From: Hyphomicrobiales bacterium
GTDB taxonomy: Bacteria > Pseudomonadota > Alphaproteobacteria > Rhizobiales > Rhizobiaceae
Direction: 5' to 3'
DNA length: 64,000 nucleotides
Assembly: GCA_900472175.1 (NCBI GenBank)
Contig: UCHD01000002.1
Span: forward strand, 171,986-235,985
Both the position numbers and the translations under genes were made by a program. The stretch's first letter is position 1. Every line of letters starts with the position of its first letter. This document shows, piece after piece, positions 1 through 64,000 of this stretch. Under the pieces are notes generated by a model. It searched no databases. It was given only the letters and a program-made list of their open reading frames with translations, and had not been told where the DNA came from.

Positions 1-19
1 AACAAGCGAGGCTGATCGC

Positions 20-1126
20 ATGATCCCCTTTCTTGATCTCAAAGCACAATACGCCTCGATCAAGGATGAGATCGATGCGGCGGTCCTTGGCGTGCTGGCT
101 TCGGCACAATATGTGCTCGGTCCGGAGGTTTCTCAATTTGAAGAGGAGTTCGCCGCTTATTGTGACGCGAAACACGCCGTCGCCGTCAACACCGGCACAA
201 GTGCGCTCCACCTGGCTCTGCTAGCCGCAGGTGTTGGCCCCGGTGATGAGGTCATCACCGTTCCGTTCACCTTCGTCGCGACCGTATCGGCGATCTGCTA
301 TGCCGGCGCATTGCCGGTATTCGTCGATGTCGAGCCGGTCACGTTGACGATGGATCCCGCCAAACTTGAAGCCGCAATCACGCCGCGCACCAAGGCGATC
401 ATGCCTGTTCATCTGTATGGGCAGATGGCCGATATGGATGCAATCATGGCGATCGGCCGCCGCCACGGTATCGCGGTTATCGAAGATGCCTGCCAGGCGC
501 ACGGGGCGGAGTACAAGGGCCACCGCGCAGGCAGCATTGGCGTTTCCGGTTGCTTCAGCTTCTACCCCGGCAAGAATCTTGGCGCATGTGGCGAAGGCGG
601 CATTATTGTCACCAACAATGATGCACACGCCAAAACCATGCGCATGCTGCGGGACTGGGGCCAGGAGCGGCGCTATCACCATCTGGTGAAAGGATTCAAC
701 TACCGCATGGATGGCATCCAAGGTGCGATCCTGCGCGTAAAACTCCGGCATCTCGACGCCTGGACCGCTGCGCGCCGGACGCATGCCGCACGCTATTCTT
801 CTATGCTCTCCAATCTGGACACCGTGGAAACACCCGTCGAAGTCGCGTATCGTCGGCACGTCTATCATATCTATGCCGTCCGCTGCCGGGATCGGGACGC
901 CCTCCATCGCGCTTTGGAAGCCGAGGGTATCCAGTCCGGTCTGCATTATCCCATTCCGGTTCATCTTCAAAAGGCGCACGAAGATCTTGGATACCGGCCG
1001 GGGGACTTCCCGGTCTCGGAGGCTGCTGCACGCACGGTTCTGTCATTACCGATCTATCCTGAAATGACGGCAAGACAGGTTGAACAGGTGGTCGCCGCGG
1101 TGGAGCAAGACGCCTATGTCAGCTGA
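20..1126 (+). CDS. DegT/DnrJ/EryC1/StrS-family sugar aminotransferase
   Basis: A 368-residue PLP-dependent aminotransferase of the family that aminates keto-sugar nucleotides (the FdtB/QdtB/WecE type). The N-terminal 'IPFLDLKAQY' opening, the 'NTGTSALHLAL' cofactor loop, the 'EDACQAHGA' Asp segment and the Schiff-base lysine K185 in 'SFYPGKNLGACGEGG' are all present. Length is normal for the family. It is the first complete gene of a tightly spaced plus-strand set (acyltransferase, epimerase, second aminotransferase); bases 1-15 could be the last codons of an upstream gene ending in TGA at 13-15, too little to call. Context suggests synthesis of an amino-deoxy sugar for a surface polysaccharide. 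The exact nucleotide-sugar substrate cannot be read from the sequence. Confidence 0.9.
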   Translation: MIPFLDLKAQYASIKDEIDAAVLGVLASAQYVLGPEVSQFEEEFAAYCDAKHAVAVNTGTSALHLALLAAGVGPGDEVITVPFTFVATVSAICYAGALPVFVDVEPVTLTMDPAKLEAAITPRTKAIMPVHLYGQMADMDAIMAIGRRHGIAVIEDACQAHGAEYKGHRAGSIGVSGCFSFYPGKNLGACGEGGIIVTNNDAHAKTMRMLRDWGQERRYHHLVKGFNYRMDGIQGAILRVKLRHLDAWTAARRTHAARYSSMLSNLDTVETPVEVAYRRHVYHIYAVRCRDRDALHRALEAEGIQSGLHYPIPVHLQKAHEDLGYRPGDFPVSEAAARTVLSLPIYPEMTARQVEQVVAAVEQDAYVS

Positions 1127-1820
1127 CATCGCCTCCGTTGCCCGGATTGTTCAAGCGGTTCACGGCCGCCGCGAAATCCCTAAGGATCCGGACTTCCAGC
1201 GTGAACTCGCCGCCGAACTCAAGCGATCATACGGGGCCGCTGGCCTTGTCGAACTCTATGGCCGTTTTTCAGCCGGGGATGGATATGTCGACGCCTTGAT
1301 GCGCAAGGCGATCTGGCAGGCAGCCACGCGCCGATGCGGTGGCGGCCTGAACATTGGAAGCGGTGCCGGCTTCAAGCATCCCGAAACATTCGAGATCGGC
1401 AACGGCGTGTTCATCGGTGCACAGGCCTATGTTCAGGGCCGCTATGATGGAACATGCGTGATCGGCGACAATGTCTGGATCGGTCCGCAGGCGTTTCTCG
1501 ATGCGCGCGACCTTGTGATCGAGGAATGTGTCGGCTGGGGGCCGGGTGCCAAGCTGCTTGGTTCCAGCCATACTGCGGTTCCAATCGACGTGCCGATCAT
1601 CCGCACGGACCTCGAAATCAAGCCGGTCCGCGTCGGTGCATGGGCCGATATTGGAACCAATGCGACGATCCTTCCCGGTGTCACAATCGGCAAGGGCGCG
1701 ATCGTGGGCGCGGGAGCGGTTGTCGTTTCCGATGTCGCTCCATTCTCGGTCGTCGCCGGTGTTCCGGCAAAATTCCTGCGCTGGCGAAGCGACAGCGACA
1801 CGACGGTAGCCACATCCTGA
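1116..1820 (+). CDS. Left-handed beta-helix (hexapeptide repeat) acyltransferase
   Basis: A 234-residue protein whose middle and C-terminal parts are a run of isoleucine/valine hexapeptides ('IGDNVWIG', 'VGAWADIGTNATILPG', 'IGKGAIVGAGAVV') and the closing 'VAGVPAKFLRW', the hallmark of WbbJ/Maa/FdtC-type O- or N-acyltransferases. The start was placed at the ATG at 1116 because it overlaps the preceding stop and has GGAG at 1102; the frame runs 12 codons further upstream. Sitting between an aminotransferase and an epimerase, it plausibly N-acetylates the amino sugar made by the neighbouring gene. Acyl donor and acceptor are inferred, not shown. Confidence 0.85.
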   Translation: MSADIASVARIVQAVHGRREIPKDPDFQRELAAELKRSYGAAGLVELYGRFSAGDGYVDALMRKAIWQAATRRCGGGLNIGSGAGFKHPETFEIGNGVFIGAQAYVQGRYDGTCVIGDNVWIGPQAFLDARDLVIEECVGWGPGAKLLGSSHTAVPIDVPIIRTDLEIKPVRVGAWADIGTNATILPGVTIGKGAIVGAGAVVVSDVAPFSVVAGVPAKFLRWRSDSDTTVATS

Positions 1821-1836
1821 ACGTTGGGGACAGACC

Positions 1837-2814
1837 ATGAAAGACAAGCGGATACTCATCACCGGCGGCGCTGGTCTCGTCGGATCACACATTGCCGATC
1901 TCGTTGCTCTCGAGCAACCGCGCGAAATCCTGATCCTGGACAACTTCGTGCGCGGACGGCGCGAAAACCTTGCGCAGGCTTCGGCGGCCTTTCCACTGAC
2001 AATCATCGAAGGCGATATCCGCGATCGCGCGTTGCTGGAAAAACACTTCGATGGCGTCGATATCGTCTTCCATCAGGCGGCAATCCGGATCACGCAGTGC
2101 GCCGAGGAACCGCGCCTTGCCTTTGACGTTCTGGCCGGGGGAACATTCAACGTTCTCGAAGCGGCGGTTAAGGCCAAGGTGGAAAAGGTGATTGCCGCCT
2201 CTTCAGCGTCCGTTCTGGGTCTTGCGGACAGTTTTCCGACAACCGAGGAACATCACCCCTACAACAACCGGACAATCTACGGAGCCGCAAAGGCCTTTAA
2301 CGAAGGGCTGCTGCGCAGCTTTGCCGAAATGTACGGCCTGAACTACGTCGCCTTACGCTACTTCAACGTCTACGGTCCCCGTATGGATGTCTACGGCGCC
2401 TATACCGAAGTGCTGATCCGGTGGATGGAGCGGATATCGGCGGGCCTGCCACCGCTCATCAACGGGGATGGCAGCCAGACCATGGACTTCGTCCATATCC
2501 ACGATATCGCACGGGCAAACATGCTGGCGGCACAGTCTGATGTGACCGACGAGGTCTTCAATGTCGCGAGTGGGACGGAGACCAGTCTGCTGGAACTCGC
2601 GAAACTGTTGACCGGCGTGATGAACGCATCGATGGAACCGCAACATCAGGCGGCGCGGAAGGTAAACGCCGTGCCGCGCCGGCTCGCCGATACGAGCAAG
2701 GCCGAACGCCTCTTGAAGTTCAAGGCCGAGATCACGCTGGAAGATGGGCTTCGGGGCCTTGTCGACTGGTGGCGCAAGGAAAGAGTGCTGGAAATCGGGG
2801 GGCAAGCCGCATGA
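1837..2814 (+). CDS. NAD-dependent nucleotide-sugar epimerase/dehydratase (extended SDR)
   Basis: A 325-residue extended short-chain dehydrogenase. The N terminus carries the Rossmann glycine motif 'GGAGLVG' (residues 10-16) and the catalytic YxxxK is Y148/K152 in 'IYGAAK'. A Ser-rich 'AASSASVLG' precedes it, and 'RYFNVYGPRMD' is the substrate-binding stretch typical of UDP-glucose/UDP-GlcNAc 4-epimerases. Length fits GalE/WbpP-like enzymes. It lies 16 bases after the acyltransferase and shares an ATGA overlap with the following aminotransferase, so the two are probably translated together. The likely role is interconversion of a UDP- or dTDP-sugar for surface polysaccharide; specificity is unknown. 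Confidence 0.88.
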   Translation: MKDKRILITGGAGLVGSHIADLVALEQPREILILDNFVRGRRENLAQASAAFPLTIIEGDIRDRALLEKHFDGVDIVFHQAAIRITQCAEEPRLAFDVLAGGTFNVLEAAVKAKVEKVIAASSASVLGLADSFPTTEEHHPYNNRTIYGAAKAFNEGLLRSFAEMYGLNYVALRYFNVYGPRMDVYGAYTEVLIRWMERISAGLPPLINGDGSQTMDFVHIHDIARANMLAAQSDVTDEVFNVASGTETSLLELAKLLTGVMNASMEPQHQAARKVNAVPRRLADTSKAERLLKFKAEITLEDGLRGLVDWWRKERVLEIGGQAA

Positions 2815-3998
2815 GCCACACGCTTCCTCAGATTCCCGTCGCCAAGCCTCTCCTCGACGAGTTGGAGGTCGAGGCAGTCCGCCGCGTCGTGTTGTCCGGC
2901 TGGGTCACGCAAGGTCCGGAAGTCGCTGCATTCGAGAGTGAGTTTGCGGCTTTCGTTCAAACCGAACATGCCTGTGCGGTCTCAAACTGCACGACGGCCC
3001 TGCACCTTGCGTTGAAGGCTGTCGGGGTCGGCCCGGGCGACGAGGTCATAACCGTCAGCCATACCTTTATCGCAACGGCAAACGCCGTCCGGTATCTGGG
3101 TGGAATCCCGGTGTTCGTCGACATCGAAGCCCACGGGTTCAACATCGATCCCAATCTCATCCAGGCCGAAATTACCCCGAGGACAAAGGCGATCCTGTGC
3201 GTACACCAGCTCGGCATGCCGTGCGACCTTGCCAGGATCGTCGAGATCGGCCGGAGCAACGGTATTCCGATCATCGAAGATGCGGCGTGCGCCACGGGGA
3301 GCGAAATCCTCTGGGATGGGCAATGGGAAAAAATCGGCCGCCCGTGTGGCGACATCGCCTGCTTTTCCTTTCACCCCCGCAAGGTGGTCACCACCGGTGA
3401 CGGCGGCATGCTGACGACCGCGAATGCCGATTACGACCGCAAGTTCCGTCTCTGGCGGCAGCACGGCATGAGCGTTCCCGATACTGTCCGCCACGGCTCG
3501 CGCCAGGTCATCTACGAGGGATATCCCGAGCTTGGCTATAATTACCGCATGACTGATCTCCAGGCCGCGATGGGCCGGGTGCAACTGACCCGGCTGCCGG
3601 AACTGATAGCGAGGCGCCGCCATCTTGCCGAGTTGTACAGCCAGGAACTTCGCGATATTGCGTGGCTGGAAACACCGGCGGAGCCATCATGGGCGCGCAG
3701 CAACTGGCAAAGCTACTGTGTTGTGCTGCCACCGTGGCTCGATCAGCGCGACACGATGCAGACCCTGCTCGATCAGGGAATTTCAACGCGGCGCGGGATC
3801 ATGAACATTCACCGCGAAGAGGCCTATGCAGACAAGGCAACACATCGGGTCTCCGCAGGTCAGCTACAGCGAAGCGTGGTTGCGCAGGAAGGGTCGATTA
3901 TTCTGCCCCTGTTTGCGCAACTCACCGACGAAGAGGCATTTTCCGTCGCTGAAGCACTGCGCAAACTGTGCGTTGCGCCGCAAAGGGCGACCGGCTGA
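2811..3998 (+). CDS. DegT/DnrJ/EryC1/StrS aminotransferase, perosamine-synthase-like
   Basis: A 395-residue second PLP aminotransferase, clearly different from the first gene. It opens 'IPVAKPLLDELEVEAV', has the 'SNCTTALHLALKAVG' loop, 'IIEDAACATGS', and the Schiff-base lysine K191 in 'FSFHPRKVVTTGDGG'. The start at 2811 gives an ATGA overlap with the epimerase stop; a longer frame begins at 2769 but lacks such support. The closest family style is GDP-perosamine synthase/ArnB. Being last in the set and followed by a strong terminator, it closes the operon. A second amino-sugar or amino-uronic residue in the same polysaccharide is a reasonable inference. Confidence 0.88.
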   Translation: MSHTLPQIPVAKPLLDELEVEAVRRVVLSGWVTQGPEVAAFESEFAAFVQTEHACAVSNCTTALHLALKAVGVGPGDEVITVSHTFIATANAVRYLGGIPVFVDIEAHGFNIDPNLIQAEITPRTKAILCVHQLGMPCDLARIVEIGRSNGIPIIEDAACATGSEILWDGQWEKIGRPCGDIACFSFHPRKVVTTGDGGMLTTANADYDRKFRLWRQHGMSVPDTVRHGSRQVIYEGYPELGYNYRMTDLQAAMGRVQLTRLPELIARRRHLAELYSQELRDIAWLETPAEPSWARSNWQSYCVVLPPWLDQRDTMQTLLDQGISTRRGIMNIHREEAYADKATHRVSAGQLQRSVVAQEGSIILPLFAQLTDEEAFSVAEALRKLCVAPQRATG

Positions 3999-4056
3999 TC
4001 TCCTTTAATGCCGGTCACCTGAAGATCAACCGATGTGCAGTCTGCGTACACCTCTT

Positions 4057-4086
4057 AAACGCGCTCTTCCAAAGGGCGCGTTTTTT
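4057..4086 (+). terminator. Rho-independent terminator
   Basis: Eight perfect base pairs AAACGCGC (4057-4064) with GCGCGTTT (4076-4083), extended inward by four more pairs around a three-base loop, followed by a T run. It ends the plus-strand amino-sugar operon and sits between it and the convergent flippase gene. Confidence 0.85.
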
Positions 4087-4137
4087 GCTGGCTGCAGCAT
4101 TGGAAAGGAATATCTGCGGAGCCCCTTCGACGATCCG

Positions 4138-5646
4138 TCAGACCGTTCTGAGTACCCATTTTCTGATTGGCCGGGGAAGCATTTCCGGCGGCACAAGCCC
4201 GATCAGCATTCTCAACGAATACAGTCCGCTCAACAGGACGGCGAGTGAGCCCAGCGCGATGGCTTGCCAGAATGGCAAAAAGAGCGTCGCGCTGAAAATC
4301 AGCGCCGATGAGACGAGGAAGACCAGCCCGATCCTGAGATTGTCGGGCGACCAGCGGAATCCGGTGAGTTTGCGCGCGAAAAAGTAGATGAGCATGCTGT
4401 GCCAGAGGTAAAGCCCGAAAAATGCGGCCGCAGATCCGACCAGACCGACTTTTGATACCAGCAGCCAGGCCAGGCCGACATGCACTACGGTGGCGGCAAC
4501 TTCGGTCCAGAAGAAGACGGCCTGCTCGTTTTTCGCCAGCACGATGAAACCCATCGGCCATGCAATGATGCGAAGCAGCATTCCAAGGCAGATCCAGCGC
4601 AGGAGGTCCGCGGCGCCATAGAATTCCGGGGAATAGAAAAGCCGCATGACGACCGGTGCAAATGTCAACGTTGCCAGCACGCCGGGACCGGCAAGCAGGA
4701 TGCTGACCCGCGCCTGCTCATTGACCAGGCGGTTACAGGCTGCGTGGTCGCCAACGATTGCTGTCAGGCGTGGATAAAAGTCGGTGCCCATCGCCTGCAG
4801 GATGAAGCCGGCATAAAGGCTGCCAAGCGCCCAGGCAGCCTGATAGAGCCCGGCTTCGACGATGCCGCCATGCTGCAGGACGATGAGACGAACGGCATAG
4901 GCGCTGGCAAGGGTGAGCAAGCCACTCGCCATGAAGACAAGGCCAAGTTTCAGCAACGCTCCCAGTTCCTGCCTGAACTGTGGCGCGGACAGATTGGCGC
5001 TGCTTTGCGGCATCTTCCGGCTGTACCACCAGGAGAGAGCCAGCCCCACTGCAGCGATTGCGACAAGAGAGGGCGCAATGCCTTCAAAGCCGAAAAAATA
5101 GACAAGCGGAATGGTGACCACCGTTGCGAAAAATGCGGTCAGCAGGTTGATGCGGGCGAGCATCGAGATTTCCCGCATCCCCTGGATCATGGCGGTCTGT
5201 CCCGCCGACGCGAGCCGGAAGAAAATCGCAAGTGAGAGCAATGCGACGCTGACGGCGTGCTGGTGATCTCCGAATGTCAGCTCGGCGACCGGAAAAGCCA
5301 ATGCCGCAAGCAAGAGGGTGCCAACGATGCCCAGCACGATGGATATGCGTTGAAGAATGAAGGCGGTCTTGGCAATTTTTTCGGCATCTCCCGTTCCGAC
5401 CGCTTCGGCAATCTGACGCACACCGCTCGATTGAACGCCAAGGCCGGCAACGGCCTGAGCGATGTCGGCGATCGAGCTGTAAATCGCCATCAGCCCGACG
5501 CCCTCGGGGCCAAGGATGAGAGCCATTGCCTTGTTGCGGATGATGGAAAACCCGACCGTTATCAGGGACGATCCGCCGATCAAGGCCGTCGACTTGAGAA
5601 TTTGTGTGTAGGTTTGCCCTTCCGGGGGGATTTCGCGTGCATTCAT
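4138..5646 (-). CDS. wzx: Polysaccharide flippase (Wzx/MATE-like, MurJ superfamily)
   Basis: A 502-residue, strongly hydrophobic membrane protein made of many transmembrane stretches with short polar loops, as in O-antigen and exopolysaccharide flippases. Characteristic pieces are 'NKAMALILGPEGVGLMAIYSS' near the N terminus and 'LLSLAIFFRLASAGQTAMIQG' further in. Such proteins move undecaprenyl-linked repeat units across the inner membrane. It begins 6 bases after rmlD and is the last gene of the minus-strand export/rhamnose operon. The symbol is used in the general sense; the transported unit is not known. Confidence 0.85.
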   Translation of the reverse strand: MNAREIPPEGQTYTQILKSTALIGGSSLITVGFSIIRNKAMALILGPEGVGLMAIYSSIADIAQAVAGLGVQSSGVRQIAEAVGTGDAEKIAKTAFILQRISIVLGIVGTLLLAALAFPVAELTFGDHQHAVSVALLSLAIFFRLASAGQTAMIQGMREISMLARINLLTAFFATVVTIPLVYFFGFEGIAPSLVAIAAVGLALSWWYSRKMPQSSANLSAPQFRQELGALLKLGLVFMASGLLTLASAYAVRLIVLQHGGIVEAGLYQAAWALGSLYAGFILQAMGTDFYPRLTAIVGDHAACNRLVNEQARVSILLAGPGVLATLTFAPVVMRLFYSPEFYGAADLLRWICLGMLLRIIAWPMGFIVLAKNEQAVFFWTEVAATVVHVGLAWLLVSKVGLVGSAAAFFGLYLWHSMLIYFFARKLTGFRWSPDNLRIGLVFLVSSALIFSATLFLPFWQAIALGSLAVLLSGLYSLRMLIGLVPPEMLPRPIRKWVLRTV

Positions 5647-5652
5647 GGGTCT

Positions 5653-6570
5653 TCACGCCTTATGTCTGCCGGACGCCGGCGAAGGGGAACTGGGGTAATC
5701 TCTATCGATGATGCGCCGGACAACCGTTTCGACGCTTGATTGCCAGTCCGGCGCGCGCCATCCGAAAGCTCTTTCGAATTTGTCGGTCGAAAGACACGAG
5801 TTTGCCGGGCGTCTGGCCCTGGTGCGATAGTCGGAGGAAAGAATATCTTCGACGTCTGCCGAGGGGCCGCCATACGTCCGGCTGACGTCAAAAACATGCC
5901 TGGCAAACCCCGACCAGTTTGTCTCACCCGTCCCGCTGAGATGAAAAATGCCCGTATAGTGTTTTCCCGGATGCATCGCGACGAGCAGGATCGCCGTCGC
6001 CAGATCAAGAGCAGATGTCGGGTTCCCCCGCTGGTCGCACACGACACCGATGCTGTCCCGCTCGGAAGCGATGCGCAGCATGGTTCTGACAAAGTTGCTG
6101 CCGAACGGACTATAAACCCAACTTGTCCGCAGGATAATGTGGCGTGGATTGACACTGGCCACCGCGCGCTCGCTGCGCAACTTGGTATAGCCATAGACTG
6201 TTTTCGGCTCGGCCTCGTCGTCTTCCAGATAGGGATAGGGATCCGTTCCAGAAAAAACGTAGTCGGTGGACAGGTGGATGATCGGCACCCGCAAAACCGC
6301 TGCCGCCTCGGCAACTGCGGCTGCACCCGTGACGTTGATCGCATAGGCAAGATTGCGTTCGTCCTCGGCGCGGTCAACTGCAGTATAGGCGGCTGCCGAG
6401 ACGACGACATCAGGTTTGGAAGCGAGAATGATCTGTCTGACCGAGATGGGATCCGCAAGATCGAAATCCGGCCGGCCAACGGTGACCAGCTCGATGTCAT
6501 CCATGTCGGCGGCGGCCTCTACGAGGCTGGTAGCGACCTGACCCTTCGTGCCGGTCACCAGAATTTTCAT
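5653..6570 (-). CDS. rfbD: dTDP-4-dehydrorhamnose reductase
   Basis: A 305-residue reductase that performs the last step of dTDP-L-rhamnose synthesis with NAD(P)H. It has 'ILVTGTKGQVA' at the N terminus (RmlD typically reads GxxGQxG/A), 'STDYVFSG' at 101-108, and YxxxK at Y126/K130 ('YGYTK'). Full family length, no internal stop. The ATG at 6570 overlaps the stop of the upstream rmlB remnant (ATGA). It is intact although two of the four rml genes in this operon are broken, so its substrate must come from an intact RmlA/RmlB elsewhere in the genome, or it is on the way to loss. Confidence 0.92.
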   Translation of the reverse strand: MKILVTGTKGQVATSLVEAAADMDDIELVTVGRPDFDLADPISVRQIILASKPDVVVSAAAYTAVDRAEDERNLAYAINVTGAAAVAEAAAVLRVPIIHLSTDYVFSGTDPYPYLEDDEAEPKTVYGYTKLRSERAVASVNPRHIILRTSWVYSPFGSNFVRTMLRIASERDSIGVVCDQRGNPTSALDLATAILLVAMHPGKHYTGIFHLSGTGETNWSGFARHVFDVSRTYGGPSADVEDILSSDYRTRARRPANSCLSTDKFERAFGWRAPDWQSSVETVVRRIIDRDYPSSPSPASGRHKA

Positions 6571-6800
6571 TGTACTGCTGCCAAATAGAGGATGCGATTG
6601 ATCCTTTCCTGCTCCTTCGGTTCACCAAATATGGCTTTGGCAGGGAGATGATCTGCCCAGTTCTCACTGGGGCGAAGCGAAGGCAAATTGCCGGGGTAGG
6701 CCGGTTCGCTGGCGTAGAGGACCGTTTCGCCGGTTGAGACGCGATGCCGGTGAAGCGCTGAACCGATGAACGCCGCGCTTCCGGTCGTGGGAACGTTCAT
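6567..6800 (-). pseudogene. rfbB: Truncated, decayed dTDP-glucose 4,6-dehydratase (rmlB remnant)
   Basis: A 77-codon frame whose first half matches the N terminus of RmlB: 'TGSAAFIGSAL' stands for the family's TGGAGFIGSAL Rossmann loop (key glycine replaced by Ser/Ala), and 'YPGNLPSL' for the usual 'YAGNLASL'. A full RmlB has about 350 residues, so the catalytic T-D-E and YxxxK regions are gone. I cannot align residues ~46-77 with confidence. The frame is bounded by ATGA overlaps on both sides (rmlC stop, rmlD start), so translation coupling through the operon is preserved. It cannot be a working dehydratase. Whether the short peptide is made is unknown. Confidence 0.75.
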
Positions 6801-7375
6801 ACCTGAGCCTCCGAGCACATATCGAAAACTTCCGCTGTATCGAGGGACTGCGCCATGCGATCGTTATCGGAAAGCTGAAATGTGGAAGCGTTCATTGGCC
6901 AGATGATGCCGATATCAGGATCGTCAAAGCGTATGGCACGACTATGGCTGGCCGAATATGGGTTGGTGACTTTGTAAACCACCTCCGTATCGGGTTCGAG
7001 CGTGAGGAAACCATGCGCGAACCCTTTCGGTATCAACACCTGGTTCCATTTGGCTGCAGACACTCGCAGTGCGGTCCAATGCGCGAAGCTGGGAGAGCCT
7101 CGGCGGATGTCGACGGCGACGTCGAAGATGGAGCCTTTCACCACACGCACCAACTTGTCCTGAGCGTAGGGTGGCAGTTGGTAATGCAATCCACGCAGCA
7201 CTCCTGTAGCGATGGAGTGGGAGTGATTGTCCTGGACAAAATCGAGTGTCACGCCGCATTCGGAAAGGAGCTGTGCATTCCATGTCTCCGAGAAGGAACC
7301 CCTGTCATCCTCGAACTTCTGCGGGACGATTTCCAGTACACCATCTAGCCCTAGCGATTTGATCTGGAGGCTCAT
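6797..7375 (-). CDS. rfbC: dTDP-4-dehydrorhamnose 3,5-epimerase
   Basis: A 192-residue cupin epimerase acting third in dTDP-L-rhamnose synthesis. Visible family signatures are 'DDRGSFSETW' (23-32), 'QDNHSHS' (48-54), 'RGLHYQ' (61-66, with the catalytic histidine H64), 'VVKGSIFDVAVDIRRGSP' and 'PKGFAHGF'. Length is standard. The start at 7375 was chosen because it overlaps the stop of the upstream rmlA remnant (ATGA) and has GGAGAGAG in front; the frame is open 23 codons further. Both its neighbours in the pathway order (rmlA before, rmlB after) are broken while this gene looks intact. Confidence 0.93.
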   Translation of the reverse strand: MSLQIKSLGLDGVLEIVPQKFEDDRGSFSETWNAQLLSECGVTLDFVQDNHSHSIATGVLRGLHYQLPPYAQDKLVRVVKGSIFDVAVDIRRGSPSFAHWTALRVSAAKWNQVLIPKGFAHGFLTLEPDTEVVYKVTNPYSASHSRAIRFDDPDIGIIWPMNASTFQLSDNDRMAQSLDTAEVFDMCSEAQV

Positions 7376-7839
7376 GCTGCATCTCTCTCCACACCGCAGC
7401 GGAGATAGGCTACACCGGTGGTCTTTCCCGACATGCATGCCCACTGCGACTGGGGACGCCCCACTTCCAAGGCAATGCTCTTCGGGCAGGCGATCCGGAT
7501 ATCAACATCGGCCAAAGCGGCGGCGCCCTGCGGAGTGTCATATGTACCGGCATCAGACCAGGCATAGCTGCGGCCGTTGGGCAGCCCAAAGGATGGAATT
7601 TGTTCGCCGTGAGGAAGGGGCAGCCCGGAGACGGGGCTGTCTTCATAAAACGATGGAAAACAGGGGAGCTTACCCGGCGCGCAAGTGATGTGAATTTCAA
7701 GGCTTCCAGCCAGCATTCGAACGCCCACGGGATCATCGGTCACTGGTTTGTCGTAGGTCGGCTGTGTCTCTTTCGATGCCGGACGCGTCAGAGGGTGGAG
7801 ATGGGCGTCGCTCGCCCCGGCCAGTAGGAACCCCGTCAT
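7372..7839 (-). pseudogene. rfbA: Internally deleted, decayed glucose-1-phosphate thymidylyltransferase (rmlA remnant)
   Basis: A 155-codon frame that joins the two ends of RmlA. Its start 'MTGFLLAGASDAHLHPLT' follows RmlA's MKGIILAGGSGTRLHPLT but has lost the G-x-G-T-R nucleotide-binding residues; 'YDKP', 'MLAG.LEI' and 'LPCF' continue the match. The tail 'SYAWSDAGTYDT' and 'IACPKSIA' matches the RmlA C-terminal 'GFAWLDTGTHDS' and 'VACPEEIA'. RmlA is about 290 residues, so roughly the middle 130 are missing without loss of frame. The stop overlaps the rmlC start (ATGA). Nucleotidyl transfer is not possible with this motif loss. Gene order A'-C-B'-D matches complete rmlACBD operons. Confidence 0.78.
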
Positions 7840-7918
7840 TTTGAATGCCTTGTTTTCCCGTCCTGTTGCCCCAAATGGTTTGATCCATGCCGCCGGCCGT
7901 AACGCGATGGCCAGCTTT

Positions 7919-9265
7919 TCAGCGACTGGCCTGTTCTGTCTGTGTTTTCTGCACAGCGGGGATAGCTGCCGCATCAACTGGAGCCGGAGGCGCCTTGCGA
8001 AGAACCCGCACGACATCGCCAGGCAGAAGAACCGTTGAATCCGACGCAGCGATTTCCGTGACAGATATACCGTCCTGCCGCGTGATCGAGAAAGCAAGCA
8101 TCACCGCACCGGCGCCAGCTTGCGAAGCCGGGTCTCCCGACAACGCCTGAAGAAGAAGTTTCTGTGTCGTCTCTTGCTTCAGTTTCTGCTCGTCCAGACT
8201 AGCCTGCTCCGATTGGAATTCGACAGCAACCTCCGTGCGCTGCTTGTCATAAAGGCCGTCCAGATTGCGTGTCGTTTCGGCGATGTTTTGACGAGCGCGC
8301 ATGATCGCGGTGACAAGATCCAGCCGATTTCCATGATAGCTGCGCAATGTGCGTTCAAGGTCCGACTGCCGCGTCGGCAAAGCAATGCCACGCTCGACCA
8401 TGCTTTTGACATTGGTCAGTTCTTTTTCGATCGATTCGATATCCGCGTCCGTACCGGCGATCTTCTTTTCGATCGTGGCGATTTCCGACGTTAGAAGATC
8501 GCGCAGTTCGAGATAGGATTTCGACTGGCGATCCATGTCATTTGCACGGGCAGCGTAGATGATCTTTTCCTGCTCGAATATCGCCGAGGCGACCCCCTGG
8601 TCATCCCGCATTTCCGGTTCAAGGCGCATTTCCTTGGCGCCGGACATTTCAGCCTGAAGCCGGATAATTTTTATCTTGCTGCGCAGGATCGCGTTGCCGA
8701 TCGCCTGCAGTTGGCCGACATAGCCTGTTTTGTCGGCGACACTTTGGGATCCATCCGAAGGCCGGAATTCGCCGCCGCTCATCGCCACCGATTGCAGGAC
8801 TGTCAACCCGGGCCGAAATTTGTATTCTCCGGGTTTGTTTACGTCACCCACGACGTAGATCGGCGGTTGTTCGAGAATCTCGATGGTGGCCTCAGGCGCC
8901 TGCACCAACCCTATCTTGGTTTTCAACTGCTGGGCGATTTCCGCTGCGAGACCCGCGCCGTCGAGGTCCCCGACCGACAGGGTGCCGATAATCGGAAGCG
9001 ATACCGTTTTTGCTTGCGAAATCAGAAAGTCGCCACCGATCGCATCCCATTTTTCATAAACACCCTTCGTGGGTACCCACTGGACGACCGTCAGGCGAAT
9101 TTTTGTTTGCGGCGCAAATCGATCACTGTCCGCCAGGGCGGGTGAAAAAGTGCCCCCGAAAACAGTTATGGCCGCCGCAGCGAATGCTACTCGTCCTCTA
9201 CCGCGGTAGCGCAAGAAAGATACAATCAATGTATTTCTCCAAGCCAAACTAAAAAGCTGCCCCAT
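7919..9265 (-). CDS. exoF: Exopolysaccharide export protein, ExoF/Wza-like (Poly_export + SLBB)
   Basis: A secreted or outer-membrane-linked polysaccharide export protein of about 448 residues from the ATG at 9265; an ATG at 9343 would add 26 residues. A signal peptide is visible ('VAFAAAAITVFGG' then 'SPALADSD'). The Poly_export part spans the next ~90 residues ('GGDFLISQAKTVSLPIIGTL'), then SLBB-like 'IYVVGDVNKPGEYKF' and 'LTVLQSVAMSGG'. The middle (~170-380) is charged and coiled-coil-like, as in rhizobial ExoF. It heads the minus-strand operon containing the rml genes and flippase, so it most likely exports the same polymer. The start codon is the least certain point. Confidence 0.85.
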   Translation of the reverse strand: MGQLFSLAWRNTLIVSFLRYRGRGRVAFAAAAITVFGGTFSPALADSDRFAPQTKIRLTVVQWVPTKGVYEKWDAIGGDFLISQAKTVSLPIIGTLSVGDLDGAGLAAEIAQQLKTKIGLVQAPEATIEILEQPPIYVVGDVNKPGEYKFRPGLTVLQSVAMSGGEFRPSDGSQSVADKTGYVGQLQAIGNAILRSKIKIIRLQAEMSGAKEMRLEPEMRDDQGVASAIFEQEKIIYAARANDMDRQSKSYLELRDLLTSEIATIEKKIAGTDADIESIEKELTNVKSMVERGIALPTRQSDLERTLRSYHGNRLDLVTAIMRARQNIAETTRNLDGLYDKQRTEVAVEFQSEQASLDEQKLKQETTQKLLLQALSGDPASQAGAGAVMLAFSITRQDGISVTEIAASDSTVLLPGDVVRVLRKAPPAPVDAAAIPAVQKTQTEQASR

Positions 9266-9674
9266 CGCGGGATCCAGCGAACAGTTCCCAGTGTGCCCAT
9301 TGGATAAAAATTGAGAAGGGGAAGACCGGCGGCTTTGCTTCATCAATATGGGTGAGGCCGGAATGCGCGGTCTGCCGTGGACATGAAGGCATCGCTGTCG
9401 ATTGATCCGGACCTATCTAAAGGCGGTCCGCGGTGGCCAAGAAACAGAGGAGAAGGGGCAGGGGACCACCACCGCTTGGGGGCTACGCAGGCTACTTGCC
9501 TCGTCCATTGGGATGAGGGGCATGCTGCAGTCCTTCTGGACAGAGTGAACATCACTGGCCCCGGCTCAGCCCATTTGCGCCGTCGCGGTCGATGGCGGCG
9601 TCAGTTAGAATATTGCGACGACACGTGGATTCCGTTCGCCCTGCCGCACCATCCGCGCAGACGAACCGAGAGTG
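9266..9674. other. Divergent intergenic region, exoF-like / luxR-type
   Basis: About 400 bases between the divergent exopolysaccharide export gene and the LuxR-type gene. It must hold both promoters. I see no convincing gene, riboswitch or long palindrome here. The arrangement makes the LuxR-type protein a candidate regulator of the export operon. Confidence 0.5.
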
Positions 9675-10427
9675 ATGGGTTTGGATATGATGCTGCTGGA
9701 CGGGAATGAGTATGACGCCGCGGGGGCCAGAAGGTCACTTGAGCCATCGCGCGTCATTTTGATCCTGACGAACAGCGGGAGCATATCAACATCCCTTATA
9801 GACGCTGTTGAGCGCGAATTCCCGTGGACTAGGGTCGAACAGGTTGACGCTGTCGATACGGCATGTGCAGCCTTTGCGCATCCCGTCGGACTCATTCTGG
9901 TCGACATCTCCCTGATGAGAAAGGCAGAGGCCGCCTCGGCGGAGCTTTTGCGTATACATCCCCATGCATTGACGGCAGTTATAGAGCCTTACGATAAGGT
10001 CCTGGTCACCTCTCTGGACGATGTGGTGGCATCTTCCCTTGTTCGCAGTGTTCTGCCGATGGACCTCAGGCTCGATGTGTGGCTATCGATCGTACGGCTG
10101 CTGCTTTGCGGCGGGGAATACCTGCCACCAGGATTAATTCTTCGGGGGAAAATCCGCAGCCAGAATTCAAGCCATACCCACAATGGTGTTATGCGCCGCC
10201 CGGCAGCCAATATGGCGGAACTAACCACCCGCGAATCGCAAATTCTGGGAATGGTTTCCCATGGCCTTCAAAACAAACTGATCGCTGCCGAATGCGGGCT
10301 GTCCGAGCATACTGTCAAGATCCACCTGCATCACATCATCCGCAAACTGGGCGTCCACAACAGGACAGAGGCCGCAGCGCGCTTCCGCAGCCTGCATGAC
10401 AGCGGCGCGGCGATGAATGAGAATTGA
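9675..10427 (+). CDS. LuxR-family transcriptional regulator (atypical receiver + GerE HTH)
   Basis: A 250-residue regulator. The C-terminal part (about 175-245) is a clear LuxR/GerE helix-turn-helix: 'LTTRESQILGMVSHGLQNK', 'GLSEHTVKIHLHHIIRKLG', 'NRTEAAARF'. The N-terminal ~150 residues resemble a response-regulator fold ('VGLILVDISLM' in the place of the phosphoacceptor strand) but lack a standard receiver's full acidic pocket, so phosphorylation is doubtful. Start at ATG 9675 (a GTG lies directly before it); internal ATGs at 9687/9690 are possible. It is divergent from the ExoF-like operon, which suggests control of polysaccharide synthesis; that is inference from position. Confidence 0.8.
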   Translation: MGLDMMLLDGNEYDAAGARRSLEPSRVILILTNSGSISTSLIDAVEREFPWTRVEQVDAVDTACAAFAHPVGLILVDISLMRKAEAASAELLRIHPHALTAVIEPYDKVLVTSLDDVVASSLVRSVLPMDLRLDVWLSIVRLLLCGGEYLPPGLILRGKIRSQNSSHTHNGVMRRPAANMAELTTRESQILGMVSHGLQNKLIAAECGLSEHTVKIHLHHIIRKLGVHNRTEAAARFRSLHDSGAAMNEN

Positions 10428-10659
10428 GGCTTTGCGCATGCTCTGATTGCCGGTTTGTCGGCGAATGAGAGATGCCGATACGAAACAAGATCGTGCCCGC
10501 TCTTGCGGCCGGGTCGATTTTCGCGGCCCTCATATCTAGGGCAGCTGGTCGAACTAGTGGCGCGGCGAATTCGTCATGGTCTCCGTCCTGATGGACGCTC
10601 GATAGCCTGAGCGCCGCGTATAGCGGAAACGCAAACGGCCGTCCCAGGTGGCGGCCACG

Positions 10660-10708
10660 CTATCCACAGCCGATCGGCGTGCCCAGTATTAACGCCCCAT
10701 TATCCACA
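10660..10708 (+). promoter_or_regulatory. Pair of DnaA-box-like sites upstream of nrdHIEF
   Basis: TTATCCACA at 10700-10708 is an exact DnaA box; CTATCCACA at 10660-10668 differs by one base. They share orientation, are 40 bases apart and lie 50-100 bases upstream of the nrd promoter. DnaA is known to regulate ribonucleotide reductase genes in E. coli; action here is inferred. Confidence 0.55.
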
Positions 10709-10756
10709 CCGTCACAAAAATTATGCCCGGCGGGCCATGTTTCCCAAGCCCACACA

Positions 10757-10784
10757 TTGACGTTATTTCCCCGTCGTATACTAT
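10757..10784 (+). promoter_or_regulatory. Predicted sigma70-type promoter of nrdHIEF
   Basis: TTGACG (10757-10762), 16-base spacer, TACTAT (10779-10784). Transcription would start near 10791, just before the cobalamin riboswitch. The -10 is covered by the NrdR box. Confidence 0.6.
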
Positions 10785-10793
10785 ATCTAGTGT
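10778..10793. promoter_or_regulatory. NrdR box
   Basis: The 16-mer ATACTATATCTAGTGT closely fits the NrdR consensus acaCwAtATaTwGtgt. It overlaps the predicted -10 element, as expected for an NrdR repressor site controlling ribonucleotide reductase. NrdR boxes usually come in pairs about three helical turns apart; a second good copy is not obvious at that spacing upstream. Confidence 0.75.
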
Positions 10794-10796
10794 TCA

Positions 10797-10987
10797 AGGT
10801 TCCTCTGACTCGCAAGATTCGGAGGCTAAGAGGGAATGCGGTGCGTTCAGCCATTTTGGCCGGGCAAAACCGGAGCTGCCCCCGCAACTGTAAGCGGCAA
10901 GTGCCTGTTTCATTTCAAGTCACTGAAGGCATCGGTCTTCGGGAAGACGGAGCAGGCGCCACGACCCGCAAGCCAGGAGACCTGCCT
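10797..10987 (+). promoter_or_regulatory. Cobalamin (AdoCbl) riboswitch controlling nrdHIEF
   Basis: The conserved core is present in order: GGGAATGCGGTG (10832-10843), GCTGCCCCCGCAACTGTAAG (10875-10894), a GTCACTG segment, a stem around TCTTCGGGAAGACGG, and the B12 box AGCCAGGAGACCTGCC (10971-10986). It sits in the leader of the class Ib ribonucleotide reductase operon, not a B12 gene. Expected behaviour is repression of NrdHIEF when cobalamin is available, presumably leaving a B12-dependent class II reductase to work. The ends are approximate. Confidence 0.92.
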
Positions 10988-11101
10988 TAAACAAAACGTC
11001 CACGGGCGGGGTGTCCGGAAGGTCGCGTGATGTACAGCGGAATGACTCCGCTTTGTGTTGCGTTCTTCCGATGCCCGCCAAAAAGGCTTCGGGGTGAAGG
11101 C

Positions 11102-11164
11102 ATGTCAGTCAATCGAATTCGCAGACCAAGAGATGCGGGATCACGATCGGTGGTACACGCCTAG
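11102..11164 (+). CDS. Possible 20-codon leader peptide downstream of the riboswitch
   Basis: ATG at 11102 preceded by GGGGTGAAGG and closed by TAG at 11162. The encoded peptide is basic (starts MSVNRIRRPRD). It lies between the riboswitch and nrdH. A similarly placed short frame follows the second riboswitch in this window. Too short for coding statistics; it could be chance. Confidence 0.3.
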   Translation: MSVNRIRRPRDAGSRSVVHA

Positions 11165-11266
11165 CCTGATCGCCAGCTCGCAATGAAAACCACACGATCG
11201 GATCCGCGTGCAGCGGCTCGGAACCCTTTCGTGCGCCTAGCAACACGACAGATCACGAGGAAAACC

Positions 11267-11488
11267 ATGAACATTACCGTTTACAGCAAGCCTTCCTGTG
11301 TCCAGTGCACCGCGACCTACCGTGCACTCGATCGCGAAGGCATCGACTATCAGGTCATCGACATCTCCAAGGACGAGGACGCCTTCGCAAAGGTGATCGG
11401 TCTCGGATACCAGCAGGTTCCGGTCGTGATTGCCGGCCAAGACCATTGGGCCGGATTCCGGCCGGACAAGATCAGCGCGCTTTCTTGA
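11267..11488 (+). CDS. nrdH: Glutaredoxin-like protein NrdH
   Basis: A 73-residue thioredoxin-fold electron donor for class Ib ribonucleotide reductase. The redox site is C11-V-Q-C14 in 'SKPSCVQCTATYRALD', followed by 'YQQVPVVIAGQDHWAGFRPDKI', the typical NrdH C-terminal half that binds NrdE. The start at 11267 has GAGGAA ten bases upstream; the reading frame is open 28 codons further but that extension has no family match. First gene of nrdHIEF and the direct target of the cobalamin riboswitch and NrdR box upstream. Confidence 0.95.
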   Translation: MNITVYSKPSCVQCTATYRALDREGIDYQVIDISKDEDAFAKVIGLGYQQVPVVIAGQDHWAGFRPDKISALS

Positions 11489-11505
11489 GTACGGTCTGAC
11501 GAACG

Positions 11506-11913
11506 ATGGGGCTGATCGTCTATTATTCCAGTCTGTCGGAAAACACCCATCGTTTCGTCGCCAAGCTCGGTTTGAAATCGGTCCGCATCCCTGTCAGCCA
11601 AGGCAGGGAAGTGCCCGATGTGCGCGAACCCTTCGTCCTCATCCTACCGACCTATTGCGGCGATGATGGCCGGGGCGCTGTTCCCAAGCAGGTGATCCGC
11701 TTTCTCAACAATGCGGACAACCGATCCCTCATCCGGGGCGTGATCGCCGCCGGCAACAGCAATTTCGGCGAGACGTTTGGTCTCGCGGGCAATGTCATCT
11801 CGGACAAATGCCAAGTGCCGTACCTCTACAGGTTCGAGCTTTTGGGCACGGACGAGGACGTCGCCAATGTCATCAATGGATTGGAGCGATTTTGGACGTC
11901 TCAGAGACTTTGA
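11506..11913 (+). CDS. nrdI: Flavodoxin-like protein NrdI
   Basis: A 135-residue FMN protein that supplies oxidant for assembly of the Mn(III)2-tyrosyl radical cofactor in NrdF. Family features: '[15 protein letters not shown]' phosphate-binding loop at the N terminus, '[19 protein letters not shown]', and '[17 protein letters not shown]'. Normal length. It begins 17 bases after nrdH and its end overlaps the proposed start of nrdE, so the genes are cotranslated. Its presence marks the reductase as class Ib rather than Ia. Confidence 0.95.
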
Positions 11914-14099
11914 CGCGGAATGCAGGCGGAAAACCGCTCAACACTTTTCCTCATTCCGCTGGTGAACGCCCTTTGAAGGCGCCGGAAACCGCGATTGACT
12001 ATCACGCGCTGAACGCGATGCTGAACCTCTATGACGACGAAGGCAAGATCCAGCTGGACAAGGACCGGTTGGCGGCGAAGCAGTATTTTCTCCAGCACGT
12101 CAACCAGAACACCGTGTTCTTCCATAATCTGAGGGAGAAGCTCGATTATCTGGTGACCGAAGGCTATTACGAGCGCGAGGTTCTCGATCAGTATTCCTTC
12201 AATTTCGTGCGCGACCTCTACGATCACGCCTATGCGAAGAAATTCCGCTTTCCGACCTTCCTTGGCGCCTTCAAGTATTACACCAGCTACACGCTCAAAA
12301 CCTTTGATGGAAAACGCTATCTCGAGCGTTATGAGGACCGTATCTGCATGGTGGCGCTGGCACTGGCGCAGGGCAACGAGGCACTCGCCCGCGACATGGT
12401 CGACGAGATCATTTCCGGCCGCTTCCAGCCGGCGACGCCGACCTTCCTCAATGCCGGCAAGAAACAGCGCGGCGAGCTTGTCTCGTGTTTCCTACTGCGG
12501 GTCGAGGACAATATGGAGAGTATCGCCCGCGGCATCAATTCGGCGCTGCAGCTGTCGAAGCGCGGTGGCGGCGTGGCCCTGTCGCTCACCAACATCCGCG
12601 AGGCGGGTGCACCGATCAAGCAGATCGAAAACCAGTCGTCCGGCATCATTCCGGTGATGAAGCTGTTGGAAGACAGTTTTTCCTATGCCAACCAGCTCGG
12701 CGCGCGCCAGGGGGCAGGGGCGGTCTATCTGAACGCCCATCATCCCGACATCATGCGCTTCCTCGATACCAAGCGCGAAAATGCCGACGAGAAGATCCGC
12801 ATCAAGACGCTGTCGCTCGGCGTGGTCGTGCCGGATATCACCTTCGAACTGGCGAAGAACAACGAGGATATGTACCTGTTTTCGCCCTATGACGTCGAGC
12901 GCGTCTACGGGGTGCCGTTCACCGAAATCTCGGTGACGGAAAAATACCGCGAGATGGCGGACGATGCGCGCATTTCCAAGAAGAAGATCAAGGCGCGTGA
13001 GTTCTTCCAGGTGCTGGCCGAAATCCAGTTCGAGAGTGGCTATCCCTACATCATGTTCGAAGACACGGTGAACAAGGCGAACCCGATCGCCGGGCGTATC
13101 ACCATGAGCAATCTCTGCTCGGAAATCCTGCAGGTGAGCGAGGCCAGCGAATACAATGACGACCTCTCCTACAAGACAATGGGCAAGGACATTTCCTGCA
13201 ATCTCGGCTCGCTGAACATTGCAGCCGTGATGGACAGTTCCGATTTCGGCAAGACCATCGAAACGTCGATCCGGGCGCTGACGGCGGTCTCCGACATGAG
13301 CCACATCTCCTCGGTTCCATCGATCGAAAAGGGCAATGACGATAGCCACGCCATCGGTCTCGGCCAGATGAACCTGCATGGCTATCTCGCTCGCGAGCGC
13401 ATCTATTACGGCTCGGACGAAGGTGTCGATTTCACCAACATGTATTTCTACACCGTGACCTATCATGCCATCCGGGCATCGAACCGGATCGCGGTCGAGC
13501 GTGGATTGAGCTTCAAGGGCTTTGAGAACTCGAAATATGCTTCCGGTGACTATTTCGACAAGTACACCGAACAGGAATGGGCACCGGCGACCGAGCGTGT
13601 GACCGAACTGTTCGAGACTGCCGGCATCCACATCCCGACACAGGAAGACTGGCTGGCACTGAAAGCGGCCGTCATGGCGACTGGGCTCTATAACCAGAAC
13701 CTCCAGGCCGTGCCGCCGACGGGCTCGATCTCCTATATCAACCACTCGACGTCCTCGATCCATCCGATCGTCTCGAAGATCGAGATCCGCAAGGAAGGCA
13801 AGATCGGCCGCGTCTATTATCCGGCGCCATACCTCACCAACGACAATCTCGACTATTATCAGGATGCCTACGAGATCGGGCCTGAGAAGATCATCGACAC
13901 CTATGCCGCGGCAACCCAGCATGTCGATCAGGGTCTGTCCCTAACCCTGTTCTTCCGCGACACGGCAACGACGCGCGATATCAACAAGGCGCAGATCTAC
14001 GCCTGGAAGAAGGGCATCAAGACGATCTACTACATTCGTCTTCGCCAGATGGCGTTGTCCGGCACCGAGGTGCAGGGCTGCGTGTCGTGCACGCTTTGA
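11892..14099 (+). CDS. nrdE: Class Ib ribonucleotide reductase, alpha subunit NrdE
   Basis: The catalytic subunit reducing NDPs to dNDPs. Recognisable are '[19 protein letters not shown]', '[19 protein letters not shown]', '[18 protein letters not shown]', the active-site 'NLCSEI', '[18 protein letters not shown]' and the C-terminal redox pair 'CVSCTL' reduced by NrdH. The start is taken as TTG at 11892 because GGAG lies at 11883-11886 and rhizobial NrdE proteins begin close to the '[12 protein letters not shown]' segment; this gives 735 residues and a 22-base overlap with nrdI. The open frame runs upstream to 11808 without support. No large N-terminal ATP-cone is seen, as expected for class Ib. 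Confidence 0.95.
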
Positions 14100-14133
14100 T
14101 TTGAGGCCATCTCAGCTACGCCTGTGCCCGGAG

Positions 14134-14237
14134 CCCCCTCATCCGCCTGCCGGCACCTTCTCCCCGATGGGGAGAAGAGACAAGCGGCTAGCGTGAGGCT
14201 CCCCCTCTCCCTTCGGGGAGAGGGCAGGGTGAGGGGG
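14134..14237. repeat. RIME-like intergenic palindromic repeat between nrdE and nrdF
   Basis: A 104-base mosaic palindrome: outer arms CCCCCTCA (14134-14141) and TGAGGGGG (14230-14237) enclose two hairpins, CTTCTCCCC/GGGGAGAAG near 14158-14178 and CCCTCTCCC/GGGAGAGGG near 14202-14224. Composition, length and layout resemble the RIME elements dispersed in rhizobial genomes. Located inside an operon, it may affect nrdF mRNA level or stability. Confidence 0.75.
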
Positions 14238-14252
14238 CCGGGCGGTCCGTAA

Positions 14253-15251
<999 letters not shown>

Positions 15252-15282
15252 TCCGGTTCTGCAGGCGCTTTCGGCTCAAAAT

Positions 15283-15322
15283 CCCGAACGTGGGTGATGT
15301 TTCGCCCGCGTTCGGGCTGTTT
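15283..15322 (+). terminator. Probable terminator of nrdHIEF
   Basis: CCCGAACGtGGG (15283-15294) pairs with CCCgCGTTCGGG (15304-15315) around a short loop, followed by the weakly T-rich CTGTTTA. A strong stem but a poor U tract. Confidence 0.6.
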
Positions 15323-15333
15323 ACGTTTCAATT

Positions 15334-15349
15334 GTAACCGTAACGTACT
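15334..15349 (+). promoter_or_regulatory. Shared GTAAC direct-repeat motif, copy 1
   Basis: GTAACCGTAACGTACT, identical in 15 of 16 bases to a copy at 17746-17761. Each lies 90-100 bases before the start of the next gene. Candidate operator for an unidentified regulator. Confidence 0.4.
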
Positions 15350-15439
15350 CCCATCGGCCCTGGAAACGGGCGATACATATCCTGGTGGACGGTTGAGACC
15401 ATAGATACGCATTCACCTACCCAACCAGGTATGAGATCG

Positions 15440-15706
15440 ATGTCGACCGGTACGGCGCAGAAAGGATTGTGGAAGCTGATGCTGAAGTTGCCCGCCTTGC
15501 GTGGACAGCTGCAAATCCTCAGCGCCCGGAACAAGAGCCTGCTCAGCCTGTGCGACGCTTTTCACGATGCAAGCTCGACGCTGGATTCCTTGCGGAAGGA
15601 CCCAAAGGCCGATGCCGCCATCATTCGCGAATATGAGACGCTCTGCAGCGAAATCGAAGGCGAAGTGATCGAAATATGCCTGCTGGGACAGCACAAACAG
15701 CGGTAA
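15440..15706 (+). CDS. Small conserved-looking hypothetical protein, helical
   Basis: An 88-residue protein with no motif I recognise. It is rich in Leu, Lys, Glu and Ser and appears mostly alpha-helical ('LWKLMLKLPALRGQLQILSA', then 'LSLCDAFHDASSTLDSLRK'), with two cysteines late in the chain. No signal peptide and no clear transmembrane segment. Start at ATG 15440 (AGG ten bases upstream); ATG 15431 in the same frame is an alternative. Codon use looks like real coding sequence, and a shared promoter-region motif lies about 90 bases upstream. It stands alone between the nrd operon and the TPR protein gene. Function unknown. Confidence 0.6.
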   Translation: MSTGTAQKGLWKLMLKLPALRGQLQILSARNKSLLSLCDAFHDASSTLDSLRKDPKADAAIIREYETLCSEIEGEVIEICLLGQHKQR

Positions 15707-15905
15707 ACATTCATCGCCTACTGGTGTTCAGCCTGGATTTTGCGGCCCGTGCCAAAGTAGAACGCTTCCATGGAGAATTATCAATTCTGAAACAGTCAAA
15801 GGAATTTTTCGCATTTGCAAAGGGTGTTCTTCAGCAAAGAGCGTTTGACCGTTGCGTCAATTCCGTGTGCTACTGTGACCTTAAGTTGAAAACTTGGGGG
15901 CGGGC

Positions 15906-17666
15906 ATGAGCGGCGAGCGTAAATTCGATCGATCATTCTGCAAGAATATTAGCCAAGTGGAGGCGCAGGCGGAGATCGACCGTCTGTTGGCGGATCCGCG
16001 CTTTCAGTCTCCGGAGCGCAACAGGAGCTTTCTGCGCTTCATCGCGGCCGAATTTTTCGAGGGCAGGGCCGAGGTGATCAAGGCCTATGCGATCGCTGTC
16101 GATGTGTTCGGCCGTCCCGCGAATTTCGACCCATCCGCCGATCCGATCGTACGCATCGAAGCGACACGGCTACGCGCGGCTCTGACCCAATATTACGACG
16201 TACACGGTAGCGACACCGGCATCCGCATCGATCTCCCCCGTGGCCGCTATGTTCCGATCTTCACGCGTATGACGCCGGGCGATATGAGCAGCCTGCCAGA
16301 TGAAACGCCGGAGCCGGATATGGCCGATCACGCTCCGGGTGGAGAGGAGAGCGCAAGCCGCCGGTTTTGGCGAGCCAGTACGGCTTTTGCCATGACGTGG
16401 TTGCTTGTCGGCATCGGCATTGCCACATATGCGCTGACGGTAGGTCTTGACGGCTGGAAACACAGTGCCTTGAGGCAGAAGCCCTTGATTTCCATAACGC
16501 TAGACGCCGATGGCGAAGCGCCTGTACGCGCAGTCGAGAACGCCCGGGATTACCTCACTGTTGCAATCGCGCAATTCCAGACAGTGCGGCTCGCATCTGC
16601 CGTCGAGCAGGCCGTCGCGGCGGCGCCCGGCGACTGGGCTGCTTCGAAACTTGTCGCGGCCCTGCGGGGCCAGCGGGTTGCCGAAGACTATCGTGTTGTT
16701 CTCAAATACGAAGGTAGGGGAGGGCAAGGTGTCGTCTGGTGGCATGTCACGGATGCATCGACAGGTGAGGTGCTGCTGTCGGGTTTTGAGGATGCGTTGC
16801 GGCCGGACACAGATACGTTTCCGTCAAGCGAGAGCCTGGCGAGCCGGCTGGCACGGACGCTTGTCGGTACCCGTGGTGCTATCAATGCCATCGAAACACG
16901 TCACGAACTCGATACGCCGTCGCTCGGAAACGGCTGTATCCTGAGAGCGATCGCGGCGGGCGACCGGGGCGATCAGGCGGGCTTGGCGGATGCCCGTGGC
17001 TGCCTGGAGCAGACATTGGCCATTGCGCCCAATGACCCCGGTGTGAAAGCGGAACTGGCAATTGTGCTGCTTGCGCAGGATCCGGTAGATGCCCCCGCCG
17101 ACCTCCTTACGCGAGCCTCCGGGCTGGCTGGAGATGCGGTGAAGCTCGCGCCATTTTCTGCCCGCAGCAAATACGCATTGATGACGAGCCAGTTTCGTGG
17201 TGGGCAGCGGGATGCGGCGATTGAGACGGGATATGCGGCAATGGCCCTCAATCCCAACAATAGCGACATCACGGCACGGTTGGGACTCTATCTCTTTATC
17301 GCTGGGCGTTGGGAGGAAGGTACCGGTCTTGCCATGCGCTCAGCCCAGATGGAACGGACCGTTGCTTCCGATGTTCTCCTGACCCGGGCGCTGAATGCCT
17401 ATCGTCTTGGCCGCTTTGAAGATGCGCTGGCGTTCTCCAAGCGATTGAATATGTCTGACGATTACGCGGTTCAAGCGGTAAAGGCCGCCGCCGCCGGCCA
17501 GTTGGGCAGAGCGGCTGAGGCGCGCCTGGCCTTGGCCAGCCTCGGAGCAGACCAGGCCGATTTTGATGCCACATTTCGCAAGGGCATGAGCGTGCGTTCT
17601 TTCACACCCGAAATGACCGGCCTTCTCGAAACCGGCGTGATGAAGGCTGCGGCACAGAAATTTTGA
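15906..17666 (+). CDS. Membrane-anchored TPR protein with N-terminal DNA-binding-like domain
   Basis: A 586-residue protein in three parts. Residues ~15-120 ('RFIAAEFFEGRAEVIKAYAI', 'ANFDPSADPIVRIEATRLRA', 'IDLPRGRYVPIF') look like the winged-helix-type sensory/regulatory domain that rhizobial adenylate-cyclase-like and TPR proteins carry. One transmembrane helix follows at ~155-180 ('FAMTWLLVGIGIATYALTVG'). The remainder has a TolB/FlgO-like stretch and then TPR-like helices rich in Ala and Leu ('AMALNPNNSDITARLGLYLF'). The topology resembles ToxR/CadC-like proteins, DNA-binding inside and sensor outside. Start at ATG 15906 behind a G-rich SD. No partner gene is adjacent. The regulatory role is inference. 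Confidence 0.7.
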   Translation: MSGERKFDRSFCKNISQVEAQAEIDRLLADPRFQSPERNRSFLRFIAAEFFEGRAEVIKAYAIAVDVFGRPANFDPSADPIVRIEATRLRAALTQYYDVHGSDTGIRIDLPRGRYVPIFTRMTPGDMSSLPDETPEPDMADHAPGGEESASRRFWRASTAFAMTWLLVGIGIATYALTVGLDGWKHSALRQKPLISITLDADGEAPVRAVENARDYLTVAIAQFQTVRLASAVEQAVAAAPGDWAASKLVAALRGQRVAEDYRVVLKYEGRGGQGVVWWHVTDASTGEVLLSGFEDALRPDTDTFPSSESLASRLARTLVGTRGAINAIETRHELDTPSLGNGCILRAIAAGDRGDQAGLADARGCLEQTLAIAPNDPGVKAELAIVLLAQDPVDAPADLLTRASGLAGDAVKLAPFSARSKYALMTSQFRGGQRDAAIETGYAAMALNPNNSDITARLGLYLFIAGRWEEGTGLAMRSAQMERTVASDVLLTRALNAYRLGRFEDALAFSKRLNMSDDYAVQAVKAAAAGQLGRAAEARLALASLGADQADFDATFRKGMSVRSFTPEMTGLLETGVMKAAAQKF

Positions 17667-17745
17667 TGCCGGGACCGAGCTGTTCCTTGATGGTGTCTGC
17701 TTTCCGGCCGGGGCTATGTGCATCGGGTACCCGGATTTCACAAAA

Positions 17746-17761
17746 GTAACTGTAACGTACT
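17746..17761 (+). promoter_or_regulatory. Shared GTAAC direct-repeat motif, copy 2
   Basis: GTAACTGTAACGTACT, one mismatch to the copy at 15334-15349, located 98 bases upstream of the chosen start of the SH3/Gly-rich protein gene. Confidence 0.4.
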
Positions 17762-17859
17762 TGTTTCAGCGCGCCATCGTGGCAGGCTTTCAAGCCTGTT
17801 TCCGCGCGAACGGGGATCGTGTGCGACGATACGCAATGCCCATGACAAGGATGAGAACG

Positions 17860-20451
17860 ATGGTCAGATTTGGTTTTGTGCTCATGACCGCCGCGTTGAC
17901 GGCGAGTTCCGCTATCGCGGGGCCTGCGGTGACGACGGCGAATGTGAATTTCCGCTCGGGGCCGGGCACCGGGTTCAATAGCCTCGGTCAGCTTGTCGAA
18001 GGAACCACCGTTGAACTTGGCGAATGCGACGATAGCGGCGCCTGGTGTGCGGTGTCTGTCAAGGGCGAACAGGGCTTCGTCAGTGGCAAGTATCTCAATC
18101 AGGCCGACGCCACGACAGACCGTCCAGGCTGGCCACGGATCTACACCACCGATGCGGGTGCCGAAATTACGCTCTATCAGCCGCAGGTGACCGACTGGGC
18201 GAATTTCACCACACTCTCGGCGCTCATCGCTACGGAATACAAGTCGAGGAAGGATGCAAAGCCGATCTTCGGCGTCATCGGGGTCAGCGCCGATACGGCT
18301 TCGGATGCCGAAGCCGGTACCGTCGTCCTCAGCAATATCAAGGCGACGGAGATCAACTTCTCGACGCTCGACCGAGGCCAGATTTCCGATCTGTCGCTCG
18401 AAGTCGGCAAGCTGATGCCGACGGGAGACCTGACCTATCCTGAGGAACGGCTGACGGCGAGCCTGGCCGACTACAAGCGCATGGATGACGTCCAGGGGCT
18501 GAAATCTGATCCACCGCCGATCTTCATCAGCAACAGTCCGGCCATTCTCCTGCAGATGGACGGTAAGCCGGTGCTTGCCCCGGTCAAGGGTGTCACCGGC
18601 CTGTCCTTTGCGGTCAACACGAACTGGGACCTGTTCCAGGCCGATGCCGACAAGAGCTACTATCTGCGCGATGACAAGACCTGGCTGACCTCCAAGGATC
18701 TAACGGCCGGCTGGCAGGTTGCGGAAACCCTGCCGGACGCGTTGACGAAATTGCCCGACGATGATGACTGGAAGGGCGCGCGGACCGCCATTCCGCTGAC
18801 TGCGGTCGACGGCTACAAGCTGCCGAAGGTAGTCTATTCGGAAACGCCGGCCGAACTGGTCCAGTTTGAAGGCGAGCCGAAGCTGGAAACCGTCAAGGGC
18901 ACGGCGCTGAAATGGGCGTCGAATTCCGCCAGCGACGTGTTCTTCGACGAGAAGGGCAAACAATGGTACGTGCTACTGTCCGGACGCTGGTTCTCGGCTG
19001 CAACGCTTGATGGTCCCTGGACATTCGCAACGCCCAACTTGCCTGCCGATTTCCAGAATATTCCCGATGACGCACCCTATTACGCGGTGCGCGCATCCGT
19101 GCCCGGCACGTCGGAAAACGCCGAGGCGCGGCTGAAGGCGAGCATTCCGCAGACGGCCCGCGTTTCCACCGACGGGTCGGTGAAGGTTGACGTTTCCTAT
19201 AGCGGCGAGCCGAATTTTCAACCGATCGACGGCACTTCGCTGTCCTATGCGGTCAACACCAATGAACAGGTCATCAAGGTCGGTGACAAATATTTCGTTC
19301 TGAAGGATGGGGTCTGGTTCGAGGGCGCGAGCCCGACCGGCCCGTTCGCCGTCGCCAAGGCGGTGCCGGACGAGATCTACAAGATCCCGCCATCATCGCC
19401 GGTTTACAACGCCACCTATGTGCGCGTTTACAAGACCGAGCCGGATGCCGTCTGGTATGGCTACACAATGGGATATCTCGGTGCCTACCTGGCCTGGGAT
19501 ACCTTCGTCTACGGCACCGGTTGGGCCTATGACGACTACTGGGACTACGGCTGGGCCGGTGGCGGTTACGTGCCGTATTATCCGCGTCCTGTCAGCTACG
19601 GGGTCGGTGCCTTCTACAATCCGGCTTTCGGCACGTTTGGCCGCTACGGCTATGCCTATGGCCCCTATCGCGGCATCGCCGGCGGGGCAGCCTACAATCC
19701 GCGCACAGGCACATATATTCGCGGTGGCGCGATTTCCGGGCCTGCCGGTGAACGCGGTTTCATCGCCGCCTACAATCCGCGCACCGGCAATGGCGTGATG
19801 GCGCGGGGCGGCCACAATGTCTACGGCTCCTGGGGCTCGGCCAATGTCAAGCATGGCTCGGACTTTGCCCATATTGCCGGCGGCACGAACGCGGCGGGCG
19901 GCAACGTTCACTGGCGCAACTCCGACGGCAATCACGGCTTTGTCGCAGGCGGCAAGGGCGGCGATATCTATGCCGGTCGCGATGGCAATGTCTATCGCCG
20001 CGACAACGGACAATGGCAGAAGCACACGCCCGACGGTTGGGACCCGGTGCAGAAGCCTTCGACCGACAATCTGAAACAGCATGGCGAGAATTTTGCGGCC
20101 AAGCATCCGGACGCGGCGCAGAAAATTGGCCAGAACCACGATGCCGTCAGACCATCGGCCAATCGCAACAACCGGCATGTCCGGGCGGCGGCACCGGACA
20201 ATCTCGGGCTAGATCGGGCCGGCCGTCAGATCGGCAACCAGCGGTCCTTCCAGCAGGAGATGATCCGCCGTCCGTCAAGAGGCGGCTTTGACGGCGGCGA
20301 TTTCCAGCGTGGGGGCGGCTTTGGCGGCGGCGGTTTCGGAGGCGGTGGCTTCCATGGCGGCGGCAATTTTGGTGGCGGAGGTTTCCACGGGGGTGGGGGC
20401 TTCCACGGTGGCGGCGGGTTCCATGGAGGTGGCGGCTTCCGCCGCCGCTGA
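17860..20451 (+). CDS. Large secreted SH3b-domain protein with Gly/His/Phe-rich C terminus
   Basis: An 863-residue exported protein. A signal peptide is clear ('FGFVLMTAALTASSAIAG'), followed by a bacterial SH3 domain at ~22-80 ('ANVNFRSGPGTGFNSLGQL', 'EQGFVSGKYLN'). The middle contains repeated units of the pattern 'P...Q..G.P.L..VKGT.L..A.N...D.F....K.YYVL..G.W', seen at least four times. A Tyr/Gly/Trp-rich stretch follows ('YGYTMGYLGAYLAWDTFVYG'), then 'YNPRTGTY' and 'YNPRTGNG' repeats, and finally a GGGF/HGGG repeat tail ending RRR. The start at 17860 has AAGGATGAG upstream; earlier in-frame ATGs at 17836, 17842 and 17851 are possible. The build suggests a cell-envelope or surface protein; function unknown. 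Confidence 0.8.
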   Translation: MVRFGFVLMTAALTASSAIAGPAVTTANVNFRSGPGTGFNSLGQLVEGTTVELGECDDSGAWCAVSVKGEQGFVSGKYLNQADATTDRPGWPRIYTTDAGAEITLYQPQVTDWANFTTLSALIATEYKSRKDAKPIFGVIGVSADTASDAEAGTVVLSNIKATEINFSTLDRGQISDLSLEVGKLMPTGDLTYPEERLTASLADYKRMDDVQGLKSDPPPIFISNSPAILLQMDGKPVLAPVKGVTGLSFAVNTNWDLFQADADKSYYLRDDKTWLTSKDLTAGWQVAETLPDALTKLPDDDDWKGARTAIPLTAVDGYKLPKVVYSETPAELVQFEGEPKLETVKGTALKWASNSASDVFFDEKGKQWYVLLSGRWFSAATLDGPWTFATPNLPADFQNIPDDAPYYAVRASVPGTSENAEARLKASIPQTARVSTDGSVKVDVSYSGEPNFQPIDGTSLSYAVNTNEQVIKVGDKYFVLKDGVWFEGASPTGPFAVAKAVPDEIYKIPPSSPVYNATYVRVYKTEPDAVWYGYTMGYLGAYLAWDTFVYGTGWAYDDYWDYGWAGGGYVPYYPRPVSYGVGAFYNPAFGTFGRYGYAYGPYRGIAGGAAYNPRTGTYIRGGAISGPAGERGFIAAYNPRTGNGVMARGGHNVYGSWGSANVKHGSDFAHIAGGTNAAGGNVHWRNSDGNHGFVAGGKGGDIYAGRDGNVYRRDNGQWQKHTPDGWDPVQKPSTDNLKQHGENFAAKHPDAAQKIGQNHDAVRPSANRNNRHVRAAAPDNLGLDRAGRQIGNQRSFQQEMIRRPSRGGFDGGDFQRGGGFGGGGFGGGGFHGGGNFGGGGFHGGGGFHGGGGFHGGGGFRRR
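20311..20442 (+). repeat. Gly-rich coding tandem repeat
   Basis: A short-period coding repeat of roughly GGCGGCGGTTTCCATGGC-type units specifying GGGFHGGG-like peptide. It lies at the 3' end of the SH3 protein gene and should be prone to length variation. Confidence 0.8.
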
Positions 20452-20576
20452 CCGGCCACTCGATCTACCCGTCCGGAGGCTCTGCCTTCGGACGGTACTG
20501 GTTTGAAGGGGACTGGCCAATCCCGTTTAGAACGCTATTTTCCCCGCCACGATATCGAGACCAGCGAGGGTGAGAG

Positions 20577-21371
20577 ATGGCGGGGCTGCGAGGACAATGG
20601 AACGGGGTTGGTATCGCCGACCTCGACGGCAAGGCAATTCTGATCACCGGGGCTTCAACCGGCATTGGCGCGGCGCTTGTCCGTGCCTTTACGGCGCAGG
20701 GCGCCAGCGTCGCGATCCACTACAATGAGAGCCGGCAAGCTGCAGTCGACCTTCATTCCGAAGTCGAAAAGGCAGGTGCTAATGCGGTTCTCGTTCAGGG
20801 CGATGTCTCCGCCGATGGCGTGACGGAGCGTGTGATCGAAGAGGCTGCCGGTCATTTCGGCCGGCTGGATGGGCTGATCAACAATGCCGGCGGCATGCTC
20901 GGCCGTGTCGCGACCGCTGAAATGAGCGACGCGCACTATGAGCGTGTCATGGATCTCAATGCCCGTTCCGTGCTGGCCGCGACCCGTGCAGCGCATCCGT
21001 GGCTGAAGAAACAGGGCGGCTTCATCATCAACACGACCTCGATCGCCGCCCGCAATGGCGGCGGCAATGGCGCCATCCTTTATGCCGCGTCCAAAGGTTT
21101 CGTCTCGACGATCACCCGTGGCCACGCCAAGGAGTTTGCCGGCGATGGCATTCGCGTCAACGCTGTGGCGCCGGGTGTCATCGCGACACCTTTTCATGAC
21201 CGCTACACCAGTCCTGAAATGCTGGATGCCCAAAGAAAGACCGTTCCACAGGGGCGCGTCGGCACGCCGGAAGAATGCGTCGGCGCCTATCTGTTTCTCG
21301 CATCACCGGCGCTCTCCGGCTATGTCACCGGCCAGATCCTCGAGGTGAACGGTGGCCAGCTGATGCCATAG
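20577..21371 (+). CDS. Short-chain dehydrogenase/reductase
   Basis: A 264-residue classical SDR. Cofactor motif TGASTGIG at 24-31, 'NNAGG' at 102-106, catalytic S155 and Y169/K173 ('YAASK'), then 'IRVNAVAPGVIATPF' and the C-terminal 'GYVTGQILEVNGGQLMP'. This is the FabG/glucose-dehydrogenase-like layout; NADP(H) or NAD(H) choice and substrate cannot be told. The ATG at 20577 sits behind GAGGGTGAGAG. It stands alone between the SH3 protein gene and the cobalamin riboswitch, with no operon partner to hint at the substrate. Confidence 0.88.
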   Translation: MAGLRGQWNGVGIADLDGKAILITGASTGIGAALVRAFTAQGASVAIHYNESRQAAVDLHSEVEKAGANAVLVQGDVSADGVTERVIEEAAGHFGRLDGLINNAGGMLGRVATAEMSDAHYERVMDLNARSVLAATRAAHPWLKKQGGFIINTTSIAARNGGGNGAILYAASKGFVSTITRGHAKEFAGDGIRVNAVAPGVIATPFHDRYTSPEMLDAQRKTVPQGRVGTPEECVGAYLFLASPALSGYVTGQILEVNGGQLMP

Positions 21372-21394
21372 GCCGGGATGGGCGTGCTATTGCC

Positions 21395-21424
21395 TTGACG
21401 CCGCCGCCACGCCCGGACTAAGTG
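21395..21424 (+). promoter_or_regulatory. Possible promoter of the btuFCD unit
   Basis: TTGACG (21395-21400), 18-base spacer, weak -10 TAAGTG (21419-21424), placed directly before the second cobalamin riboswitch. The -10 is poor, so confidence is limited. Confidence 0.4.
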
Positions 21425-21427
21425 ACA

Positions 21428-21638
21428 TCTGACGGTTCCCCGATGGATGACTTCGAGGGGATTAATAGGGAACACGGTGCGGAAGACCCAACAGGGACCA
21501 AGACCGTGGCTGCCCCCGCAACTGTAAGCGGATTGCCGATCGCCATCCGGCGCTTTCAAAGCGCCGCGCCACTGCGAGCCCTTCGGGCCTGCGGGAAGGC
21601 AGGTGAACAGCAGATATCCGCGAGCCAGGAGACCTGCC
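21428..21638 (+). promoter_or_regulatory. Cobalamin riboswitch controlling the btuFCD operon
   Basis: Conserved elements in order: GGTTCCCC, GGGAACACGGTGCGG, GGCTGCCCCCGCAACTGTAA (21509-21528), GCGGATT, a variable arm near 21550-21600, and the B12 box AGCCAGGAGACCTGCC (21623-21638). Downstream GGGCGGGGTTGCCCGG resembles the downstream segment of the nrd riboswitch. It is placed before a periplasmic-binding-protein ABC importer, the classical arrangement for B12 uptake. Confidence 0.95.
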
Positions 21639-21691
21639 GTCGAAAGCAACATCCAACTTCCCGGGCGGGGTTGCCCGGAACAGGAGCCATC

Positions 21692-21766
21692 ATGTTTGAT
21701 TTCGACCGCCGTCCCCGGCGTCTTTTCGCCATTTCCTTCCAAACGGACTATTCCGCCCATCCCTGA
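21692..21766 (+). CDS. Possible 24-codon leader peptide after the riboswitch
   Basis: ATG 21692 with a strong SD (AGGAG at 21682-21686) and a stop at 21764. The peptide begins MFDFDRRPRRLF and is basic. It lies between the riboswitch expression platform and btuF, about 150 bases before the latter. If translated, it rather than btuF would be the first target of a riboswitch acting on ribosome access. Confidence 0.4.
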   Translation: MFDFDRRPRRLFAISFQTDYSAHP

Positions 21767-21915
21767 GCGGCCGGCAGATTGTCCCTGAGCATCAAGCGAA
21801 ACCGGCTCGCCCGGACCGCTCCCGCCCAGGCGCGAAACACCGCCTTCCGCATCTTTTTCAGCTGTGCACGCGCGCATTGCCGCCCGGCCCAAAATTCCGT
21901 TTCAAGAAGGTCACC

Positions 21916-22962
21916 ATGTTTACCAACCACACACGTCATCTTTCCCGCGTTCTGGCGCCGCTGTCGGCTGCCGCCCTTACGATTACGGGGTTTGCGGTCC
22001 CGGCCGCTGCAGCGCCGACTGCCTATCCCCTGACTGTCACCAATTGCGGCCAGACCGTCAGCTTTGACAAGCCGCCCGAAAAGATCGTCTCGATCGGCCA
22101 GGGCATGACTGAAATCCTGTTTTCGCTCGGGCTGGCTGACAAGATCGCCGGTACCGCCGTCTGGGTCGGCCCGGTCCTGCCTGCCTATGCCGGCGTCAAC
22201 GCGACGATCATGCGGCTGGCCGATAACGACCCGAGCTTTGAATCCGTCGTTGGTGTCGAGCCCGATCTGGTGGCTGCCGAATTCGAATGGCATGTCGGCA
22301 CGCAAGGGTCGGTCGGCAAGCGCGAGCAGTTTTCCAGTCTTGGCATCAACACCTATGTCTCACCGGCCGATTGCGTCGCCAAGATCAACACCGACGGTGG
22401 CGATGGCGTTCGCCGCGAATTGTTCACCATGGACCTGATCTATCAGGAGATCGGTGAGCTGGCCCAGATCTTCGATATCCAGGACCGTGGTGACGCCTTG
22501 ATTGCAGACCTGAAGAAGCGCGAGGCCGAGGCCGTCGCATCGATCGGCGCCGCCAAATTGGGCGCGCTGCCGGTGGTCTTCTGGTTTTCCAGCAAGGAGG
22601 TGCAGGGCGATGCCTTCATCGCCGGCAAGAACAGCGCGCCAGCCTATATCCTGAAAACACTCGGCGCGACGAATGTGGTGACGACGCAAGAGGAGTGGCC
22701 GCTGGTCGGCTGGGAGACTATCGCGGAAGCCAATCCATCGGTGATCGTCATCGCCACCATGGACCGCCGCCGTTATGCCGCCGACGACCCGGCCGTGAAG
22801 ATCAAATTTCTCGAAAACGACCCGGTGACCAGCCAGCTTGATGCGGTCAAGAACAAGCGGTTTGTCGAAATGGATGCGCAGTCGATGAACCCGACGATCC
22901 GCACGATCGACGGCATCGAGATCCTTGCCAAGGGCATCAAGTCGTTCGGATTGTCGCAGTGA
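21916..22962 (+). CDS. btuF: Periplasmic cobalamin-binding protein, BtuF-like
   Basis: A 348-residue class III substrate-binding protein. Signal peptide 'LAPLSAAALTITGFAVPAAA' is followed by the two-lobe fold of helical-backbone binders: 'EKIVSIGQGMTEILFSLGLADKI' (lobe 1), 'VVGVEPDLVAAEF', 'DALIADLKKREAE' (spine helix), 'GWETIAEANPSVIVI' (lobe 2). Iron-siderophore binders share this fold, but the cobalamin riboswitch directly upstream argues for a corrinoid. Start at 21916 (AAGAAGGT upstream). The stop overlaps the start of the permease gene (GTGA). Confidence 0.85.
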   Translation: MFTNHTRHLSRVLAPLSAAALTITGFAVPAAAAPTAYPLTVTNCGQTVSFDKPPEKIVSIGQGMTEILFSLGLADKIAGTAVWVGPVLPAYAGVNATIMRLADNDPSFESVVGVEPDLVAAEFEWHVGTQGSVGKREQFSSLGINTYVSPADCVAKINTDGGDGVRRELFTMDLIYQEIGELAQIFDIQDRGDALIADLKKREAEAVASIGAAKLGALPVVFWFSSKEVQGDAFIAGKNSAPAYILKTLGATNVVTTQEEWPLVGWETIAEANPSVIVIATMDRRRYAADDPAVKIKFLENDPVTSQLDAVKNKRFVEMDAQSMNPTIRTIDGIEILAKGIKSFGLSQ

Positions 22963-24011
22963 GCCTAGCCATGGTACAGCCGTCCGCGATCAGCGGGAGG
23001 TGGTGGGCGCGTTTGGCGCTTATCGTCCTGTCGTTCATTGCACTCGGCTTCATGATCAGTCTCGCCGTATCGATCGGCGAGATTGCCATTCCATTGGAAA
23101 CGACCGCCAAAGCCGTTTCCAATCGGCTGTTCGGCACTGCGTTCGAACTCAGCCGTATCCACCAGGGCATCGTCTGGGACTACCGGCTGAGCCGTGCATT
23201 GCTTGCGGCAAGTGCCGGAGCGGCGTTGGCCTTGTCGGGCGCCATCCTGCAGGCGCTGTTGCGCAATCCGCTGGCGGAACCCTATGTGCTCGGCATTTCC
23301 GCGGGCGCCTCGACCGGTGCCGTTGCCGTGATGATCCTGGGTTTCGGCTATGGGGTACTGACGCTCTCGACCGGCGCTTTCATCGGCGCGGTTGTGGCCT
23401 TCGTCCTCGTCTCGGCGCTGGCCGCCGGAGCAGGTGGCGGGGCCGACCGGATCATTCTTGCCGGCGTTGCCGGCTCGCAGCTGTTCAACGCACTGACCTC
23501 CTATATCGTGACGACGTCGGCCAATGCCGAGCAGGCGCGCGGCGTGATGTTCTGGCTGCTCGGAAGTCTCTCGGGCGTGCGCTGGCCGGATGTGTATCTC
23601 GCGGCACCGGTCGCCCTGATCGGCTTTGCCATATCGATGTTTTTTGCCCGCGCGCTTGATGCCTTCACCTTCGGCGTTGATGCGGCGGCGGCATTGGGCA
23701 TCGCCGTCAATCGTGTGCGGATCATCCTGCTGGGTGCGACGGCATTGATGACGGCGGCGATGGTCAGCATCGTCGGCTCGATCGGTTTTGTCGGGCTGGT
23801 CATTCCGCATGCCGCACGGTTTCTCGTCGGCCCGTCGCACGGCCGCCTGTTGCCCGCATCGGCGATCATCGGCGCGATCTTCATGGTGGCCGCCGACATC
23901 GTCTCGCGCATCATCATTCCCCAGCAGATCCTGCCTATCGGCGTTGTCACGGCGCTATTCGGGGCGCCTGCCTTTGCGCTCATTCTCTACAAGGCGAGGA
24001 GGCCGGTTTGA
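22959..24011 (+). CDS. btuC: FecCD-family permease, BtuC-like
   Basis: A 350-residue inner-membrane permease with about ten hydrophobic segments. Family landmarks are 'DYRLSRALLAASAGAALALSG', 'LRNPLAEPYVLGISAGAS', 'GVRWPDVYLA' and 'GSIGFVGLVIPHAARFLVG', the last being the cytoplasmic coupling region that meets the ATPase. Start is GTG at 22959 overlapping the btuF stop, with ATG 22971 as alternative. Works with the flanking genes as a type II ABC importer, probably for cobalamin or cobinamide given the riboswitch. Confidence 0.88.
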   Translation: MSLAMVQPSAISGRWWARLALIVLSFIALGFMISLAVSIGEIAIPLETTAKAVSNRLFGTAFELSRIHQGIVWDYRLSRALLAASAGAALALSGAILQALLRNPLAEPYVLGISAGASTGAVAVMILGFGYGVLTLSTGAFIGAVVAFVLVSALAAGAGGGADRIILAGVAGSQLFNALTSYIVTTSANAEQARGVMFWLLGSLSGVRWPDVYLAAPVALIGFAISMFFARALDAFTFGVDAAAALGIAVNRVRIILLGATALMTAAMVSIVGSIGFVGLVIPHAARFLVGPSHGRLLPASAIIGAIFMVAADIVSRIIIPQQILPIGVVTALFGAPAFALILYKARRPV

Positions 24012-24772
24012 GCATTTCCATCAACGATGTGCACTGGTCGGCCGGTGGGGTCATGATCGTCAACGGCATCTGTATCGATGTGGCTGCCGGAAAGACGCTG
24101 GGCCTGCTCGGTCCGAATGGCTCGGGAAAATCCAGCCTGCTGAAACTGATCTGCCGCCTGCGCAACGTCAAGAGCGGCGTCATCGCGCTTGGCAAGACCG
24201 ATATTGCCGGCATGGCGCGTCTCGATATCGCCCGGCGCGTGGCCTTGGTCGAGCAACAGGCAACGACGGAGGCGCAGGTCACGGTGCTGGACGTCGTCCG
24301 GCTTGGGCGCACGCCGCATCGCGGCCCGCTGGCCCCGTGGAGTGCGGTGGACGACAAGGCCGTCAACGATGCGCTAGACCACGTCGGTCTGCCGGAGCGT
24401 GCCGGGCAATTCTGGCATACGCTATCGGGCGGTGAGCGCCAGCGGGTTCACATTGCCCGGGCACTGGCGCAGACGCCGAGCGAACTGCTGCTCGACGAGC
24501 CGACCAACCATCTGGATATCCAGCACCAGCTGGAAATCCTGTCGCTGGTGGCAAAGCTGCCGGTCACCAGCATCATCGCGCTGCATGATCTCAATCTGGC
24601 GGCGATGTTCTGCGACAATCTTGCTGTCCTGCACCACGGCAAGGTCGTTGCCGCCGGGACGCCGGAAGAGGTTCTGACCGAAGACCTGATCGCCAACGTT
24701 TTTGGCGTGCGCGTCTATATCGAGCGCTCGGCGCATCATGGGCGGCAACACGTTCACTATCGGCTGGATTAA
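24008..24772 (+). CDS. btuD: ABC importer ATPase, BtuD-like
   Basis: A 254-residue ATPase with Walker A 'GPNGSGKS' (35-42), signature 'LSGGERQRV', Walker B 'LLLDEPTNHLD' and the switch histidine in 'IIALHDLNLAA', as in FhuC/BtuD/FepC. The start is TTG at 24008, chosen because GAGGAGG lies seven bases upstream and the codon overlaps the permease stop. Last gene of the riboswitch-controlled unit. The neighbouring minus-strand regulator gene is convergent, and no strong terminator is visible between them. Confidence 0.88.
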   Translation: MSISINDVHWSAGGVMIVNGICIDVAAGKTLGLLGPNGSGKSSLLKLICRLRNVKSGVIALGKTDIAGMARLDIARRVALVEQQATTEAQVTVLDVVRLGRTPHRGPLAPWSAVDDKAVNDALDHVGLPERAGQFWHTLSGGERQRVHIARALAQTPSELLLDEPTNHLDIQHQLEILSLVAKLPVTSIIALHDLNLAAMFCDNLAVLHHGKVVAAGTPEEVLTEDLIANVFGVRVYIERSAHHGRQHVHYRLD

Positions 24773-25001
24773 GCCTTTAGCGGATGATATTAAGTGAGTT
24801 CCATAACTTACATTACCTGATCGTATCATGTAGCCGCAAAGTTAAATTGTCCTGATCCTGCAAAGATTGGAATGTCACACTCCCCGGGTGTGAACGATGC
24901 CTGGGATATTGCGGATGGGATTGATGGCGATGGGCGAACGCGATCTGCAGCGGATCGAGGTTTTGTCGAAGGTGATCACGCCGTAGGCCATACGCCAGCG
25001 A
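24773..25001. other. Convergent intergenic region
   Basis: About 230 bases between btuD and the gntR-type gene. Only a weak hairpin TCACAC-7-GTGTGA (24875-24893) is visible, without a T run; nothing else was recognised. Confidence 0.4.
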
Positions 25002-25736
25002 TCATTTCGCCGTGTAAAGTGACCGCGAGCGTTCCAGATGTTTCAGCACGGCCTGCTCGGCGGCATCGGGATCGCGCGCTTCCAGGCAACTGATGATTTC
25101 TTCGTGTTCGGCCAGCGTGAATTTTTCCTTGCCGGTCCAGATCAGCATTTCGGTATGGTATTCCTTCAGCCAGGCAAGCATCGCCTCGCTGACTGCAATG
25201 TAGATCGGGTTGCGTGAGATCCGGGCGATCCGCGTGTGGAATGCCATATCGGCGGCGATGAAGGCTTCGGCGTCGCCCAGCGATGTGCGCTGCTGCTCGA
25301 GAATGTCGCGCAGGCTGGTGATATCATTGGCATCGCCCTTCAGTGCCGCCTCACGCGCCATGCCGCGCTCGAAGAAGATACGTGCACTTTTCAGGTGCTC
25401 CAGCGTATCCGACGATTTGGCCAGCATGATCTTCGCCGTCATGTCCATCTGCCGGAAGATCGATTGCGCCGTCAGTTCCAGCACCTTGGCGCGTTCGCCG
25501 TGCGAGATCACCACCAGCCCCATGCCCGCCAGCGCCTGCATTGCCTCGCGGATTGCCGGACGGCCGACGCCGAAGCGCTCCATCAGTTCCCGCTCGGACG
25601 GCATTTCGTCGCCGGGCTGCAACTCGCCGGAGGTGATCATCGCTTTCAACCGCGCGAAAACTTCGTCGGACAGTTTGCGGCGGACGATCTGTTCGGTTTG
25701 CTGGCCCATAGTGTCTCGCTGGTTTACATTCGCCAT
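25002..25736 (-). CDS. GntR-family regulator, FadR/FCD subfamily
   Basis: A 244-residue repressor-type protein. The N-terminal winged helix (about 12-80) reads 'LSDEVFARLKAMITSGELQP', 'MPSERELMERFGVGRPAIRE' and 'MQALAGMGLVVIS'. The C-terminal FCD ligand domain has the usual D-x-x-F-H ('DMAFHTRIAR') and 'EHEEIISCLEARDPDAAEQA' helices, which bind a metal and a small carboxylate. Start at ATG 25736; ATG 25709 is the fallback. Divergent to the RuBisCO-like gene, with an FCD-type half-palindrome between them that recurs before apnO. This marks it as the regulator of the apiose genes, with a pathway acid as probable inducer. Confidence 0.88.
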   Translation of the reverse strand: MANVNQRDTMGQQTEQIVRRKLSDEVFARLKAMITSGELQPGDEMPSERELMERFGVGRPAIREAMQALAGMGLVVISHGERAKVLELTAQSIFRQMDMTAKIMLAKSSDTLEHLKSARIFFERGMAREAALKGDANDITSLRDILEQQRTSLGDAEAFIAADMAFHTRIARISRNPIYIAVSEAMLAWLKEYHTEMLIWTGKEKFTLAEHEEIISCLEARDPDAAEQAVLKHLERSRSLYTAK

Positions 25737-25842
25737 CGTTATGCACCGCTTCCATCGCGAAGGAAACGAACACATCCACCTGTGAGCGTCACAGTCCACA
25801 TTGATTGTGGCGGATGCAAGCTTCCTCTTGCTTAATTGATAT

Positions 25843-25859
25843 ACTCATTATACCAGTTG
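25843..25859. promoter_or_regulatory. Candidate GntR operator, copy 1
   Basis: ACTCATTATACCAGTTG. The inner TCATTATACCA fits the FCD/FadR pattern TGGTNNNACCA in its right half. A second copy with one mismatch lies at 29906-29922. It is located between the divergent gntR and RLP genes. Confidence 0.6.
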
Positions 25860-25918
25860 CGGAAAACGTGCCAGCCGGGAACTGGCGGAAATTGCCATGC
25901 GGGAGATTTTGCGCGCCC

Positions 25919-27172
25919 ATGATCGTCGTCACCTACAGAATTGAAACGCCGGGCAGCATCGAGGCCATGGCGGAAAAGATCGCCAGCGACCAGTCGACCG
26001 GCACTTTCGTACCGGTTCCCGGCGAGACGCCGGAACTGAAGGCCCGGGTCGCGGCCCGCGTTCTTGCCATCCGCCCGCTTGCCGATGCGTCACAGCCAAG
26101 CTGGCCCGAGGCCGGTGCAGGTCATGGGCCGATCCGCCGTGCCGATGTCGATATCGCCTTCCCGCTTGATGCCATTGGCACCGATCTGTCCGCCCTGATG
26201 ACCATCGCGGTTGGTGGCATTTTCTCAATCCGTGGCATGACCGGCCTGCGCGTCGTCGATCTGAAGCTGCCGCAGGAATACAGGTCCGCCTATCCCGGCC
26301 CGCAATTCGGCCTGCCTGGCAGCCGCAAGCTTACCGGCGTCCATGACCGGCCGATCATCGGCACCATCGTCAAACCGGCGCTCGGCCTGCGTCCACACGA
26401 GACTGCTGAATTGGTCGGCGAACTGATCGCATCCGGCGTCGATTTCATCAAGGACGACGAGAAGCTGATGAGCCCGGCCTATTCGCCGCTCAGCGAGCGC
26501 GTCGCGGCCATCATGCCCAAAATTCTCGATCACGAGCAGAAGACCGGCAAGAAGGTGATGTATGCCTTCGGCATTTCGGCGACCGATCCCGACGAGATGA
26601 TGCGCAATCACGACCTGGTGCTGGCGGCAGGCGGCAATAGCGCCGTCGTCAATATCAACTCGATCGGCATGGGCGGCATGGCGTTCCTGCGCAAGCGGTC
26701 CGGCCTTGTCCTGCATGCCCATCGCAACGGCTGGGACGTGCTCACCCGCCATCCCGGCATCGGTTTCGATTTCAAGGTCTGGCAACAGTTCTGGCGGCTT
26801 CTTGGCGTCGACCAGTTCCAGATCAATGGCATCGGCGTCAAATACTGGGAGCCGGACGACAGTTTTGTCGAGAGCTTCAAGGCCGTCACCACGCCGCTGT
26901 TTGACCAGTCAGACTGCGCCCTTCCCGTCGCCGGTTCCGGCCAGTGGGGTGGGCAGGCGCCGGAAACCTATCGCCGCACCGGCCGCACCACCGATCTGCT
27001 CTATCTCTGTGGCGGCGGTATCGTCAGCCATCCCGGTGGCCCGGCGGCCGGCGTGCGGGCGGTGCAGCAGGCGTGGCAAGCGGCCGTCGCCGATATCCCG
27101 CTTGAAACCTATGCCAAGGATCACCCGGAGCTTGCCGCCTCCCTCAAGAAATTCGGCAGCGCCAGCGAGTAG
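25919..27172 (+). CDS. oiaX: RuBisCO-like protein, 3-oxo-isoapionate-4-phosphate transcarboxylase/hydrolase (OiaX)
   Basis: A 417-residue form IV RuBisCO-like protein, not a CO2-fixing enzyme. It keeps the RuBisCO active-site spine: K152 in 'TIVKPALGLRP' and the metal-binding carbamylated-lysine motif K178-D-D-E181 in 'GVDFIKDDE'. It lacks the loop-6 lysine context of true RuBisCO, having 'GGGIVSHPGG' at the phosphate site. In characterised D-apiose catabolism the RLP OiaX splits 3-oxo-isoapionate-4-phosphate to 3-phosphoglycerate and glycolate. The neighbours here (DUF1537 kinase, ApnO, ApsD, ApnL) are exactly that pathway. The start at 25919 is chosen by alignment to the RLP N terminus; SD spacing is long. 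Other RLP groups (MtnW, tetronate-linked) are less consistent with the context. Confidence 0.85.
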   Translation: MIVVTYRIETPGSIEAMAEKIASDQSTGTFVPVPGETPELKARVAARVLAIRPLADASQPSWPEAGAGHGPIRRADVDIAFPLDAIGTDLSALMTIAVGGIFSIRGMTGLRVVDLKLPQEYRSAYPGPQFGLPGSRKLTGVHDRPIIGTIVKPALGLRPHETAELVGELIASGVDFIKDDEKLMSPAYSPLSERVAAIMPKILDHEQKTGKKVMYAFGISATDPDEMMRNHDLVLAAGGNSAVVNINSIGMGGMAFLRKRSGLVLHAHRNGWDVLTRHPGIGFDFKVWQQFWRLLGVDQFQINGIGVKYWEPDDSFVESFKAVTTPLFDQSDCALPVAGSGQWGGQAPETYRRTGRTTDLLYLCGGGIVSHPGGPAAGVRAVQQAWQAAVADIPLETYAKDHPELAASLKKFGSASE

Positions 27173-27177
27173 ACGTC

Positions 27178-28521
27178 ATGATCGCACAGAACAATCCTCT
27201 CCTCTCCTACTATGGCGATGACCTGACGGGCTCCACCGATGTCATGGAGGCGCTGGCCTCCAACGGCGTCGAGACGGTGCTGTTCATGGATGTGCCGGAT
27301 GCGGCCCTGCTGAAGCGCTTTGGCCATTGCCGCGCCATCGGGCTTGCCGGAACCAGCCGCAGCGAAACGCCGGACTGGATGGACGAAAACCTGAAGCCGG
27401 CCTTCCGCTGGCTGAAGAGCCTTGGTGCCGATATCTGCCACTACAAGGTCTGCTCGACTTTCGATTCCAGCCCGAAGATCGGCAATATCGGCAAGGCCGT
27501 GGAGATCGGCAAGGGCCTGTTCGGCCAGCCATATGTTCCCGTTCTCGTCGGCGCGCCGCAGTTGAAGCGCTACACCGCTTTTGGCCATCTCTTTGCCGCC
27601 TATCAGGGCGAGGTCTACCGTATCGACCGCCACCCCGTGATGAGCCGCCATCCGGTGACGCCGATGGCCGAGGCCGACCTGCGCCTGCACCTGAGCGCCC
27701 AGACTGCGCTGAAAACACGGCTGGCTGATCTGTCCATGCTGGCCGCAACGGATGCGGACAGCAGGGTAGACGAACTTTGCCGGGATGCCGATGGCATGGT
27801 TCTGTTCGATGTCGACAGCCCGGAAAGCCAGTCCCATGCCGGCCGCCAGCTCTGGCGCCTCAGACGCCGAGGCGGCTGGTTCGTTACCGGTTCCTCCGGC
27901 GTCGAATACGCGCTGCTGACCGCCTGGAACGCCGCCGGACTGACGGAGGGAAGGAAAACCTTCCCTCTGCCCGGCAAGGCAGATCGCATCGCCGTTGTGT
28001 CCGGCAGCGTCTCGCCAACCACCGAGCGGCAGATCCGCCATGCAACGCAAAATGGTTTTTCCGGCATCAATCTCGATCCGCTGGAACTGCTCGGCGAAAA
28101 CGGTAATGCCGCTCTGGAGCAGGCAATTGCCAGTGGCCTCGACGGTCTCAAGCGGGGCGAAAGCGTCATTCTCAATACGGCGCTCGGCCCATCCGCCGAT
28201 CGCGGCGGCGATATTGACCGCATCCCCGGTAGCCGTCATCGCCTCGGCCGCTTGCTCGGAACCATCCTGCGCCGTCTTGTCGAGGAACAGCAATTGACCC
28301 GCGCCGTCATCGCCGGTGGCGATACGTCCAGCCATGCGCTGCGCGAATTGCATGTCCAGGCGCTAACGACGCTTTTGCCACTGCCGCAAACGCCGGGATC
28401 GCCGTTGTGCACCGCGCACGGCACATATCCTGCGACCAACGGCCTGCAGATCGCGCTCAAGGGCGGTCAGGTCGGGTCGGATGGCTATTTCGCGCAGATC
28501 AGGGATGGCCTTCAGGCGTAG
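27178..28521 (+). CDS. oiaK: DUF1537-family kinase, 3-oxo-isoapionate kinase (OiaK)
   Basis: A 447-residue four-carbon-acid-sugar-kinase-family enzyme. The N-terminal domain opens with the family's 'YYGDDLTGSTD' (D14, D15, T17, G18, D21) and has 'CHYKVCSTFDSSPKIGNIGK'. The C-terminal nucleotide-binding domain carries 'VVSGSVSPTTERQI', 'VIAGGDTSSHAL' and the closing 'GGQVGSDGYFAQIRDGL'. It begins 5 bases after the RLP gene, so the two form a unit: phosphorylate 3-oxo-isoapionate, then cleave. DUF1537 kinases also act on threonate, erythronate and denatonate; assignment to 3-oxo-isoapionate rests on the RLP and ApnO/ApsD/ApnL context. Confidence 0.85.
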   Translation: MIAQNNPLLSYYGDDLTGSTDVMEALASNGVETVLFMDVPDAALLKRFGHCRAIGLAGTSRSETPDWMDENLKPAFRWLKSLGADICHYKVCSTFDSSPKIGNIGKAVEIGKGLFGQPYVPVLVGAPQLKRYTAFGHLFAAYQGEVYRIDRHPVMSRHPVTPMAEADLRLHLSAQTALKTRLADLSMLAATDADSRVDELCRDADGMVLFDVDSPESQSHAGRQLWRLRRRGGWFVTGSSGVEYALLTAWNAAGLTEGRKTFPLPGKADRIAVVSGSVSPTTERQIRHATQNGFSGINLDPLELLGENGNAALEQAIASGLDGLKRGESVILNTALGPSADRGGDIDRIPGSRHRLGRLLGTILRRLVEEQQLTRAVIAGGDTSSHALRELHVQALTTLLPLPQTPGSPLCTAHGTYPATNGLQIALKGGQVGSDGYFAQIRDGLQA

Positions 28522-28538
28522 GCCGCATGCCGTCAAGC

Positions 28539-29543
28539 CTACTGGATTGCACGGGCGCCGCTGCGGCGCTCGTTGGGCGGGATGGGTGAAAACGATGCAC
28601 GCAGGCTGGCATTGAACTGCGCCAGCAGGTGCCGATCGAAATGCCCTTCCGACTTAAGCATCATCCGCAGGGTTTCTGCAGGTGTCCATGCCCGTTTGTA
28701 GGACCGTGCCGAGGTCATCGCATCATAGACGTCGCAGATTGCCGCGATCCGCGCCTGCGTGCTGATCTGCTTATCCGACAATCCGAAAGGGTAACCTTTT
28801 CCGTCGATCCGTTCGTGATGGTGAAGGCACACGTCCAGAACGATTTGCGGCATGTCGCTCTGGCGTGACAGCAATTCGTAGCCGCGAACCGGGTGCGTGC
28901 GGACTTCGGCCATTTCCTCGTCCGTGAGTGCGCCCTTCTTCGACAGTATGGCGTCCGGCATGAGCATCTTGCCGACATCGTGCAACAGGCCGCTGATACC
29001 AAGAATACGCACGGCCTGCTCATCGAACTTGAGGAAGCGCCCGAAATGCACCATCAGCGCGCTGACGGCGAGTGAATGCAGGAACGTATATTCGTCCTTG
29101 GTCTTGAGGCGGGTAATTCCAATCAGCGCTGCCGGATTGCTTTCCATTGACTTGGCAATCTGTTCGACCGCGCGATCGGCGGGTTCGAACCTGGCCGCTC
29201 CCCCCAGCCGCACATTCGAAAACAGCGTGTCGAGAAGCGGCCGTGTCTGCTCGATCGTCTGCAGCGCTTCCTTGATTTCCGTCTGGGTGAACGCCCGGGA
29301 AAGATCGGACAGGGATGACCGGTTTTCCTGCGCCTCGGGCAGAGGCCGGCCTGTACCCACATCCACGCCCCTGCGGGTGTCGATGACCAGGCTGATGATG
29401 TTGCTGGCCCTCACCTTTGCCGCAGCGCCTTCGTCCTTGAGCAGAAAACTGCGCATCGGCGCTGCCTCGTCTCGCAAAGGGTCTTCGATATCGGTGATAA
29501 ACATACCCACCCGGACCTGGTGCCGCTTGATGCGCTTGAGCAT
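28539..29543 (-). CDS. HD-GYP domain protein, probable cyclic-di-GMP phosphodiesterase
   Basis: A 334-residue protein with an N-terminal DUF3391-like segment ('RIKRHQVRVGMFITDIE') and a full HD-GYP domain from ~150: H188-D189 in 'LLHDVGK', H217 in 'THPVRGYELL', and a perfect 'HHERIDGKGYP' at 242-252. All metal ligands and the GYP signature are retained, so hydrolysis of cyclic-di-GMP is expected. No transmembrane segment or receiver domain is seen. It lies opposite to, and splits, the apiose genes: convergent with oiaK and divergent to apnO. It has no obvious part in sugar catabolism and may be an insertion into the cluster. Confidence 0.9.
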   Translation of the reverse strand: MLKRIKRHQVRVGMFITDIEDPLRDEAAPMRSFLLKDEGAAAKVRASNIISLVIDTRRGVDVGTGRPLPEAQENRSSLSDLSRAFTQTEIKEALQTIEQTRPLLDTLFSNVRLGGAARFEPADRAVEQIAKSMESNPAALIGITRLKTKDEYTFLHSLAVSALMVHFGRFLKFDEQAVRILGISGLLHDVGKMLMPDAILSKKGALTDEEMAEVRTHPVRGYELLSRQSDMPQIVLDVCLHHHERIDGKGYPFGLSDKQISTQARIAAICDVYDAMTSARSYKRAWTPAETLRMMLKSEGHFDRHLLAQFNASLRASFSPIPPNERRSGARAIQ

Positions 29544-29960
29544 GTCTATCGCTCGTCTTCAATCATCGCGCGCGTCTTCCTCCGGATTTACACCATAATA
29601 GATAAAGTCGTGAGTATAGATTTCGATCCCGCGTCTCCGTCGGGGAACAATCTCAAGTCTCCACCGAGAAACACTATCCGTGCTGCAACTCTCCCATGGG
29701 GGATATTTGGCCAGAACGATTTAATCAGCGTTAAAGTCTCAGCGCCAGTCGCAAAATAATCAAGGGTTACAGAAATCTACCTTTGATTGATTTTGCATCG
29801 AAAAATCCTCCTTTGGTTGTTTGTGCCATTGAGCGGACCCTCCGATCCCAGTTTCATGGACGATCTGCCCGTAAATATTCACCTCACCATGTGACATACT
29901 GATTGACTCATCATACCAGTTGTCTTAAATCATCGCGAAACAAACGCGCAGTGAGGAAAC
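29544..29960. other. Divergent promoter region, HD-GYP / apnO
   Basis: About 420 bases, more AT-rich than the flanking genes. It contains the second candidate GntR operator (29906-29922) close to apnO. No convincing gene is seen; a 79-codon frame at 29520-29759 overlaps the HD-GYP gene and looks random. Confidence 0.5.
29906..29922. promoter_or_regulatory. Candidate GntR operator, copy 2
   Basis: ACTCATCATACCAGTTG, one base different from the copy at 25843-25859; both are preceded by GAT and two variable bases. It lies 39 bases upstream of the apnO start. Suggests joint control of the two halves of the apiose gene set. Confidence 0.6.
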
Positions 29961-30788
29961 ATGACTTCGATCGCACTCTTCGGTGCTGGCGGCAAAATGG
30001 GCTACCGGCTTGCCAAGAACCTCAAGGGCTCACGTTTCGACGTGCGTCATGTGGAAGTAAGTGACGCCGGCAAGGCGCGTCTTCAAAATGACCTTGGTCT
30101 TTCCTGCGTCGACGTCGATGCAGCGCTTTCCGGGGTTGATGTTGTCATTCTCGCCGTGCCGGATACGGCCATCGGCAAGGTTGCTGCCGGTATTTCCGGC
30201 AAGCTTGCGGCGGGCACCATGGTTGTGGCGCTTGATGCGGCTGCCCCGTTTGCCGGCCATCTGCCGGAGCGCACTGACCTCACCTATTTCGTCACCCATC
30301 CCTGCCACCCGCCGATCTTCAACGACGAGACGGACATGCAGGCAAAGAAGGATCACTTCGGTGGTTTGTTTGCCAAACAGCATATCGTTTCGGCCCTGAT
30401 GCAGGGCCCGGAAGAAGCCTATGGCCTCGGCGAAGAGATCGCCAAGGTCATCTGGGCGCCGGTCATGCGCTCGCACCGCGTTACCGTCGATCAGATGGCA
30501 ATGCTGGAGCCGGGCCTGTCGGAAACCGTTGCCGCCTCGCTGCTGGTCGTCATGAAGCAGGCCATGGATGAATGCGTGAAGCGCGGCGTGCCGGAAGAGG
30601 CGGCCCGCGACTTCCTGCTCGGTCATCTCAACGTGCTCGGCGCTGTCATCTTCGGCGAAGTCCAGGGCGTGTTTTCCGATGCCTGCAACAAGGCCATCGA
30701 ATTCGGCATCCCCGCGCTGATGCGCGACGACTGGAAGAATGTCTTTGAACCCGAGGAGATCGCCGAAAGCATCCGGCGCATCACCTGA
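29961..30788 (+). CDS. apnO: D-apionate oxidoisomerase (ApnO)
   Basis: A 275-residue NAD-dependent enzyme. The N terminus has the Rossmann glycines 'GAGGKMG' (8-14) and 'DVVILAVPDTAIGK'. The C-terminal part ('VTVDQMAMLEPGLSETVAAS', 'GHLNVLGAVIFGEVQG') belongs to the phosphogluconate-dehydrogenase-like C-terminal family, not the 6PGD decarboxylase itself. In D-apiose catabolism ApnO converts D-apionate to 3-oxo-isoapionate, the substrate of the neighbouring kinase. Start at 29961 with GTGAGGAAA directly upstream. First gene of the second apiose transcription unit, which includes the importer. Confidence 0.82.
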   Translation: MTSIALFGAGGKMGYRLAKNLKGSRFDVRHVEVSDAGKARLQNDLGLSCVDVDAALSGVDVVILAVPDTAIGKVAAGISGKLAAGTMVVALDAAAPFAGHLPERTDLTYFVTHPCHPPIFNDETDMQAKKDHFGGLFAKQHIVSALMQGPEEAYGLGEEIAKVIWAPVMRSHRVTVDQMAMLEPGLSETVAASLLVVMKQAMDECVKRGVPEEAARDFLLGHLNVLGAVIFGEVQGVFSDACNKAIEFGIPALMRDDWKNVFEPEEIAESIRRIT

Positions 30789-30797
30789 CCGAAATAG

Positions 30798-31811
<1,014 letters not shown>

Positions 31812-31826
31812 TCCTCCCCAAGGATG

Positions 31827-31863
31827 CGCACAGGGCAGTTTCATTCTGCCCTGTGCGTTTTTT
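31827..31863 (+). terminator. Intra-operon Rho-independent terminator/attenuator
   Basis: A perfect 12-bp stem CGCACAGGGCAG (31827-31838) with CTGCCCTGTGCG (31846-31857), 7-base loop, then six T. It separates the binding-protein gene from the DUF2291, ATPase and permease genes. As no new promoter is obvious, it probably works as a partial terminator and mRNA stabiliser. Confidence 0.85.
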
Positions 31864-31885
31864 GCCATTTGACGGAGTGACTTTC

Positions 31886-32542
31886 ATGCCGAATTCCCGG
31901 CCCGCTGCCGCTATCCCGCTTTCCCTTGCGCTGGCCACCCTGTTGGTCCTCGCCGGGTGCAAGATCATCAAGACTCCGACAGCGGAAGAGGCTGCAGAAG
32001 CGGCAAGCGGCGGCTTCAATCCCGGCCGTCAGGTCGCCGAAATCTGGGACAGCAAGGTCATCCCGTTCCTGGAAAAACGCGCTGGCCCGTTCCAGGAGGT
32101 TGCTGCTCTATCCAAATCCGATCTCGATGCCGCAGCGGCAAAATATGGTCACAAGGAAAAGGAGGGTAGCGCCCCCTGGACCTTTGCAGCCAGGGTTTCC
32201 GGAACGATCATCAAGGCCGAGACCGCATCGCGCGCGGCCTATCTCGATACCGATGTCGATGGTGACGGCGTGGCCGACATGCGCATCCAGATCGGCCCGG
32301 TCATCCGTGGCACGGCGATTCGCGACAGTCTCGATTTTGTCAATTTCAACGAATTCAAGAACCAGATCCAGTGGGCAGAATTCGGCAAGGCGTTCAATGT
32401 CCATGTCAACGGCTTGATACTGGAAAAACTGCCGCGCGAAGGCCTGGAAGGCAAGAAGGTCGAGGCGCTCGGCGCCTACCCGCTGCCCTCTGCCGGCCAA
32501 CCGGCGCTGCTGACGCCCGCCACCATCACGATCGGCGGCTGA
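31886..32542 (+). CDS. DUF2291 family lipoprotein associated with sugar importer
   Basis: A 218-residue protein with a lipoprotein signal: hydrophobic 'PLSLALATLLVLAG' and lipobox 'LAGC'. The mature part matches DUF2291, with 'DGDGVADMRIQIGPVIRGT', 'IRDSLDF' and 'FKNQIQWAEF'. A relative precedes the erythritol importer genes at 44135; they share R-[IV]-Q-x-G-P-x-I-x-G-T-x-x-R-D and F-x-x-F-x-N-Q-I-Q. Position between binding protein and ATPase suggests an accessory envelope component of the importer. No biochemical role is known to me. Start at 31886 with CGGAG upstream. Confidence 0.8.
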   Translation: MPNSRPAAAIPLSLALATLLVLAGCKIIKTPTAEEAAEAASGGFNPGRQVAEIWDSKVIPFLEKRAGPFQEVAALSKSDLDAAAAKYGHKEKEGSAPWTFAARVSGTIIKAETASRAAYLDTDVDGDGVADMRIQIGPVIRGTAIRDSLDFVNFNEFKNQIQWAEFGKAFNVHVNGLILEKLPREGLEGKKVEALGAYPLPSAGQPALLTPATITIGG

Positions 32543-32543
32543 C

Positions 32544-34099
<1,556 letters not shown>

Positions 34100-34100
<1 letters not shown>

Positions 34101-35164
34101 TGACCACCGCAACCGCGACTGAAAAAGTACCGGCAGCCGACGGCGGCTCCATTCTCCTGACGCTGATGAAGCTCCGAACCTTCATCGCGCTGTTTGCCGT
34201 CATCGCCTTCTTCTCGATTTTTGCGCCGAACTTCCTGTCGACTGCAAACATCATCCTGATGTCGAAGCATGTTGCGCTGAACGCCTTTCTCGCCATGGGC
34301 ATGACCTTCGTGATCATCACCGGCGGCATCGACCTGTCGGTCGGCTCGATCGTCGGTCTCTGCGGCATGGTGGCCGGCGGCCTGATCCTCAACGGTATCG
34401 ATCTGCAGATCGGCTACACGATGTATTTCAACGTCGTCGAGGTCTGCCTGATCACGCTGGTGGTCGGCATCCTCATCGGCGCGGTCAACGGGCTCTTGAT
34501 CACCAAGCTCAATGTTGCGCCATTCATCGCCACGCTCGGAACCCTCTATGTCGCCCGTGGCTTCGCGCTGCTTTCATCCGATGGCCAGACTTTTCCGAAC
34601 CTGATCGGCAAGGAAGAACTCGCTACCACCGGTTTCGGCTTTCTCGGCTCCGGCCGCATCATCGGCCTGCCGGTGTCGATCTGGATCCTCATCGTCGTGG
34701 CGCTGGCCGCTGCTTATGTCGCCAAATATGTGCCGATTGGCCGCCAGATCTTCGCTGTCGGCGGCAACGAGCGCGCGGCCCGCATGTCCGGCATCCGCGT
34801 CGATCGCGTCAAGATGTTCGTCTACATGTTCTCCGGCTTCTGTGCCGCCATCGTCGGCATCGTCATCTCGTCGGAACTGATGGCGTCGCATCCGGCAACC
34901 GGCAATTCCTTCGAACTCAACGCCATCGCCGCAGCCGTTCTCGGCGGCACCTCGATGTCCGGCGGCCGCGGCACGATCGGCGGCACCATCATCGGCGCCT
35001 TCGTCATCGGGATCTTGTCCGACGGCTTGGTGATGATGGGCGTGTCCTCCTTCTGGCAGATGGTCATCAAGGGTATCGTCATCATCGTCGCCGTGGTGGT
35101 CGACCAGGCACAAAGACGGTTGCAGCAGCAGGTGACGTTGATGCAATTGGCAAAGAAGGGCTAA
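34100..35164 (+). CDS. Ribose-type ABC importer, permease
   Basis: A 354-residue membrane protein of the RbsC/XylH family with eight to ten hydrophobic segments. Landmarks: 'AMGMTFVIITGGIDLSVGS', 'NGLLITKLNVAPFIATLGTL', 'GRQIFAVGGNERAARMSGI' (ATPase-coupling loop) and 'LGGTSMSGGRGTIGGTIIG'. Start at ATG 34100 overlapping the ATPase stop; a GTG immediately before it is in frame. Last transporter gene before apsD. Confidence 0.92.
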
Positions 35165-35182
35165 CGTCTACATTCCTTGCGG

Positions 35183-35215
35183 TTCCCTCTTCTTCCCACT
35201 GGGGAGAAGAGGGAA
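35183..35215. repeat. Short intergenic palindrome, RIME-related
   Basis: Arms TTCCCTCTTCTTCCC and GGGGAGAAGAGGGAA, 14 of 15 paired, loop ACT. The inner sequence resembles the CTTCTCCCC/GGGGAGAAG hairpin of the repeat at 14134-14237. It could also act as a processing site between the permease and apsD genes. Confidence 0.6.
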
Positions 35216-35293
35216 ACCATCGCCAGCGGCCAACACATATGCAAGTGCCCGCTCCGTACACGGAAGAGGCTTTTGAGTCTTGAAGGAAACGAT

Positions 35294-36328
35294 ATGTCAG
35301 ATCTCAAAGGCGCGCTGATCGGCTGCGGCTTCTTCGCCGTCAACCAGATGCATGGCTGGAACGATGTCAAGGGTGCGGAGATCGTCGCCATCTGCGACCG
35401 TGATCCCGAGCGCCTGAAGATCGTCGGCGACCAGTTCGGCATTGAACGCCGCTACACCGATGCGGCGCAGATGTTTGCCGACAGCGGCTTCGACTTCGTC
35501 GATATCGCCACCACCGTGAACAGCCACCGTACGCTTGTTGAGATGGCTGCCGCCTACAAGGTTCCGGCGATCTGCCAGAAACCGTTTGCTCCGACACTTG
35601 CCGATGCCAAGGCCATGGTTGCCGCCTGCACCAATGCAGGCATTCCGCTGATGATCCACGAAAATTTCCGCTGGCAAACGCCGATCCAGGCCGTCCGCAA
35701 AGTGTTGGACAGTGGCGCGATCGGCACGCCCTTCTGGGGCCGCTTCTCGTTCCGCTCCGGCTACGACGTGTTTTCCGGCCAGCCCTATCTCGCCGAAGGC
35801 AAGCGCTTCATCATCGAGGACCTCGGCATCCACACCTTGGACATCGCCCGCTACATTCTCGGCGACGTGACCTCGCTGTCGGCACGTACCAAGCGTGTCA
35901 ATCCGAAGATCAACGGCGAGGATGTGGCCACCATCCTGCTTGATCATGACAGTGGCGCCACCTCCATCGTCGATGTCAGCTATGCCACGAAGCAATCGAT
36001 CGAGCCTTTTCCGGAAACGCTGATCGAGATCGACGGAACCGAAGGATCGATCCGCCTGTCGCAAGGCTACGAACTGCAGGTCACCAATGCCGAAGGAACA
36101 GTCAACACCGACGTCGCCCCGGCGCTTCTGTCGTGGGCATCGCGCCCGTGGCACAATATCCAGGAGAGCGTTTTCGCCATCCAGCAGCACTGGGCGGATA
36201 GCCTGAAGGGCGGCACGGAAACCTCTACCTCCGGTGCCGATAATCTGAAGACCTTCGCGCTGGTCGAGGCCGCCTATGAAAGTGCCGCCACCAAAGTCAT
36301 GATTGATATCGGAACCCTGCTGAAATGA
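35294..36328 (+). CDS. apsD: D-apiose dehydrogenase, Gfo/Idh/MocA family (ApsD)
   Basis: A 344-residue NAD(P)-dependent oxidoreductase. The N-terminal Rossmann loop is 'IGCGFFA' (9-15). The catalytic segment is 'CQKPFAP' (Q95-K96-P97; the family norm is EKP), and later 'EDLGIHTLDIARYILG' carries the active-site D and H. In characterised D-apiose pathways ApsD oxidises D-apiose to D-apionolactone. The start at 35294 sits behind GAAGGAAAC. The following gene, the lactonase, overlaps its stop by ATGA, matching consecutive steps. Gfo/Idh enzymes have many substrates; the assignment is contextual but strong. Confidence 0.83.
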   Translation: MSDLKGALIGCGFFAVNQMHGWNDVKGAEIVAICDRDPERLKIVGDQFGIERRYTDAAQMFADSGFDFVDIATTVNSHRTLVEMAAAYKVPAICQKPFAPTLADAKAMVAACTNAGIPLMIHENFRWQTPIQAVRKVLDSGAIGTPFWGRFSFRSGYDVFSGQPYLAEGKRFIIEDLGIHTLDIARYILGDVTSLSARTKRVNPKINGEDVATILLDHDSGATSIVDVSYATKQSIEPFPETLIEIDGTEGSIRLSQGYELQVTNAEGTVNTDVAPALLSWASRPWHNIQESVFAIQQHWADSLKGGTETSTSGADNLKTFALVEAAYESAATKVMIDIGTLLK

Positions 36329-38193
36329 CCGGTGCAGAAACTGCCTTCAGGCTCTATGGAACGACGCAGTCCGAACCTGCCCCGCGGACCTTCAAAGCCG
36401 GAAAACTGACGGCGCAGCTGTCCGGCGGCAACCTGCGGGCTGTCACCTATGACGGTGTCGAGGTACTGCGCGCGATTTCCTATCTGATCCGCGATCGTGA
36501 CTGGGGGACCTACGATCCCGAACTGTCCGGCATCGCGGTCACCGAAACCGCTGCCGGCTTCACCGTTTCCTACACCGCCCGATGCAACGGACCGGACGAT
36601 ACCACTCTGGAAATCGCTGCATCGATCGAAGGCCGCGCCGACGGCACCCTGATTTTTAAGGGTGAGGCCAGTTCCGCCACCGGCTTCGAGACCAACCGCT
36701 GCGGCTTCTGCATCCTCCATCCGATCGTCGGCGTTGCCGGGACCCCGGTGACAGTCGAGCATGTGGATGGCGTTATAGAAGCGACGGATATGCCCGATCT
36801 GATCGAGCCTTGGCAACCGTTCAAGGACATGCGCGCCATCACCCACACCGCTCTTCCCGGCGTCAGCGTCGAATGTCGCATGGAAGGCGACACGTTCGAG
36901 ATGGAAGACCAGCGCAATTGGTCTGATGCCTCTTACAAAACCTATGTCCGGCCGCTCGCACTGCCCTGGCCCTACCGCATCCCGGCAAACGAGCGGGCCT
37001 GTCAGCAGGTGACGTTGACGATCACCGACAATCGTCCGGCTACAGACGGTCTTGCTGCACTCAGCGGGAACATCATCCGGCTTGTCCCTGGAGACGCATC
37101 CGGCATCATGCCCGCCATCGGTCTGTTGATCACTCCTGAGGAAGCCAAAGCCAGTCTCGCCGCGCTTCAACAGTCCAGTGCGCCAAGGGTGCAGGATCTG
37201 CTCTTTCATTTCGACCCTCAAGCCGGCCACGGCGCCGGCGCGTTCAAGGATTTCGCCGCGATCGCCGCCATTCATGACGGCACCACGACGCTGGAGATCG
37301 CCGTCCCCTGCCAACGTCCGCTCGACGAGGAATTTCAGGAAATCGCTGGCTGGATACGGGCCGCAAATTTCGTGCCCGGCGCCATCATGGTCTGCCCCTC
37401 CGTTGACCGGCAATCGACCCCGCCCGGCAGCACGTGGCCGGACTGCCCGCCGCTCGAAGACGTCTACGCGGCAGCGGCAAATGCCTTCGCCGGCATCCGC
37501 CTCGGCGGCGGCATGCTCTCCTATTTTACCGAGCTGAACCGCAAGCGCGTGCCGGGTGAAAATCTCGCCTTCATCAGCCACTGCACCAACCCGATCGTCC
37601 ATGCGGCGGATGATGTCAGTGTCATGCAGACGCTCGAAGCCCTGCCCTTCATCACCCGGTCCGTTCGCGCCATTTATGGCGAGAAACCCTACCGCCTCGG
37701 CCCGGCCACCATTCCGATGCGTCAAAACCCCTATGGCAGCCGGACGATGGACAATCCGCACGGCGCTCGCATCCCGATGGCGAACTGCGACCCGCGCCAT
37801 AACGGCCAGTTCGCTGCCGCCTTTGCGGCCGGATACGCCGCATCGGTGCTGGATGCTGGTCCCGAAACGCTGACGCTGTCGGCTCTCACAGGCCCTTTCG
37901 GGCTCTATGCGGGCAAGGCCGAGCCGGTCGAGGACGGCGGCAACCGCCCGCTTCATGCCATCGTCGAAGGGCTGGCGGAGCTTGCCGGACAAAGATGGCA
38001 GGCCGTCATCTCATCCGCTCCGGAAAAGGTTTTGGCGTTCACGGTAGAAACGGTGGCCGGAGGAGCGACCTGGATCGTCAACCTCACGGCGGAGGAGCAG
38101 TCCATCGACACGACGCAGCTCGGCTTGCGTGTCCCGCAGATGCGCCTTGCTCCATTCGAAGTAACTAGCACGGCCCATCGAACCGGCGCATAG
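36325..38193 (+). CDS. apnL: D-apionate lactonase (ApnL)
   Basis: A 622-residue protein. Its N-terminal ~250 residues ('FRLYGTTQSEPAPRTFKAGK', 'GVEVLRAISYLIRDRDWGTY', 'EMEDQRNWSDASYKTYVRPL', 'LALPWPYRIP') match my recollection of ApnL, the large lactonase opening D-apionolactone to D-apionate. The C-terminal half looks like a TIM-barrel-type domain ('LFHFDPQAGHGAG', 'RLGGGMLSYFTELNRKR', 'SHCTNPIVHAADDVSVMQTL'). No signal peptide, so cytoplasmic. It starts in an ATGA overlap with apsD. With ApsD, ApnO, OiaK and OiaX it completes a route from D-apiose to 3-phosphoglycerate and glycolate. Confidence 0.82.
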   Translation: MTGAETAFRLYGTTQSEPAPRTFKAGKLTAQLSGGNLRAVTYDGVEVLRAISYLIRDRDWGTYDPELSGIAVTETAAGFTVSYTARCNGPDDTTLEIAASIEGRADGTLIFKGEASSATGFETNRCGFCILHPIVGVAGTPVTVEHVDGVIEATDMPDLIEPWQPFKDMRAITHTALPGVSVECRMEGDTFEMEDQRNWSDASYKTYVRPLALPWPYRIPANERACQQVTLTITDNRPATDGLAALSGNIIRLVPGDASGIMPAIGLLITPEEAKASLAALQQSSAPRVQDLLFHFDPQAGHGAGAFKDFAAIAAIHDGTTTLEIAVPCQRPLDEEFQEIAGWIRAANFVPGAIMVCPSVDRQSTPPGSTWPDCPPLEDVYAAAANAFAGIRLGGGMLSYFTELNRKRVPGENLAFISHCTNPIVHAADDVSVMQTLEALPFITRSVRAIYGEKPYRLGPATIPMRQNPYGSRTMDNPHGARIPMANCDPRHNGQFAAAFAAGYAASVLDAGPETLTLSALTGPFGLYAGKAEPVEDGGNRPLHAIVEGLAELAGQRWQAVISSAPEKVLAFTVETVAGGATWIVNLTAEEQSIDTTQLGLRVPQMRLAPFEVTSTAHRTGA

Positions 38194-38306
38194 CGGGCTT
38201 CTTTTCGGAGCGGCTGGTACGGCTGACGGCCTCGCCTGCCTGCTACCTCCGGAAACCGTCCGGCCTCAATCAGCAGGATCGGATCGATGCCGCTGCGTTA
38301 TCCGCC

Positions 38307-39239
38307 TCAGATGTTGAGATCAGCCACGCCCGAATCAATATGAGGTGCCCAGAAGGCGATGCTTTCGGCGATGGCGGGGATGACGTTGCGGTCATCCGGT
38401 TCCCGCTCCTTGAACGACAGTTCCAGGCAGATTTCATTATCGACCGCGCCACCTTGATGGAATGCTGCCAGCAAAGGTTCGGGCTGAACCCGGCCGGTGG
38501 CATTGTGTTCGGCGGTGAAGGGACGGTGTCCGCCCTTGTCCATCTTGCTCTGCTTGATATGGATGATCGGCGAAACCTTCGGCACCGCGCGCGCCCAGGC
38601 ATAAGGGTCGGTATCATCCGGGTCGGGTGACGTGACGTCGCCGTGATCGATATCGGCCATCATCCACATCGGGATCGCCATATCGGCCGCCGTCAGCCTG
38701 TCCTGCAGCGCCATGGATTCCGCGATGGTATGGCCGAACTCGCGCCCCACGGACATGGGCTCCCAGAAGACGTAATCCAGCCCGGCCGACTTGCCGTGTT
38801 CGGCCACTTCCGCCCAGCAATCGATGGCGATCTGTGTCAAGTCCTCGCGGCGCTGCGGATCGTCGAAATCGGCAAAGGTGAAGATGGCGAACTGGGTGCC
38901 GACCGACTTGGCCCCAAGGTCTGCCGAAATGTCGGCGAAGGTCTTGAACCAGTCGACATAATAGCGGCGCACGTCGCGGTCCGGATGGCCGAAATGGTTG
39001 AGCCGTCCATAGGGACCGGTCATGCCCGATGTGACACGCACGCCGGTTCGGTCAAGTGCCACGCGAAAACTGCGCGTCATCCGGCGGATTACGGGCGCTG
39101 GCCATGATGGATTGATGAATTCATGGGTCAGCTGCAGATCGCGGATCTTCAAGTCGCGTGCGACCGTCTCGATAAGGTCGTCCGGAGCGGCGAAACGGTT
39201 GACCAGAGGATTGGTATTCAACGAGAGGGTCAGGGACAT
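38307..39239 (-). CDS. eryC: L-erythrulose-1-phosphate isomerase/epimerase, EryC-type TIM barrel
   Basis: A 310-residue member of the AP-endonuclease-2/xylose-isomerase-like TIM barrel family. Metal and substrate residues typical of sugar-phosphate isomerases are visible: 'FWEPMSVGREFGHTIAE', 'MADIDHGDVTSPDPDDTDPY', 'IIHIKQSKMDKGGHRPF' and 'ICLELSFKEREPDDR'. In erythritol catabolism EryC converts L-erythrulose-1-phosphate to D-erythrulose-4-phosphate. It is the last gene of the minus-strand eryDABC set. The later enzymes (EryH/TpiB and EryI/RpiB) are not in this window. Start at 39239 with GAAGAGAAG upstream. Confidence 0.88.
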   Translation of the reverse strand: MSLTLSLNTNPLVNRFAAPDDLIETVARDLKIRDLQLTHEFINPSWPAPVIRRMTRSFRVALDRTGVRVTSGMTGPYGRLNHFGHPDRDVRRYYVDWFKTFADISADLGAKSVGTQFAIFTFADFDDPQRREDLTQIAIDCWAEVAEHGKSAGLDYVFWEPMSVGREFGHTIAESMALQDRLTAADMAIPMWMMADIDHGDVTSPDPDDTDPYAWARAVPKVSPIIHIKQSKMDKGGHRPFTAEHNATGRVQPEPLLAAFHQGGAVDNEICLELSFKEREPDDRNVIPAIAESIAFWAPHIDSGVADLNI

Positions 39240-39290
39240 GATGGCTTCTCTTCGGATTTCGAACGATTACTACTTGCGGGCAGTCCGCGT

Positions 39291-40814
39291 TTACCCGGAA
39301 GCCCGGGCGCTATGTGCGCCGTCCGCTTCAAACCAGGTGGCAAAGGCTGCCTTCTCGATTGCGCTCAGATGCAGGCCCTGCTTCGTCCGGCGTTGAAGAA
39401 TGTCTTCGGCTGTCATCGCCCATTCGTGGGCCATCAGATAGCGCACTTCGGCTTCATATAAATGAGCCCCGAAATGCTTGCCAAGACCACTGAGCGAGGT
39501 CGCGTCGCCAATAACCTTTCCGATCCGCGCACCGTAGAGCCGGCCGTAATGGTGGATAAGCGTGCGCGGCATCCAGGGGTAGGCATGGCGCAGGCTTTCG
39601 GTGAACTGGACGAAATCGGCGTTCTCGATCTCGCCGCCGGGCAGGATCGATTGGCGTGTCCAGTTTCCGCCCATGCTGGGGAAGAACTTTGCAATTTTCT
39701 CGATCGCATGTTCGGACAGCTTGCGGAACGTGGTGATCTTGCCGCCGAACACGCTCAAGAGAGGCGCGCCATCGGTTTCGTCGAGATCGAACGTATAGTC
39801 ACGCGTTACGGCCGATGGATTGCCCTGGCCATCGTCGAACAGCGGCCGGACACCTGAGAATGTCTCAAGCACATCTTCACGCCGCAGCGTTTCCTTGAAA
39901 TACCGGTTGACGGCCGCCAGCAGGTATTCGACCTCGGCCTCTTCGGTCTTCACCTCTTCCGGCGCGCCATCATACGGAATGTCGGTGGTGCCGATCAGCG
40001 CCTTGTCGCCTTCGTAGGGGTTGATGAAGATCACCCGCTTGTCATGGTTCTGCACCAGGTAGGCCTGCTGGCCTTCCCAGAATTTCGGCACGATGATGTG
40101 GCTGCCCTTTACCAGCCGCACATTGCGGCGGCTGTTTGAACCGGCAACGCGGCCGACGATATCGTTGACCCAGGGGCCGCCGGCATTGACGACGACGCGG
40201 GCGCGGACGGTGCGGATTTCGCCGGTGCGCTCGTTCCGCATCTGGACGGTCCAGCCGCCGTTTTCACGCCGGGCGCTGATGCAGGCGGTGCGCGTCAGGA
40301 TTTCGGCACCCTTTTCGGCAGCCCCGACGGCGTTGAGAACGACAAGGCGGGCATCATCCACCCAGCAGTCGGAATACTCGAAGCCTTTGGTGTATTTGTC
40401 CATGATCGGCGCGCCCTCTGGATCACGGCGCAGGTCGAGCGAACGGGTCCCCGGCAATTTCTTGCGGCCGCCGAGATGGTCGTAGAGGAACAGCCCGAGC
40501 CGAACGAGCCAGGCAGGACGATCGTCCGGGCTGTGCGGCAGGACAAAGCGCATCGGCCAGATGATGTGGCTGGCCGAATTCAGCAGAACCTCCCGTTCGA
40601 TCAGGGCCTCCCGCACCAGGCGGAACTCGTAATATTCCAGATAGCGCAGGCCGCCGTGGACAAGCTTGCCCGACCGGGAGGATGTTCCCTGCGCGAGGTC
40701 GTCTTTCTCGCACAGGATAACGGAGAGACCCCGGCCCGCCGCATCGCGCGCGATACCCGCGCCGTTGATGCCGCCCCCGATAATGAACAGGTCGATCATC
40801 CGGGAATCATTCAT
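39291..40814 (-). CDS. eryB: Erythritol-phosphate dehydrogenase (FAD, GlpD-like)
   Basis: A 507-residue flavoprotein of the GlpD/DAO family. The FAD Rossmann motif is 'GGGINGAGIARDAAGRG' near the N terminus, followed by 'TSSRSGKLVHGGLRYLEYYE', 'VVNAGGPWVNDIV', 'GTTDIPYDG', 'SGVRPLFDDG' and 'FGGKITTFRKLSEHA', all as in glycerol-3-phosphate dehydrogenase. Adjacency to the erythritol kinase gene and eryC identifies it as EryB, feeding electrons to the respiratory chain at the membrane. Start at 40814 behind a perfect AAGGAG. A second GlpD-like paralogue lies at 51117. Confidence 0.9.
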   Translation of the reverse strand: MNDSRMIDLFIIGGGINGAGIARDAAGRGLSVILCEKDDLAQGTSSRSGKLVHGGLRYLEYYEFRLVREALIEREVLLNSASHIIWPMRFVLPHSPDDRPAWLVRLGLFLYDHLGGRKKLPGTRSLDLRRDPEGAPIMDKYTKGFEYSDCWVDDARLVVLNAVGAAEKGAEILTRTACISARRENGGWTVQMRNERTGEIRTVRARVVVNAGGPWVNDIVGRVAGSNSRRNVRLVKGSHIIVPKFWEGQQAYLVQNHDKRVIFINPYEGDKALIGTTDIPYDGAPEEVKTEEAEVEYLLAAVNRYFKETLRREDVLETFSGVRPLFDDGQGNPSAVTRDYTFDLDETDGAPLLSVFGGKITTFRKLSEHAIEKIAKFFPSMGGNWTRQSILPGGEIENADFVQFTESLRHAYPWMPRTLIHHYGRLYGARIGKVIGDATSLSGLGKHFGAHLYEAEVRYLMAHEWAMTAEDILQRRTKQGLHLSAIEKAAFATWFEADGAHSARASG

Positions 40815-40887
40815 GTTGTTCTCCTTTGGCAAGGCCAATCGATAGATGCGCTGTGCCGGTCTTCGTTCTGGCCGCGCCGTAATGCCG

Positions 40888-42456
40888 TCATTTCGCTACG
40901 TGTCCCGCACGCGCCATTTCGTCCCACACCGGCTCAAGGGCGCGGCGGGCGTTGAGATAGGGCGGGAACATCCGGGAATAGGTTTCGACCAGTGTGCCAT
41001 CGGGCGCTTCGGCTGGGCCGAGCAGCGGCGTCACCCATTCGGCGATGCAGGCGTTCATGTCCGCGTATATACCGGTGGCGACGGCAGCGATCATGGCGGC
41101 GCCGGCAGCGCCTGCCTCTTCACGCGAGGAGATACGGGTCGGCGATCCGACCGCAGCCGCGATCACCGAGCGCAATGACGGTGAGCGCGCGGCGCCACCG
41201 GTTATCCGCAGTTCGTCAGGCATTCCGCCCATCGCCGCATAACAATCGCGCGTGCCCATCCCCAGCCCTTCGATGACGGCCCGCAACAGATCGGGAAAGC
41301 GATGTCCGCTGCTGAGGCCGATAAATCCTGCGCGCGCATCCGGATTGACGAACGGTCCGCGCTCTCCGGCCTCCGAAATATAGGGGTGGTAAAGGATCGC
41401 ACCCGGCTGGCTTGCCGCAAGCCATCCTTCGATCCGCCCGACCAGTTCGGCATGGGAAACCGGATGCCCCAGTTCGCTCATCAGGTCGCCGGCCATTCGC
41501 AGCGCCCAGTCGATATTGAGTGTCGCTGCCATGTTCGATTGCGCCGGCGCCACAATGCCGGGTATCGGCAGGACGACCATATAGCCCGTCCCTTCAGCAT
41601 TCAGAATGACATCGTCAACCGCCATTGCCCGCATGTGCATGCCGGTGGAGCCGATCGTCGAACAGGCAGACGCCCTGCCCTCCGTAAAGATACCGGCCCC
41701 CAGCGCCGTGCAGGCGAAATCGACATAGCCGAGGCTAACCGGCGTACCTTCCAGAAGCCCGGTCTCTCTTGCCGCAGCCGGGGAGAGCGGATGACTGATC
41801 TGTGTCCCGTCGATGATTTCGGGCAGTAGATGACGTTTTTCTGTCAAGCCTAGCGCAGCGATGACCGTGTCGTCATACTGCCGCGTGCGAAAATCCCCGA
41901 ATGTGAAGCTCGCCTCCGACGGATCGGTGGCGCGGACGCCCGTCAGGTTCAGGTAGAGCCAATCCTTGCAGTGAAGGGCAATGTCCGCGCGTCCGAGCAG
42001 TTCCGGGTTTTCTGATGCCATATGGGCGAGCTGGGCGCCTTGCTGACAGGTGGAAAGTCCGGTGCCAGTTCTTTCGAAACGGGTGCGGTCACCTGGTGCG
42101 GCGCTCAGTTTGCGGACGGTCAGTGCTGCGCGTGCGTCAAGCCAAAGCCAGGCGTCGCCTGCCGGTTTGTCATCCTTGCCCACCAGCCAGGTGCCGTCAC
42201 CCTGCCCTGTCACGCCAAGTGCGGCCGTGCGTTGCGCGAGACGCTCGACCTTGGTAGCGAGATCGCGGATAGTCCGGGCGCAATCAGCCCACGTGTTTTC
42301 CAGCGATTGGAAGGCGGCACCGTCCTCACCCGTCATATAGGTATTGGTCACGGAAGCCGCAGCAATCTGGCGGCCGGTCAGGTCAAAGGCGATCGCCTTG
42401 ATCACCGAAGTCCCGGCGTCGATGCCAATCAGGATATCTTTGCCAGCATGCGGCAT
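40888..42456 (-). CDS. eryA: Erythritol kinase (FGGY family)
   Basis: A 522-residue FGGY kinase: 'ILIGIDAGTSVIKAIAFDLTG' phosphate-1 loop, 'ALGVTGQGDGTWLVGKD', 'STIGSTGMHMRAM', and 'LRITGGAARSPSLRSVIAA' adenosine-binding stretch. It phosphorylates erythritol as the first cytoplasmic step. Length and the 'GLSTCQQGAQLAHMASENPE' region fit EryA rather than XylB or GlpK. The ATG at 42456 has AGGAGG upstream (a TTG lies just before). Between eryD and eryB on the minus strand. Confidence 0.9.
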   Translation of the reverse strand: MPHAGKDILIGIDAGTSVIKAIAFDLTGRQIAAASVTNTYMTGEDGAAFQSLENTWADCARTIRDLATKVERLAQRTAALGVTGQGDGTWLVGKDDKPAGDAWLWLDARAALTVRKLSAAPGDRTRFERTGTGLSTCQQGAQLAHMASENPELLGRADIALHCKDWLYLNLTGVRATDPSEASFTFGDFRTRQYDDTVIAALGLTEKRHLLPEIIDGTQISHPLSPAAARETGLLEGTPVSLGYVDFACTALGAGIFTEGRASACSTIGSTGMHMRAMAVDDVILNAEGTGYMVVLPIPGIVAPAQSNMAATLNIDWALRMAGDLMSELGHPVSHAELVGRIEGWLAASQPGAILYHPYISEAGERGPFVNPDARAGFIGLSSGHRFPDLLRAVIEGLGMGTRDCYAAMGGMPDELRITGGAARSPSLRSVIAAAVGSPTRISSREEAGAAGAAMIAAVATGIYADMNACIAEWVTPLLGPAEAPDGTLVETYSRMFPPYLNARRALEPVWDEMARAGHVAK

Positions 42457-42474
42457 CAAACAGCCTCCTCTTCG

Positions 42475-43443
42475 TTACGGCTGCTGAGGCGCAGCGCTAA
42501 TAAGCGCTGACGCAGTCTGCTCGTCTATGATCAGGCCACTGAGACAGCCGCTGAGCAAAGCCGAGCGGATTGCCGCAACTTTTCCCGGGCCGCCGGCAAT
42601 CGCCACGATCCGGCGCGCCTTCATGCTGTCCAGGCTGGGCGACAGGGTCCGTTCACCCAGCGTGGTCTCGACCGGCTTGCCTTGCGCATCGAAGAAATGA
42701 CCAAGCATTTCGCCGACGCCGCCCTGATCGCGCACATCCTGCATTTCCGGCACCTCGATCATCTGCGAGACGACGAGCTGCGAATCGAGTTCCGCGGTAC
42801 CGATGCCGACCAGCATCAGATCCGCCTGGGCAGCCAGGTCAAAGACGTGACGCACGCCGCGCTGGGAAAGGAGCACTTCCCGGTCCTCGACCGAGTTGGC
42901 AAAGAATGGCACCGGCATGACATAGGATACTGCGCCGGTCTTTTCAGCCAAACGGTGCATGACGTCATGCGGGTTGGCCGCATAGTTGCGCGTCAGCCCA
43001 CCAAGCAGAGACACGAAGCGCACATCGCCAGCGTCCACATGTGGCATGGCGGCAATGGCGGCGGCCAGGGTGCGGCCGTTGCCGATGCCGATTACCTGGC
43101 CTTGCAGGTTCTTGATTTCCCGTTGCAGGAATTCCGCACCGGCAACGCCGAGTGCGCGCAGGAGCAGGCTCTTGTCGTAGAGATCAGGCAGGACCTCGCA
43201 ATAATCCAGTCCGAACAGGCCGGCGAGTTTGGTTTCGATGGCGACGCATTCGGTCACGTCGCCATGGATGGAAAATTTCACCACCCCATTCTGGTTTGCC
43301 CACATGATCAGCCGGTGCGCCTTGACGTTCGGTATGCCAAGCCGCGCGGCAACCTCCGCCTGCGTCAGGCCGCCGACGTAATGGAGCCATGCCGCCCGGA
43401 CGGCCAGGCTGTCGTCGCGCTCACGATTTGTAACCATTCGCAT
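42475..43443 (-). CDS. eryD: Erythritol catabolism repressor EryD (SorC/DeoR-like sugar-binding regulator)
   Basis: A 322-residue regulator. N-terminal HTH (about 10-55): 'WLHYVGGLTQAEVAARLGIP' and 'NVKAHRLIMWANQNG'. The large C-terminal SorC-type sugar-binding domain has 'VIGIGNGRTLAAAIAAM', 'FVSLLGGLTRNYA', 'LMLVGIGTAELDSQLV' and 'IVAIAGGPGKVAAIRSAL'. EryD represses the ery operon in Brucella and rhizobia and is relieved by erythritol. Here it is the first gene of the minus-strand unit and divergent to the importer genes, so one intergenic region can serve both. Start at 43443 with GGGAGGAG upstream. Confidence 0.9.
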   Translation of the reverse strand: MRMVTNRERDDSLAVRAAWLHYVGGLTQAEVAARLGIPNVKAHRLIMWANQNGVVKFSIHGDVTECVAIETKLAGLFGLDYCEVLPDLYDKSLLLRALGVAGAEFLQREIKNLQGQVIGIGNGRTLAAAIAAMPHVDAGDVRFVSLLGGLTRNYAANPHDVMHRLAEKTGAVSYVMPVPFFANSVEDREVLLSQRGVRHVFDLAAQADLMLVGIGTAELDSQLVVSQMIEVPEMQDVRDQGGVGEMLGHFFDAQGKPVETTLGERTLSPSLDSMKARRIVAIAGGPGKVAAIRSALLSGCLSGLIIDEQTASALISAAPQQP

Positions 43444-44134
43444 CCCCTCTCCTCCCGTTCGGCGTGTTGCAAAATGTAATTAATTTCACCTATTGCATTT
43501 TTTTACACAAAGCGTAATCTTAAGTCAACAAGATCACACTATGCCCTTTGATTTTCACACTCTGAATTTTGAAGGGGGCGATGAAAACAAAGGCCGTTCT
43601 GGTCTGTCTGTTTTGGCCGGAATCTGGTGCGGGCGGCGGCGAAATTGCCAAGTTTCAATGCTTGCCGGGTGTGTTGCACCTGAATGGAAAGAGGCAATTT
43701 CTGATCGGTGATCCGAAAATGTATCACTGTTTAGATTTATCTTAACGTCATATATGTTGACAGGAATAAAAACGTACCACATTGTCAGGGGAACTTATAA
43801 TCCCTTGATACCATGCGATGCCGGAGCATCGGCAGAATCGGGAAGTAAGCTGTGCGGTTGGGAGAGATTGCTGCGCGGACAAACGGTGGAGGAGCAGGTT
43901 ATGCAGACGATCGCAGTTCGATTTCATGCTGCCCAGGCACGCCCGCCCGCCGGTGCGTCCAGCGGCGGCTTCATCGGTGCTCTGCCGCAGCCGGCAATAC
44001 GACGGGACCGCCGCCGCCTTCCCCTGAAACCCATGACGGACACGATCCCCTGAATTGCCGGCTCTCTTGCCAGCGCATGCTGCAACAAGCGGAACGCCAG
44101 CCTTAGTCCAACTCCAAGTACAGGTCGCCACGAT
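43444..44134. other. Divergent ery control region
   Basis: About 690 bases between eryD and the importer genes. The eryD-proximal ~330 bases are AT-rich with promoter-like elements on both strands, and an AT-rich near-palindrome AAATGTAATTAATTT lies at 43473-43487 (candidate EryD site). On the plus strand, TTGACA (43757-43762) with a 17-base spacer and CATTGT is a plausible importer promoter. The remaining ~350 bases, up to 44134, hold no gene I can support. Confidence 0.55.
43500..43528 (-). promoter_or_regulatory. Predicted eryD promoter
   Basis: On the minus strand TTGACT (43523-43528), 17-base spacer, TAAAAA (43500-43505). The near-palindrome at 43473-43487 would lie just downstream of the start site, a suitable place for autorepression. 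Confidence 0.5.
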
Positions 44135-44791
44135 ATGAGTTCACAGTCCTACGCCGCAAAGAAGGGGCGCAAGCAATCCAATATGGGCCGGTTCCTGGTC
44201 TCTGCCGCCGTTCTGATCGTCGTGGGCGCCATGGCGCTCGATACCAAGATTGTCAGAATTGGCTCGAGCGATGACGTCAGGACTGGTGCGTTTTCCGCCG
44301 CCGATTACGGTGCGGCGGAATTCCCCAAGGTCAAGGCTGGCGTTGAGGAACGGGCGGTTGATGCTGCGACGCTGGCAGCCGCGATCGCGCAGGACCGGCC
44401 CGCTGCCGAAAAGACGTATGGCGTATCCGCGGGAACCGGCGCCGTCATGTCCGTCAAGCTGACGGGTGTGTTCGGCGAGGCGAAATCCGGTATCTACGAC
44501 GTCAAGGTGGAGGGCGTGCCCGACACGGTGCGCGTGCGCGTCCAGACCGGGCCTGCCATCAACGGGACCGAGCTGCGCGATGCCACGGGCACAATCGCGT
44601 TTGGCCAGTTTACCAACCAGATCCAGTACCAGGATGCGGGCTCGGCTCTGAACAACCAGCTGAAGACGGATGTTCTTGCCAAGATCGACACAAGCCAACT
44701 GACCGGCAAGACGGTATCGCTGATTGGCGCGTTCAAGCTGATCAACCCGAAAAACTGGCTGATCACCCCCGTAAGTCTGGACGTGCAATGA
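44135..44791 (+). CDS. DUF2291 family protein associated with erythritol importer
   Basis: A 218-residue protein with one N-terminal transmembrane helix ('FLVSAAVLIVVGAMALDTKI') but no lipobox, unlike its relative at 31886. The C-terminal half shows the DUF2291 signatures 'RVRVQTGPAINGTELRD' and 'FGQFTNQIQY'. It is the first gene of the importer unit and overlaps the ATPase start by ATGA, so it is tightly coupled to transporter synthesis. Accessory role in the envelope is inferred from the recurrent linkage. SD for the ATG at 44135 is weak. Confidence 0.75.
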   Translation: MSSQSYAAKKGRKQSNMGRFLVSAAVLIVVGAMALDTKIVRIGSSDDVRTGAFSAADYGAAEFPKVKAGVEERAVDAATLAAAIAQDRPAAEKTYGVSAGTGAVMSVKLTGVFGEAKSGIYDVKVEGVPDTVRVRVQTGPAINGTELRDATGTIAFGQFTNQIQYQDAGSALNNQLKTDVLAKIDTSQLTGKTVSLIGAFKLINPKNWLITPVSLDVQ

Positions 44792-46329
44792 AGCCCTTAC
44801 CCGCAACACCTCCTACGTCCGGCGACGCCGTCATGTCGGCACGCAACATTGCCAAGTCCTATGGCAGTGTCCACGCCCTCAAGGGCGTCAATTTCGATAT
44901 TCATCGCGGCAAGGTCACCACCCTGTTCGGAGAAAACGGTGCGGGCAAGTCGACACTGATGAAAATCCTGTCGGGCGTGGTGACGCCAACATCGGGCGAC
45001 ATCATCCTCGATGGCGAAGTCGTGCATTTCTCGTCAGCGTCCGACGCCCGTGATTGCGGCATTTCGATCATCCATCAGGAGTTGAGTCTCGCGCCCAATC
45101 TGAGCGTTCGCGACAATATTTTCATGGGCCGGGAGATTCGCACGGCCACCGGTGTCGATTTTGCCGAGGAAGCGCGGCAGGCAAAAGCGTTGATGGCTGA
45201 CCTCGAGGAAGACATCGATCCGATGACCCTTGTCGAGGATCTGCGGCTTGGCCAGCAGCAGATCGTCGAGATCGCACGCGCCCTGTCGGTCGATTCCCGC
45301 ATCCTGATCATGGACGAGCCGACGTCGGCACTGAGCGCGACGGAAGTCGAGGTGCTGTTCAAGGTCATCCGGGACCTGACGAGCCGTGGCGTTTCGATCG
45401 TCTATATATCCCATCACCTGGAAGAGGCGCTGCAGATCACCGATTACGCTGTCGTGTTGCGCGATGGCGCGATGACGGCCAATGCAGAAGCAAAGGACAT
45501 CGACCTTGAGTGGATCGTCCGCAACATGGTCGGCGAGAATTTCGATCTCGGCTCCCCGCCGACAGGCTATGCGTTCGGCGAAACCGCCCTGTCGATCGAG
45601 GATGTCAGCGTCACCGATGCTTCCGGATCGGGTTATTCGGTCGTCGATCATCTGTCGCTCGACGTCAAGGCCGGCGAGATCGTCTGCATCTATGGATTGA
45701 TGGGAGCCGGCCGTACCGAGCTACTGGAAGCGGTTGCCGGGCGGATGCCGTTGAGCGGCGGCCGGGTGATCGTCGAGGGCGACGATATCGCAGGGCTCAG
45801 CATCTCGCAGCGTATCGACAGGGGGCTTGTGCTCGTCCCGGAGGATCGCCAGCGGGACGGCCTGGTTCAGACCATGTCGGTTGGCCAGAACCTGTCGCTT
45901 GCCAGCATAGCGGCCTTTACCCGGCGCATGCTGATGTCGCGGTCCGGCGAGCAGGCCGTGGTCGATGAAGCGATCGGCAAGGTTCACATCAAGACCGATG
46001 GTGGCCGGGCCGCGATCGGCTCCTTGTCGGGTGGAAACCAGCAGAAAGTGGTTATCGGCAAGATGTTGGCGACCAATCCGCGCGTCATCCTTCTCGACGA
46101 ACCCAGCCGCGGCATCGATATCGGCGCAAAGGCCGAGGTGTTCCGGCTGCTTTCCGAACGGGCGGCCAAGGGCCTTGCCGTTGTTTTCTCCACGTCCGAA
46201 GTCGCGGAATGCCTCAGCATTGCACACCGGATCGTGGTGATGCGGCGCGGCAGGATTTCAGCGCAGTTCGGCGCCGATGTTTCAAAAGAAGAGATCATGG
46301 CCGCCTCCGGCGAAGCCGTGCATGTCTGA
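44788..46329 (+). CDS. eryE: Erythritol ABC importer, tandem ATPase
   Basis: A 513-residue double ATPase of the ribose-importer type. Domain 1: 'GENGAGKSTLMKILSG', 'LRLGQQQIVEIARALS', 'ILIMDEPTSALS'. Domain 2: 'GLMGAGRTELLEAVAG', 'LSGGNQQKVVIGKML', 'VILLDEPSRGIDIG'. Gene order (ATPase, permease, binding protein) and adjacency to eryDABC match the rhizobial eryEFG importer. ATGA overlap with the DUF2291 gene upstream. Confidence 0.88.
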   Translation: MKPLPATPPTSGDAVMSARNIAKSYGSVHALKGVNFDIHRGKVTTLFGENGAGKSTLMKILSGVVTPTSGDIILDGEVVHFSSASDARDCGISIIHQELSLAPNLSVRDNIFMGREIRTATGVDFAEEARQAKALMADLEEDIDPMTLVEDLRLGQQQIVEIARALSVDSRILIMDEPTSALSATEVEVLFKVIRDLTSRGVSIVYISHHLEEALQITDYAVVLRDGAMTANAEAKDIDLEWIVRNMVGENFDLGSPPTGYAFGETALSIEDVSVTDASGSGYSVVDHLSLDVKAGEIVCIYGLMGAGRTELLEAVAGRMPLSGGRVIVEGDDIAGLSISQRIDRGLVLVPEDRQRDGLVQTMSVGQNLSLASIAAFTRRMLMSRSGEQAVVDEAIGKVHIKTDGGRAAIGSLSGGNQQKVVIGKMLATNPRVILLDEPSRGIDIGAKAEVFRLLSERAAKGLAVVFSTSEVAECLSIAHRIVVMRRGRISAQFGADVSKEEIMAASGEAVHV

Positions 46330-46355
46330 TTACCGAGTTTAATGGAGCCCTGACT

Positions 46356-47486
46356 ATGGCCAGTTCAGTCACTACCCCACCGCGTTCAGGTCTTTTCCCC
46401 GATGGCTTTGAGCTGGGCAGGTTGCTGCTTGAAGGGCGGGCATTCTTCGCGCTGATCGCCATCATCGTCGTCTTCTCGTTCCTGTCGCCCTATTATTTCT
46501 CGGTCAGCAATTTCCTGATCATGTCGTCGCATGTGGCGATCTACGGGATCCTTGCGATCGGCATGCTGCTCGTCATCCTCAACGGCGGCATCGACCTGTC
46601 GGTCGGCTCCACGCTTGGTCTTGCGGGCGTCGTCGCCGGGTTCCTGATGCAGGGCGTGACGCTTAACGTGCTTGGTGTCGTGCTCTACCCGCCGATCTGG
46701 GTCGTCGTCCTGCTCGTCTGCGCCCTTGGCGCCTTCGTTGGCCTGATCAACGGCATTCTCATCGCCCGCTTCAAAGTGCCAGCCTTCGTTGCGACACTCG
46801 GCGTAATGTATGTGGCGCGCGGCTTTGCGCTCCTGATGACCAATGGCCTCACCTATAACAATCTCGGCGGCAAGGCTGAATTGGGCAATGCCGGCTTTGA
46901 CTGGCTTGGTTTCAATCGTCTCGCCGGCATTCCGATTGGCGTTATCGTTCTCGTCGTCCTGGCGCTGATCGGCAGCCTTGTGCTCAACCGTTCGGCTTTC
47001 GGCCGCTGGCTCTATTCGACGGGCGGCAACGAGCGCGCGGCAGAACTCAGCGGCGTTCCGGTCAAAAAGGTTCAGGTGACGGTCTATATGCTGTCCGGGA
47101 TCTGCGCTGCCATTGCCGGCCTGATCCTGTCCTCCCAGTTGACCTCCGCTGGCCCGACAGCTGGCACCTCCTACGAACTGACGGCTATCGCCGCAGTGGT
47201 TATCGGCGGTGCGGCGCTCACAGGTGGCCGCGGTAACATTCGCGGAACCCTGCTTGGCGCCTTTGTCATCGGTTTTCTGTCCGATGGTTTGGTGATCATC
47301 GGCATTTCCTCCTACTGGCAGACAGTCTTCACCGGCGCGGTCATCGTGCTCGCGGTGCTGCTCAATGCCGTCCAGTATCGCCGCCGCGTCAAGAAGACGA
47401 CCGAGACCGGTGGCCCCTCCGCTTCTCTGCAATCCAACGGTAACGGCCAGACGGCCAGCGCCACTCACGGGAAGATCGCCAGCTGA
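46356..47486 (+). CDS. eryF: Erythritol ABC importer, permease
   Basis: A 376-residue RbsC-type permease: 'AIGMLLVILNGGIDLSVGST', 'NGILIARFKVPAFVATLGVM', 'GRWLYSTGGNERAAELSGV' and 'IGGAALTGGRGNIRGTLLGA'. About ten hydrophobic segments and a polar Thr/Ser/Gly-rich C-terminal tail. The start at 46356 has GGAG upstream; the frame is open to 46209 inside eryE but that part does not look like permease. 26 bases after eryE. Confidence 0.88.
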   Translation: MASSVTTPPRSGLFPDGFELGRLLLEGRAFFALIAIIVVFSFLSPYYFSVSNFLIMSSHVAIYGILAIGMLLVILNGGIDLSVGSTLGLAGVVAGFLMQGVTLNVLGVVLYPPIWVVVLLVCALGAFVGLINGILIARFKVPAFVATLGVMYVARGFALLMTNGLTYNNLGGKAELGNAGFDWLGFNRLAGIPIGVIVLVVLALIGSLVLNRSAFGRWLYSTGGNERAAELSGVPVKKVQVTVYMLSGICAAIAGLILSSQLTSAGPTAGTSYELTAIAAVVIGGAALTGGRGNIRGTLLGAFVIGFLSDGLVIIGISSYWQTVFTGAVIVLAVLLNAVQYRRRVKKTTETGGPSASLQSNGNGQTASATHGKIAS

Positions 47487-47521
47487 CTGGCATACGACCA
47501 ACCATCAAGGGAGAGAGTAAA

Positions 47522-48481
47522 ATGTTGAAACTGACAAAGAGAATGCTGCTGGCCAGCCTCATTCTGGCGGCGCCGGTCATGACGCTGTCGGCAACAGCCG
47601 CATCGGCCGAAGGCCTGATTTCGATCATCGTCAACGATCCGTCGAACCCCTACTGGTTCACGGAGGGCGAAGTCGCTGCCGCGAAAGCCAAGGAACTGGG
47701 CTATACGGCCACAGTTGGTGCCTCCAAAGGCGACACCAACACCGAGAGCAACCTGATCGATACCGCGATCACCAACAAATCTGTGGCGATCATTCTCGAT
47801 CCGGCCAACGCTGACGGCTCCATCGGAGCGGTGAAGAAGGCCGTTGCTGCCAACATCCCTGTGTTCCTCGTCAATGCCGAGATCAACCAGGAGGGCCTCG
47901 CCAAGGCGCAGCTCGTTTCCAACAATGCGCAGGGGGCTGCGCTCGGTGCCCAGCAGTGGGTCGAGAGCATCGGCGAAAAGGGAAAATACGTCGAACTTTT
48001 CGGCGCGCCATCGGATAACAATGCAGCAACCCGCTCGAATGGTTACGAGACCGTTCTCAGCCAGTACCCGGACCTGGAAAAGGTTGGGTCGCAGGTCGCC
48101 AACTGGGACCGCACCCAGGGCCATAACAAGATGCAGAGCTTGCTGCAGGCCAATCCCGACATTATCGGCCTGATCAGCGGCAATGACGAAATGGCACTCG
48201 GCGCGATCGCCGCGCTGAAGGAAGCCGGCAAGCTTGCCAACATCAAGGTCGGTGGCTTCGATGGCTCCCCGGACGCCGTAGCCGCCATCAAGGCTGGCGA
48301 GCTGGAATATACCGTGCTTCAGCCGGTTGCCGTCTTCTCGGCAGAAGCCGTCAAGCAGGCCGATTCCTTCATCAAGACGGGCAAGACCGGCGCTGCAACC
48401 GAAAAGCAACTGTTCGATTGCCTGCTGATCACCAAGGAGAATGTCGACAAGTACACGGCTCCGTTCACGCTCTCCGAGTAA
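47522..48481 (+). CDS. eryG: Erythritol ABC importer, periplasmic binding protein
   Basis: A 319-residue RbsB-like protein with signal peptide 'LLASLILAAPVMTLSATAASA', then 'LISIIVNDPSNPYWFTEGEV', 'SVAIILDPANADGSIGAVKK', 'FLVNAEINQEG', 'GLISGNDEMALGAIAALKEA' and 'VGGFDGSPDAVAAI'. Start behind GGGAGAGAG. Binding residues differ from the apiose-cluster protein at 30870 (VNAEI versus IDREI), consistent with another ligand; erythritol is inferred from the locus. Confidence 0.88.
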   Translation: MLKLTKRMLLASLILAAPVMTLSATAASAEGLISIIVNDPSNPYWFTEGEVAAAKAKELGYTATVGASKGDTNTESNLIDTAITNKSVAIILDPANADGSIGAVKKAVAANIPVFLVNAEINQEGLAKAQLVSNNAQGAALGAQQWVESIGEKGKYVELFGAPSDNNAATRSNGYETVLSQYPDLEKVGSQVANWDRTQGHNKMQSLLQANPDIIGLISGNDEMALGAIAALKEAGKLANIKVGGFDGSPDAVAAIKAGELEYTVLQPVAVFSAEAVKQADSFIKTGKTGAATEKQLFDCLLITKENVDKYTAPFTLSE

Positions 48482-48489
48482 CAAGACCC

Positions 48490-48511
48490 GAGGGCGCCTC
48501 GGGGCGCCCTC
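48490..48511 (+). terminator. GC-rich stem-loop after eryG
   Basis: GAGGGCGCC (48490-48498) pairs perfectly with GGCGCCCTC (48503-48511) around TCGG. No T run follows, so termination would be weak, or the hairpin protects the eryG 3' end. Confidence 0.5.
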
Positions 48512-48709
48512 AACTCTATCTGCTGTCGATGCTTCATCGGCCACGGCTCCCGGCAAAGCCCGGTGGAGCCTTTTGCGGACACTTCCGGTAGTTTGTGCGA
48601 GACGACGTCTTTCTTGCCTTTCCGGGTATGTCTCTCTCCAGACATGGTTTCGGCGCGTTTGCGACCGAACGTTCCGTGCCCAAAAATCCCGCTACGAAAA
48701 TAACAATAC

Positions 48710-48738
48710 TTGACGTTAATTTCACAGTGAAATACGAT
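48710..48738 (+). promoter_or_regulatory. Predicted promoter of the FGGY kinase-DeoR-dehydrogenase operon
   Basis: TTGACG (48710-48715), 17-base spacer, TACGAT (48733-48738). A good sigma70-type pair, overlapped by two inverted repeats. Confidence 0.65.
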
Positions 48739-48764
48739 AAAATCACATTATGGTATCGTATTTC
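48719..48764. promoter_or_regulatory. Overlapping inverted repeats, candidate DeoR operator
   Basis: ATTTCAC-A-GTGAAAT (48719-48733) is a perfect palindrome filling the spacer. GAAATACGATA (48729-48739) and TATCGTATTTC (48754-48764) form a perfect 11-bp inverted repeat across the -10 and start region. Together they would block RNA polymerase when bound, fitting the DeoR-type gene in the operon. Confidence 0.6.
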
Positions 48765-48811
48765 CGCACGGATAGCGGTATCCGGATGCCCGATCAGTGA
48801 CGAGGAACATC

Positions 48812-50347
48812 ATGGCGAGCCTGCTGGGGATCGACAACGGACTGACTGTGACGAAAGCCGTCATCTTTGATGCCGACGGCACGCAGATTTCAGTCGCGCG
48901 GCGGCGGGTGCCGCAATCCATGCCCCAGGCGCGTTTCGTGGAGCGCGACATGGCCGGGCTTTGGCGCGCCACAGCCGAGGCGATCCGCGAGGCGATTGCG
49001 CTCAGCGGCCGGCCGGCTGCCGATATCAAGGCAGTCGCGGCAACCGCCCATGGCGACGGGCTTTATCTGCTTGATGACGACAAGAAGCCCCTTGGCGCTG
49101 GCATTCTTTCGCTCGACAGCCGCGCTGGCGCGATCATCGACGATTGGTCGGAGGGGGCGGTATTCGGCGATGCCCTAGCCCTCACCGGTCAGATTCCGCA
49201 TGTCTCCGCGCCGTCAGCGCTGCTCGCCTGGATCAAGCAACATGAGCCTGACCGCTACAAGCGTATCCGGCATGTTTTGGGCTGCAAGGACTGGCTGCGC
49301 TTCTGCCTTACAGGCGCGATCGGCACAGACAGAACCGAGGCAAGCACGTCTTTCACCGACGTGCGCACCCAGGCGTTCTCGCCGGAAGCGATGCACCTGT
49401 TTGGCCTCGACGCCCTGTTCGACGCCCTGCCGCCGATGGCACATTCGGCTGATATTGCCGGATACGTCACGTCCGATGCGGCGGCGCTGACCGGACTTGT
49501 TCCCGGTACTCCCGTTGCGTTTGGCCTGCATGACGTCACGGCCTCCGCTCTCGGCATCGGCGGCCATGCCGATGACATCATCAGCATCGTCGCAGGCACC
49601 TATTCGATCAACCAGGTTGTCTCCACCGATGTGCGGATCGACCCCCGCTGGTTCTGCCGCAATGCGATCGACGCGGGGCGCTGGAACAACATGGCGATCT
49701 CGCCCGCTTCTGCAGCCAATTATGACTGGTTCCTCGATACGCTGTGCCAGAGGGATCAGGCCGCCGCCCTTGAAAGCGGTACGTCGATCCATGAAGCGCT
49801 GGCGCATGAGATCAACGCCGCCCTGCAAAGACCATCGACTATCCTCTTCCATCCCTATCTCTTCGGTTCACCACACGGGAATATTGCCAGCGGCAGTTTT
49901 CTCGGGCTGCATGGCTGGCACGATCGTGGCGACATGCTGAAGGCCGTGCTTGAAGGCATCGCCTTCAATCATCGAACCCATATCGATGCGCTGAGCGACG
50001 GCTTTGCCTTCAGGCAGGCCCGTCTCACCGGCGGCGCATCGCGCAATCCGGCTTTTGCGCAGATGTTTGCCGACGTCCTCGGCATGCCGGTCACGGTGAC
50101 GTCGACCGATGAAGCGGCGGCATTCGGCGCGGCCTTGTGTGCCGGCGCGGCCGTCGGCCTGCACACGTCGGTTCATGACGATCCTCGCGGCCTCAGCGCA
50201 ACCGGACAGAGCTACCAGCCTGATCCGGTCCGCAGCGCGGAATTTGACCGGCGTTTCCAGCTCTACTGCCGTATCGCTGAAACACTGAAGCCGCTATGGC
50301 CAGATATCGAACAACTGGCTGACAAAACCGAGGGGGACGGCGCATGA
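48812..50347 (+). CDS. FGGY-family carbohydrate/polyol kinase, LyxK-like
   Basis: A 511-residue FGGY kinase, distinct from eryA. It opens 'SLLGIDNGLTVTKAVIFDAD', then 'VAATAHGDGLYLLDDDKKPL', 'CKDWLRFCLTGAIGTDRTEA', 'IVAGTYSINQVV' and 'ARLTGGASRNPAFAQMFADV'. The central region resembles L-xylulose kinase (LyxK). The start at 48812 has GAGGA five bases upstream; a GTG at 48797 is in frame. It overlaps the DeoR gene by ATGA. Together with the FAD dehydrogenase downstream it suggests 'phosphorylate a polyol, then oxidise the polyol phosphate', the same logic as eryA/eryB. Substrate unknown. Confidence 0.85.
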   Translation: MASLLGIDNGLTVTKAVIFDADGTQISVARRRVPQSMPQARFVERDMAGLWRATAEAIREAIALSGRPAADIKAVAATAHGDGLYLLDDDKKPLGAGILSLDSRAGAIIDDWSEGAVFGDALALTGQIPHVSAPSALLAWIKQHEPDRYKRIRHVLGCKDWLRFCLTGAIGTDRTEASTSFTDVRTQAFSPEAMHLFGLDALFDALPPMAHSADIAGYVTSDAAALTGLVPGTPVAFGLHDVTASALGIGGHADDIISIVAGTYSINQVVSTDVRIDPRWFCRNAIDAGRWNNMAISPASAANYDWFLDTLCQRDQAAALESGTSIHEALAHEINAALQRPSTILFHPYLFGSPHGNIASGSFLGLHGWHDRGDMLKAVLEGIAFNHRTHIDALSDGFAFRQARLTGGASRNPAFAQMFADVLGMPVTVTSTDEAAAFGAALCAGAAVGLHTSVHDDPRGLSATGQSYQPDPVRSAEFDRRFQLYCRIAETLKPLWPDIEQLADKTEGDGA

Positions 50348-51120
50348 TCAAGGCAGACGAACGGCGCGAGGAAATCGCCAACTACGTCATCAAGCACGGT
50401 CAGGTCCGGCTTGACGATCTGGCCGAGCATTTCGGTGTGTCGCGCATGACCATCCATCGTCATATCGACCACCTTGCGCAGCAAGGTGTGTTGCGCAAGC
50501 TGCATGGCGCCGTAACCGCCCAGCCATCCGGGGTTTACGAAAGCGCCTTCCGTTACCGCATGACGGTCGGGACCGCCGAAAAGAACGCTCTGGCACGCGC
50601 GGCTCTCGATTATATCGAGGCTGGCCAGGTCATCATGCTCGACGATTCAACCACGACCTGCGCCATTGCACCGCTCTTGCAGGATATCAAACCGCTGACC
50701 GTGATCAGCAACAGCCTCTCGACTGCCGCCCTGTTGACCGCCGCTGACGATATCGACTTCATCTGCCTTGGTGGCCAGTATCACCGGACCTACAATGCCT
50801 ATATCGGCATCGTCTGCGAAAACGCCGTCTCCCGGCTGAGGGCCAACGTCCTCTTCTGTTCGGTCTCGGCCATTACCGGCACGACCACCTACATCCAGGA
50901 TCCGCAGGTCGTGCGTGTCAAACAGGCGATGATGGCGGCGTCCAACCAGCGCATTTTGCTTGTCGACCATTTCAAGTTCAACAACGTCGCTCTGCATGCC
51001 CTGGACGAACTGACCGCGTTCGACACCGTTCTGGTGACCGACGGCATCACCGACGCTCAGGCGCAGAAACTCGAACAGGCGGGTGTTCACCTGCGCGTCG
51101 TCAGGACAGCTTCGGCATGA
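50344..51120 (+). CDS. DeoR/GlpR-family transcriptional repressor
   Basis: A 258-residue DeoR protein. HTH at about 5-57: 'ERREEIANYVIKHGQVRLDD', 'LAEHFGVSRMTIHRHIDHLA'. Sugar-phosphate-binding DeoRC domain: 'IMLDDSTTTCAIAPLLQ', 'ISNSLSTAALL', 'CLGGQYHRTYNAYIG', 'ILLVDHFKFN', 'DTVLVTDGITDAQAQ'. It overlaps both neighbours by ATGA. Expected to repress its own operon and be released by a phosphorylated sugar or polyol. Rhizobial erythritol loci include a DeoR-type EryR, but identity with it cannot be claimed here because the usual partners tpiB and rpiB are absent. Confidence 0.87.
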   Translation: MIKADERREEIANYVIKHGQVRLDDLAEHFGVSRMTIHRHIDHLAQQGVLRKLHGAVTAQPSGVYESAFRYRMTVGTAEKNALARAALDYIEAGQVIMLDDSTTTCAIAPLLQDIKPLTVISNSLSTAALLTAADDIDFICLGGQYHRTYNAYIGIVCENAVSRLRANVLFCSVSAITGTTTYIQDPQVVRVKQAMMAASNQRILLVDHFKFNNVALHALDELTAFDTVLVTDGITDAQAQKLEQAGVHLRVVRTASA

Positions 51121-52832
51121 CTCAACTGCAAGAAGAAACATCTCCACGCCTGGCCGGTCGCGTCAGCGCATTGGGCAACGAGGAAGATTTTGACGTCGTC
51201 ATTTTCGGCGCGGGCATCAATGGCGCCGGCCTGTTTCGCGATTTGTGCGCGCAGGGACTGAAATGCTTTATCGTCGATAAGGGGGATTTTGGTTCCGGCA
51301 CCAGTGCTGCACCGTCGCGCTTGATCCATGGCGGCCTCAAATACCTCGAAACAGGTGAATTCGGTCTCGTCGCCCAGTCAACGCTGGAACGAAATCTGCT
51401 GCTGAAAAACGCCCCCCATTATGTCACGCCGCTGCCGACGCTGATCCCGATCTTTTCCTGGTTCAACGGCATAACTGCTGCTCTGCGCACGCTGTTCGGT
51501 TCGACCAGCGCCCCGCGCAGCCGCGGCGCCGTTCTCGTAAAAATCGGGCTGGCACTTTACGATTTCTACGGATCGCGAGACCGGGTCATGCCGCGCCACC
51601 GCTTGGTCGGGCGCGGCCGTGCGCTGAAAGACATGCCTGTGCTGACCAAGTCGATCGTTGCCGCAGGCACCTATTATGATGCGAAGATCAGCCATCCTGA
51701 ACGGCTGGTCCTGGAGTTGATCGAGGACGGTTTGGCGGCCAGCAATACCTCGGCGGCGGCCAATTACGCGACGTTGACGTCGGCCTCAAATGGCCTTTTG
51801 ACCTTCCAGCCCCAAACAGGCGGCGCATTTTCGGTGCGGCCGAAACTGGTCGTCAACGGTGCCGGCCCATGGATCGATCACGTCAACGCCGCGCTCGGCG
51901 CGCCCTCCAAGATGATCGGCGGCACCAAGGGCTCGCATATTCTTCTCAAGAACGATGAACTGGTGCGCAGCCTTGCCGGCCGCATGGTCTATTTCGAGGC
52001 CGACGACGGCCGTATCTGCCTGGTGTTCGACTATCTCGGCTGCGCCCTTGTCGGATCGACCGACACGAAGGCCGATAATCCGGATACTGTCCGTTGCGAG
52101 CAGGACGAAGTCGATTATTTCCTGGCCAGCGTGCGCACACTGATGCCGGGCGTGAAAGTCGAGCGCGACCAGATCGTCTATGCCTATAGCGGCATCCGCC
52201 CCCTGCCCGCTGCAGACGGGACCGCCGCCGGCCTGATCAGCCGTGATCATTCGGCGCCGGTGACCGAGCCGGACGGAGCTCGCCCCTTTGCCATCATCTC
52301 GCTGATTGGCGGCAAGTGGACCACTTTTCGAGGCTTCGCCGAAGAGGTTGCCGACGTGGCTCTTAAGCGGCTTGGACGGTCCCGCACCGTCAGCACCCGC
52401 TCGATGCCGATCGGTGGCGGCAGAGGCTTCCCGGTAGACGCAGAGCGACGGCTGGAATGGCTGACCGAAGCGTCGGCTGCATCCGGCATCGACCTGCAGC
52501 GGATCGACACGCTTCTCTCCCGCTATGGTACGCAGGCCTTGCCGATCGCCTTGCACCAGGGCGCGTGGAGCGACGCTGACCGCTTGCCGGACTCGCATGA
52601 CTATAGCCTGTTGGAGATCGACTACATCGTCCGTCACGAGTTTGTCGAACACCTTGCCGACGTGGTGATGCGCCGCACGACACTGGCAGTCACCGGCTCC
52701 CTGACGATCAGGGACCTGCAGGCAATAGCCCCTGTTGTCGCCGGTGCCCGTGGTTGGAACAGCGAGCGTATGGACGTGGAAATTGCAGAGACTACCGCAC
52801 AACTCAGAGCCAGAAACCTGATGCACCTTTAG
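51117..52832 (+). CDS. FAD-dependent polyol-phosphate/glycerol-3-phosphate dehydrogenase (GlpD family)
   Basis: A 571-residue flavoprotein: FAD loop 'FGAGINGAGLFRDLCAQG', 'GTSAAPSRLIHGGLKYLETG', 'VVNGAGPWIDHV', 'GSTDTKADNPD', 'SGIRPLPAADG' and 'IGGKWTTFRGFAEEVAD', then a GlpD C-terminal helical domain ('EIDYIVRHEFVEHLADVVMR'). Overlaps the DeoR stop by ATGA. Although annotatable as glycerol-3-phosphate dehydrogenase, the coupling to an FGGY kinase and a DeoR repressor points to a specific polyol phosphate. Paralogous to eryB at 39291 but clearly divergent. Confidence 0.88.
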   Translation: MTQLQEETSPRLAGRVSALGNEEDFDVVIFGAGINGAGLFRDLCAQGLKCFIVDKGDFGSGTSAAPSRLIHGGLKYLETGEFGLVAQSTLERNLLLKNAPHYVTPLPTLIPIFSWFNGITAALRTLFGSTSAPRSRGAVLVKIGLALYDFYGSRDRVMPRHRLVGRGRALKDMPVLTKSIVAAGTYYDAKISHPERLVLELIEDGLAASNTSAAANYATLTSASNGLLTFQPQTGGAFSVRPKLVVNGAGPWIDHVNAALGAPSKMIGGTKGSHILLKNDELVRSLAGRMVYFEADDGRICLVFDYLGCALVGSTDTKADNPDTVRCEQDEVDYFLASVRTLMPGVKVERDQIVYAYSGIRPLPAADGTAAGLISRDHSAPVTEPDGARPFAIISLIGGKWTTFRGFAEEVADVALKRLGRSRTVSTRSMPIGGGRGFPVDAERRLEWLTEASAASGIDLQRIDTLLSRYGTQALPIALHQGAWSDADRLPDSHDYSLLEIDYIVRHEFVEHLADVVMRRTTLAVTGSLTIRDLQAIAPVVAGARGWNSERMDVEIAETTAQLRARNLMHL

Positions 52833-53064
52833 GTTGGATCTGGTTTTGCAAGGCGCTGATTGGGTGCAGATCAGGAAACCTGGCGCAAGAAATACTCGTT
52901 TGCCGACGACACATGGGCCGCTTCTCCAATCTCGGAAGCGGCCCACGGCTGCTTTCGGGGCCTGGCGGAAATCGCGCCCGCAGCGAATGACCACGGTTTC
53001 TTGGCGCGATCTTGACAATCCCGCCGCAGATGGTTGGCCGCAACCATACTCGGCGGATTTAAAC

Positions 53065-54015
53065 ATGATTCAAAACGAAGTGATCGCTGCTGCGGCAAAA
53101 GTCGAAATTCCCGGCATGCAGCGGCGAAACACCGCGCCGGAAATCGCCGGTGCACCGCCGAAGAGGCGGAATCTCGTGCTGTGGCGAATCCTGACTTTCG
53201 CCCTTAGGGCGCGGTGGAAGCGCGGTATTCTTTTTTGGGCTCGGTTCGCGGCCAATCCGCTCCTGACTTTTCGCTGGTGGCGTTTCCTTGCGGAGTTTAC
53301 CGCAGAACGGGATTTTCCCGCGCCGCACGATGAACTGCTGCAGAAACCACTGTCGAAATTCCTGGTTTACGGGATGCGCAGCTCCGGCCGGCTTGCCCTT
53401 CTCGTCGATCATTTCAAGATTGCGGAAAAGATCCTCGCCAAGGAAAGCATGATGAAACTGTGGCATGGGGGCTGGCTGGACATGGGCATAATCAATGGCC
53501 GCAGTGAAACCTATACATGCCACATCGCATTGGCCGATCGTTGCGGCGGGCGTCACGAAGGCGCCTTCGCAATCAAGCTGGTCCGGACGCGCGACAAGGC
53601 TTTGCTGTGCACCGTCAGGTTCACCTTTCTTCGCCATGGTCCACAAGGCTGCTACACCTTTGTCGTCGGCAGCATGCAGGGACCTCGCAACGGGAAGCGG
53701 CTGACGGTGGAGGCGACGCGCGACCTGTTCGGCGTTCGCCCGAAAGAGGCGATCCTGATGGTGCTGCAAGGATTGACGGTCGAGGGTGGCATGACGGATT
53801 TTTTCGCCATTTCGCAAGCGAAACAGCCAATCCGGTACCGCAGCGTCAAACGGCGCTCGATGCTTTTATCGGCCATCGACGCCTTCTGGGCAGAGCGTTC
53901 TGCCGCACCTGAGGAGACCTACGGGTTCATCGTGCCAAAATCCGCGACCGGCGGAACGGACGTTCGCAGCCGCAGCAAGGCGTCGTTTCACACAATCGGC
54001 GAGCTGTTCCATTGA
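53065..54015 (+). CDS. VirK/YbjX (DUF535) family protein
   Basis: A 316-residue protein of the DUF535/VirK-YbjX family, recognised from 'MMKLWHGGWLDMGIINGRSE' (family lysine-tryptophan-histidine block), 'YTCHIALADRCGGRHEGAFA', 'RHGPQGCYTFVVGSMQGPR' and 'VEGGMTDFFAIS'. Members are linked to virulence and to resistance against membrane-active peptides in enterics; the biochemical role is unclear. Start at 53065 with GGCGGA upstream; the frame is open to 52834. It stands alone after the polyol operon and is convergent with prc. Confidence 0.75.
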   Translation: MIQNEVIAAAAKVEIPGMQRRNTAPEIAGAPPKRRNLVLWRILTFALRARWKRGILFWARFAANPLLTFRWWRFLAEFTAERDFPAPHDELLQKPLSKFLVYGMRSSGRLALLVDHFKIAEKILAKESMMKLWHGGWLDMGIINGRSETYTCHIALADRCGGRHEGAFAIKLVRTRDKALLCTVRFTFLRHGPQGCYTFVVGSMQGPRNGKRLTVEATRDLFGVRPKEAILMVLQGLTVEGGMTDFFAISQAKQPIRYRSVKRRSMLLSAIDAFWAERSAAPEETYGFIVPKSATGGTDVRSRSKASFHTIGELFH

Positions 54016-54085
54016 TGGCGGCCGCCGGACAAGCGGCGCCGGAGGCGATCGGTGGTGATATCCTCCGGACGATTCAAACGGCCTC

Positions 54086-56167
54086 TTATTGCATGCCTTC
54101 CTGTAAACCCGCGGCATCGGCAAGGATGGCGGCGGTCTCGTTCAGCAAGACATCCTTTGCGTTCTTGCGGGCGTTTTCCATGGCGATTTCGGCGCTCAGG
54201 CTGCGCTCGTCTGCCTGCAGGCCGTCATCTCCGCCGAGGTCCACACCACCGTTTGTCTGCGCACGTTCCTTGAGACGGGCTGCTTGCGCAGCCATTTCAT
54301 TCCGGCGTTCGGTGAGATTGAGGGAGACGACACCCTTCTCGCGCTGCGCTTTCAGTTGGGCAATATCCTCGACAAACCGTTGGAAGTCCTGGTCGTTTTG
54401 CACCCGATTATCATGAAGACTTTGCAATTTCGGCAGCAACGCCGTGAGATTTCCGGAAGGCACATAGCGTGCAGGTTTGATCTGTGTCCACGGCAGAGCA
54501 TTGTCATAGCTCGCCTCGCCGAAAGTCTTCGGGTCGGAAAGGCTTGGCAAACTGATGTCGGGGGTGACGCCGCGCAACTGTGTCGTACCGCCGTCGACGC
54601 GGAAAAACTGGGCGATCGTCAATTTCAGTTCGCCGAATTTCGGTTTGCTGTTGTAGGCCGCCTTGTCGAGATTGACCACGGTCTGCACGGTACCCTTGCC
54701 AAAGCTGGGTTCGCCGACGATCACGCCGCGGCCATAGTCCTGTATCGCTGCAGCAAAAATCTCGGAAGCCGATGCCGAACCGCGATTGATCAAAACGCCG
54801 ACCGGGCCTGTCCATGCCGGCTTGGGAAGGTCATCGCTTTCGACTTCCACCTTGCCGTTTGCGCCGCGTTGCTGAACCACCGGGCCTTTGCCGACGAACA
54901 GGCCTGTCAATTCGATCGCCTCGGTCAGCGACCCGCCGCCATTGTCGCGCAAATCAATCATCACGCCATCGACACCGTCCTGCTTCAGTTCGCCGAGGAG
55001 CTTGGCGACATCGCGGCTTGCGCTTCTATAGTCCGGGTCGCCTTTTCTCCGCGCTTCGAAATCCTCATAAAATGCCGGCAGGGTGATAACCCCGATTCTG
55101 CGCGTCACCGTGCCTTCTTTTACCGGCAGGATGATTTTCTTGGCGGCCTGTTTTTCGAGGCTTATCTTGTCGCGTGTCAGGCTGATGAGGCGATGGCCAC
55201 CATCCGGCCCGGCATCCGCCGGCAGGATGTCCAGGCGGACGACGGAGCCCTTTTTCCCCCGTATCAACTGCACGATTTCATCAAGCCGCGTGCCCACCAC
55301 TTCCTTGACCGGACCGTCCTTGCCCTGGCCAACGCCGGTAATGCGGTCCCCGACCGAAAGCTTGCCGGACAGTTGGGCCGGTCCACCCGGAACGAGTTCA
55401 CGGATCGTCGTGTAGTCGTCGCGCTCCTGCAGGACCGCGCCAATACCGACCAGCGACAGCTTCATGGAAATATCGAATTCGGCCGCAGCCCTGGCGCCGA
55501 AATAGTCGGTGTGTGGATCAACCGAGGTCGTATAGGCGTCCATAAAGGATTGGAAAACGTCTTCGCTCTTGTATTTGAAGGCGCGCTCGAGGGAGTTTTG
55601 ATAACGTTTGTCGAGCGTATCGCGAATAGCAGCATCGGTTTTGCCAGCCAGTTTCAGCCGCAGCCAGTCGCCTTTCACGCGTTTGCGCCAGAGATCATCA
55701 ATTTCGGCCTCTGACTGTGGCCAAGGAGCTTCGTCGCGCAACACGGCATAGCTTTCCTGCGCGCTGAAATCGAAGTTTTGCTTGAGCAGGCTGCGCGCAT
55801 ATTGCATCCGTCCGACAACACGTTCTTCATACACGTTGAAAATTGAAAACGGGATCCGCAGGTCTTCCCGTTTGATCGCGTCATCGATCTTGGTGCTGTT
55901 CGTCATGAACGTGTCGATGTCGGCCTGCAGGAACATCATCCGGTCCGGATCCAGCGACTTGATGTACCGGTTCATGATCTTGGCCGACAAGGCATCATCC
56001 AGCGGAACAGGCCTGTAGCCGAAACGCGTCAGAAATTGCGCGCTCAAGCTTGCGGCTTGGCCCTGTTGCTTCTGAGGCGCCAGAACGGGCGGTGATTCGA
56101 CTTCGAGAGCATACGCGGATGACGCAAATGCCAGGAAAAGACCAAGCACGCCGCAGAGTATACGCAT
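54086..56167 (-). CDS. prc: Carboxy-terminal processing (tail-specific) protease Prc
   Basis: A 693-residue periplasmic serine protease of the S41 family. Signal peptide 'LCGVLGLFLAFASSAYA'; N-terminal helical region to ~230; PDZ domain ~235-330 ('VGIGAVLQERDDYTTIRELV', 'PAQLSGKLSVGDRITGVGQG'); catalytic core with S466 in 'NRGSASASEIF' and K491 in 'SFGKGTVQTV', the Ser-Lys dyad; C-terminal DUF3340-like charged region. Length and layout match E. coli Prc (about 680). It trims or degrades periplasmic substrates such as cell-wall hydrolases. Single-gene unit. Confidence 0.93.
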   Translation of the reverse strand: MRILCGVLGLFLAFASSAYALEVESPPVLAPQKQQGQAASLSAQFLTRFGYRPVPLDDALSAKIMNRYIKSLDPDRMMFLQADIDTFMTNSTKIDDAIKREDLRIPFSIFNVYEERVVGRMQYARSLLKQNFDFSAQESYAVLRDEAPWPQSEAEIDDLWRKRVKGDWLRLKLAGKTDAAIRDTLDKRYQNSLERAFKYKSEDVFQSFMDAYTTSVDPHTDYFGARAAAEFDISMKLSLVGIGAVLQERDDYTTIRELVPGGPAQLSGKLSVGDRITGVGQGKDGPVKEVVGTRLDEIVQLIRGKKGSVVRLDILPADAGPDGGHRLISLTRDKISLEKQAAKKIILPVKEGTVTRRIGVITLPAFYEDFEARRKGDPDYRSASRDVAKLLGELKQDGVDGVMIDLRDNGGGSLTEAIELTGLFVGKGPVVQQRGANGKVEVESDDLPKPAWTGPVGVLINRGSASASEIFAAAIQDYGRGVIVGEPSFGKGTVQTVVNLDKAAYNSKPKFGELKLTIAQFFRVDGGTTQLRGVTPDISLPSLSDPKTFGEASYDNALPWTQIKPARYVPSGNLTALLPKLQSLHDNRVQNDQDFQRFVEDIAQLKAQREKGVVSLNLTERRNEMAAQAARLKERAQTNGGVDLGGDDGLQADERSLSAEIAMENARKNAKDVLLNETAAILADAAGLQEGMQ

Positions 56168-56474
56168 TCAGTTTCCAATTCTTGATGTCGTGTCGTTTGA
56201 CGAACGGTGTTGGTGGAACAATTTTGGTTCTTTGGCAACAAAGGGATGGGCCGCCCCGGCCCTTCGGTCTGCTCTCGGCTCTGATTAGCCACGTTTTTCC
56301 ATCAAAGTGCTTGAGCGTGGTGCCGAAATCGTGATTGCAGACGGGTGCGCTGGTCCTTGATGAACGCTTGATTATCAACGCCGAGCCTCCGCACCTGACG
56401 CTAATTCACATAAGCATTCGCTGCTTGCTTCGCAAAATCTTGCCGTGATGCCACGCGATGTGCATATAGACGCC
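56168..56474. other. Divergent intergenic region, prc / J-domain gene
   Basis: About 300 bases holding the two promoters. No gene, riboswitch or clear palindrome was recognised. Confidence 0.4.
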
Positions 56475-57083
56475 ATGACGCTCGATTCAAAAATATTCGT
56501 TGGCCTTAGGTCCGCACGCAAAAAAACAACTGCCACCAGTGAACCCACGGGGCCGAGATGCCAATGGGACGGCTGTGAAAAGACCGGCGCGCATCGGGCC
56601 CCTGTCGGGCCGGGCGCGGAAGGCCTCTACCTGCTGTTCTGTCTTGAGCATGTGAAGGAATACAACAAGGGATACAGCTTCACTGCTGCTCCCTCGAGCC
56701 CGGAGGTCGCCCGCTACCAGAAGGAAGCGGTGGAGGGTAGCCGCGCGACGTTTGGGACCCGGGTGACCGAAGCGACCGAAATCCCGATTCCGTCCACCGT
56801 GCGCTCCGGTTCTGCGAAGACCTTGAATGCCCGTAGGACCACCAAACAACAGCAGGCGCAAACCAGCACGCTGCATAAACGAAAACTCAAGGTGCTCGAA
56901 GCCAAGGCTTTCGAAACCCTCGGCCTTTCGCCAGAGGCGACAGCCGACGAAATCAGGAGCCGCTATAAAGAACGGCTCAAGATGCATCACCCCGACGCCA
57001 ACCAGGGAAACCGCACCTCGGAAGACGAGCTTCGTGCATCGATCGAGGCGCACAAGATCCTCAAACTGAACGGGTTTTGCTGA
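56475..57083 (+). CDS. J-domain (DnaJ-like) protein
   Basis: A 202-residue protein of a rhizobial type with the J domain at the C terminus. The N-terminal part contains 'CQWDGCEKTGAHRAPVG' and 'FCLEHVKEYNKGYSF', a small cysteine/histidine-containing module. A basic linker follows. The J domain spans about 145-200: 'AFETLGLSPEATADEIRSRY', 'HHPDAN' (the HPD motif), ending 'KILKLNGFC'. It should stimulate a DnaK-type chaperone; clients unknown. Start at 56475 chosen by likeness to homologues that begin near 'LDSKIF'; ATG 56445 is possible. Confidence 0.85.
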   Translation: MTLDSKIFVGLRSARKKTTATSEPTGPRCQWDGCEKTGAHRAPVGPGAEGLYLLFCLEHVKEYNKGYSFTAAPSSPEVARYQKEAVEGSRATFGTRVTEATEIPIPSTVRSGSAKTLNARRTTKQQQAQTSTLHKRKLKVLEAKAFETLGLSPEATADEIRSRYKERLKMHHPDANQGNRTSEDELRASIEAHKILKLNGFC

Positions 57084-57173
57084 GGTTCACTTTGTGATTG
57101 CCGTGTGGGTTCAACGGATCCCACACGGTACATCTGCCGATCTCGGTTTTCAGAGAGACCAAGGGCGATCGGG

Positions 57174-58295
57174 TCAGTGGCTGGTATCGGACAGGCGCAT
57201 GACGCGATTGAGAAGCGCGACAAGTTCACCTTGGCGTGCCGTCGCCGTTTTCAGGAATATATTGCGCAGATGGCTGCGGGCGGTCTCATACGATACTTGC
57301 TGGTGCGCCATGTAGTATTGCAAGGAATGGCCGAGCATTAGTATCACCGCAAGCGCCGCCTCCTTCTGTGTCAGTTCAAACAGCCCACGCAGCTGCTCCG
57401 GGAAATCTGCCGATACCTTCGGCGAAAGATCCTTGATGAGGATCAGGGCTGCCCGCGCAACTGGCAAGTCTGATGCGGCCGTTGAGACAAAAGGGTTGAT
57501 TGTCAAAGCCAGCAGGGGCGACCCGGTCTTTGTGCATCGGATCAAGACGTTGCCGCTTTTCGCCGGATACCCGCAAACGGGTCCGCAGGCCGATGCTATC
57601 GCGCTTCTCAACGCATCGCCGCATTGTCCCGCCAACAGGCGCCCTCCCAAAAGCGTCAAGTCATTCCCCGGCTCGGCGAGAAGCGTCTCGGCGTAGTCGT
57701 TCATGCTCAAGATCTTGCCGCAAGCATCGACGATAATTTGCCCCAGATACGGGCTCGCCGTGGCTTGCATCTCGAGGCGCTTGTGTCCGAGATGCAGCTG
57801 AAGTTCAGCCGCACGGGCAATGACAGGCGCGAGTTCCCTCAACAAGGAAACATCGTCATCGTCAAAGTCCGGCTGACGTCCGCCTCGTTGAACCGCCAGG
57901 ATGCCCGCCATGCCTGCGACGGGGATTTTGCACGCAATGCTGCTATGGTCGCCTTGCGGAACATACCATTCGTTGAAGATCGCAGTTTTGCGGAACTCAC
58001 TTTTAGGCATCACGGACTGGTCGGTAAAAACGTCCAGAGGCTTGATGCCTGTCAGATAAGATAAAATTGGATTTTTGAGATGTGCTTCTACGAATGCCGT
58101 CTCATAGTAGGGATCGCATTCCTTGTAGAAGGGTAGCCAGGTGTCCGCCGGGCATATGCGGGCAAAATGAACCTTCGAGCCTTTGACGAGCTTTTTTAAT
58201 CTCGCCATCGCCGGCTGCCATTGTCCACCTTCCCACGCGGCGCGATAAAGTTCATCGACCAGAAGCGAACGTTCCGTCTGCGCCACAGCTGTCAT
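57174..58295 (-). CDS. LuxR-type helix-turn-helix transcriptional regulator
   Basis: A 373-residue protein. The C-terminal ~65 residues ('LFELTQKEAALAVILMLGHS', 'VSYETARSHLRNIFLKTATA', 'ELVALLNRVM') form a GerE-like HTH, somewhat diverged from the consensus. The N-terminal ~300 residues contain GAF/PAS-like material ('CKIPVAGMAGILAVQRGG', 'IIVDACGKILSMNDYAETLL'). No receiver domain. Start at ATG 58295 (ATG 58352 upstream in frame). Not adjacent to any evident target. Convergent with the J-domain gene. Signal unknown. Confidence 0.78.
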   Translation of the reverse strand: MTAVAQTERSLLVDELYRAAWEGGQWQPAMARLKKLVKGSKVHFARICPADTWLPFYKECDPYYETAFVEAHLKNPILSYLTGIKPLDVFTDQSVMPKSEFRKTAIFNEWYVPQGDHSSIACKIPVAGMAGILAVQRGGRQPDFDDDDVSLLRELAPVIARAAELQLHLGHKRLEMQATASPYLGQIIVDACGKILSMNDYAETLLAEPGNDLTLLGGRLLAGQCGDALRSAIASACGPVCGYPAKSGNVLIRCTKTGSPLLALTINPFVSTAASDLPVARAALILIKDLSPKVSADFPEQLRGLFELTQKEAALAVILMLGHSLQYYMAHQQVSYETARSHLRNIFLKTATARQGELVALLNRVMRLSDTSH

Positions 58296-58525
58296 CTGAT
58301 TCTTTGCCCCGTTTGCGCGCTTTCGCTCAAGCTTCAGGTAGCCAAATGACACTATGGTGCGAAATGGTGGATTTAAGCAACTTCAAAAGTAACGGCCAAT
58401 GTCTGTCACTCGTGATGCCGCGTGGGATCGATGGGGGATCGGCAGCAAGGCGCTATCCGGCATGCAAAAGCCGGGAAGAGCAAACGCCGACGCTCCCGGC
58501 CGAAGCTGGACAAAGTTTGACAGCC

Positions 58526-58945
58526 TCAGGGGCCAGCATCCGCCGCCCGGTCCTGCACGGTGACGACGCTGATGTGGCGAACCCTGCCGTCGCGCGCCAT
58601 CCATTCGATCGACTGACCGGCGGAAAGCCCAAGGAGAGCCGCGCCGACCGGTGTCAGCACCGAGACGCGCTGGCTGGCTATGTCGGCATCCTTGGGGAGG
58701 ACGAGCTCAGCGGTCTGCAATGCCTCGCCGTTGAGATGGAACTGGGCAATGGAGCCGATGCGGACCACGCCGGGCGCCATCTGTGCATCCTCGACGATCC
58801 GCGCGCGGTCGAGTTCTGCCGCAAGTTGGTCGGCGACGTGCGGATCGCGTTCCGCAAGCATGTCGGCAAGGTTCGACAGGCGCGCGTGTTCGGAGCGAGC
58901 AATGGTAATGGCGGGCAGACGGCTGCCCTGGATCTTCGTGGTCAT
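58526..58945 (-). CDS. rnk: Rnk/GreA-C-terminal-domain transcription factor, nucleoside diphosphate kinase regulator
   Basis: A 139-residue protein with a short helical N terminus ('LPAITIARSEHARLSNLADM') and a GreA/GreB C-terminal FKBP-like domain ('VVRIGSIAQFHLNGEALQTA', 'VSVLTPVGAALLGLSAGQSI'). It lacks the long coiled-coil finger of GreA, as in Rnk. Rnk binds RNA polymerase and influences nucleoside diphosphate kinase levels in other proteobacteria. The start at 58945 has GAGG upstream; the frame is open ~105 codons further without homology. Single gene. Confidence 0.83.
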   Translation of the reverse strand: MTTKIQGSRLPAITIARSEHARLSNLADMLAERDPHVADQLAAELDRARIVEDAQMAPGVVRIGSIAQFHLNGEALQTAELVLPKDADIASQRVSVLTPVGAALLGLSAGQSIEWMARDGRVRHISVVTVQDRAADAGP

Positions 58946-59391
58946 TGGAACCTCACGGCATGGGTGCGTTGCGGCCCGGCGGGCACGCGCAAAAAAAAAC
59001 GGAAAACTGGGAAATGACGTCGCACGTCTCTGGTGCGGTTCACGTAACGTTACGGAACCACGATCGCCCCACGGCTGGGGCGCGACGCGACCAAGCCGAG
59101 GGGCTAGTATCCTGCGAGAGGAAACAGCCGTTTCAAAAACCTGGCAAAGTTGAGCGACATCTTCATGCCCCCATGATGGGGCGTGGCCGGGGGCAAAGTC
59201 AAGCCACGCCGCCTTGCACCGATATTCGATCAAACCAGATGCGGGCAGATGAGTGTGCAAGCTTTCAACAAACGCAACCGTTGCGATCCAGAATTCTCTC
59301 GCCAGGGCCAGCGATGGTGCGCTGAAATTTCAAGGCTTGACAGCGGTACCCAATTAATTTCTAAATTTTAGAAATTAATTGGGAGGCGATG
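58946..59391. other. Divergent intergenic region, rnk / ROK regulator
   Basis: About 440 bases. It contains a 12-bp palindrome CGTAACGTTACG at 59043-59054, about 100 bases before the rnk start, and the 35-nt palindrome of the ROK gene. No gene was recognised. Confidence 0.5.
59349..59383. promoter_or_regulatory. Perfect 35-nt palindrome over the ROK gene ribosome-binding site
   Basis: Arms CCCAATTAATTTCTAAA (59349-59365) and TTTAGAAATTAATTGGG (59367-59383) are exact reverse complements around one T. The final GGG is part of the Shine-Dalgarno GGGAGG (59381-59386). As DNA it suits binding by a symmetric ROK/NagC-type dimer; as RNA it would form a 17-bp hairpin hiding the SD. Confidence 0.8.
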
Positions 59392-60507
59392 ATGGGAACC
59401 CATCATGGGCAGGTGCTTTGCATCATCCGGGATGAAGGTCCGCAGTCTCGTGCCGCCTTGGCGCGGCGCAGCAAGCTGTCGCCCACGACGCTCACACACG
59501 TCACAGCTCAGTTGCTTCGGGACGGTGTGGTAGCGGAATGCGATATTGTCGAATCCACGGGCGTCGGCCGGCCCGGCCAGACCATAAAGCTCATTCCCGA
59601 GGCTTTCCACGTTGCTGGAATTCACCTTGGTGCCGGGCTCGTGCAAATCGTCATCACGGATCTCTACGCCAACGTAAAAGCTTCTGCCTCCTTTGATTTT
59701 TCGCTTCGGGAAACAGACCCAGATAATGTTGTGTCGCACGCAGCCGATATGCTGCTGAGACTAAGGCGCGAGGCAGGAGATCCGCGCCTGCTGGGCGTCG
59801 GCGTTGCGGTGCCGGGACCCGTGAATGCTGAGCAGCGTTCCATTCTTGCGTCGATCAACACCGGCTGGCGCAACCTGCCGCTCGCCAGCATGTTCGAAAC
59901 AAAAACCGCCCTTCCCGTCATCCTCGAGCACAATGTCAGTTCCATGGCATTGGCCGAGGTCAGATATGGCACCGGGCGCGGCGTTCCGGCGGTGCTTTAC
60001 GTTTACTTGCGTACCGGTCTTGGCGCCGGGTTGGTCGTGGACGGCATGCCGTTCCGGCCAGGCGGTCATGGCGCCGTCGAACTGGGGCATATCCAGATTT
60101 CGCGTGATGGGCCGCTCTGCAGTTGCGGCAACCACGGCTGCCTAGAAAGTTATGTCAATGAAAGCGTGCTGATGCGCGCAGTTGGCCTGGAGGGGCAGGC
60201 ACCCAATAATCTGTTGGAGCGCCTTGAGGCAACGGACACATGGACCCCAACCCTCGACCGGCTGACCGACTCCCTCGCCATTGCCATCAATCTTCTGACG
60301 CCTGATCTCATCATTCTCGGCGGTCATCTGGGCGAGGCTCCGGATAGTCTATTCGGCCATCTGCTCCAAAATCTGCCACCGAGAGTCATGCCGCATATGC
60401 GGGAAGTCCTGCGGATTGAGCGTTCGGGCTTTGGCCCACTGTCTGGGGCTATCGGCGGGGCGGCCGTGGCGCTGGATCATTTTTTCTATTCGGGAGCGAG
60501 GTCATGA
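59392..60507 (+). CDS. ROK-family (NagC/XylR-like) transcriptional regulator
   Basis: A 371-residue ROK regulator. Winged HTH at about 5-60 ('[20 protein letters not shown]', 'LLRDGVVAE'), then the ROK sugar-kinase-like domain: '[11 protein letters not shown]', '[17 protein letters not shown]', '[10 protein letters not shown]' and the zinc motif '[10 protein letters not shown]'. Start at ATG 59392, five bases after GGGAGG; an ATG directly before it is also possible. It overlaps the following permease gene by ATGA, so it is made with the transporter and most likely controls it. The inducer is probably a sugar or sulfated sugar. Confidence 0.87.
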
Positions 60508-61298
60508 ACACTATGCCAGCAGGCAGCCAACGTGCGCGGAGCAAGTCGCTTGCCGATTGGCCCCCGATTATCCTCAACTTGATTGCGTTCGCTTTTGGCA
60601 TCGCCGTCTGGTGGGCGATAACGGCGGCAAAATTGGTCGTGCTGCCGGGACCGGTAGATGTTTTCCAGCGAGGCGTCGAGTTGATCATGAGTGGTCAGCT
60701 GCTCATCGATATCCTGTCCAGCCTGCGCCGTGTCCTGACGGGGTTCATGCTTGGCGTCGCTCTGGCTATTCCTGTAGGCTTCCTGATGGGGTGGTACCGC
60801 GTCGCACGCGCCCTGATCGAACCCTACATCCAGTTCTTCCGGATGATTCCGCCATTGGCGGTCATTCCGCTGGCGATCGTCACGATGGGTATAGATGAAG
60901 CGCCGAAGGTCTTTGTCATCTTTCTCGCCTCCTTTCTGTCGTGTGTCGTCGCCACCTATCAAGGCGTGATCAGCGTCGATCGCACGCTGATCAACGCCGC
61001 CCGTGTGCTGGGTGCGAAAGACCGTGTCATCTTCCCGCGCGTCATCATCCCGGCCTCCACGCCGTTCATCCTGGTCGGTGTTCGCATCGGTCTTGGCTCG
61101 GCCTGGGCGACGGTCGTGGCGGCGGAACTGATCGCGGCGCAATCGGGACTCGGGTTCCGCATGCAGCAGGCGCAACTCTACTACGACCTGCCGACAATTT
61201 TCGTCAGCCTGATCAGCATCGGCATTCTCGGGCTTTTGATGGACCGTCTGGTTCAGGCAGCGGAGCGCAGGCTGACGCAATGGCAGGAGCGCGTTTGA
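60504..61298 (+). CDS. ABC importer permease, SsuC/TauC (NitT/TauT) family
   Basis: A 264-residue inner-membrane permease with about six hydrophobic segments. Family signs: '[20 protein letters not shown]', '[20 protein letters not shown]', the coupling loop '[20 protein letters not shown]', '[20 protein letters not shown]' and '[10 protein letters not shown]'. This family transports sulfonates, taurine, nitrate and related small anions. ATGA overlap with the ROK gene; stop overlaps the ATPase start by one base. The downstream sulfatase suggests a sulfonate or sulfate ester as cargo. Confidence 0.88.
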
Positions 61299-62113
61299 TG
61301 ACCCCTTCCCAGATCACGGACCCGAAGATCTCGTTTCAAAACGTCAGCCGGCGCTTCGGTGCAGGCGACAGCAGCTTTCTCGCGCTGGATCGCCTGTCGC
61401 TTGATATTGCCGATGGCGAGTTCGTCACCGTTGTCGGTCCGTCCGGTTGCGGCAAGTCGACGGCAATGAACATTGCGGCGGGGCTTACGGACGTTTCCGA
61501 CGGCCGGGTGCTTGTCGATGGCAAGGGCGTCGACGGTCCGGGACCGGAGCGCGGTGTCATCTTCCAGCAATATGCTCTCTTCCCATGGCTGAGCGTACGC
61601 CAAAACGTCGAATTCGGCCTTCGCATCAAGGGAATGCCGGCCGCCGAGCGCAAACGCGTGTCGGATCACTTCATCAACCTGGTGGGATTGAGCGACTTCG
61701 CCGATGCGCTGCCCAAGACCCTGTCGGGCGGCATGAAGCAGCGATGTGCCATTGCGCGCGCCTATGCCGTCAATCCCTCGATCCTGCTCATGGACGAGCC
61801 TTTTGGCGCGCTGGATGCGCTGACCCGCGTCAACATGCAGGATCAGTTGCTGGATACCTGGACCCGTGAACGTCGCACGGTCATCTTCATCACCCATGAT
61901 GTCGATGAGGCGGTGTACCTGGCCAATCGCGTCATCGTCATGGCTGCCCGGCCGGGGCGCCTGCACGACATTATCCCCGTCGATCTGCCCTACCCGCGCA
62001 CCGAAGAAATTCGTCTGTCGCAGAAGTTCGCGGATATCCGCAACCGGGTCTGGCATGCCGTCTATCATCAAAAACCGCAGATCGAACCCACTATCCAAGA
62101 GGAGGAACACTGA
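61298..62113 (+). CDS. ABC importer ATPase, SsuB/TauB family
   Basis: A 271-residue ATPase: Walker A 'GPSGCGKST', Q-loop 'IFQQYALFPWLSVRQNV', signature 'LSGGMKQR', Walker B 'ILLMDEPFGALDALTR', switch histidine in 'FITHDVDEAVYLANR', and 'MAARPGRLHDIIPVDLP', which is typical of NitT/TauT ATPases. Start at ATG 61298 (TGATG junction). Pairs with the permease and the binding protein on either side. Confidence 0.9.
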   Translation: MTPSQITDPKISFQNVSRRFGAGDSSFLALDRLSLDIADGEFVTVVGPSGCGKSTAMNIAAGLTDVSDGRVLVDGKGVDGPGPERGVIFQQYALFPWLSVRQNVEFGLRIKGMPAAERKRVSDHFINLVGLSDFADALPKTLSGGMKQRCAIARAYAVNPSILLMDEPFGALDALTRVNMQDQLLDTWTRERRTVIFITHDVDEAVYLANRVIVMAARPGRLHDIIPVDLPYPRTEEIRLSQKFADIRNRVWHAVYHQKPQIEPTIQEEEH

Positions 62114-62114
62114 C

Positions 62115-63101
62115 ATGAAACTTACCAGACGTCATTTTCTGACCACAGCCGCAACCGGTGCACTTGCTGTCCCGGCACTCTCGCTGACTGCGCGCGGCGC
62201 ATTCGCCCAGGCCACGCCGGTCCGGGTCGGCTACATCGCCGATTATTTCGGCACGAGCCTGACAGCGATTGCCAGCGATCAGGACCTCTGGGCCAAGCAC
62301 GGCCTTGAGCCCGACCTCAAGGTCTTCACGAATGGCCCGATCCAGATCCAGGCGCTGGGCGCCGGCAGTCTCGATTTCGGCTATGTCGGCCCGGGGGCTC
62401 TCTGGTTGCCCGCAACCGGCAAGGCCAAACTGGTCGCCATGAACGCGCTCGGTCTATCCGACCGTGTGATCGCCCAAGCCGGCGTCAACACGATGGCAGA
62501 CCTGAAGGGCAAGAAGATCGGTGTTCCCGAGGGCACGTCGGGAGACATGCTGTTGCGTCTGGCGCTGGCCAAGGCGGGGATGCAGCTCTCCGACGTCGAA
62601 GTGATCAAGATGGATCCGCCGACCGTGGTTTCGGCCTTTGCCTCGAAGCAGATCGATGCTGCGGGCATCTGGTACCCGCTGGTCGGAATCATCAAGAAGA
62701 CAGTGCCGGATCTCGTGGAGGTCGCCAAGAGTGCCGATTTCTATCCGGCCAATTCCTTCCCGTCGGCATTTGTTGCGCGCAACGAAGTCGCGGACCAGGA
62801 TCCCGGAATGGTGAAGAAATTCATCGCGGTGATGAAGGACGCCAATGATTATCGCGCCGCCGATGTGCCGCGCTCGGTTGCCATCACCGCCAAGTTCCTT
62901 GGCGTCCCGGCCGAACCGCTCGAGACGGAAAGCCAGAATGGAAGCTTTCTGACATCGGCCGAGCTGGTCGCCGCGACAAAGGATGGAACCGTGGCAAACT
63001 GGCTAAAGGGGCTGAATGAACAGTTCGTCGCTTTCGGCAAACTGAAGAACCCTCTCGATCCGAAAGACTATTACCTGGCGGATCTCTACGCCGGCAACTA
63101 G
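62115..63101 (+). CDS. ABC importer periplasmic binding protein, SsuA/NMT1-like, Tat-type signal
   Basis: A 328-residue binding protein. The N terminus 'MKLTRRHFLTTAATGALAV' carries a twin-arginine-like R-R-x-F-L motif and ends with 'ARGAFAQA', suggesting export by Tat. The mature part has 'VRVGYIADYFGTSLTAIASD', 'QIQALGAGSLDFGYVGPGAL', 'DLKGKKIGVPEGTSGDMLL' and 'ASKQIDAAGIWYPLVG', the NMT1/SsuA fold. Start at 62115 behind GAGGAGGAA. Ligand: probably a sulfonate or sulfate ester, from the neighbouring sulfatase. Confidence 0.88.
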   Translation: MKLTRRHFLTTAATGALAVPALSLTARGAFAQATPVRVGYIADYFGTSLTAIASDQDLWAKHGLEPDLKVFTNGPIQIQALGAGSLDFGYVGPGALWLPATGKAKLVAMNALGLSDRVIAQAGVNTMADLKGKKIGVPEGTSGDMLLRLALAKAGMQLSDVEVIKMDPPTVVSAFASKQIDAAGIWYPLVGIIKKTVPDLVEVAKSADFYPANSFPSAFVARNEVADQDPGMVKKFIAVMKDANDYRAADVPRSVAITAKFLGVPAEPLETESQNGSFLTSAELVAATKDGTVANWLKGLNEQFVAFGKLKNPLDPKDYYLADLYAGN

Positions 63102-63159
63102 TCCCCCTTCCCCGGCGCAACGCTTGGCGATGCGTCGGGCACCTTTCAGCGAGCCTCGA

Positions 63160-64000
63160 ATGATCAAGCAGCCCAACATTCTTTTCATCATGTCGGACGA
63201 CCATGCCGCCAGAGCGATCTCCGCCTATGGCTCGGGTCTGAACAGGACGCCCAATCTTGACCGTATCGCCGATGAAGGCATGCGGCTGGATAGATGCTAC
63301 GTAACCAATTCGATCTGCACGCCAAGCCGGGCGGCAATCCTGACGGGCACATATAACCACGTCAACCTGGTCACCACGCTCGATACCCATATCGACAACC
63401 GGCTGCCGAATGTCGCCAGGCATCTGAGCGCCGGCGGCTACCAGACTGCAATCTTCGGAAAATGGCATCTTGGCGAAGGCAAGGCCCATGAGCCAACCGG
63501 TTTCGACGCATGGTCGGTGCTGCCGGGTCAGGGCGAGTATTTTGATCCCGTCATGATCGACCGGACAGGGGCCCATGCGGAACAGGGCTATGCCACGGAT
63601 ATCATCACCGACAAATGCCTGGATTTTCTGAGCAAGCGTGACGCGGACCGCCCGTTCTTCCTAATGTGCCACCACAAGGCGCCGCACCGCAGCTTCGAGC
63701 CGCATCCGCGCCATCGTCATCTCTATGCCGACGGCAAGCTGCCGGTTCCGGAAACGTTTGGCGACGACTATTCAAACCGCGCCGCAGCGGCCGCCGCCGC
63801 CAAGATGCGTATCCGGTCGGACATGACCTACAAGGACCTGGGGCTCGTGCAGCCCGAGGGCGGTGACGAGGTCGGTGAACTTCTTCTGCCCGGTTGGTCG
63901 CAACGCAAGGTTCCGGGGATCGTCGACGGGCAGGAACTGCGTCTGATCGACGTCAACACCGGCGAAGCCTATGTCTTCACTGACGCCAACGCGCTCGATC
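63160..64000 (+). CDS. Sulfatase (type I, formylglycine-dependent), cut by window end
   Basis: The first 280 residues of an alkaline-phosphatase-superfamily sulfatase; the frame is open at the window end. 'NILFIMSDDHAARAISAYGS' supplies the metal-binding D13-D14, and 'CTPSRAAILTGTY' holds C53 in C-x-P-S-R, the signature converted to formylglycine. 'FGKWHLGEG' and 'FFLMCHHKAPHRSFEPHPRH' are further active-site blocks. No signal peptide is visible, so it is probably cytoplasmic and acts after import. Starts 58 bases after the binding-protein gene, in the same apparent operon. Likely hydrolyses a sulfate ester (choline sulfate or a carbohydrate sulfate are options). Confidence 0.9.
   Translation, partial: MIKQPNILFIMSDDHAARAISAYGSGLNRTPNLDRIADEGMRLDRCYVTNSICTPSRAAILTGTYNHVNLVTTLDTHIDNRLPNVARHLSAGGYQTAIFGKWHLGEGKAHEPTGFDAWSVLPGQGEYFDPVMIDRTGAHAEQGYATDIITDKCLDFLSKRDADRPFFLMCHHKAPHRSFEPHPRHRHLYADGKLPVPETFGDDYSNRAAAAAAAKMRIRSDMTYKDLGLVQPEGGDEVGELLLPGWSQRKVPGIVDGQELRLIDVNTGEAYVFTDANALD

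Follow-up and report, generated by a model that had tools for sequence, protein, structure and literature searches.

The gene cluster at positions 25002-38193 of the window, the whole 64-kb stretch of DNA that was analysed, which comes from a plant-associated rhizobium, is very likely a decarboxylase version of the RuBisCO-like protein (RLP) dependent D-apiose pathway, with a shared TpiB-DerI tail and regulation from two sites. The genes named in the initial annotation were all found in place, confirming that observation. The products it proposed, 3-phosphoglycerate and glycolate, are not upheld, since the OiaX class of RLP is named as a decarboxylase and the company of TpiB and DerI fits erythrulose phosphate and CO2. 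The cluster is an ordinary member of a known pathway, and its useful parts are this correction of the product and the shared tail.

OiaX, the RuBisCO-like 3-oxo-isoapionate-4-phosphate decarboxylase of 417 aa (25919-27172, plus strand), was assigned by its active-site residues, by its place in a tree and by a match to NF042437 that spans its full length (784 bits, cut-off 700). The K152 and K178-D-D-E181 motifs reported earlier are exact (K178, D180, E181) when numbered from the ATG at 25919. ApnL, the D-apionate lactonase of 622 aa (36325-38193, plus strand), matched NF049900 with 975.1 bits (cut-off 750), and with these two scores the placement in the RLP branch of D-apiose catabolism stands. 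All five enzyme names were right, and three of the genes remain candidates. The 3-oxo-isoapionate kinase candidate OiaK (27178-28521, plus strand) carries PF07005 and PF17042 (SBD_N and NBD_C, formerly DUF1537) and scored 465.4 bits against NF042436, below its cut-off of 700; as all 10 of the 10 OiaK-type kinases tested from such clusters fell below it, the cut-off looks too strict for the OiaK family. The D-apionate oxidoisomerase candidate ApnO, of the PGDH_C type (29961-30788, plus strand; PF16896, 238.7 bits), and the Gfo/Idh/MocA D-apiose dehydrogenase candidate ApsD (35294-36328, plus strand; PF01408 and PF22725) were assigned by Pfam family and synteny; the NCBIfam search gave no equivalog above cut-off for either, and family and conserved place fit.

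The ribose-type ABC importer and the GntR/FCD regulator described earlier are both present by family matches. The importer, on the plus strand, comprises a periplasmic binding protein (30870-31811; PF13407, with the RbsB family below cut-off), a DUF2291 predicted periplasmic lipoprotein (31886-32542; PF10054, 203.9 bits), an ATPase (32544-34100) and a permease (34097-35164), the last two by NCBIfam and Pfam profile matches. The regulator (25002-25799, minus strand) is of the NanR-like subfamily (NF003011, 347.4 bits, cut-off 260; PF00392 and PF07729) and is divergent from OiaX. Three gene types were absent from the first list, namely the DUF2291 lipoprotein, an HD-GYP gene and an adjoining erythritol-type operon. 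The HD-GYP-type protein (28539-29543; DUF3391 and HD_5 domain matches) lies inside the cluster on the opposite, minus strand; present in 5 of 80 named loci, it is a lineage-specific gene and probably lies outside the D-apiose pathway. PF13204, the family of apiosidases, which free apiose from plant polymers, gave 0 matches in the whole assembly.

The phylogenetic placement that the earlier reading had called for put the window RLP within the OiaX clade, which in a quick tree comprised 74 of 121 rows (SH-aLRT 100) and also held the Rhizobium rhizogenes RLPs. A second RLP of the source genome, the sole MtnW-like row in that tree, fell far from the clade. An MtnW-type RLP was rejected on this ground, the window RLP lying among the OiaX-named RLPs and the tree holding just one of the MtnW-like kind. 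The window RLP is 84-86% identical to the RLPs of three R. rhizogenes loci, of which that of locus L043 scored 785.8 bits against the OiaX model. Agrobacterium radiobacter K84, which belongs to the species R. rhizogenes, reportedly harbours the RLP decarboxylase D-apiose pathway of Carter et al. 2018, a work cited in PMC6302742. The likeness to that pathway lies in this OiaX identity and in an enzyme set that is the same by name; the differences here are the HD-GYP gene that interrupts the cluster, the erythritol-type operon next to its end and the placement of tpiB-derI on another contig.

Conservation was followed in named loci, the best 80 of 439 relatives, taken with 10-kb flanks that leave some loci incomplete. 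GntR and OiaK were present in 80/80, ApsD in 78/80, ApnO in 76/80 and ApnL in 73/80, and binding protein, ATPase and permease in 69/80 each. Since the gene order is conserved across the named loci, a chance neighbourhood was rejected as the origin of the cluster.

It is very improbable that the module serves to degrade another branched sugar or sugar acid, one close to D-apiose, on which OiaX would carry out the same reaction. OiaX-class RLPs do occur also in clusters without ApsD, ApnL or ApnO, and D-apiose is the predicted rather than the observed substrate of the importer; against this, ApnL scores far over its curated cut-off, and the cluster has the complete set of five enzyme genes of Rhodobacteraceae strain LCG007, for which passages of PMC11747546 give growth on D-apiose and five enzymes named alike, ending in EC 4.1.1.121. 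The LCG007 cluster belongs to another family and was likened by enzyme names alone.

The product was judged from the class of the RLP and from the isomerases that keep company with OiaX. DerI occurs in a single copy in the source genome, next to a second TPI on another contig (C13), as part of a DeoR-TpiB-RpiB trio unlinked to the D-apiose cluster. This DerI scored 248.0 bits, over the cut-off of 240, and grouped with operon-type DerIs in a 30-row branch (SH-aLRT 99); the TPI beside it matched the model of ordinary triosephosphate isomerases (410.6 bits, cut-off 293). TpiB and/or RpiB (DerI) lay in the fetched stretch of 25/80 named loci, in 20/80 between OiaK and ApnO, and in 12/59 regions of the family sample, 6 of them between OiaK and ApnO; RpiB was found with no TpiB in reach in loci L085, L142, L143 and also L157. 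By counts that ignore relatedness among genomes, DerI was present in 59/59 OiaX genomes (32 of 109 genus codes) against 29/238 others, and in 5/32 genomes with only another RLP class, close to the background of 24/206. The same-genus genome G287 is without OiaX and also without DerI. Both OiaX and DerI may follow plant-associated life.

The other RLP class of Rhizobiaceae shows 40-48% identity in most loci and scored 379-454 bits against the OiaX model. Among 40 stretches fetched of the 46 matches listed, it had an OiaK-like kinase beside it in 32/40 and an ApnO-like gene in 19/40, and no TpiB or RpiB in the 40. In passages of a review (PMC6302742), decarboxylation is assigned to the RLP of K84 and transcarboxylation/hydrolysis to one from Xanthobacter. 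The other Rhizobiaceae class is possibly a transcarboxylase/hydrolase. That the window RLP itself is such an enzyme, with a route ending in 3-phosphoglycerate and glycolate, is very improbable. The activity is given for another RLP on the same substrate in those passages, the KDDE metal site is common to both classes, and glycolate may be used in a genome with GlcD-like proteins, of which the best, at 456.1 bits, fell short of the cut-off (567.9). Yet the window RLP is well over the OiaX cut-off, far above the scores of the other class, and groups in the OiaX clade rather than with that class; many loci of that class carry the expected sugar enzymes, but none of those fetched has TpiB/RpiB. 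By its class and company, then, the window OiaX would most likely release CO2 and feed the erythritol route instead of yielding 3-phosphoglycerate and glycolate. The remark that further glycolate metabolism is missing from the window thereby falls away: the route would form no glycolate, and genes for the later steps lie in other parts of the genome.

The decarboxylase reading also bears on the plasmid pC operon RHECIAT_PC0000963-0974 of R. etli CIAT 652, where OiaX is 84.7% identical to that of the window. The order is the same, with GntR, OiaX, kinase, a gene in the place of ApnO, ribose-type importer, oxidoreductase and a gene in the place of ApnL, but tpiA and rpiB lie inside the operon in CIAT 652, whereas in the source genome they are unlinked. 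According to passages of PMC8914248, R. phaseoli CIAT652 has an RLP that is likely to act as a carboxylase independent of biotin; this RLP is very probably the OiaX of an apiose operon. That the RLP fixes CO2, as proposed for these R. phaseoli and R. etli counterparts, is extremely improbable: in those passages growth in the absence of biotin was not restored in rlp mutants under two conditions and carboxylation is described as reduced in CIAT652, but the printed values run the opposite way (1047.3 for the mutant, 630.2 for the wild type), apiose has 0 occurrences there, and the CIAT652 gene sits in an apiose operon with tpi and rpiB and scored 785.4 bits as OiaX.

An operator-like site of 14 bp lies between GntR and OiaX, ahead of the latter (ACTCATTATACCAG, 25843-25856, plus strand), and again ahead of ApnO (ACTCATCATACCAG, 29906-29919, plus strand), and these are the sole two exact copies in the assembly. 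With at most one mismatch, a copy lay no more than 260 bp ahead of OiaX in 80/80 named loci and upstream of ApnO in 68/80. Counting exact inverted repeats in front of OiaX pointed to no clear operator; ACTCATNATACCAG was first noticed by eye in the inverted-repeat output and counted afterwards, so its presence upstream of OiaX is partly circular, while its genomic rarity is not. It is proposed as the likely operator of the GntR/FCD regulator. Around the C13 isomerases, the 16 kb fetched contained no copy, even when two mismatches were allowed. The literature passages searched contained no statement of this operator or of the R. phaseoli link, which does not prove either to be unpublished.

From gene families, order and co-occurrence a route can be predicted in its activities, substrate and direction. 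D-apiose would enter by the ribose-type importer and be oxidised to the lactone by ApsD; ApnL would open the lactone to D-apionate, ApnO would oxidise and rearrange this to 3-oxo-isoapionate, and OiaK would phosphorylate the latter. Removal of CO2 by OiaX would leave an erythrulose phosphate, presumably L-erythrulose 1-phosphate. TpiB (TIM-family, with LerI activity) and DerI (RpiB-family), both on C13, would then convert it to D-erythrose 4-phosphate, which would join the pentose phosphate pathway; passages of PMC10733421 describe how LerI and DerI carry erythrulose 1-phosphate on to erythrose 4-phosphate. The NanR-like GntR/FCD regulator probably binds the sites before oiaX and apnO, giving two units, and the C13 isomerases would be left under their own DeoR-type regulator.

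The erythritol-type operon (38307-43443) starts 113 bp after ApnL. It comprises, on the minus strand, an EryC-like sugar-phosphate epimerase (38307-39239; PF01261, 71-86% to EryC-like genes of eight ery-type loci), an EryB-like FAD dehydrogenase (39291-40838; NF009906, 861.8 bits), an EryA-like FGGY kinase (40888-42459; 67.4% to an annotated Erythritol kinase EryA of Marinovum algicola DG 898) and an EryD-like SorC-type regulator (42475-43443; LsrR/DeoR family models below cut-off). A second ribose-type importer with DUF2291, EryEFG-like by prediction, is divergent from it (44135-48481, plus strand). Gene order and relatives fit an ery-type operon; the curated models give no EryA, EryC or EryD and, in NCBIfam, name the EryB-like protein, so called by operon context, glycerol-3-phosphate dehydrogenase. 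The eryD-A-B-C gene types are those of the Rhizobiales eryABCD-eryR-tpiB-rpiB loci (PMC3599248), and the C13 DeoR-TpiB-RpiB trio is like eryR-tpiB-rpiB; in the source genome, however, the trio and the ery-type operon are separated, and the RpiB of the trio clusters with those of apiose operons. With one DerI in the genome, carbon from the adjacent operon would pass through the same pair of isomerases.

It is conceivable, though somewhat doubtful, that OiaX-class RLPs form a decarboxylation step common to more than one branched-sugar route, D-apiose and an uncharacterised plasmid route, and that both, together with erythritol, drain via one TpiB-DerI trunk to erythrose 4-phosphate. The second route, on rhizobial conjugative plasmids, would involve aldo/keto reductases, a lactonase-like protein, an OiaK-like kinase and a BKACE-type enzyme.

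The carbon balance of the pathway is corrected: a single CO2 plus a C4 sugar phosphate take the place of a C3 acid and glycolate, and with these products a photorespiration-like clean-up would be unneeded. For R. etli and R. phaseoli, the analysis suggests that the RLP put forward as a biotin-independent carboxylase is instead an apiose decarboxylase. In the source genome the use of apiose and of erythritol, both relevant to life on plants, would be joined at one isomerase pair.

The genes named in the initial annotation are all present within 25002-38193, as judged by family and domain profile matches, and the active site of the RuBisCO-like protein (RLP; 25919-27172, +) is exactly as claimed, with K152 and K178-D-D-E181. 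The enzyme identities mostly hold. The RLP scored 784 bits against the NCBIfam OiaX model (cut-off 700) and the ApnL protein 975.1 bits against its model (cut-off 750); the kinase reached 465.4 bits against the OiaK model, under the cut-off of 700, and ApnO and ApsD are assigned solely from their Pfam families and position in the gene order. All ten kinases tested from such clusters fell under the OiaK cut-off (281.8 to 520.5 bits). A DUF2291 lipoprotein gene is also part of the importer unit.

RLP relatives were collected by a scan of genome contigs, and the best 80 of 439 were retained as named loci; these show 83-98% identity to the window RLP and span, by name, Rhizobium, Pararhizobium, Brucella/Ochrobactrum and other Hyphomicrobiales. 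Within flanks of at most 10 kb, GntR and OiaK genes are present in 80/80, ApsD in 78, ApnO in 76, ApnL in 73 and importer genes in 69. The OiaX cut-off was also passed in 59 of 297 genomes sampled from the family; the two sets partly overlap (for example L008 and L151) and are not independent.

The proposed products, 3-phosphoglycerate and glycolate, were not borne out; NCBIfam names OiaX a decarboxylase. Phylogenetic placement supported the RLP assignment: a quick 121-row tree put the window RLP inside a 74-row clade with Rhizobium rhizogenes (SH-aLRT 100), and the second RLP of the source genome is far from this clade on a very long branch. Three R. rhizogenes loci, from the species to which we take strain K84 to belong, encode RLPs 84-86% identical to that of the window; a review (PMC6302742) pairs the RLP of Agrobacterium radiobacter K84 with decarboxylation and that of a Xanthobacter with transcarboxylation/hydrolysis. 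A Rhodobacteraceae strain described in an excerpt of PMC11747546 has the same five enzymes, the last being 3-oxoisoapionate-4-phosphate decarboxylase, and grows on D-apiose. The second RLP is MtnW-like, scores 190.8 bits, below the cut-off, and has KDDH and not KDDE as metal site. It comes after genes for an APH-type kinase, for MtnA and for a split transketolase in a segment of contig C13 (L007, 2516-8029).

If the OiaX product is erythrulose 1-phosphate, LerI- and DerI-type isomerases would be needed toward erythrose 4-phosphate, a conversion described with these two types in the text available of PMC10733421. The DerI model (NF051858) was scanned over the same 297 genomes and its cut-off was passed in 88: 59/59 genomes with OiaX versus 29/238 without (Fisher's P = 1.3e-40, kinship not corrected). 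The latter comprise 5/32 that have the other RLP class (379-454 bits) alone and 24/206 that have neither RLP. TpiB and/or RpiB genes occur within the fetched stretch in 25/80 named loci (in 20 they lie between OiaK and ApnO) and in 12/59 family OiaX regions (in six at that position); neither was found in the 40 stretches fetched out of 46 matches of the other class.

The remark that the metabolic tail is missing did not stand either, as DerI lies beside a TPI on contig C13. The source genome has one RpiB and two TPIs. Its sole RpiB is DerI by score (248.0 bits, cut-off 240) and adjoins the TPI and a DeoR regulator; the score of this TPI is that of an ordinary triosephosphate isomerase, and from its genomic place it would act as LerI. 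In an RpiB tree of 41 rows the DerI falls in a branch of 30 (SH-aLRT 99; an identical sister copy counted), with 27 rows from EryC-free stretches, mostly inside OiaX operons, and one row from a stretch that contains EryC. The TpiB tree is less clear. By profile scan, a genome of the same genus without OiaX (G287) also lacks DerI.

An RLP gene with ribose-transport related neighbours was knocked out in two strains, R. etli CFN42 and R. phaseoli CIAT652, and biotin-independent carboxylation was proposed (PMC8914248, in part). In that portion the printed CIAT652 fixation values (mutant 1047.3, wild type 630.2) contradict the text. On CIAT 652 plasmid pC, RHECIAT_PC0000964 stands in the apiose gene order with tpiA and rpiB inside, and its RLP is 84.7% identical to that of the window and scores 785.4 bits as OiaX. 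This OiaX is very probably the CIAT652 RLP of that study.

The only two exact copies of ACTCATNATACCAG in the assembly are at 25843 and 29906, with one mismatch at two further places and no matches to a reversed control pattern; the C13 stretch that was fetched has no copy. Allowing one mismatch, it lies at most 260 bp upstream of OiaX in 80/80 named loci, upstream of ApnO in 68/80 and upstream of ApsD in 4; a further 4 sites lie elsewhere. A copy at any position was found in 54/59 family OiaX regions versus 12/40 regions of the other class. We infer that the GntR protein binds these sites. The HD-GYP-type gene (28539-29543, -) between OiaK and ApnO would be tolerable on the opposite strand because of the second site. 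It occurs in 5/80 named loci (72-100% identity), and L031 carries about 6.6 kb of extra DNA between it and ApnO.

Genes for a SorC regulator, FGGY kinase, FAD dehydrogenase and TIM-barrel epimerase run from 43443 to 38307 (-) and correspond to the eryD-A-B-C gene types described from erythritol loci of rhizobia (PMC3599248, in part). Curated models give these genes no ery names and call the dehydrogenase glycerol-3-phosphate dehydrogenase; a kinase homologue at 67.4% identity is annotated Erythritol kinase EryA. The gene content makes an ery operon likely, but not proven. EryC-like genes are near OiaX in 5/80 named loci and 3/59 family regions. At 48797-52832 an FGGY kinase, DeoR regulator and GlpD-like FAD dehydrogenase adjoin a second importer, and this set recurs directly upstream of GntR-OiaX in L012.

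Conjugative plasmids of Sinorhizobium fredii GR64, Rhizobium acidisoli and Agrobacterium salinitolerans (L203, L209, L200) carry OiaX-class RLPs (69-70% identity) whose neighbours are not ApsD, ApnL or ApnO but aldo/keto reductases, a lactonase-like protein, a kinase and a protein of BKACE type. TPI, RpiB, aldolase and fructose-bisphosphatase are alongside in two of the three and absent from the displayed stretch of the third. These clusters may constitute a second OiaX pathway. Bradyrhizobium elkanii has a similar set, with an RLP of 481.1 bits, under the OiaX cut-off, and no TPI or RpiB within the stretch shown. The other-class RLP of a Shinella sumterensis conjugative plasmid (L211; 49% identical) neighbours PGDH_C, Gfo/Idh, an importer, a kinase, a NanR-type regulator and one exact ACTCATNATACCAG site; the annotation of the stretch shows neither TPI nor RpiB. 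This makes it a good candidate to carry out the other RLP activity. On a plasmid of Rufibacter tibetensis (Bacteroidota; L196) an RLP and a sugar-acid kinase adjoin pectin-related genes (GH28, pectinesterase).

The D-apiose pathway was already known. OiaX-positive family genomes cover 32 of 109 genus codes, and the OiaX module is an ordinary rhizobial trait.
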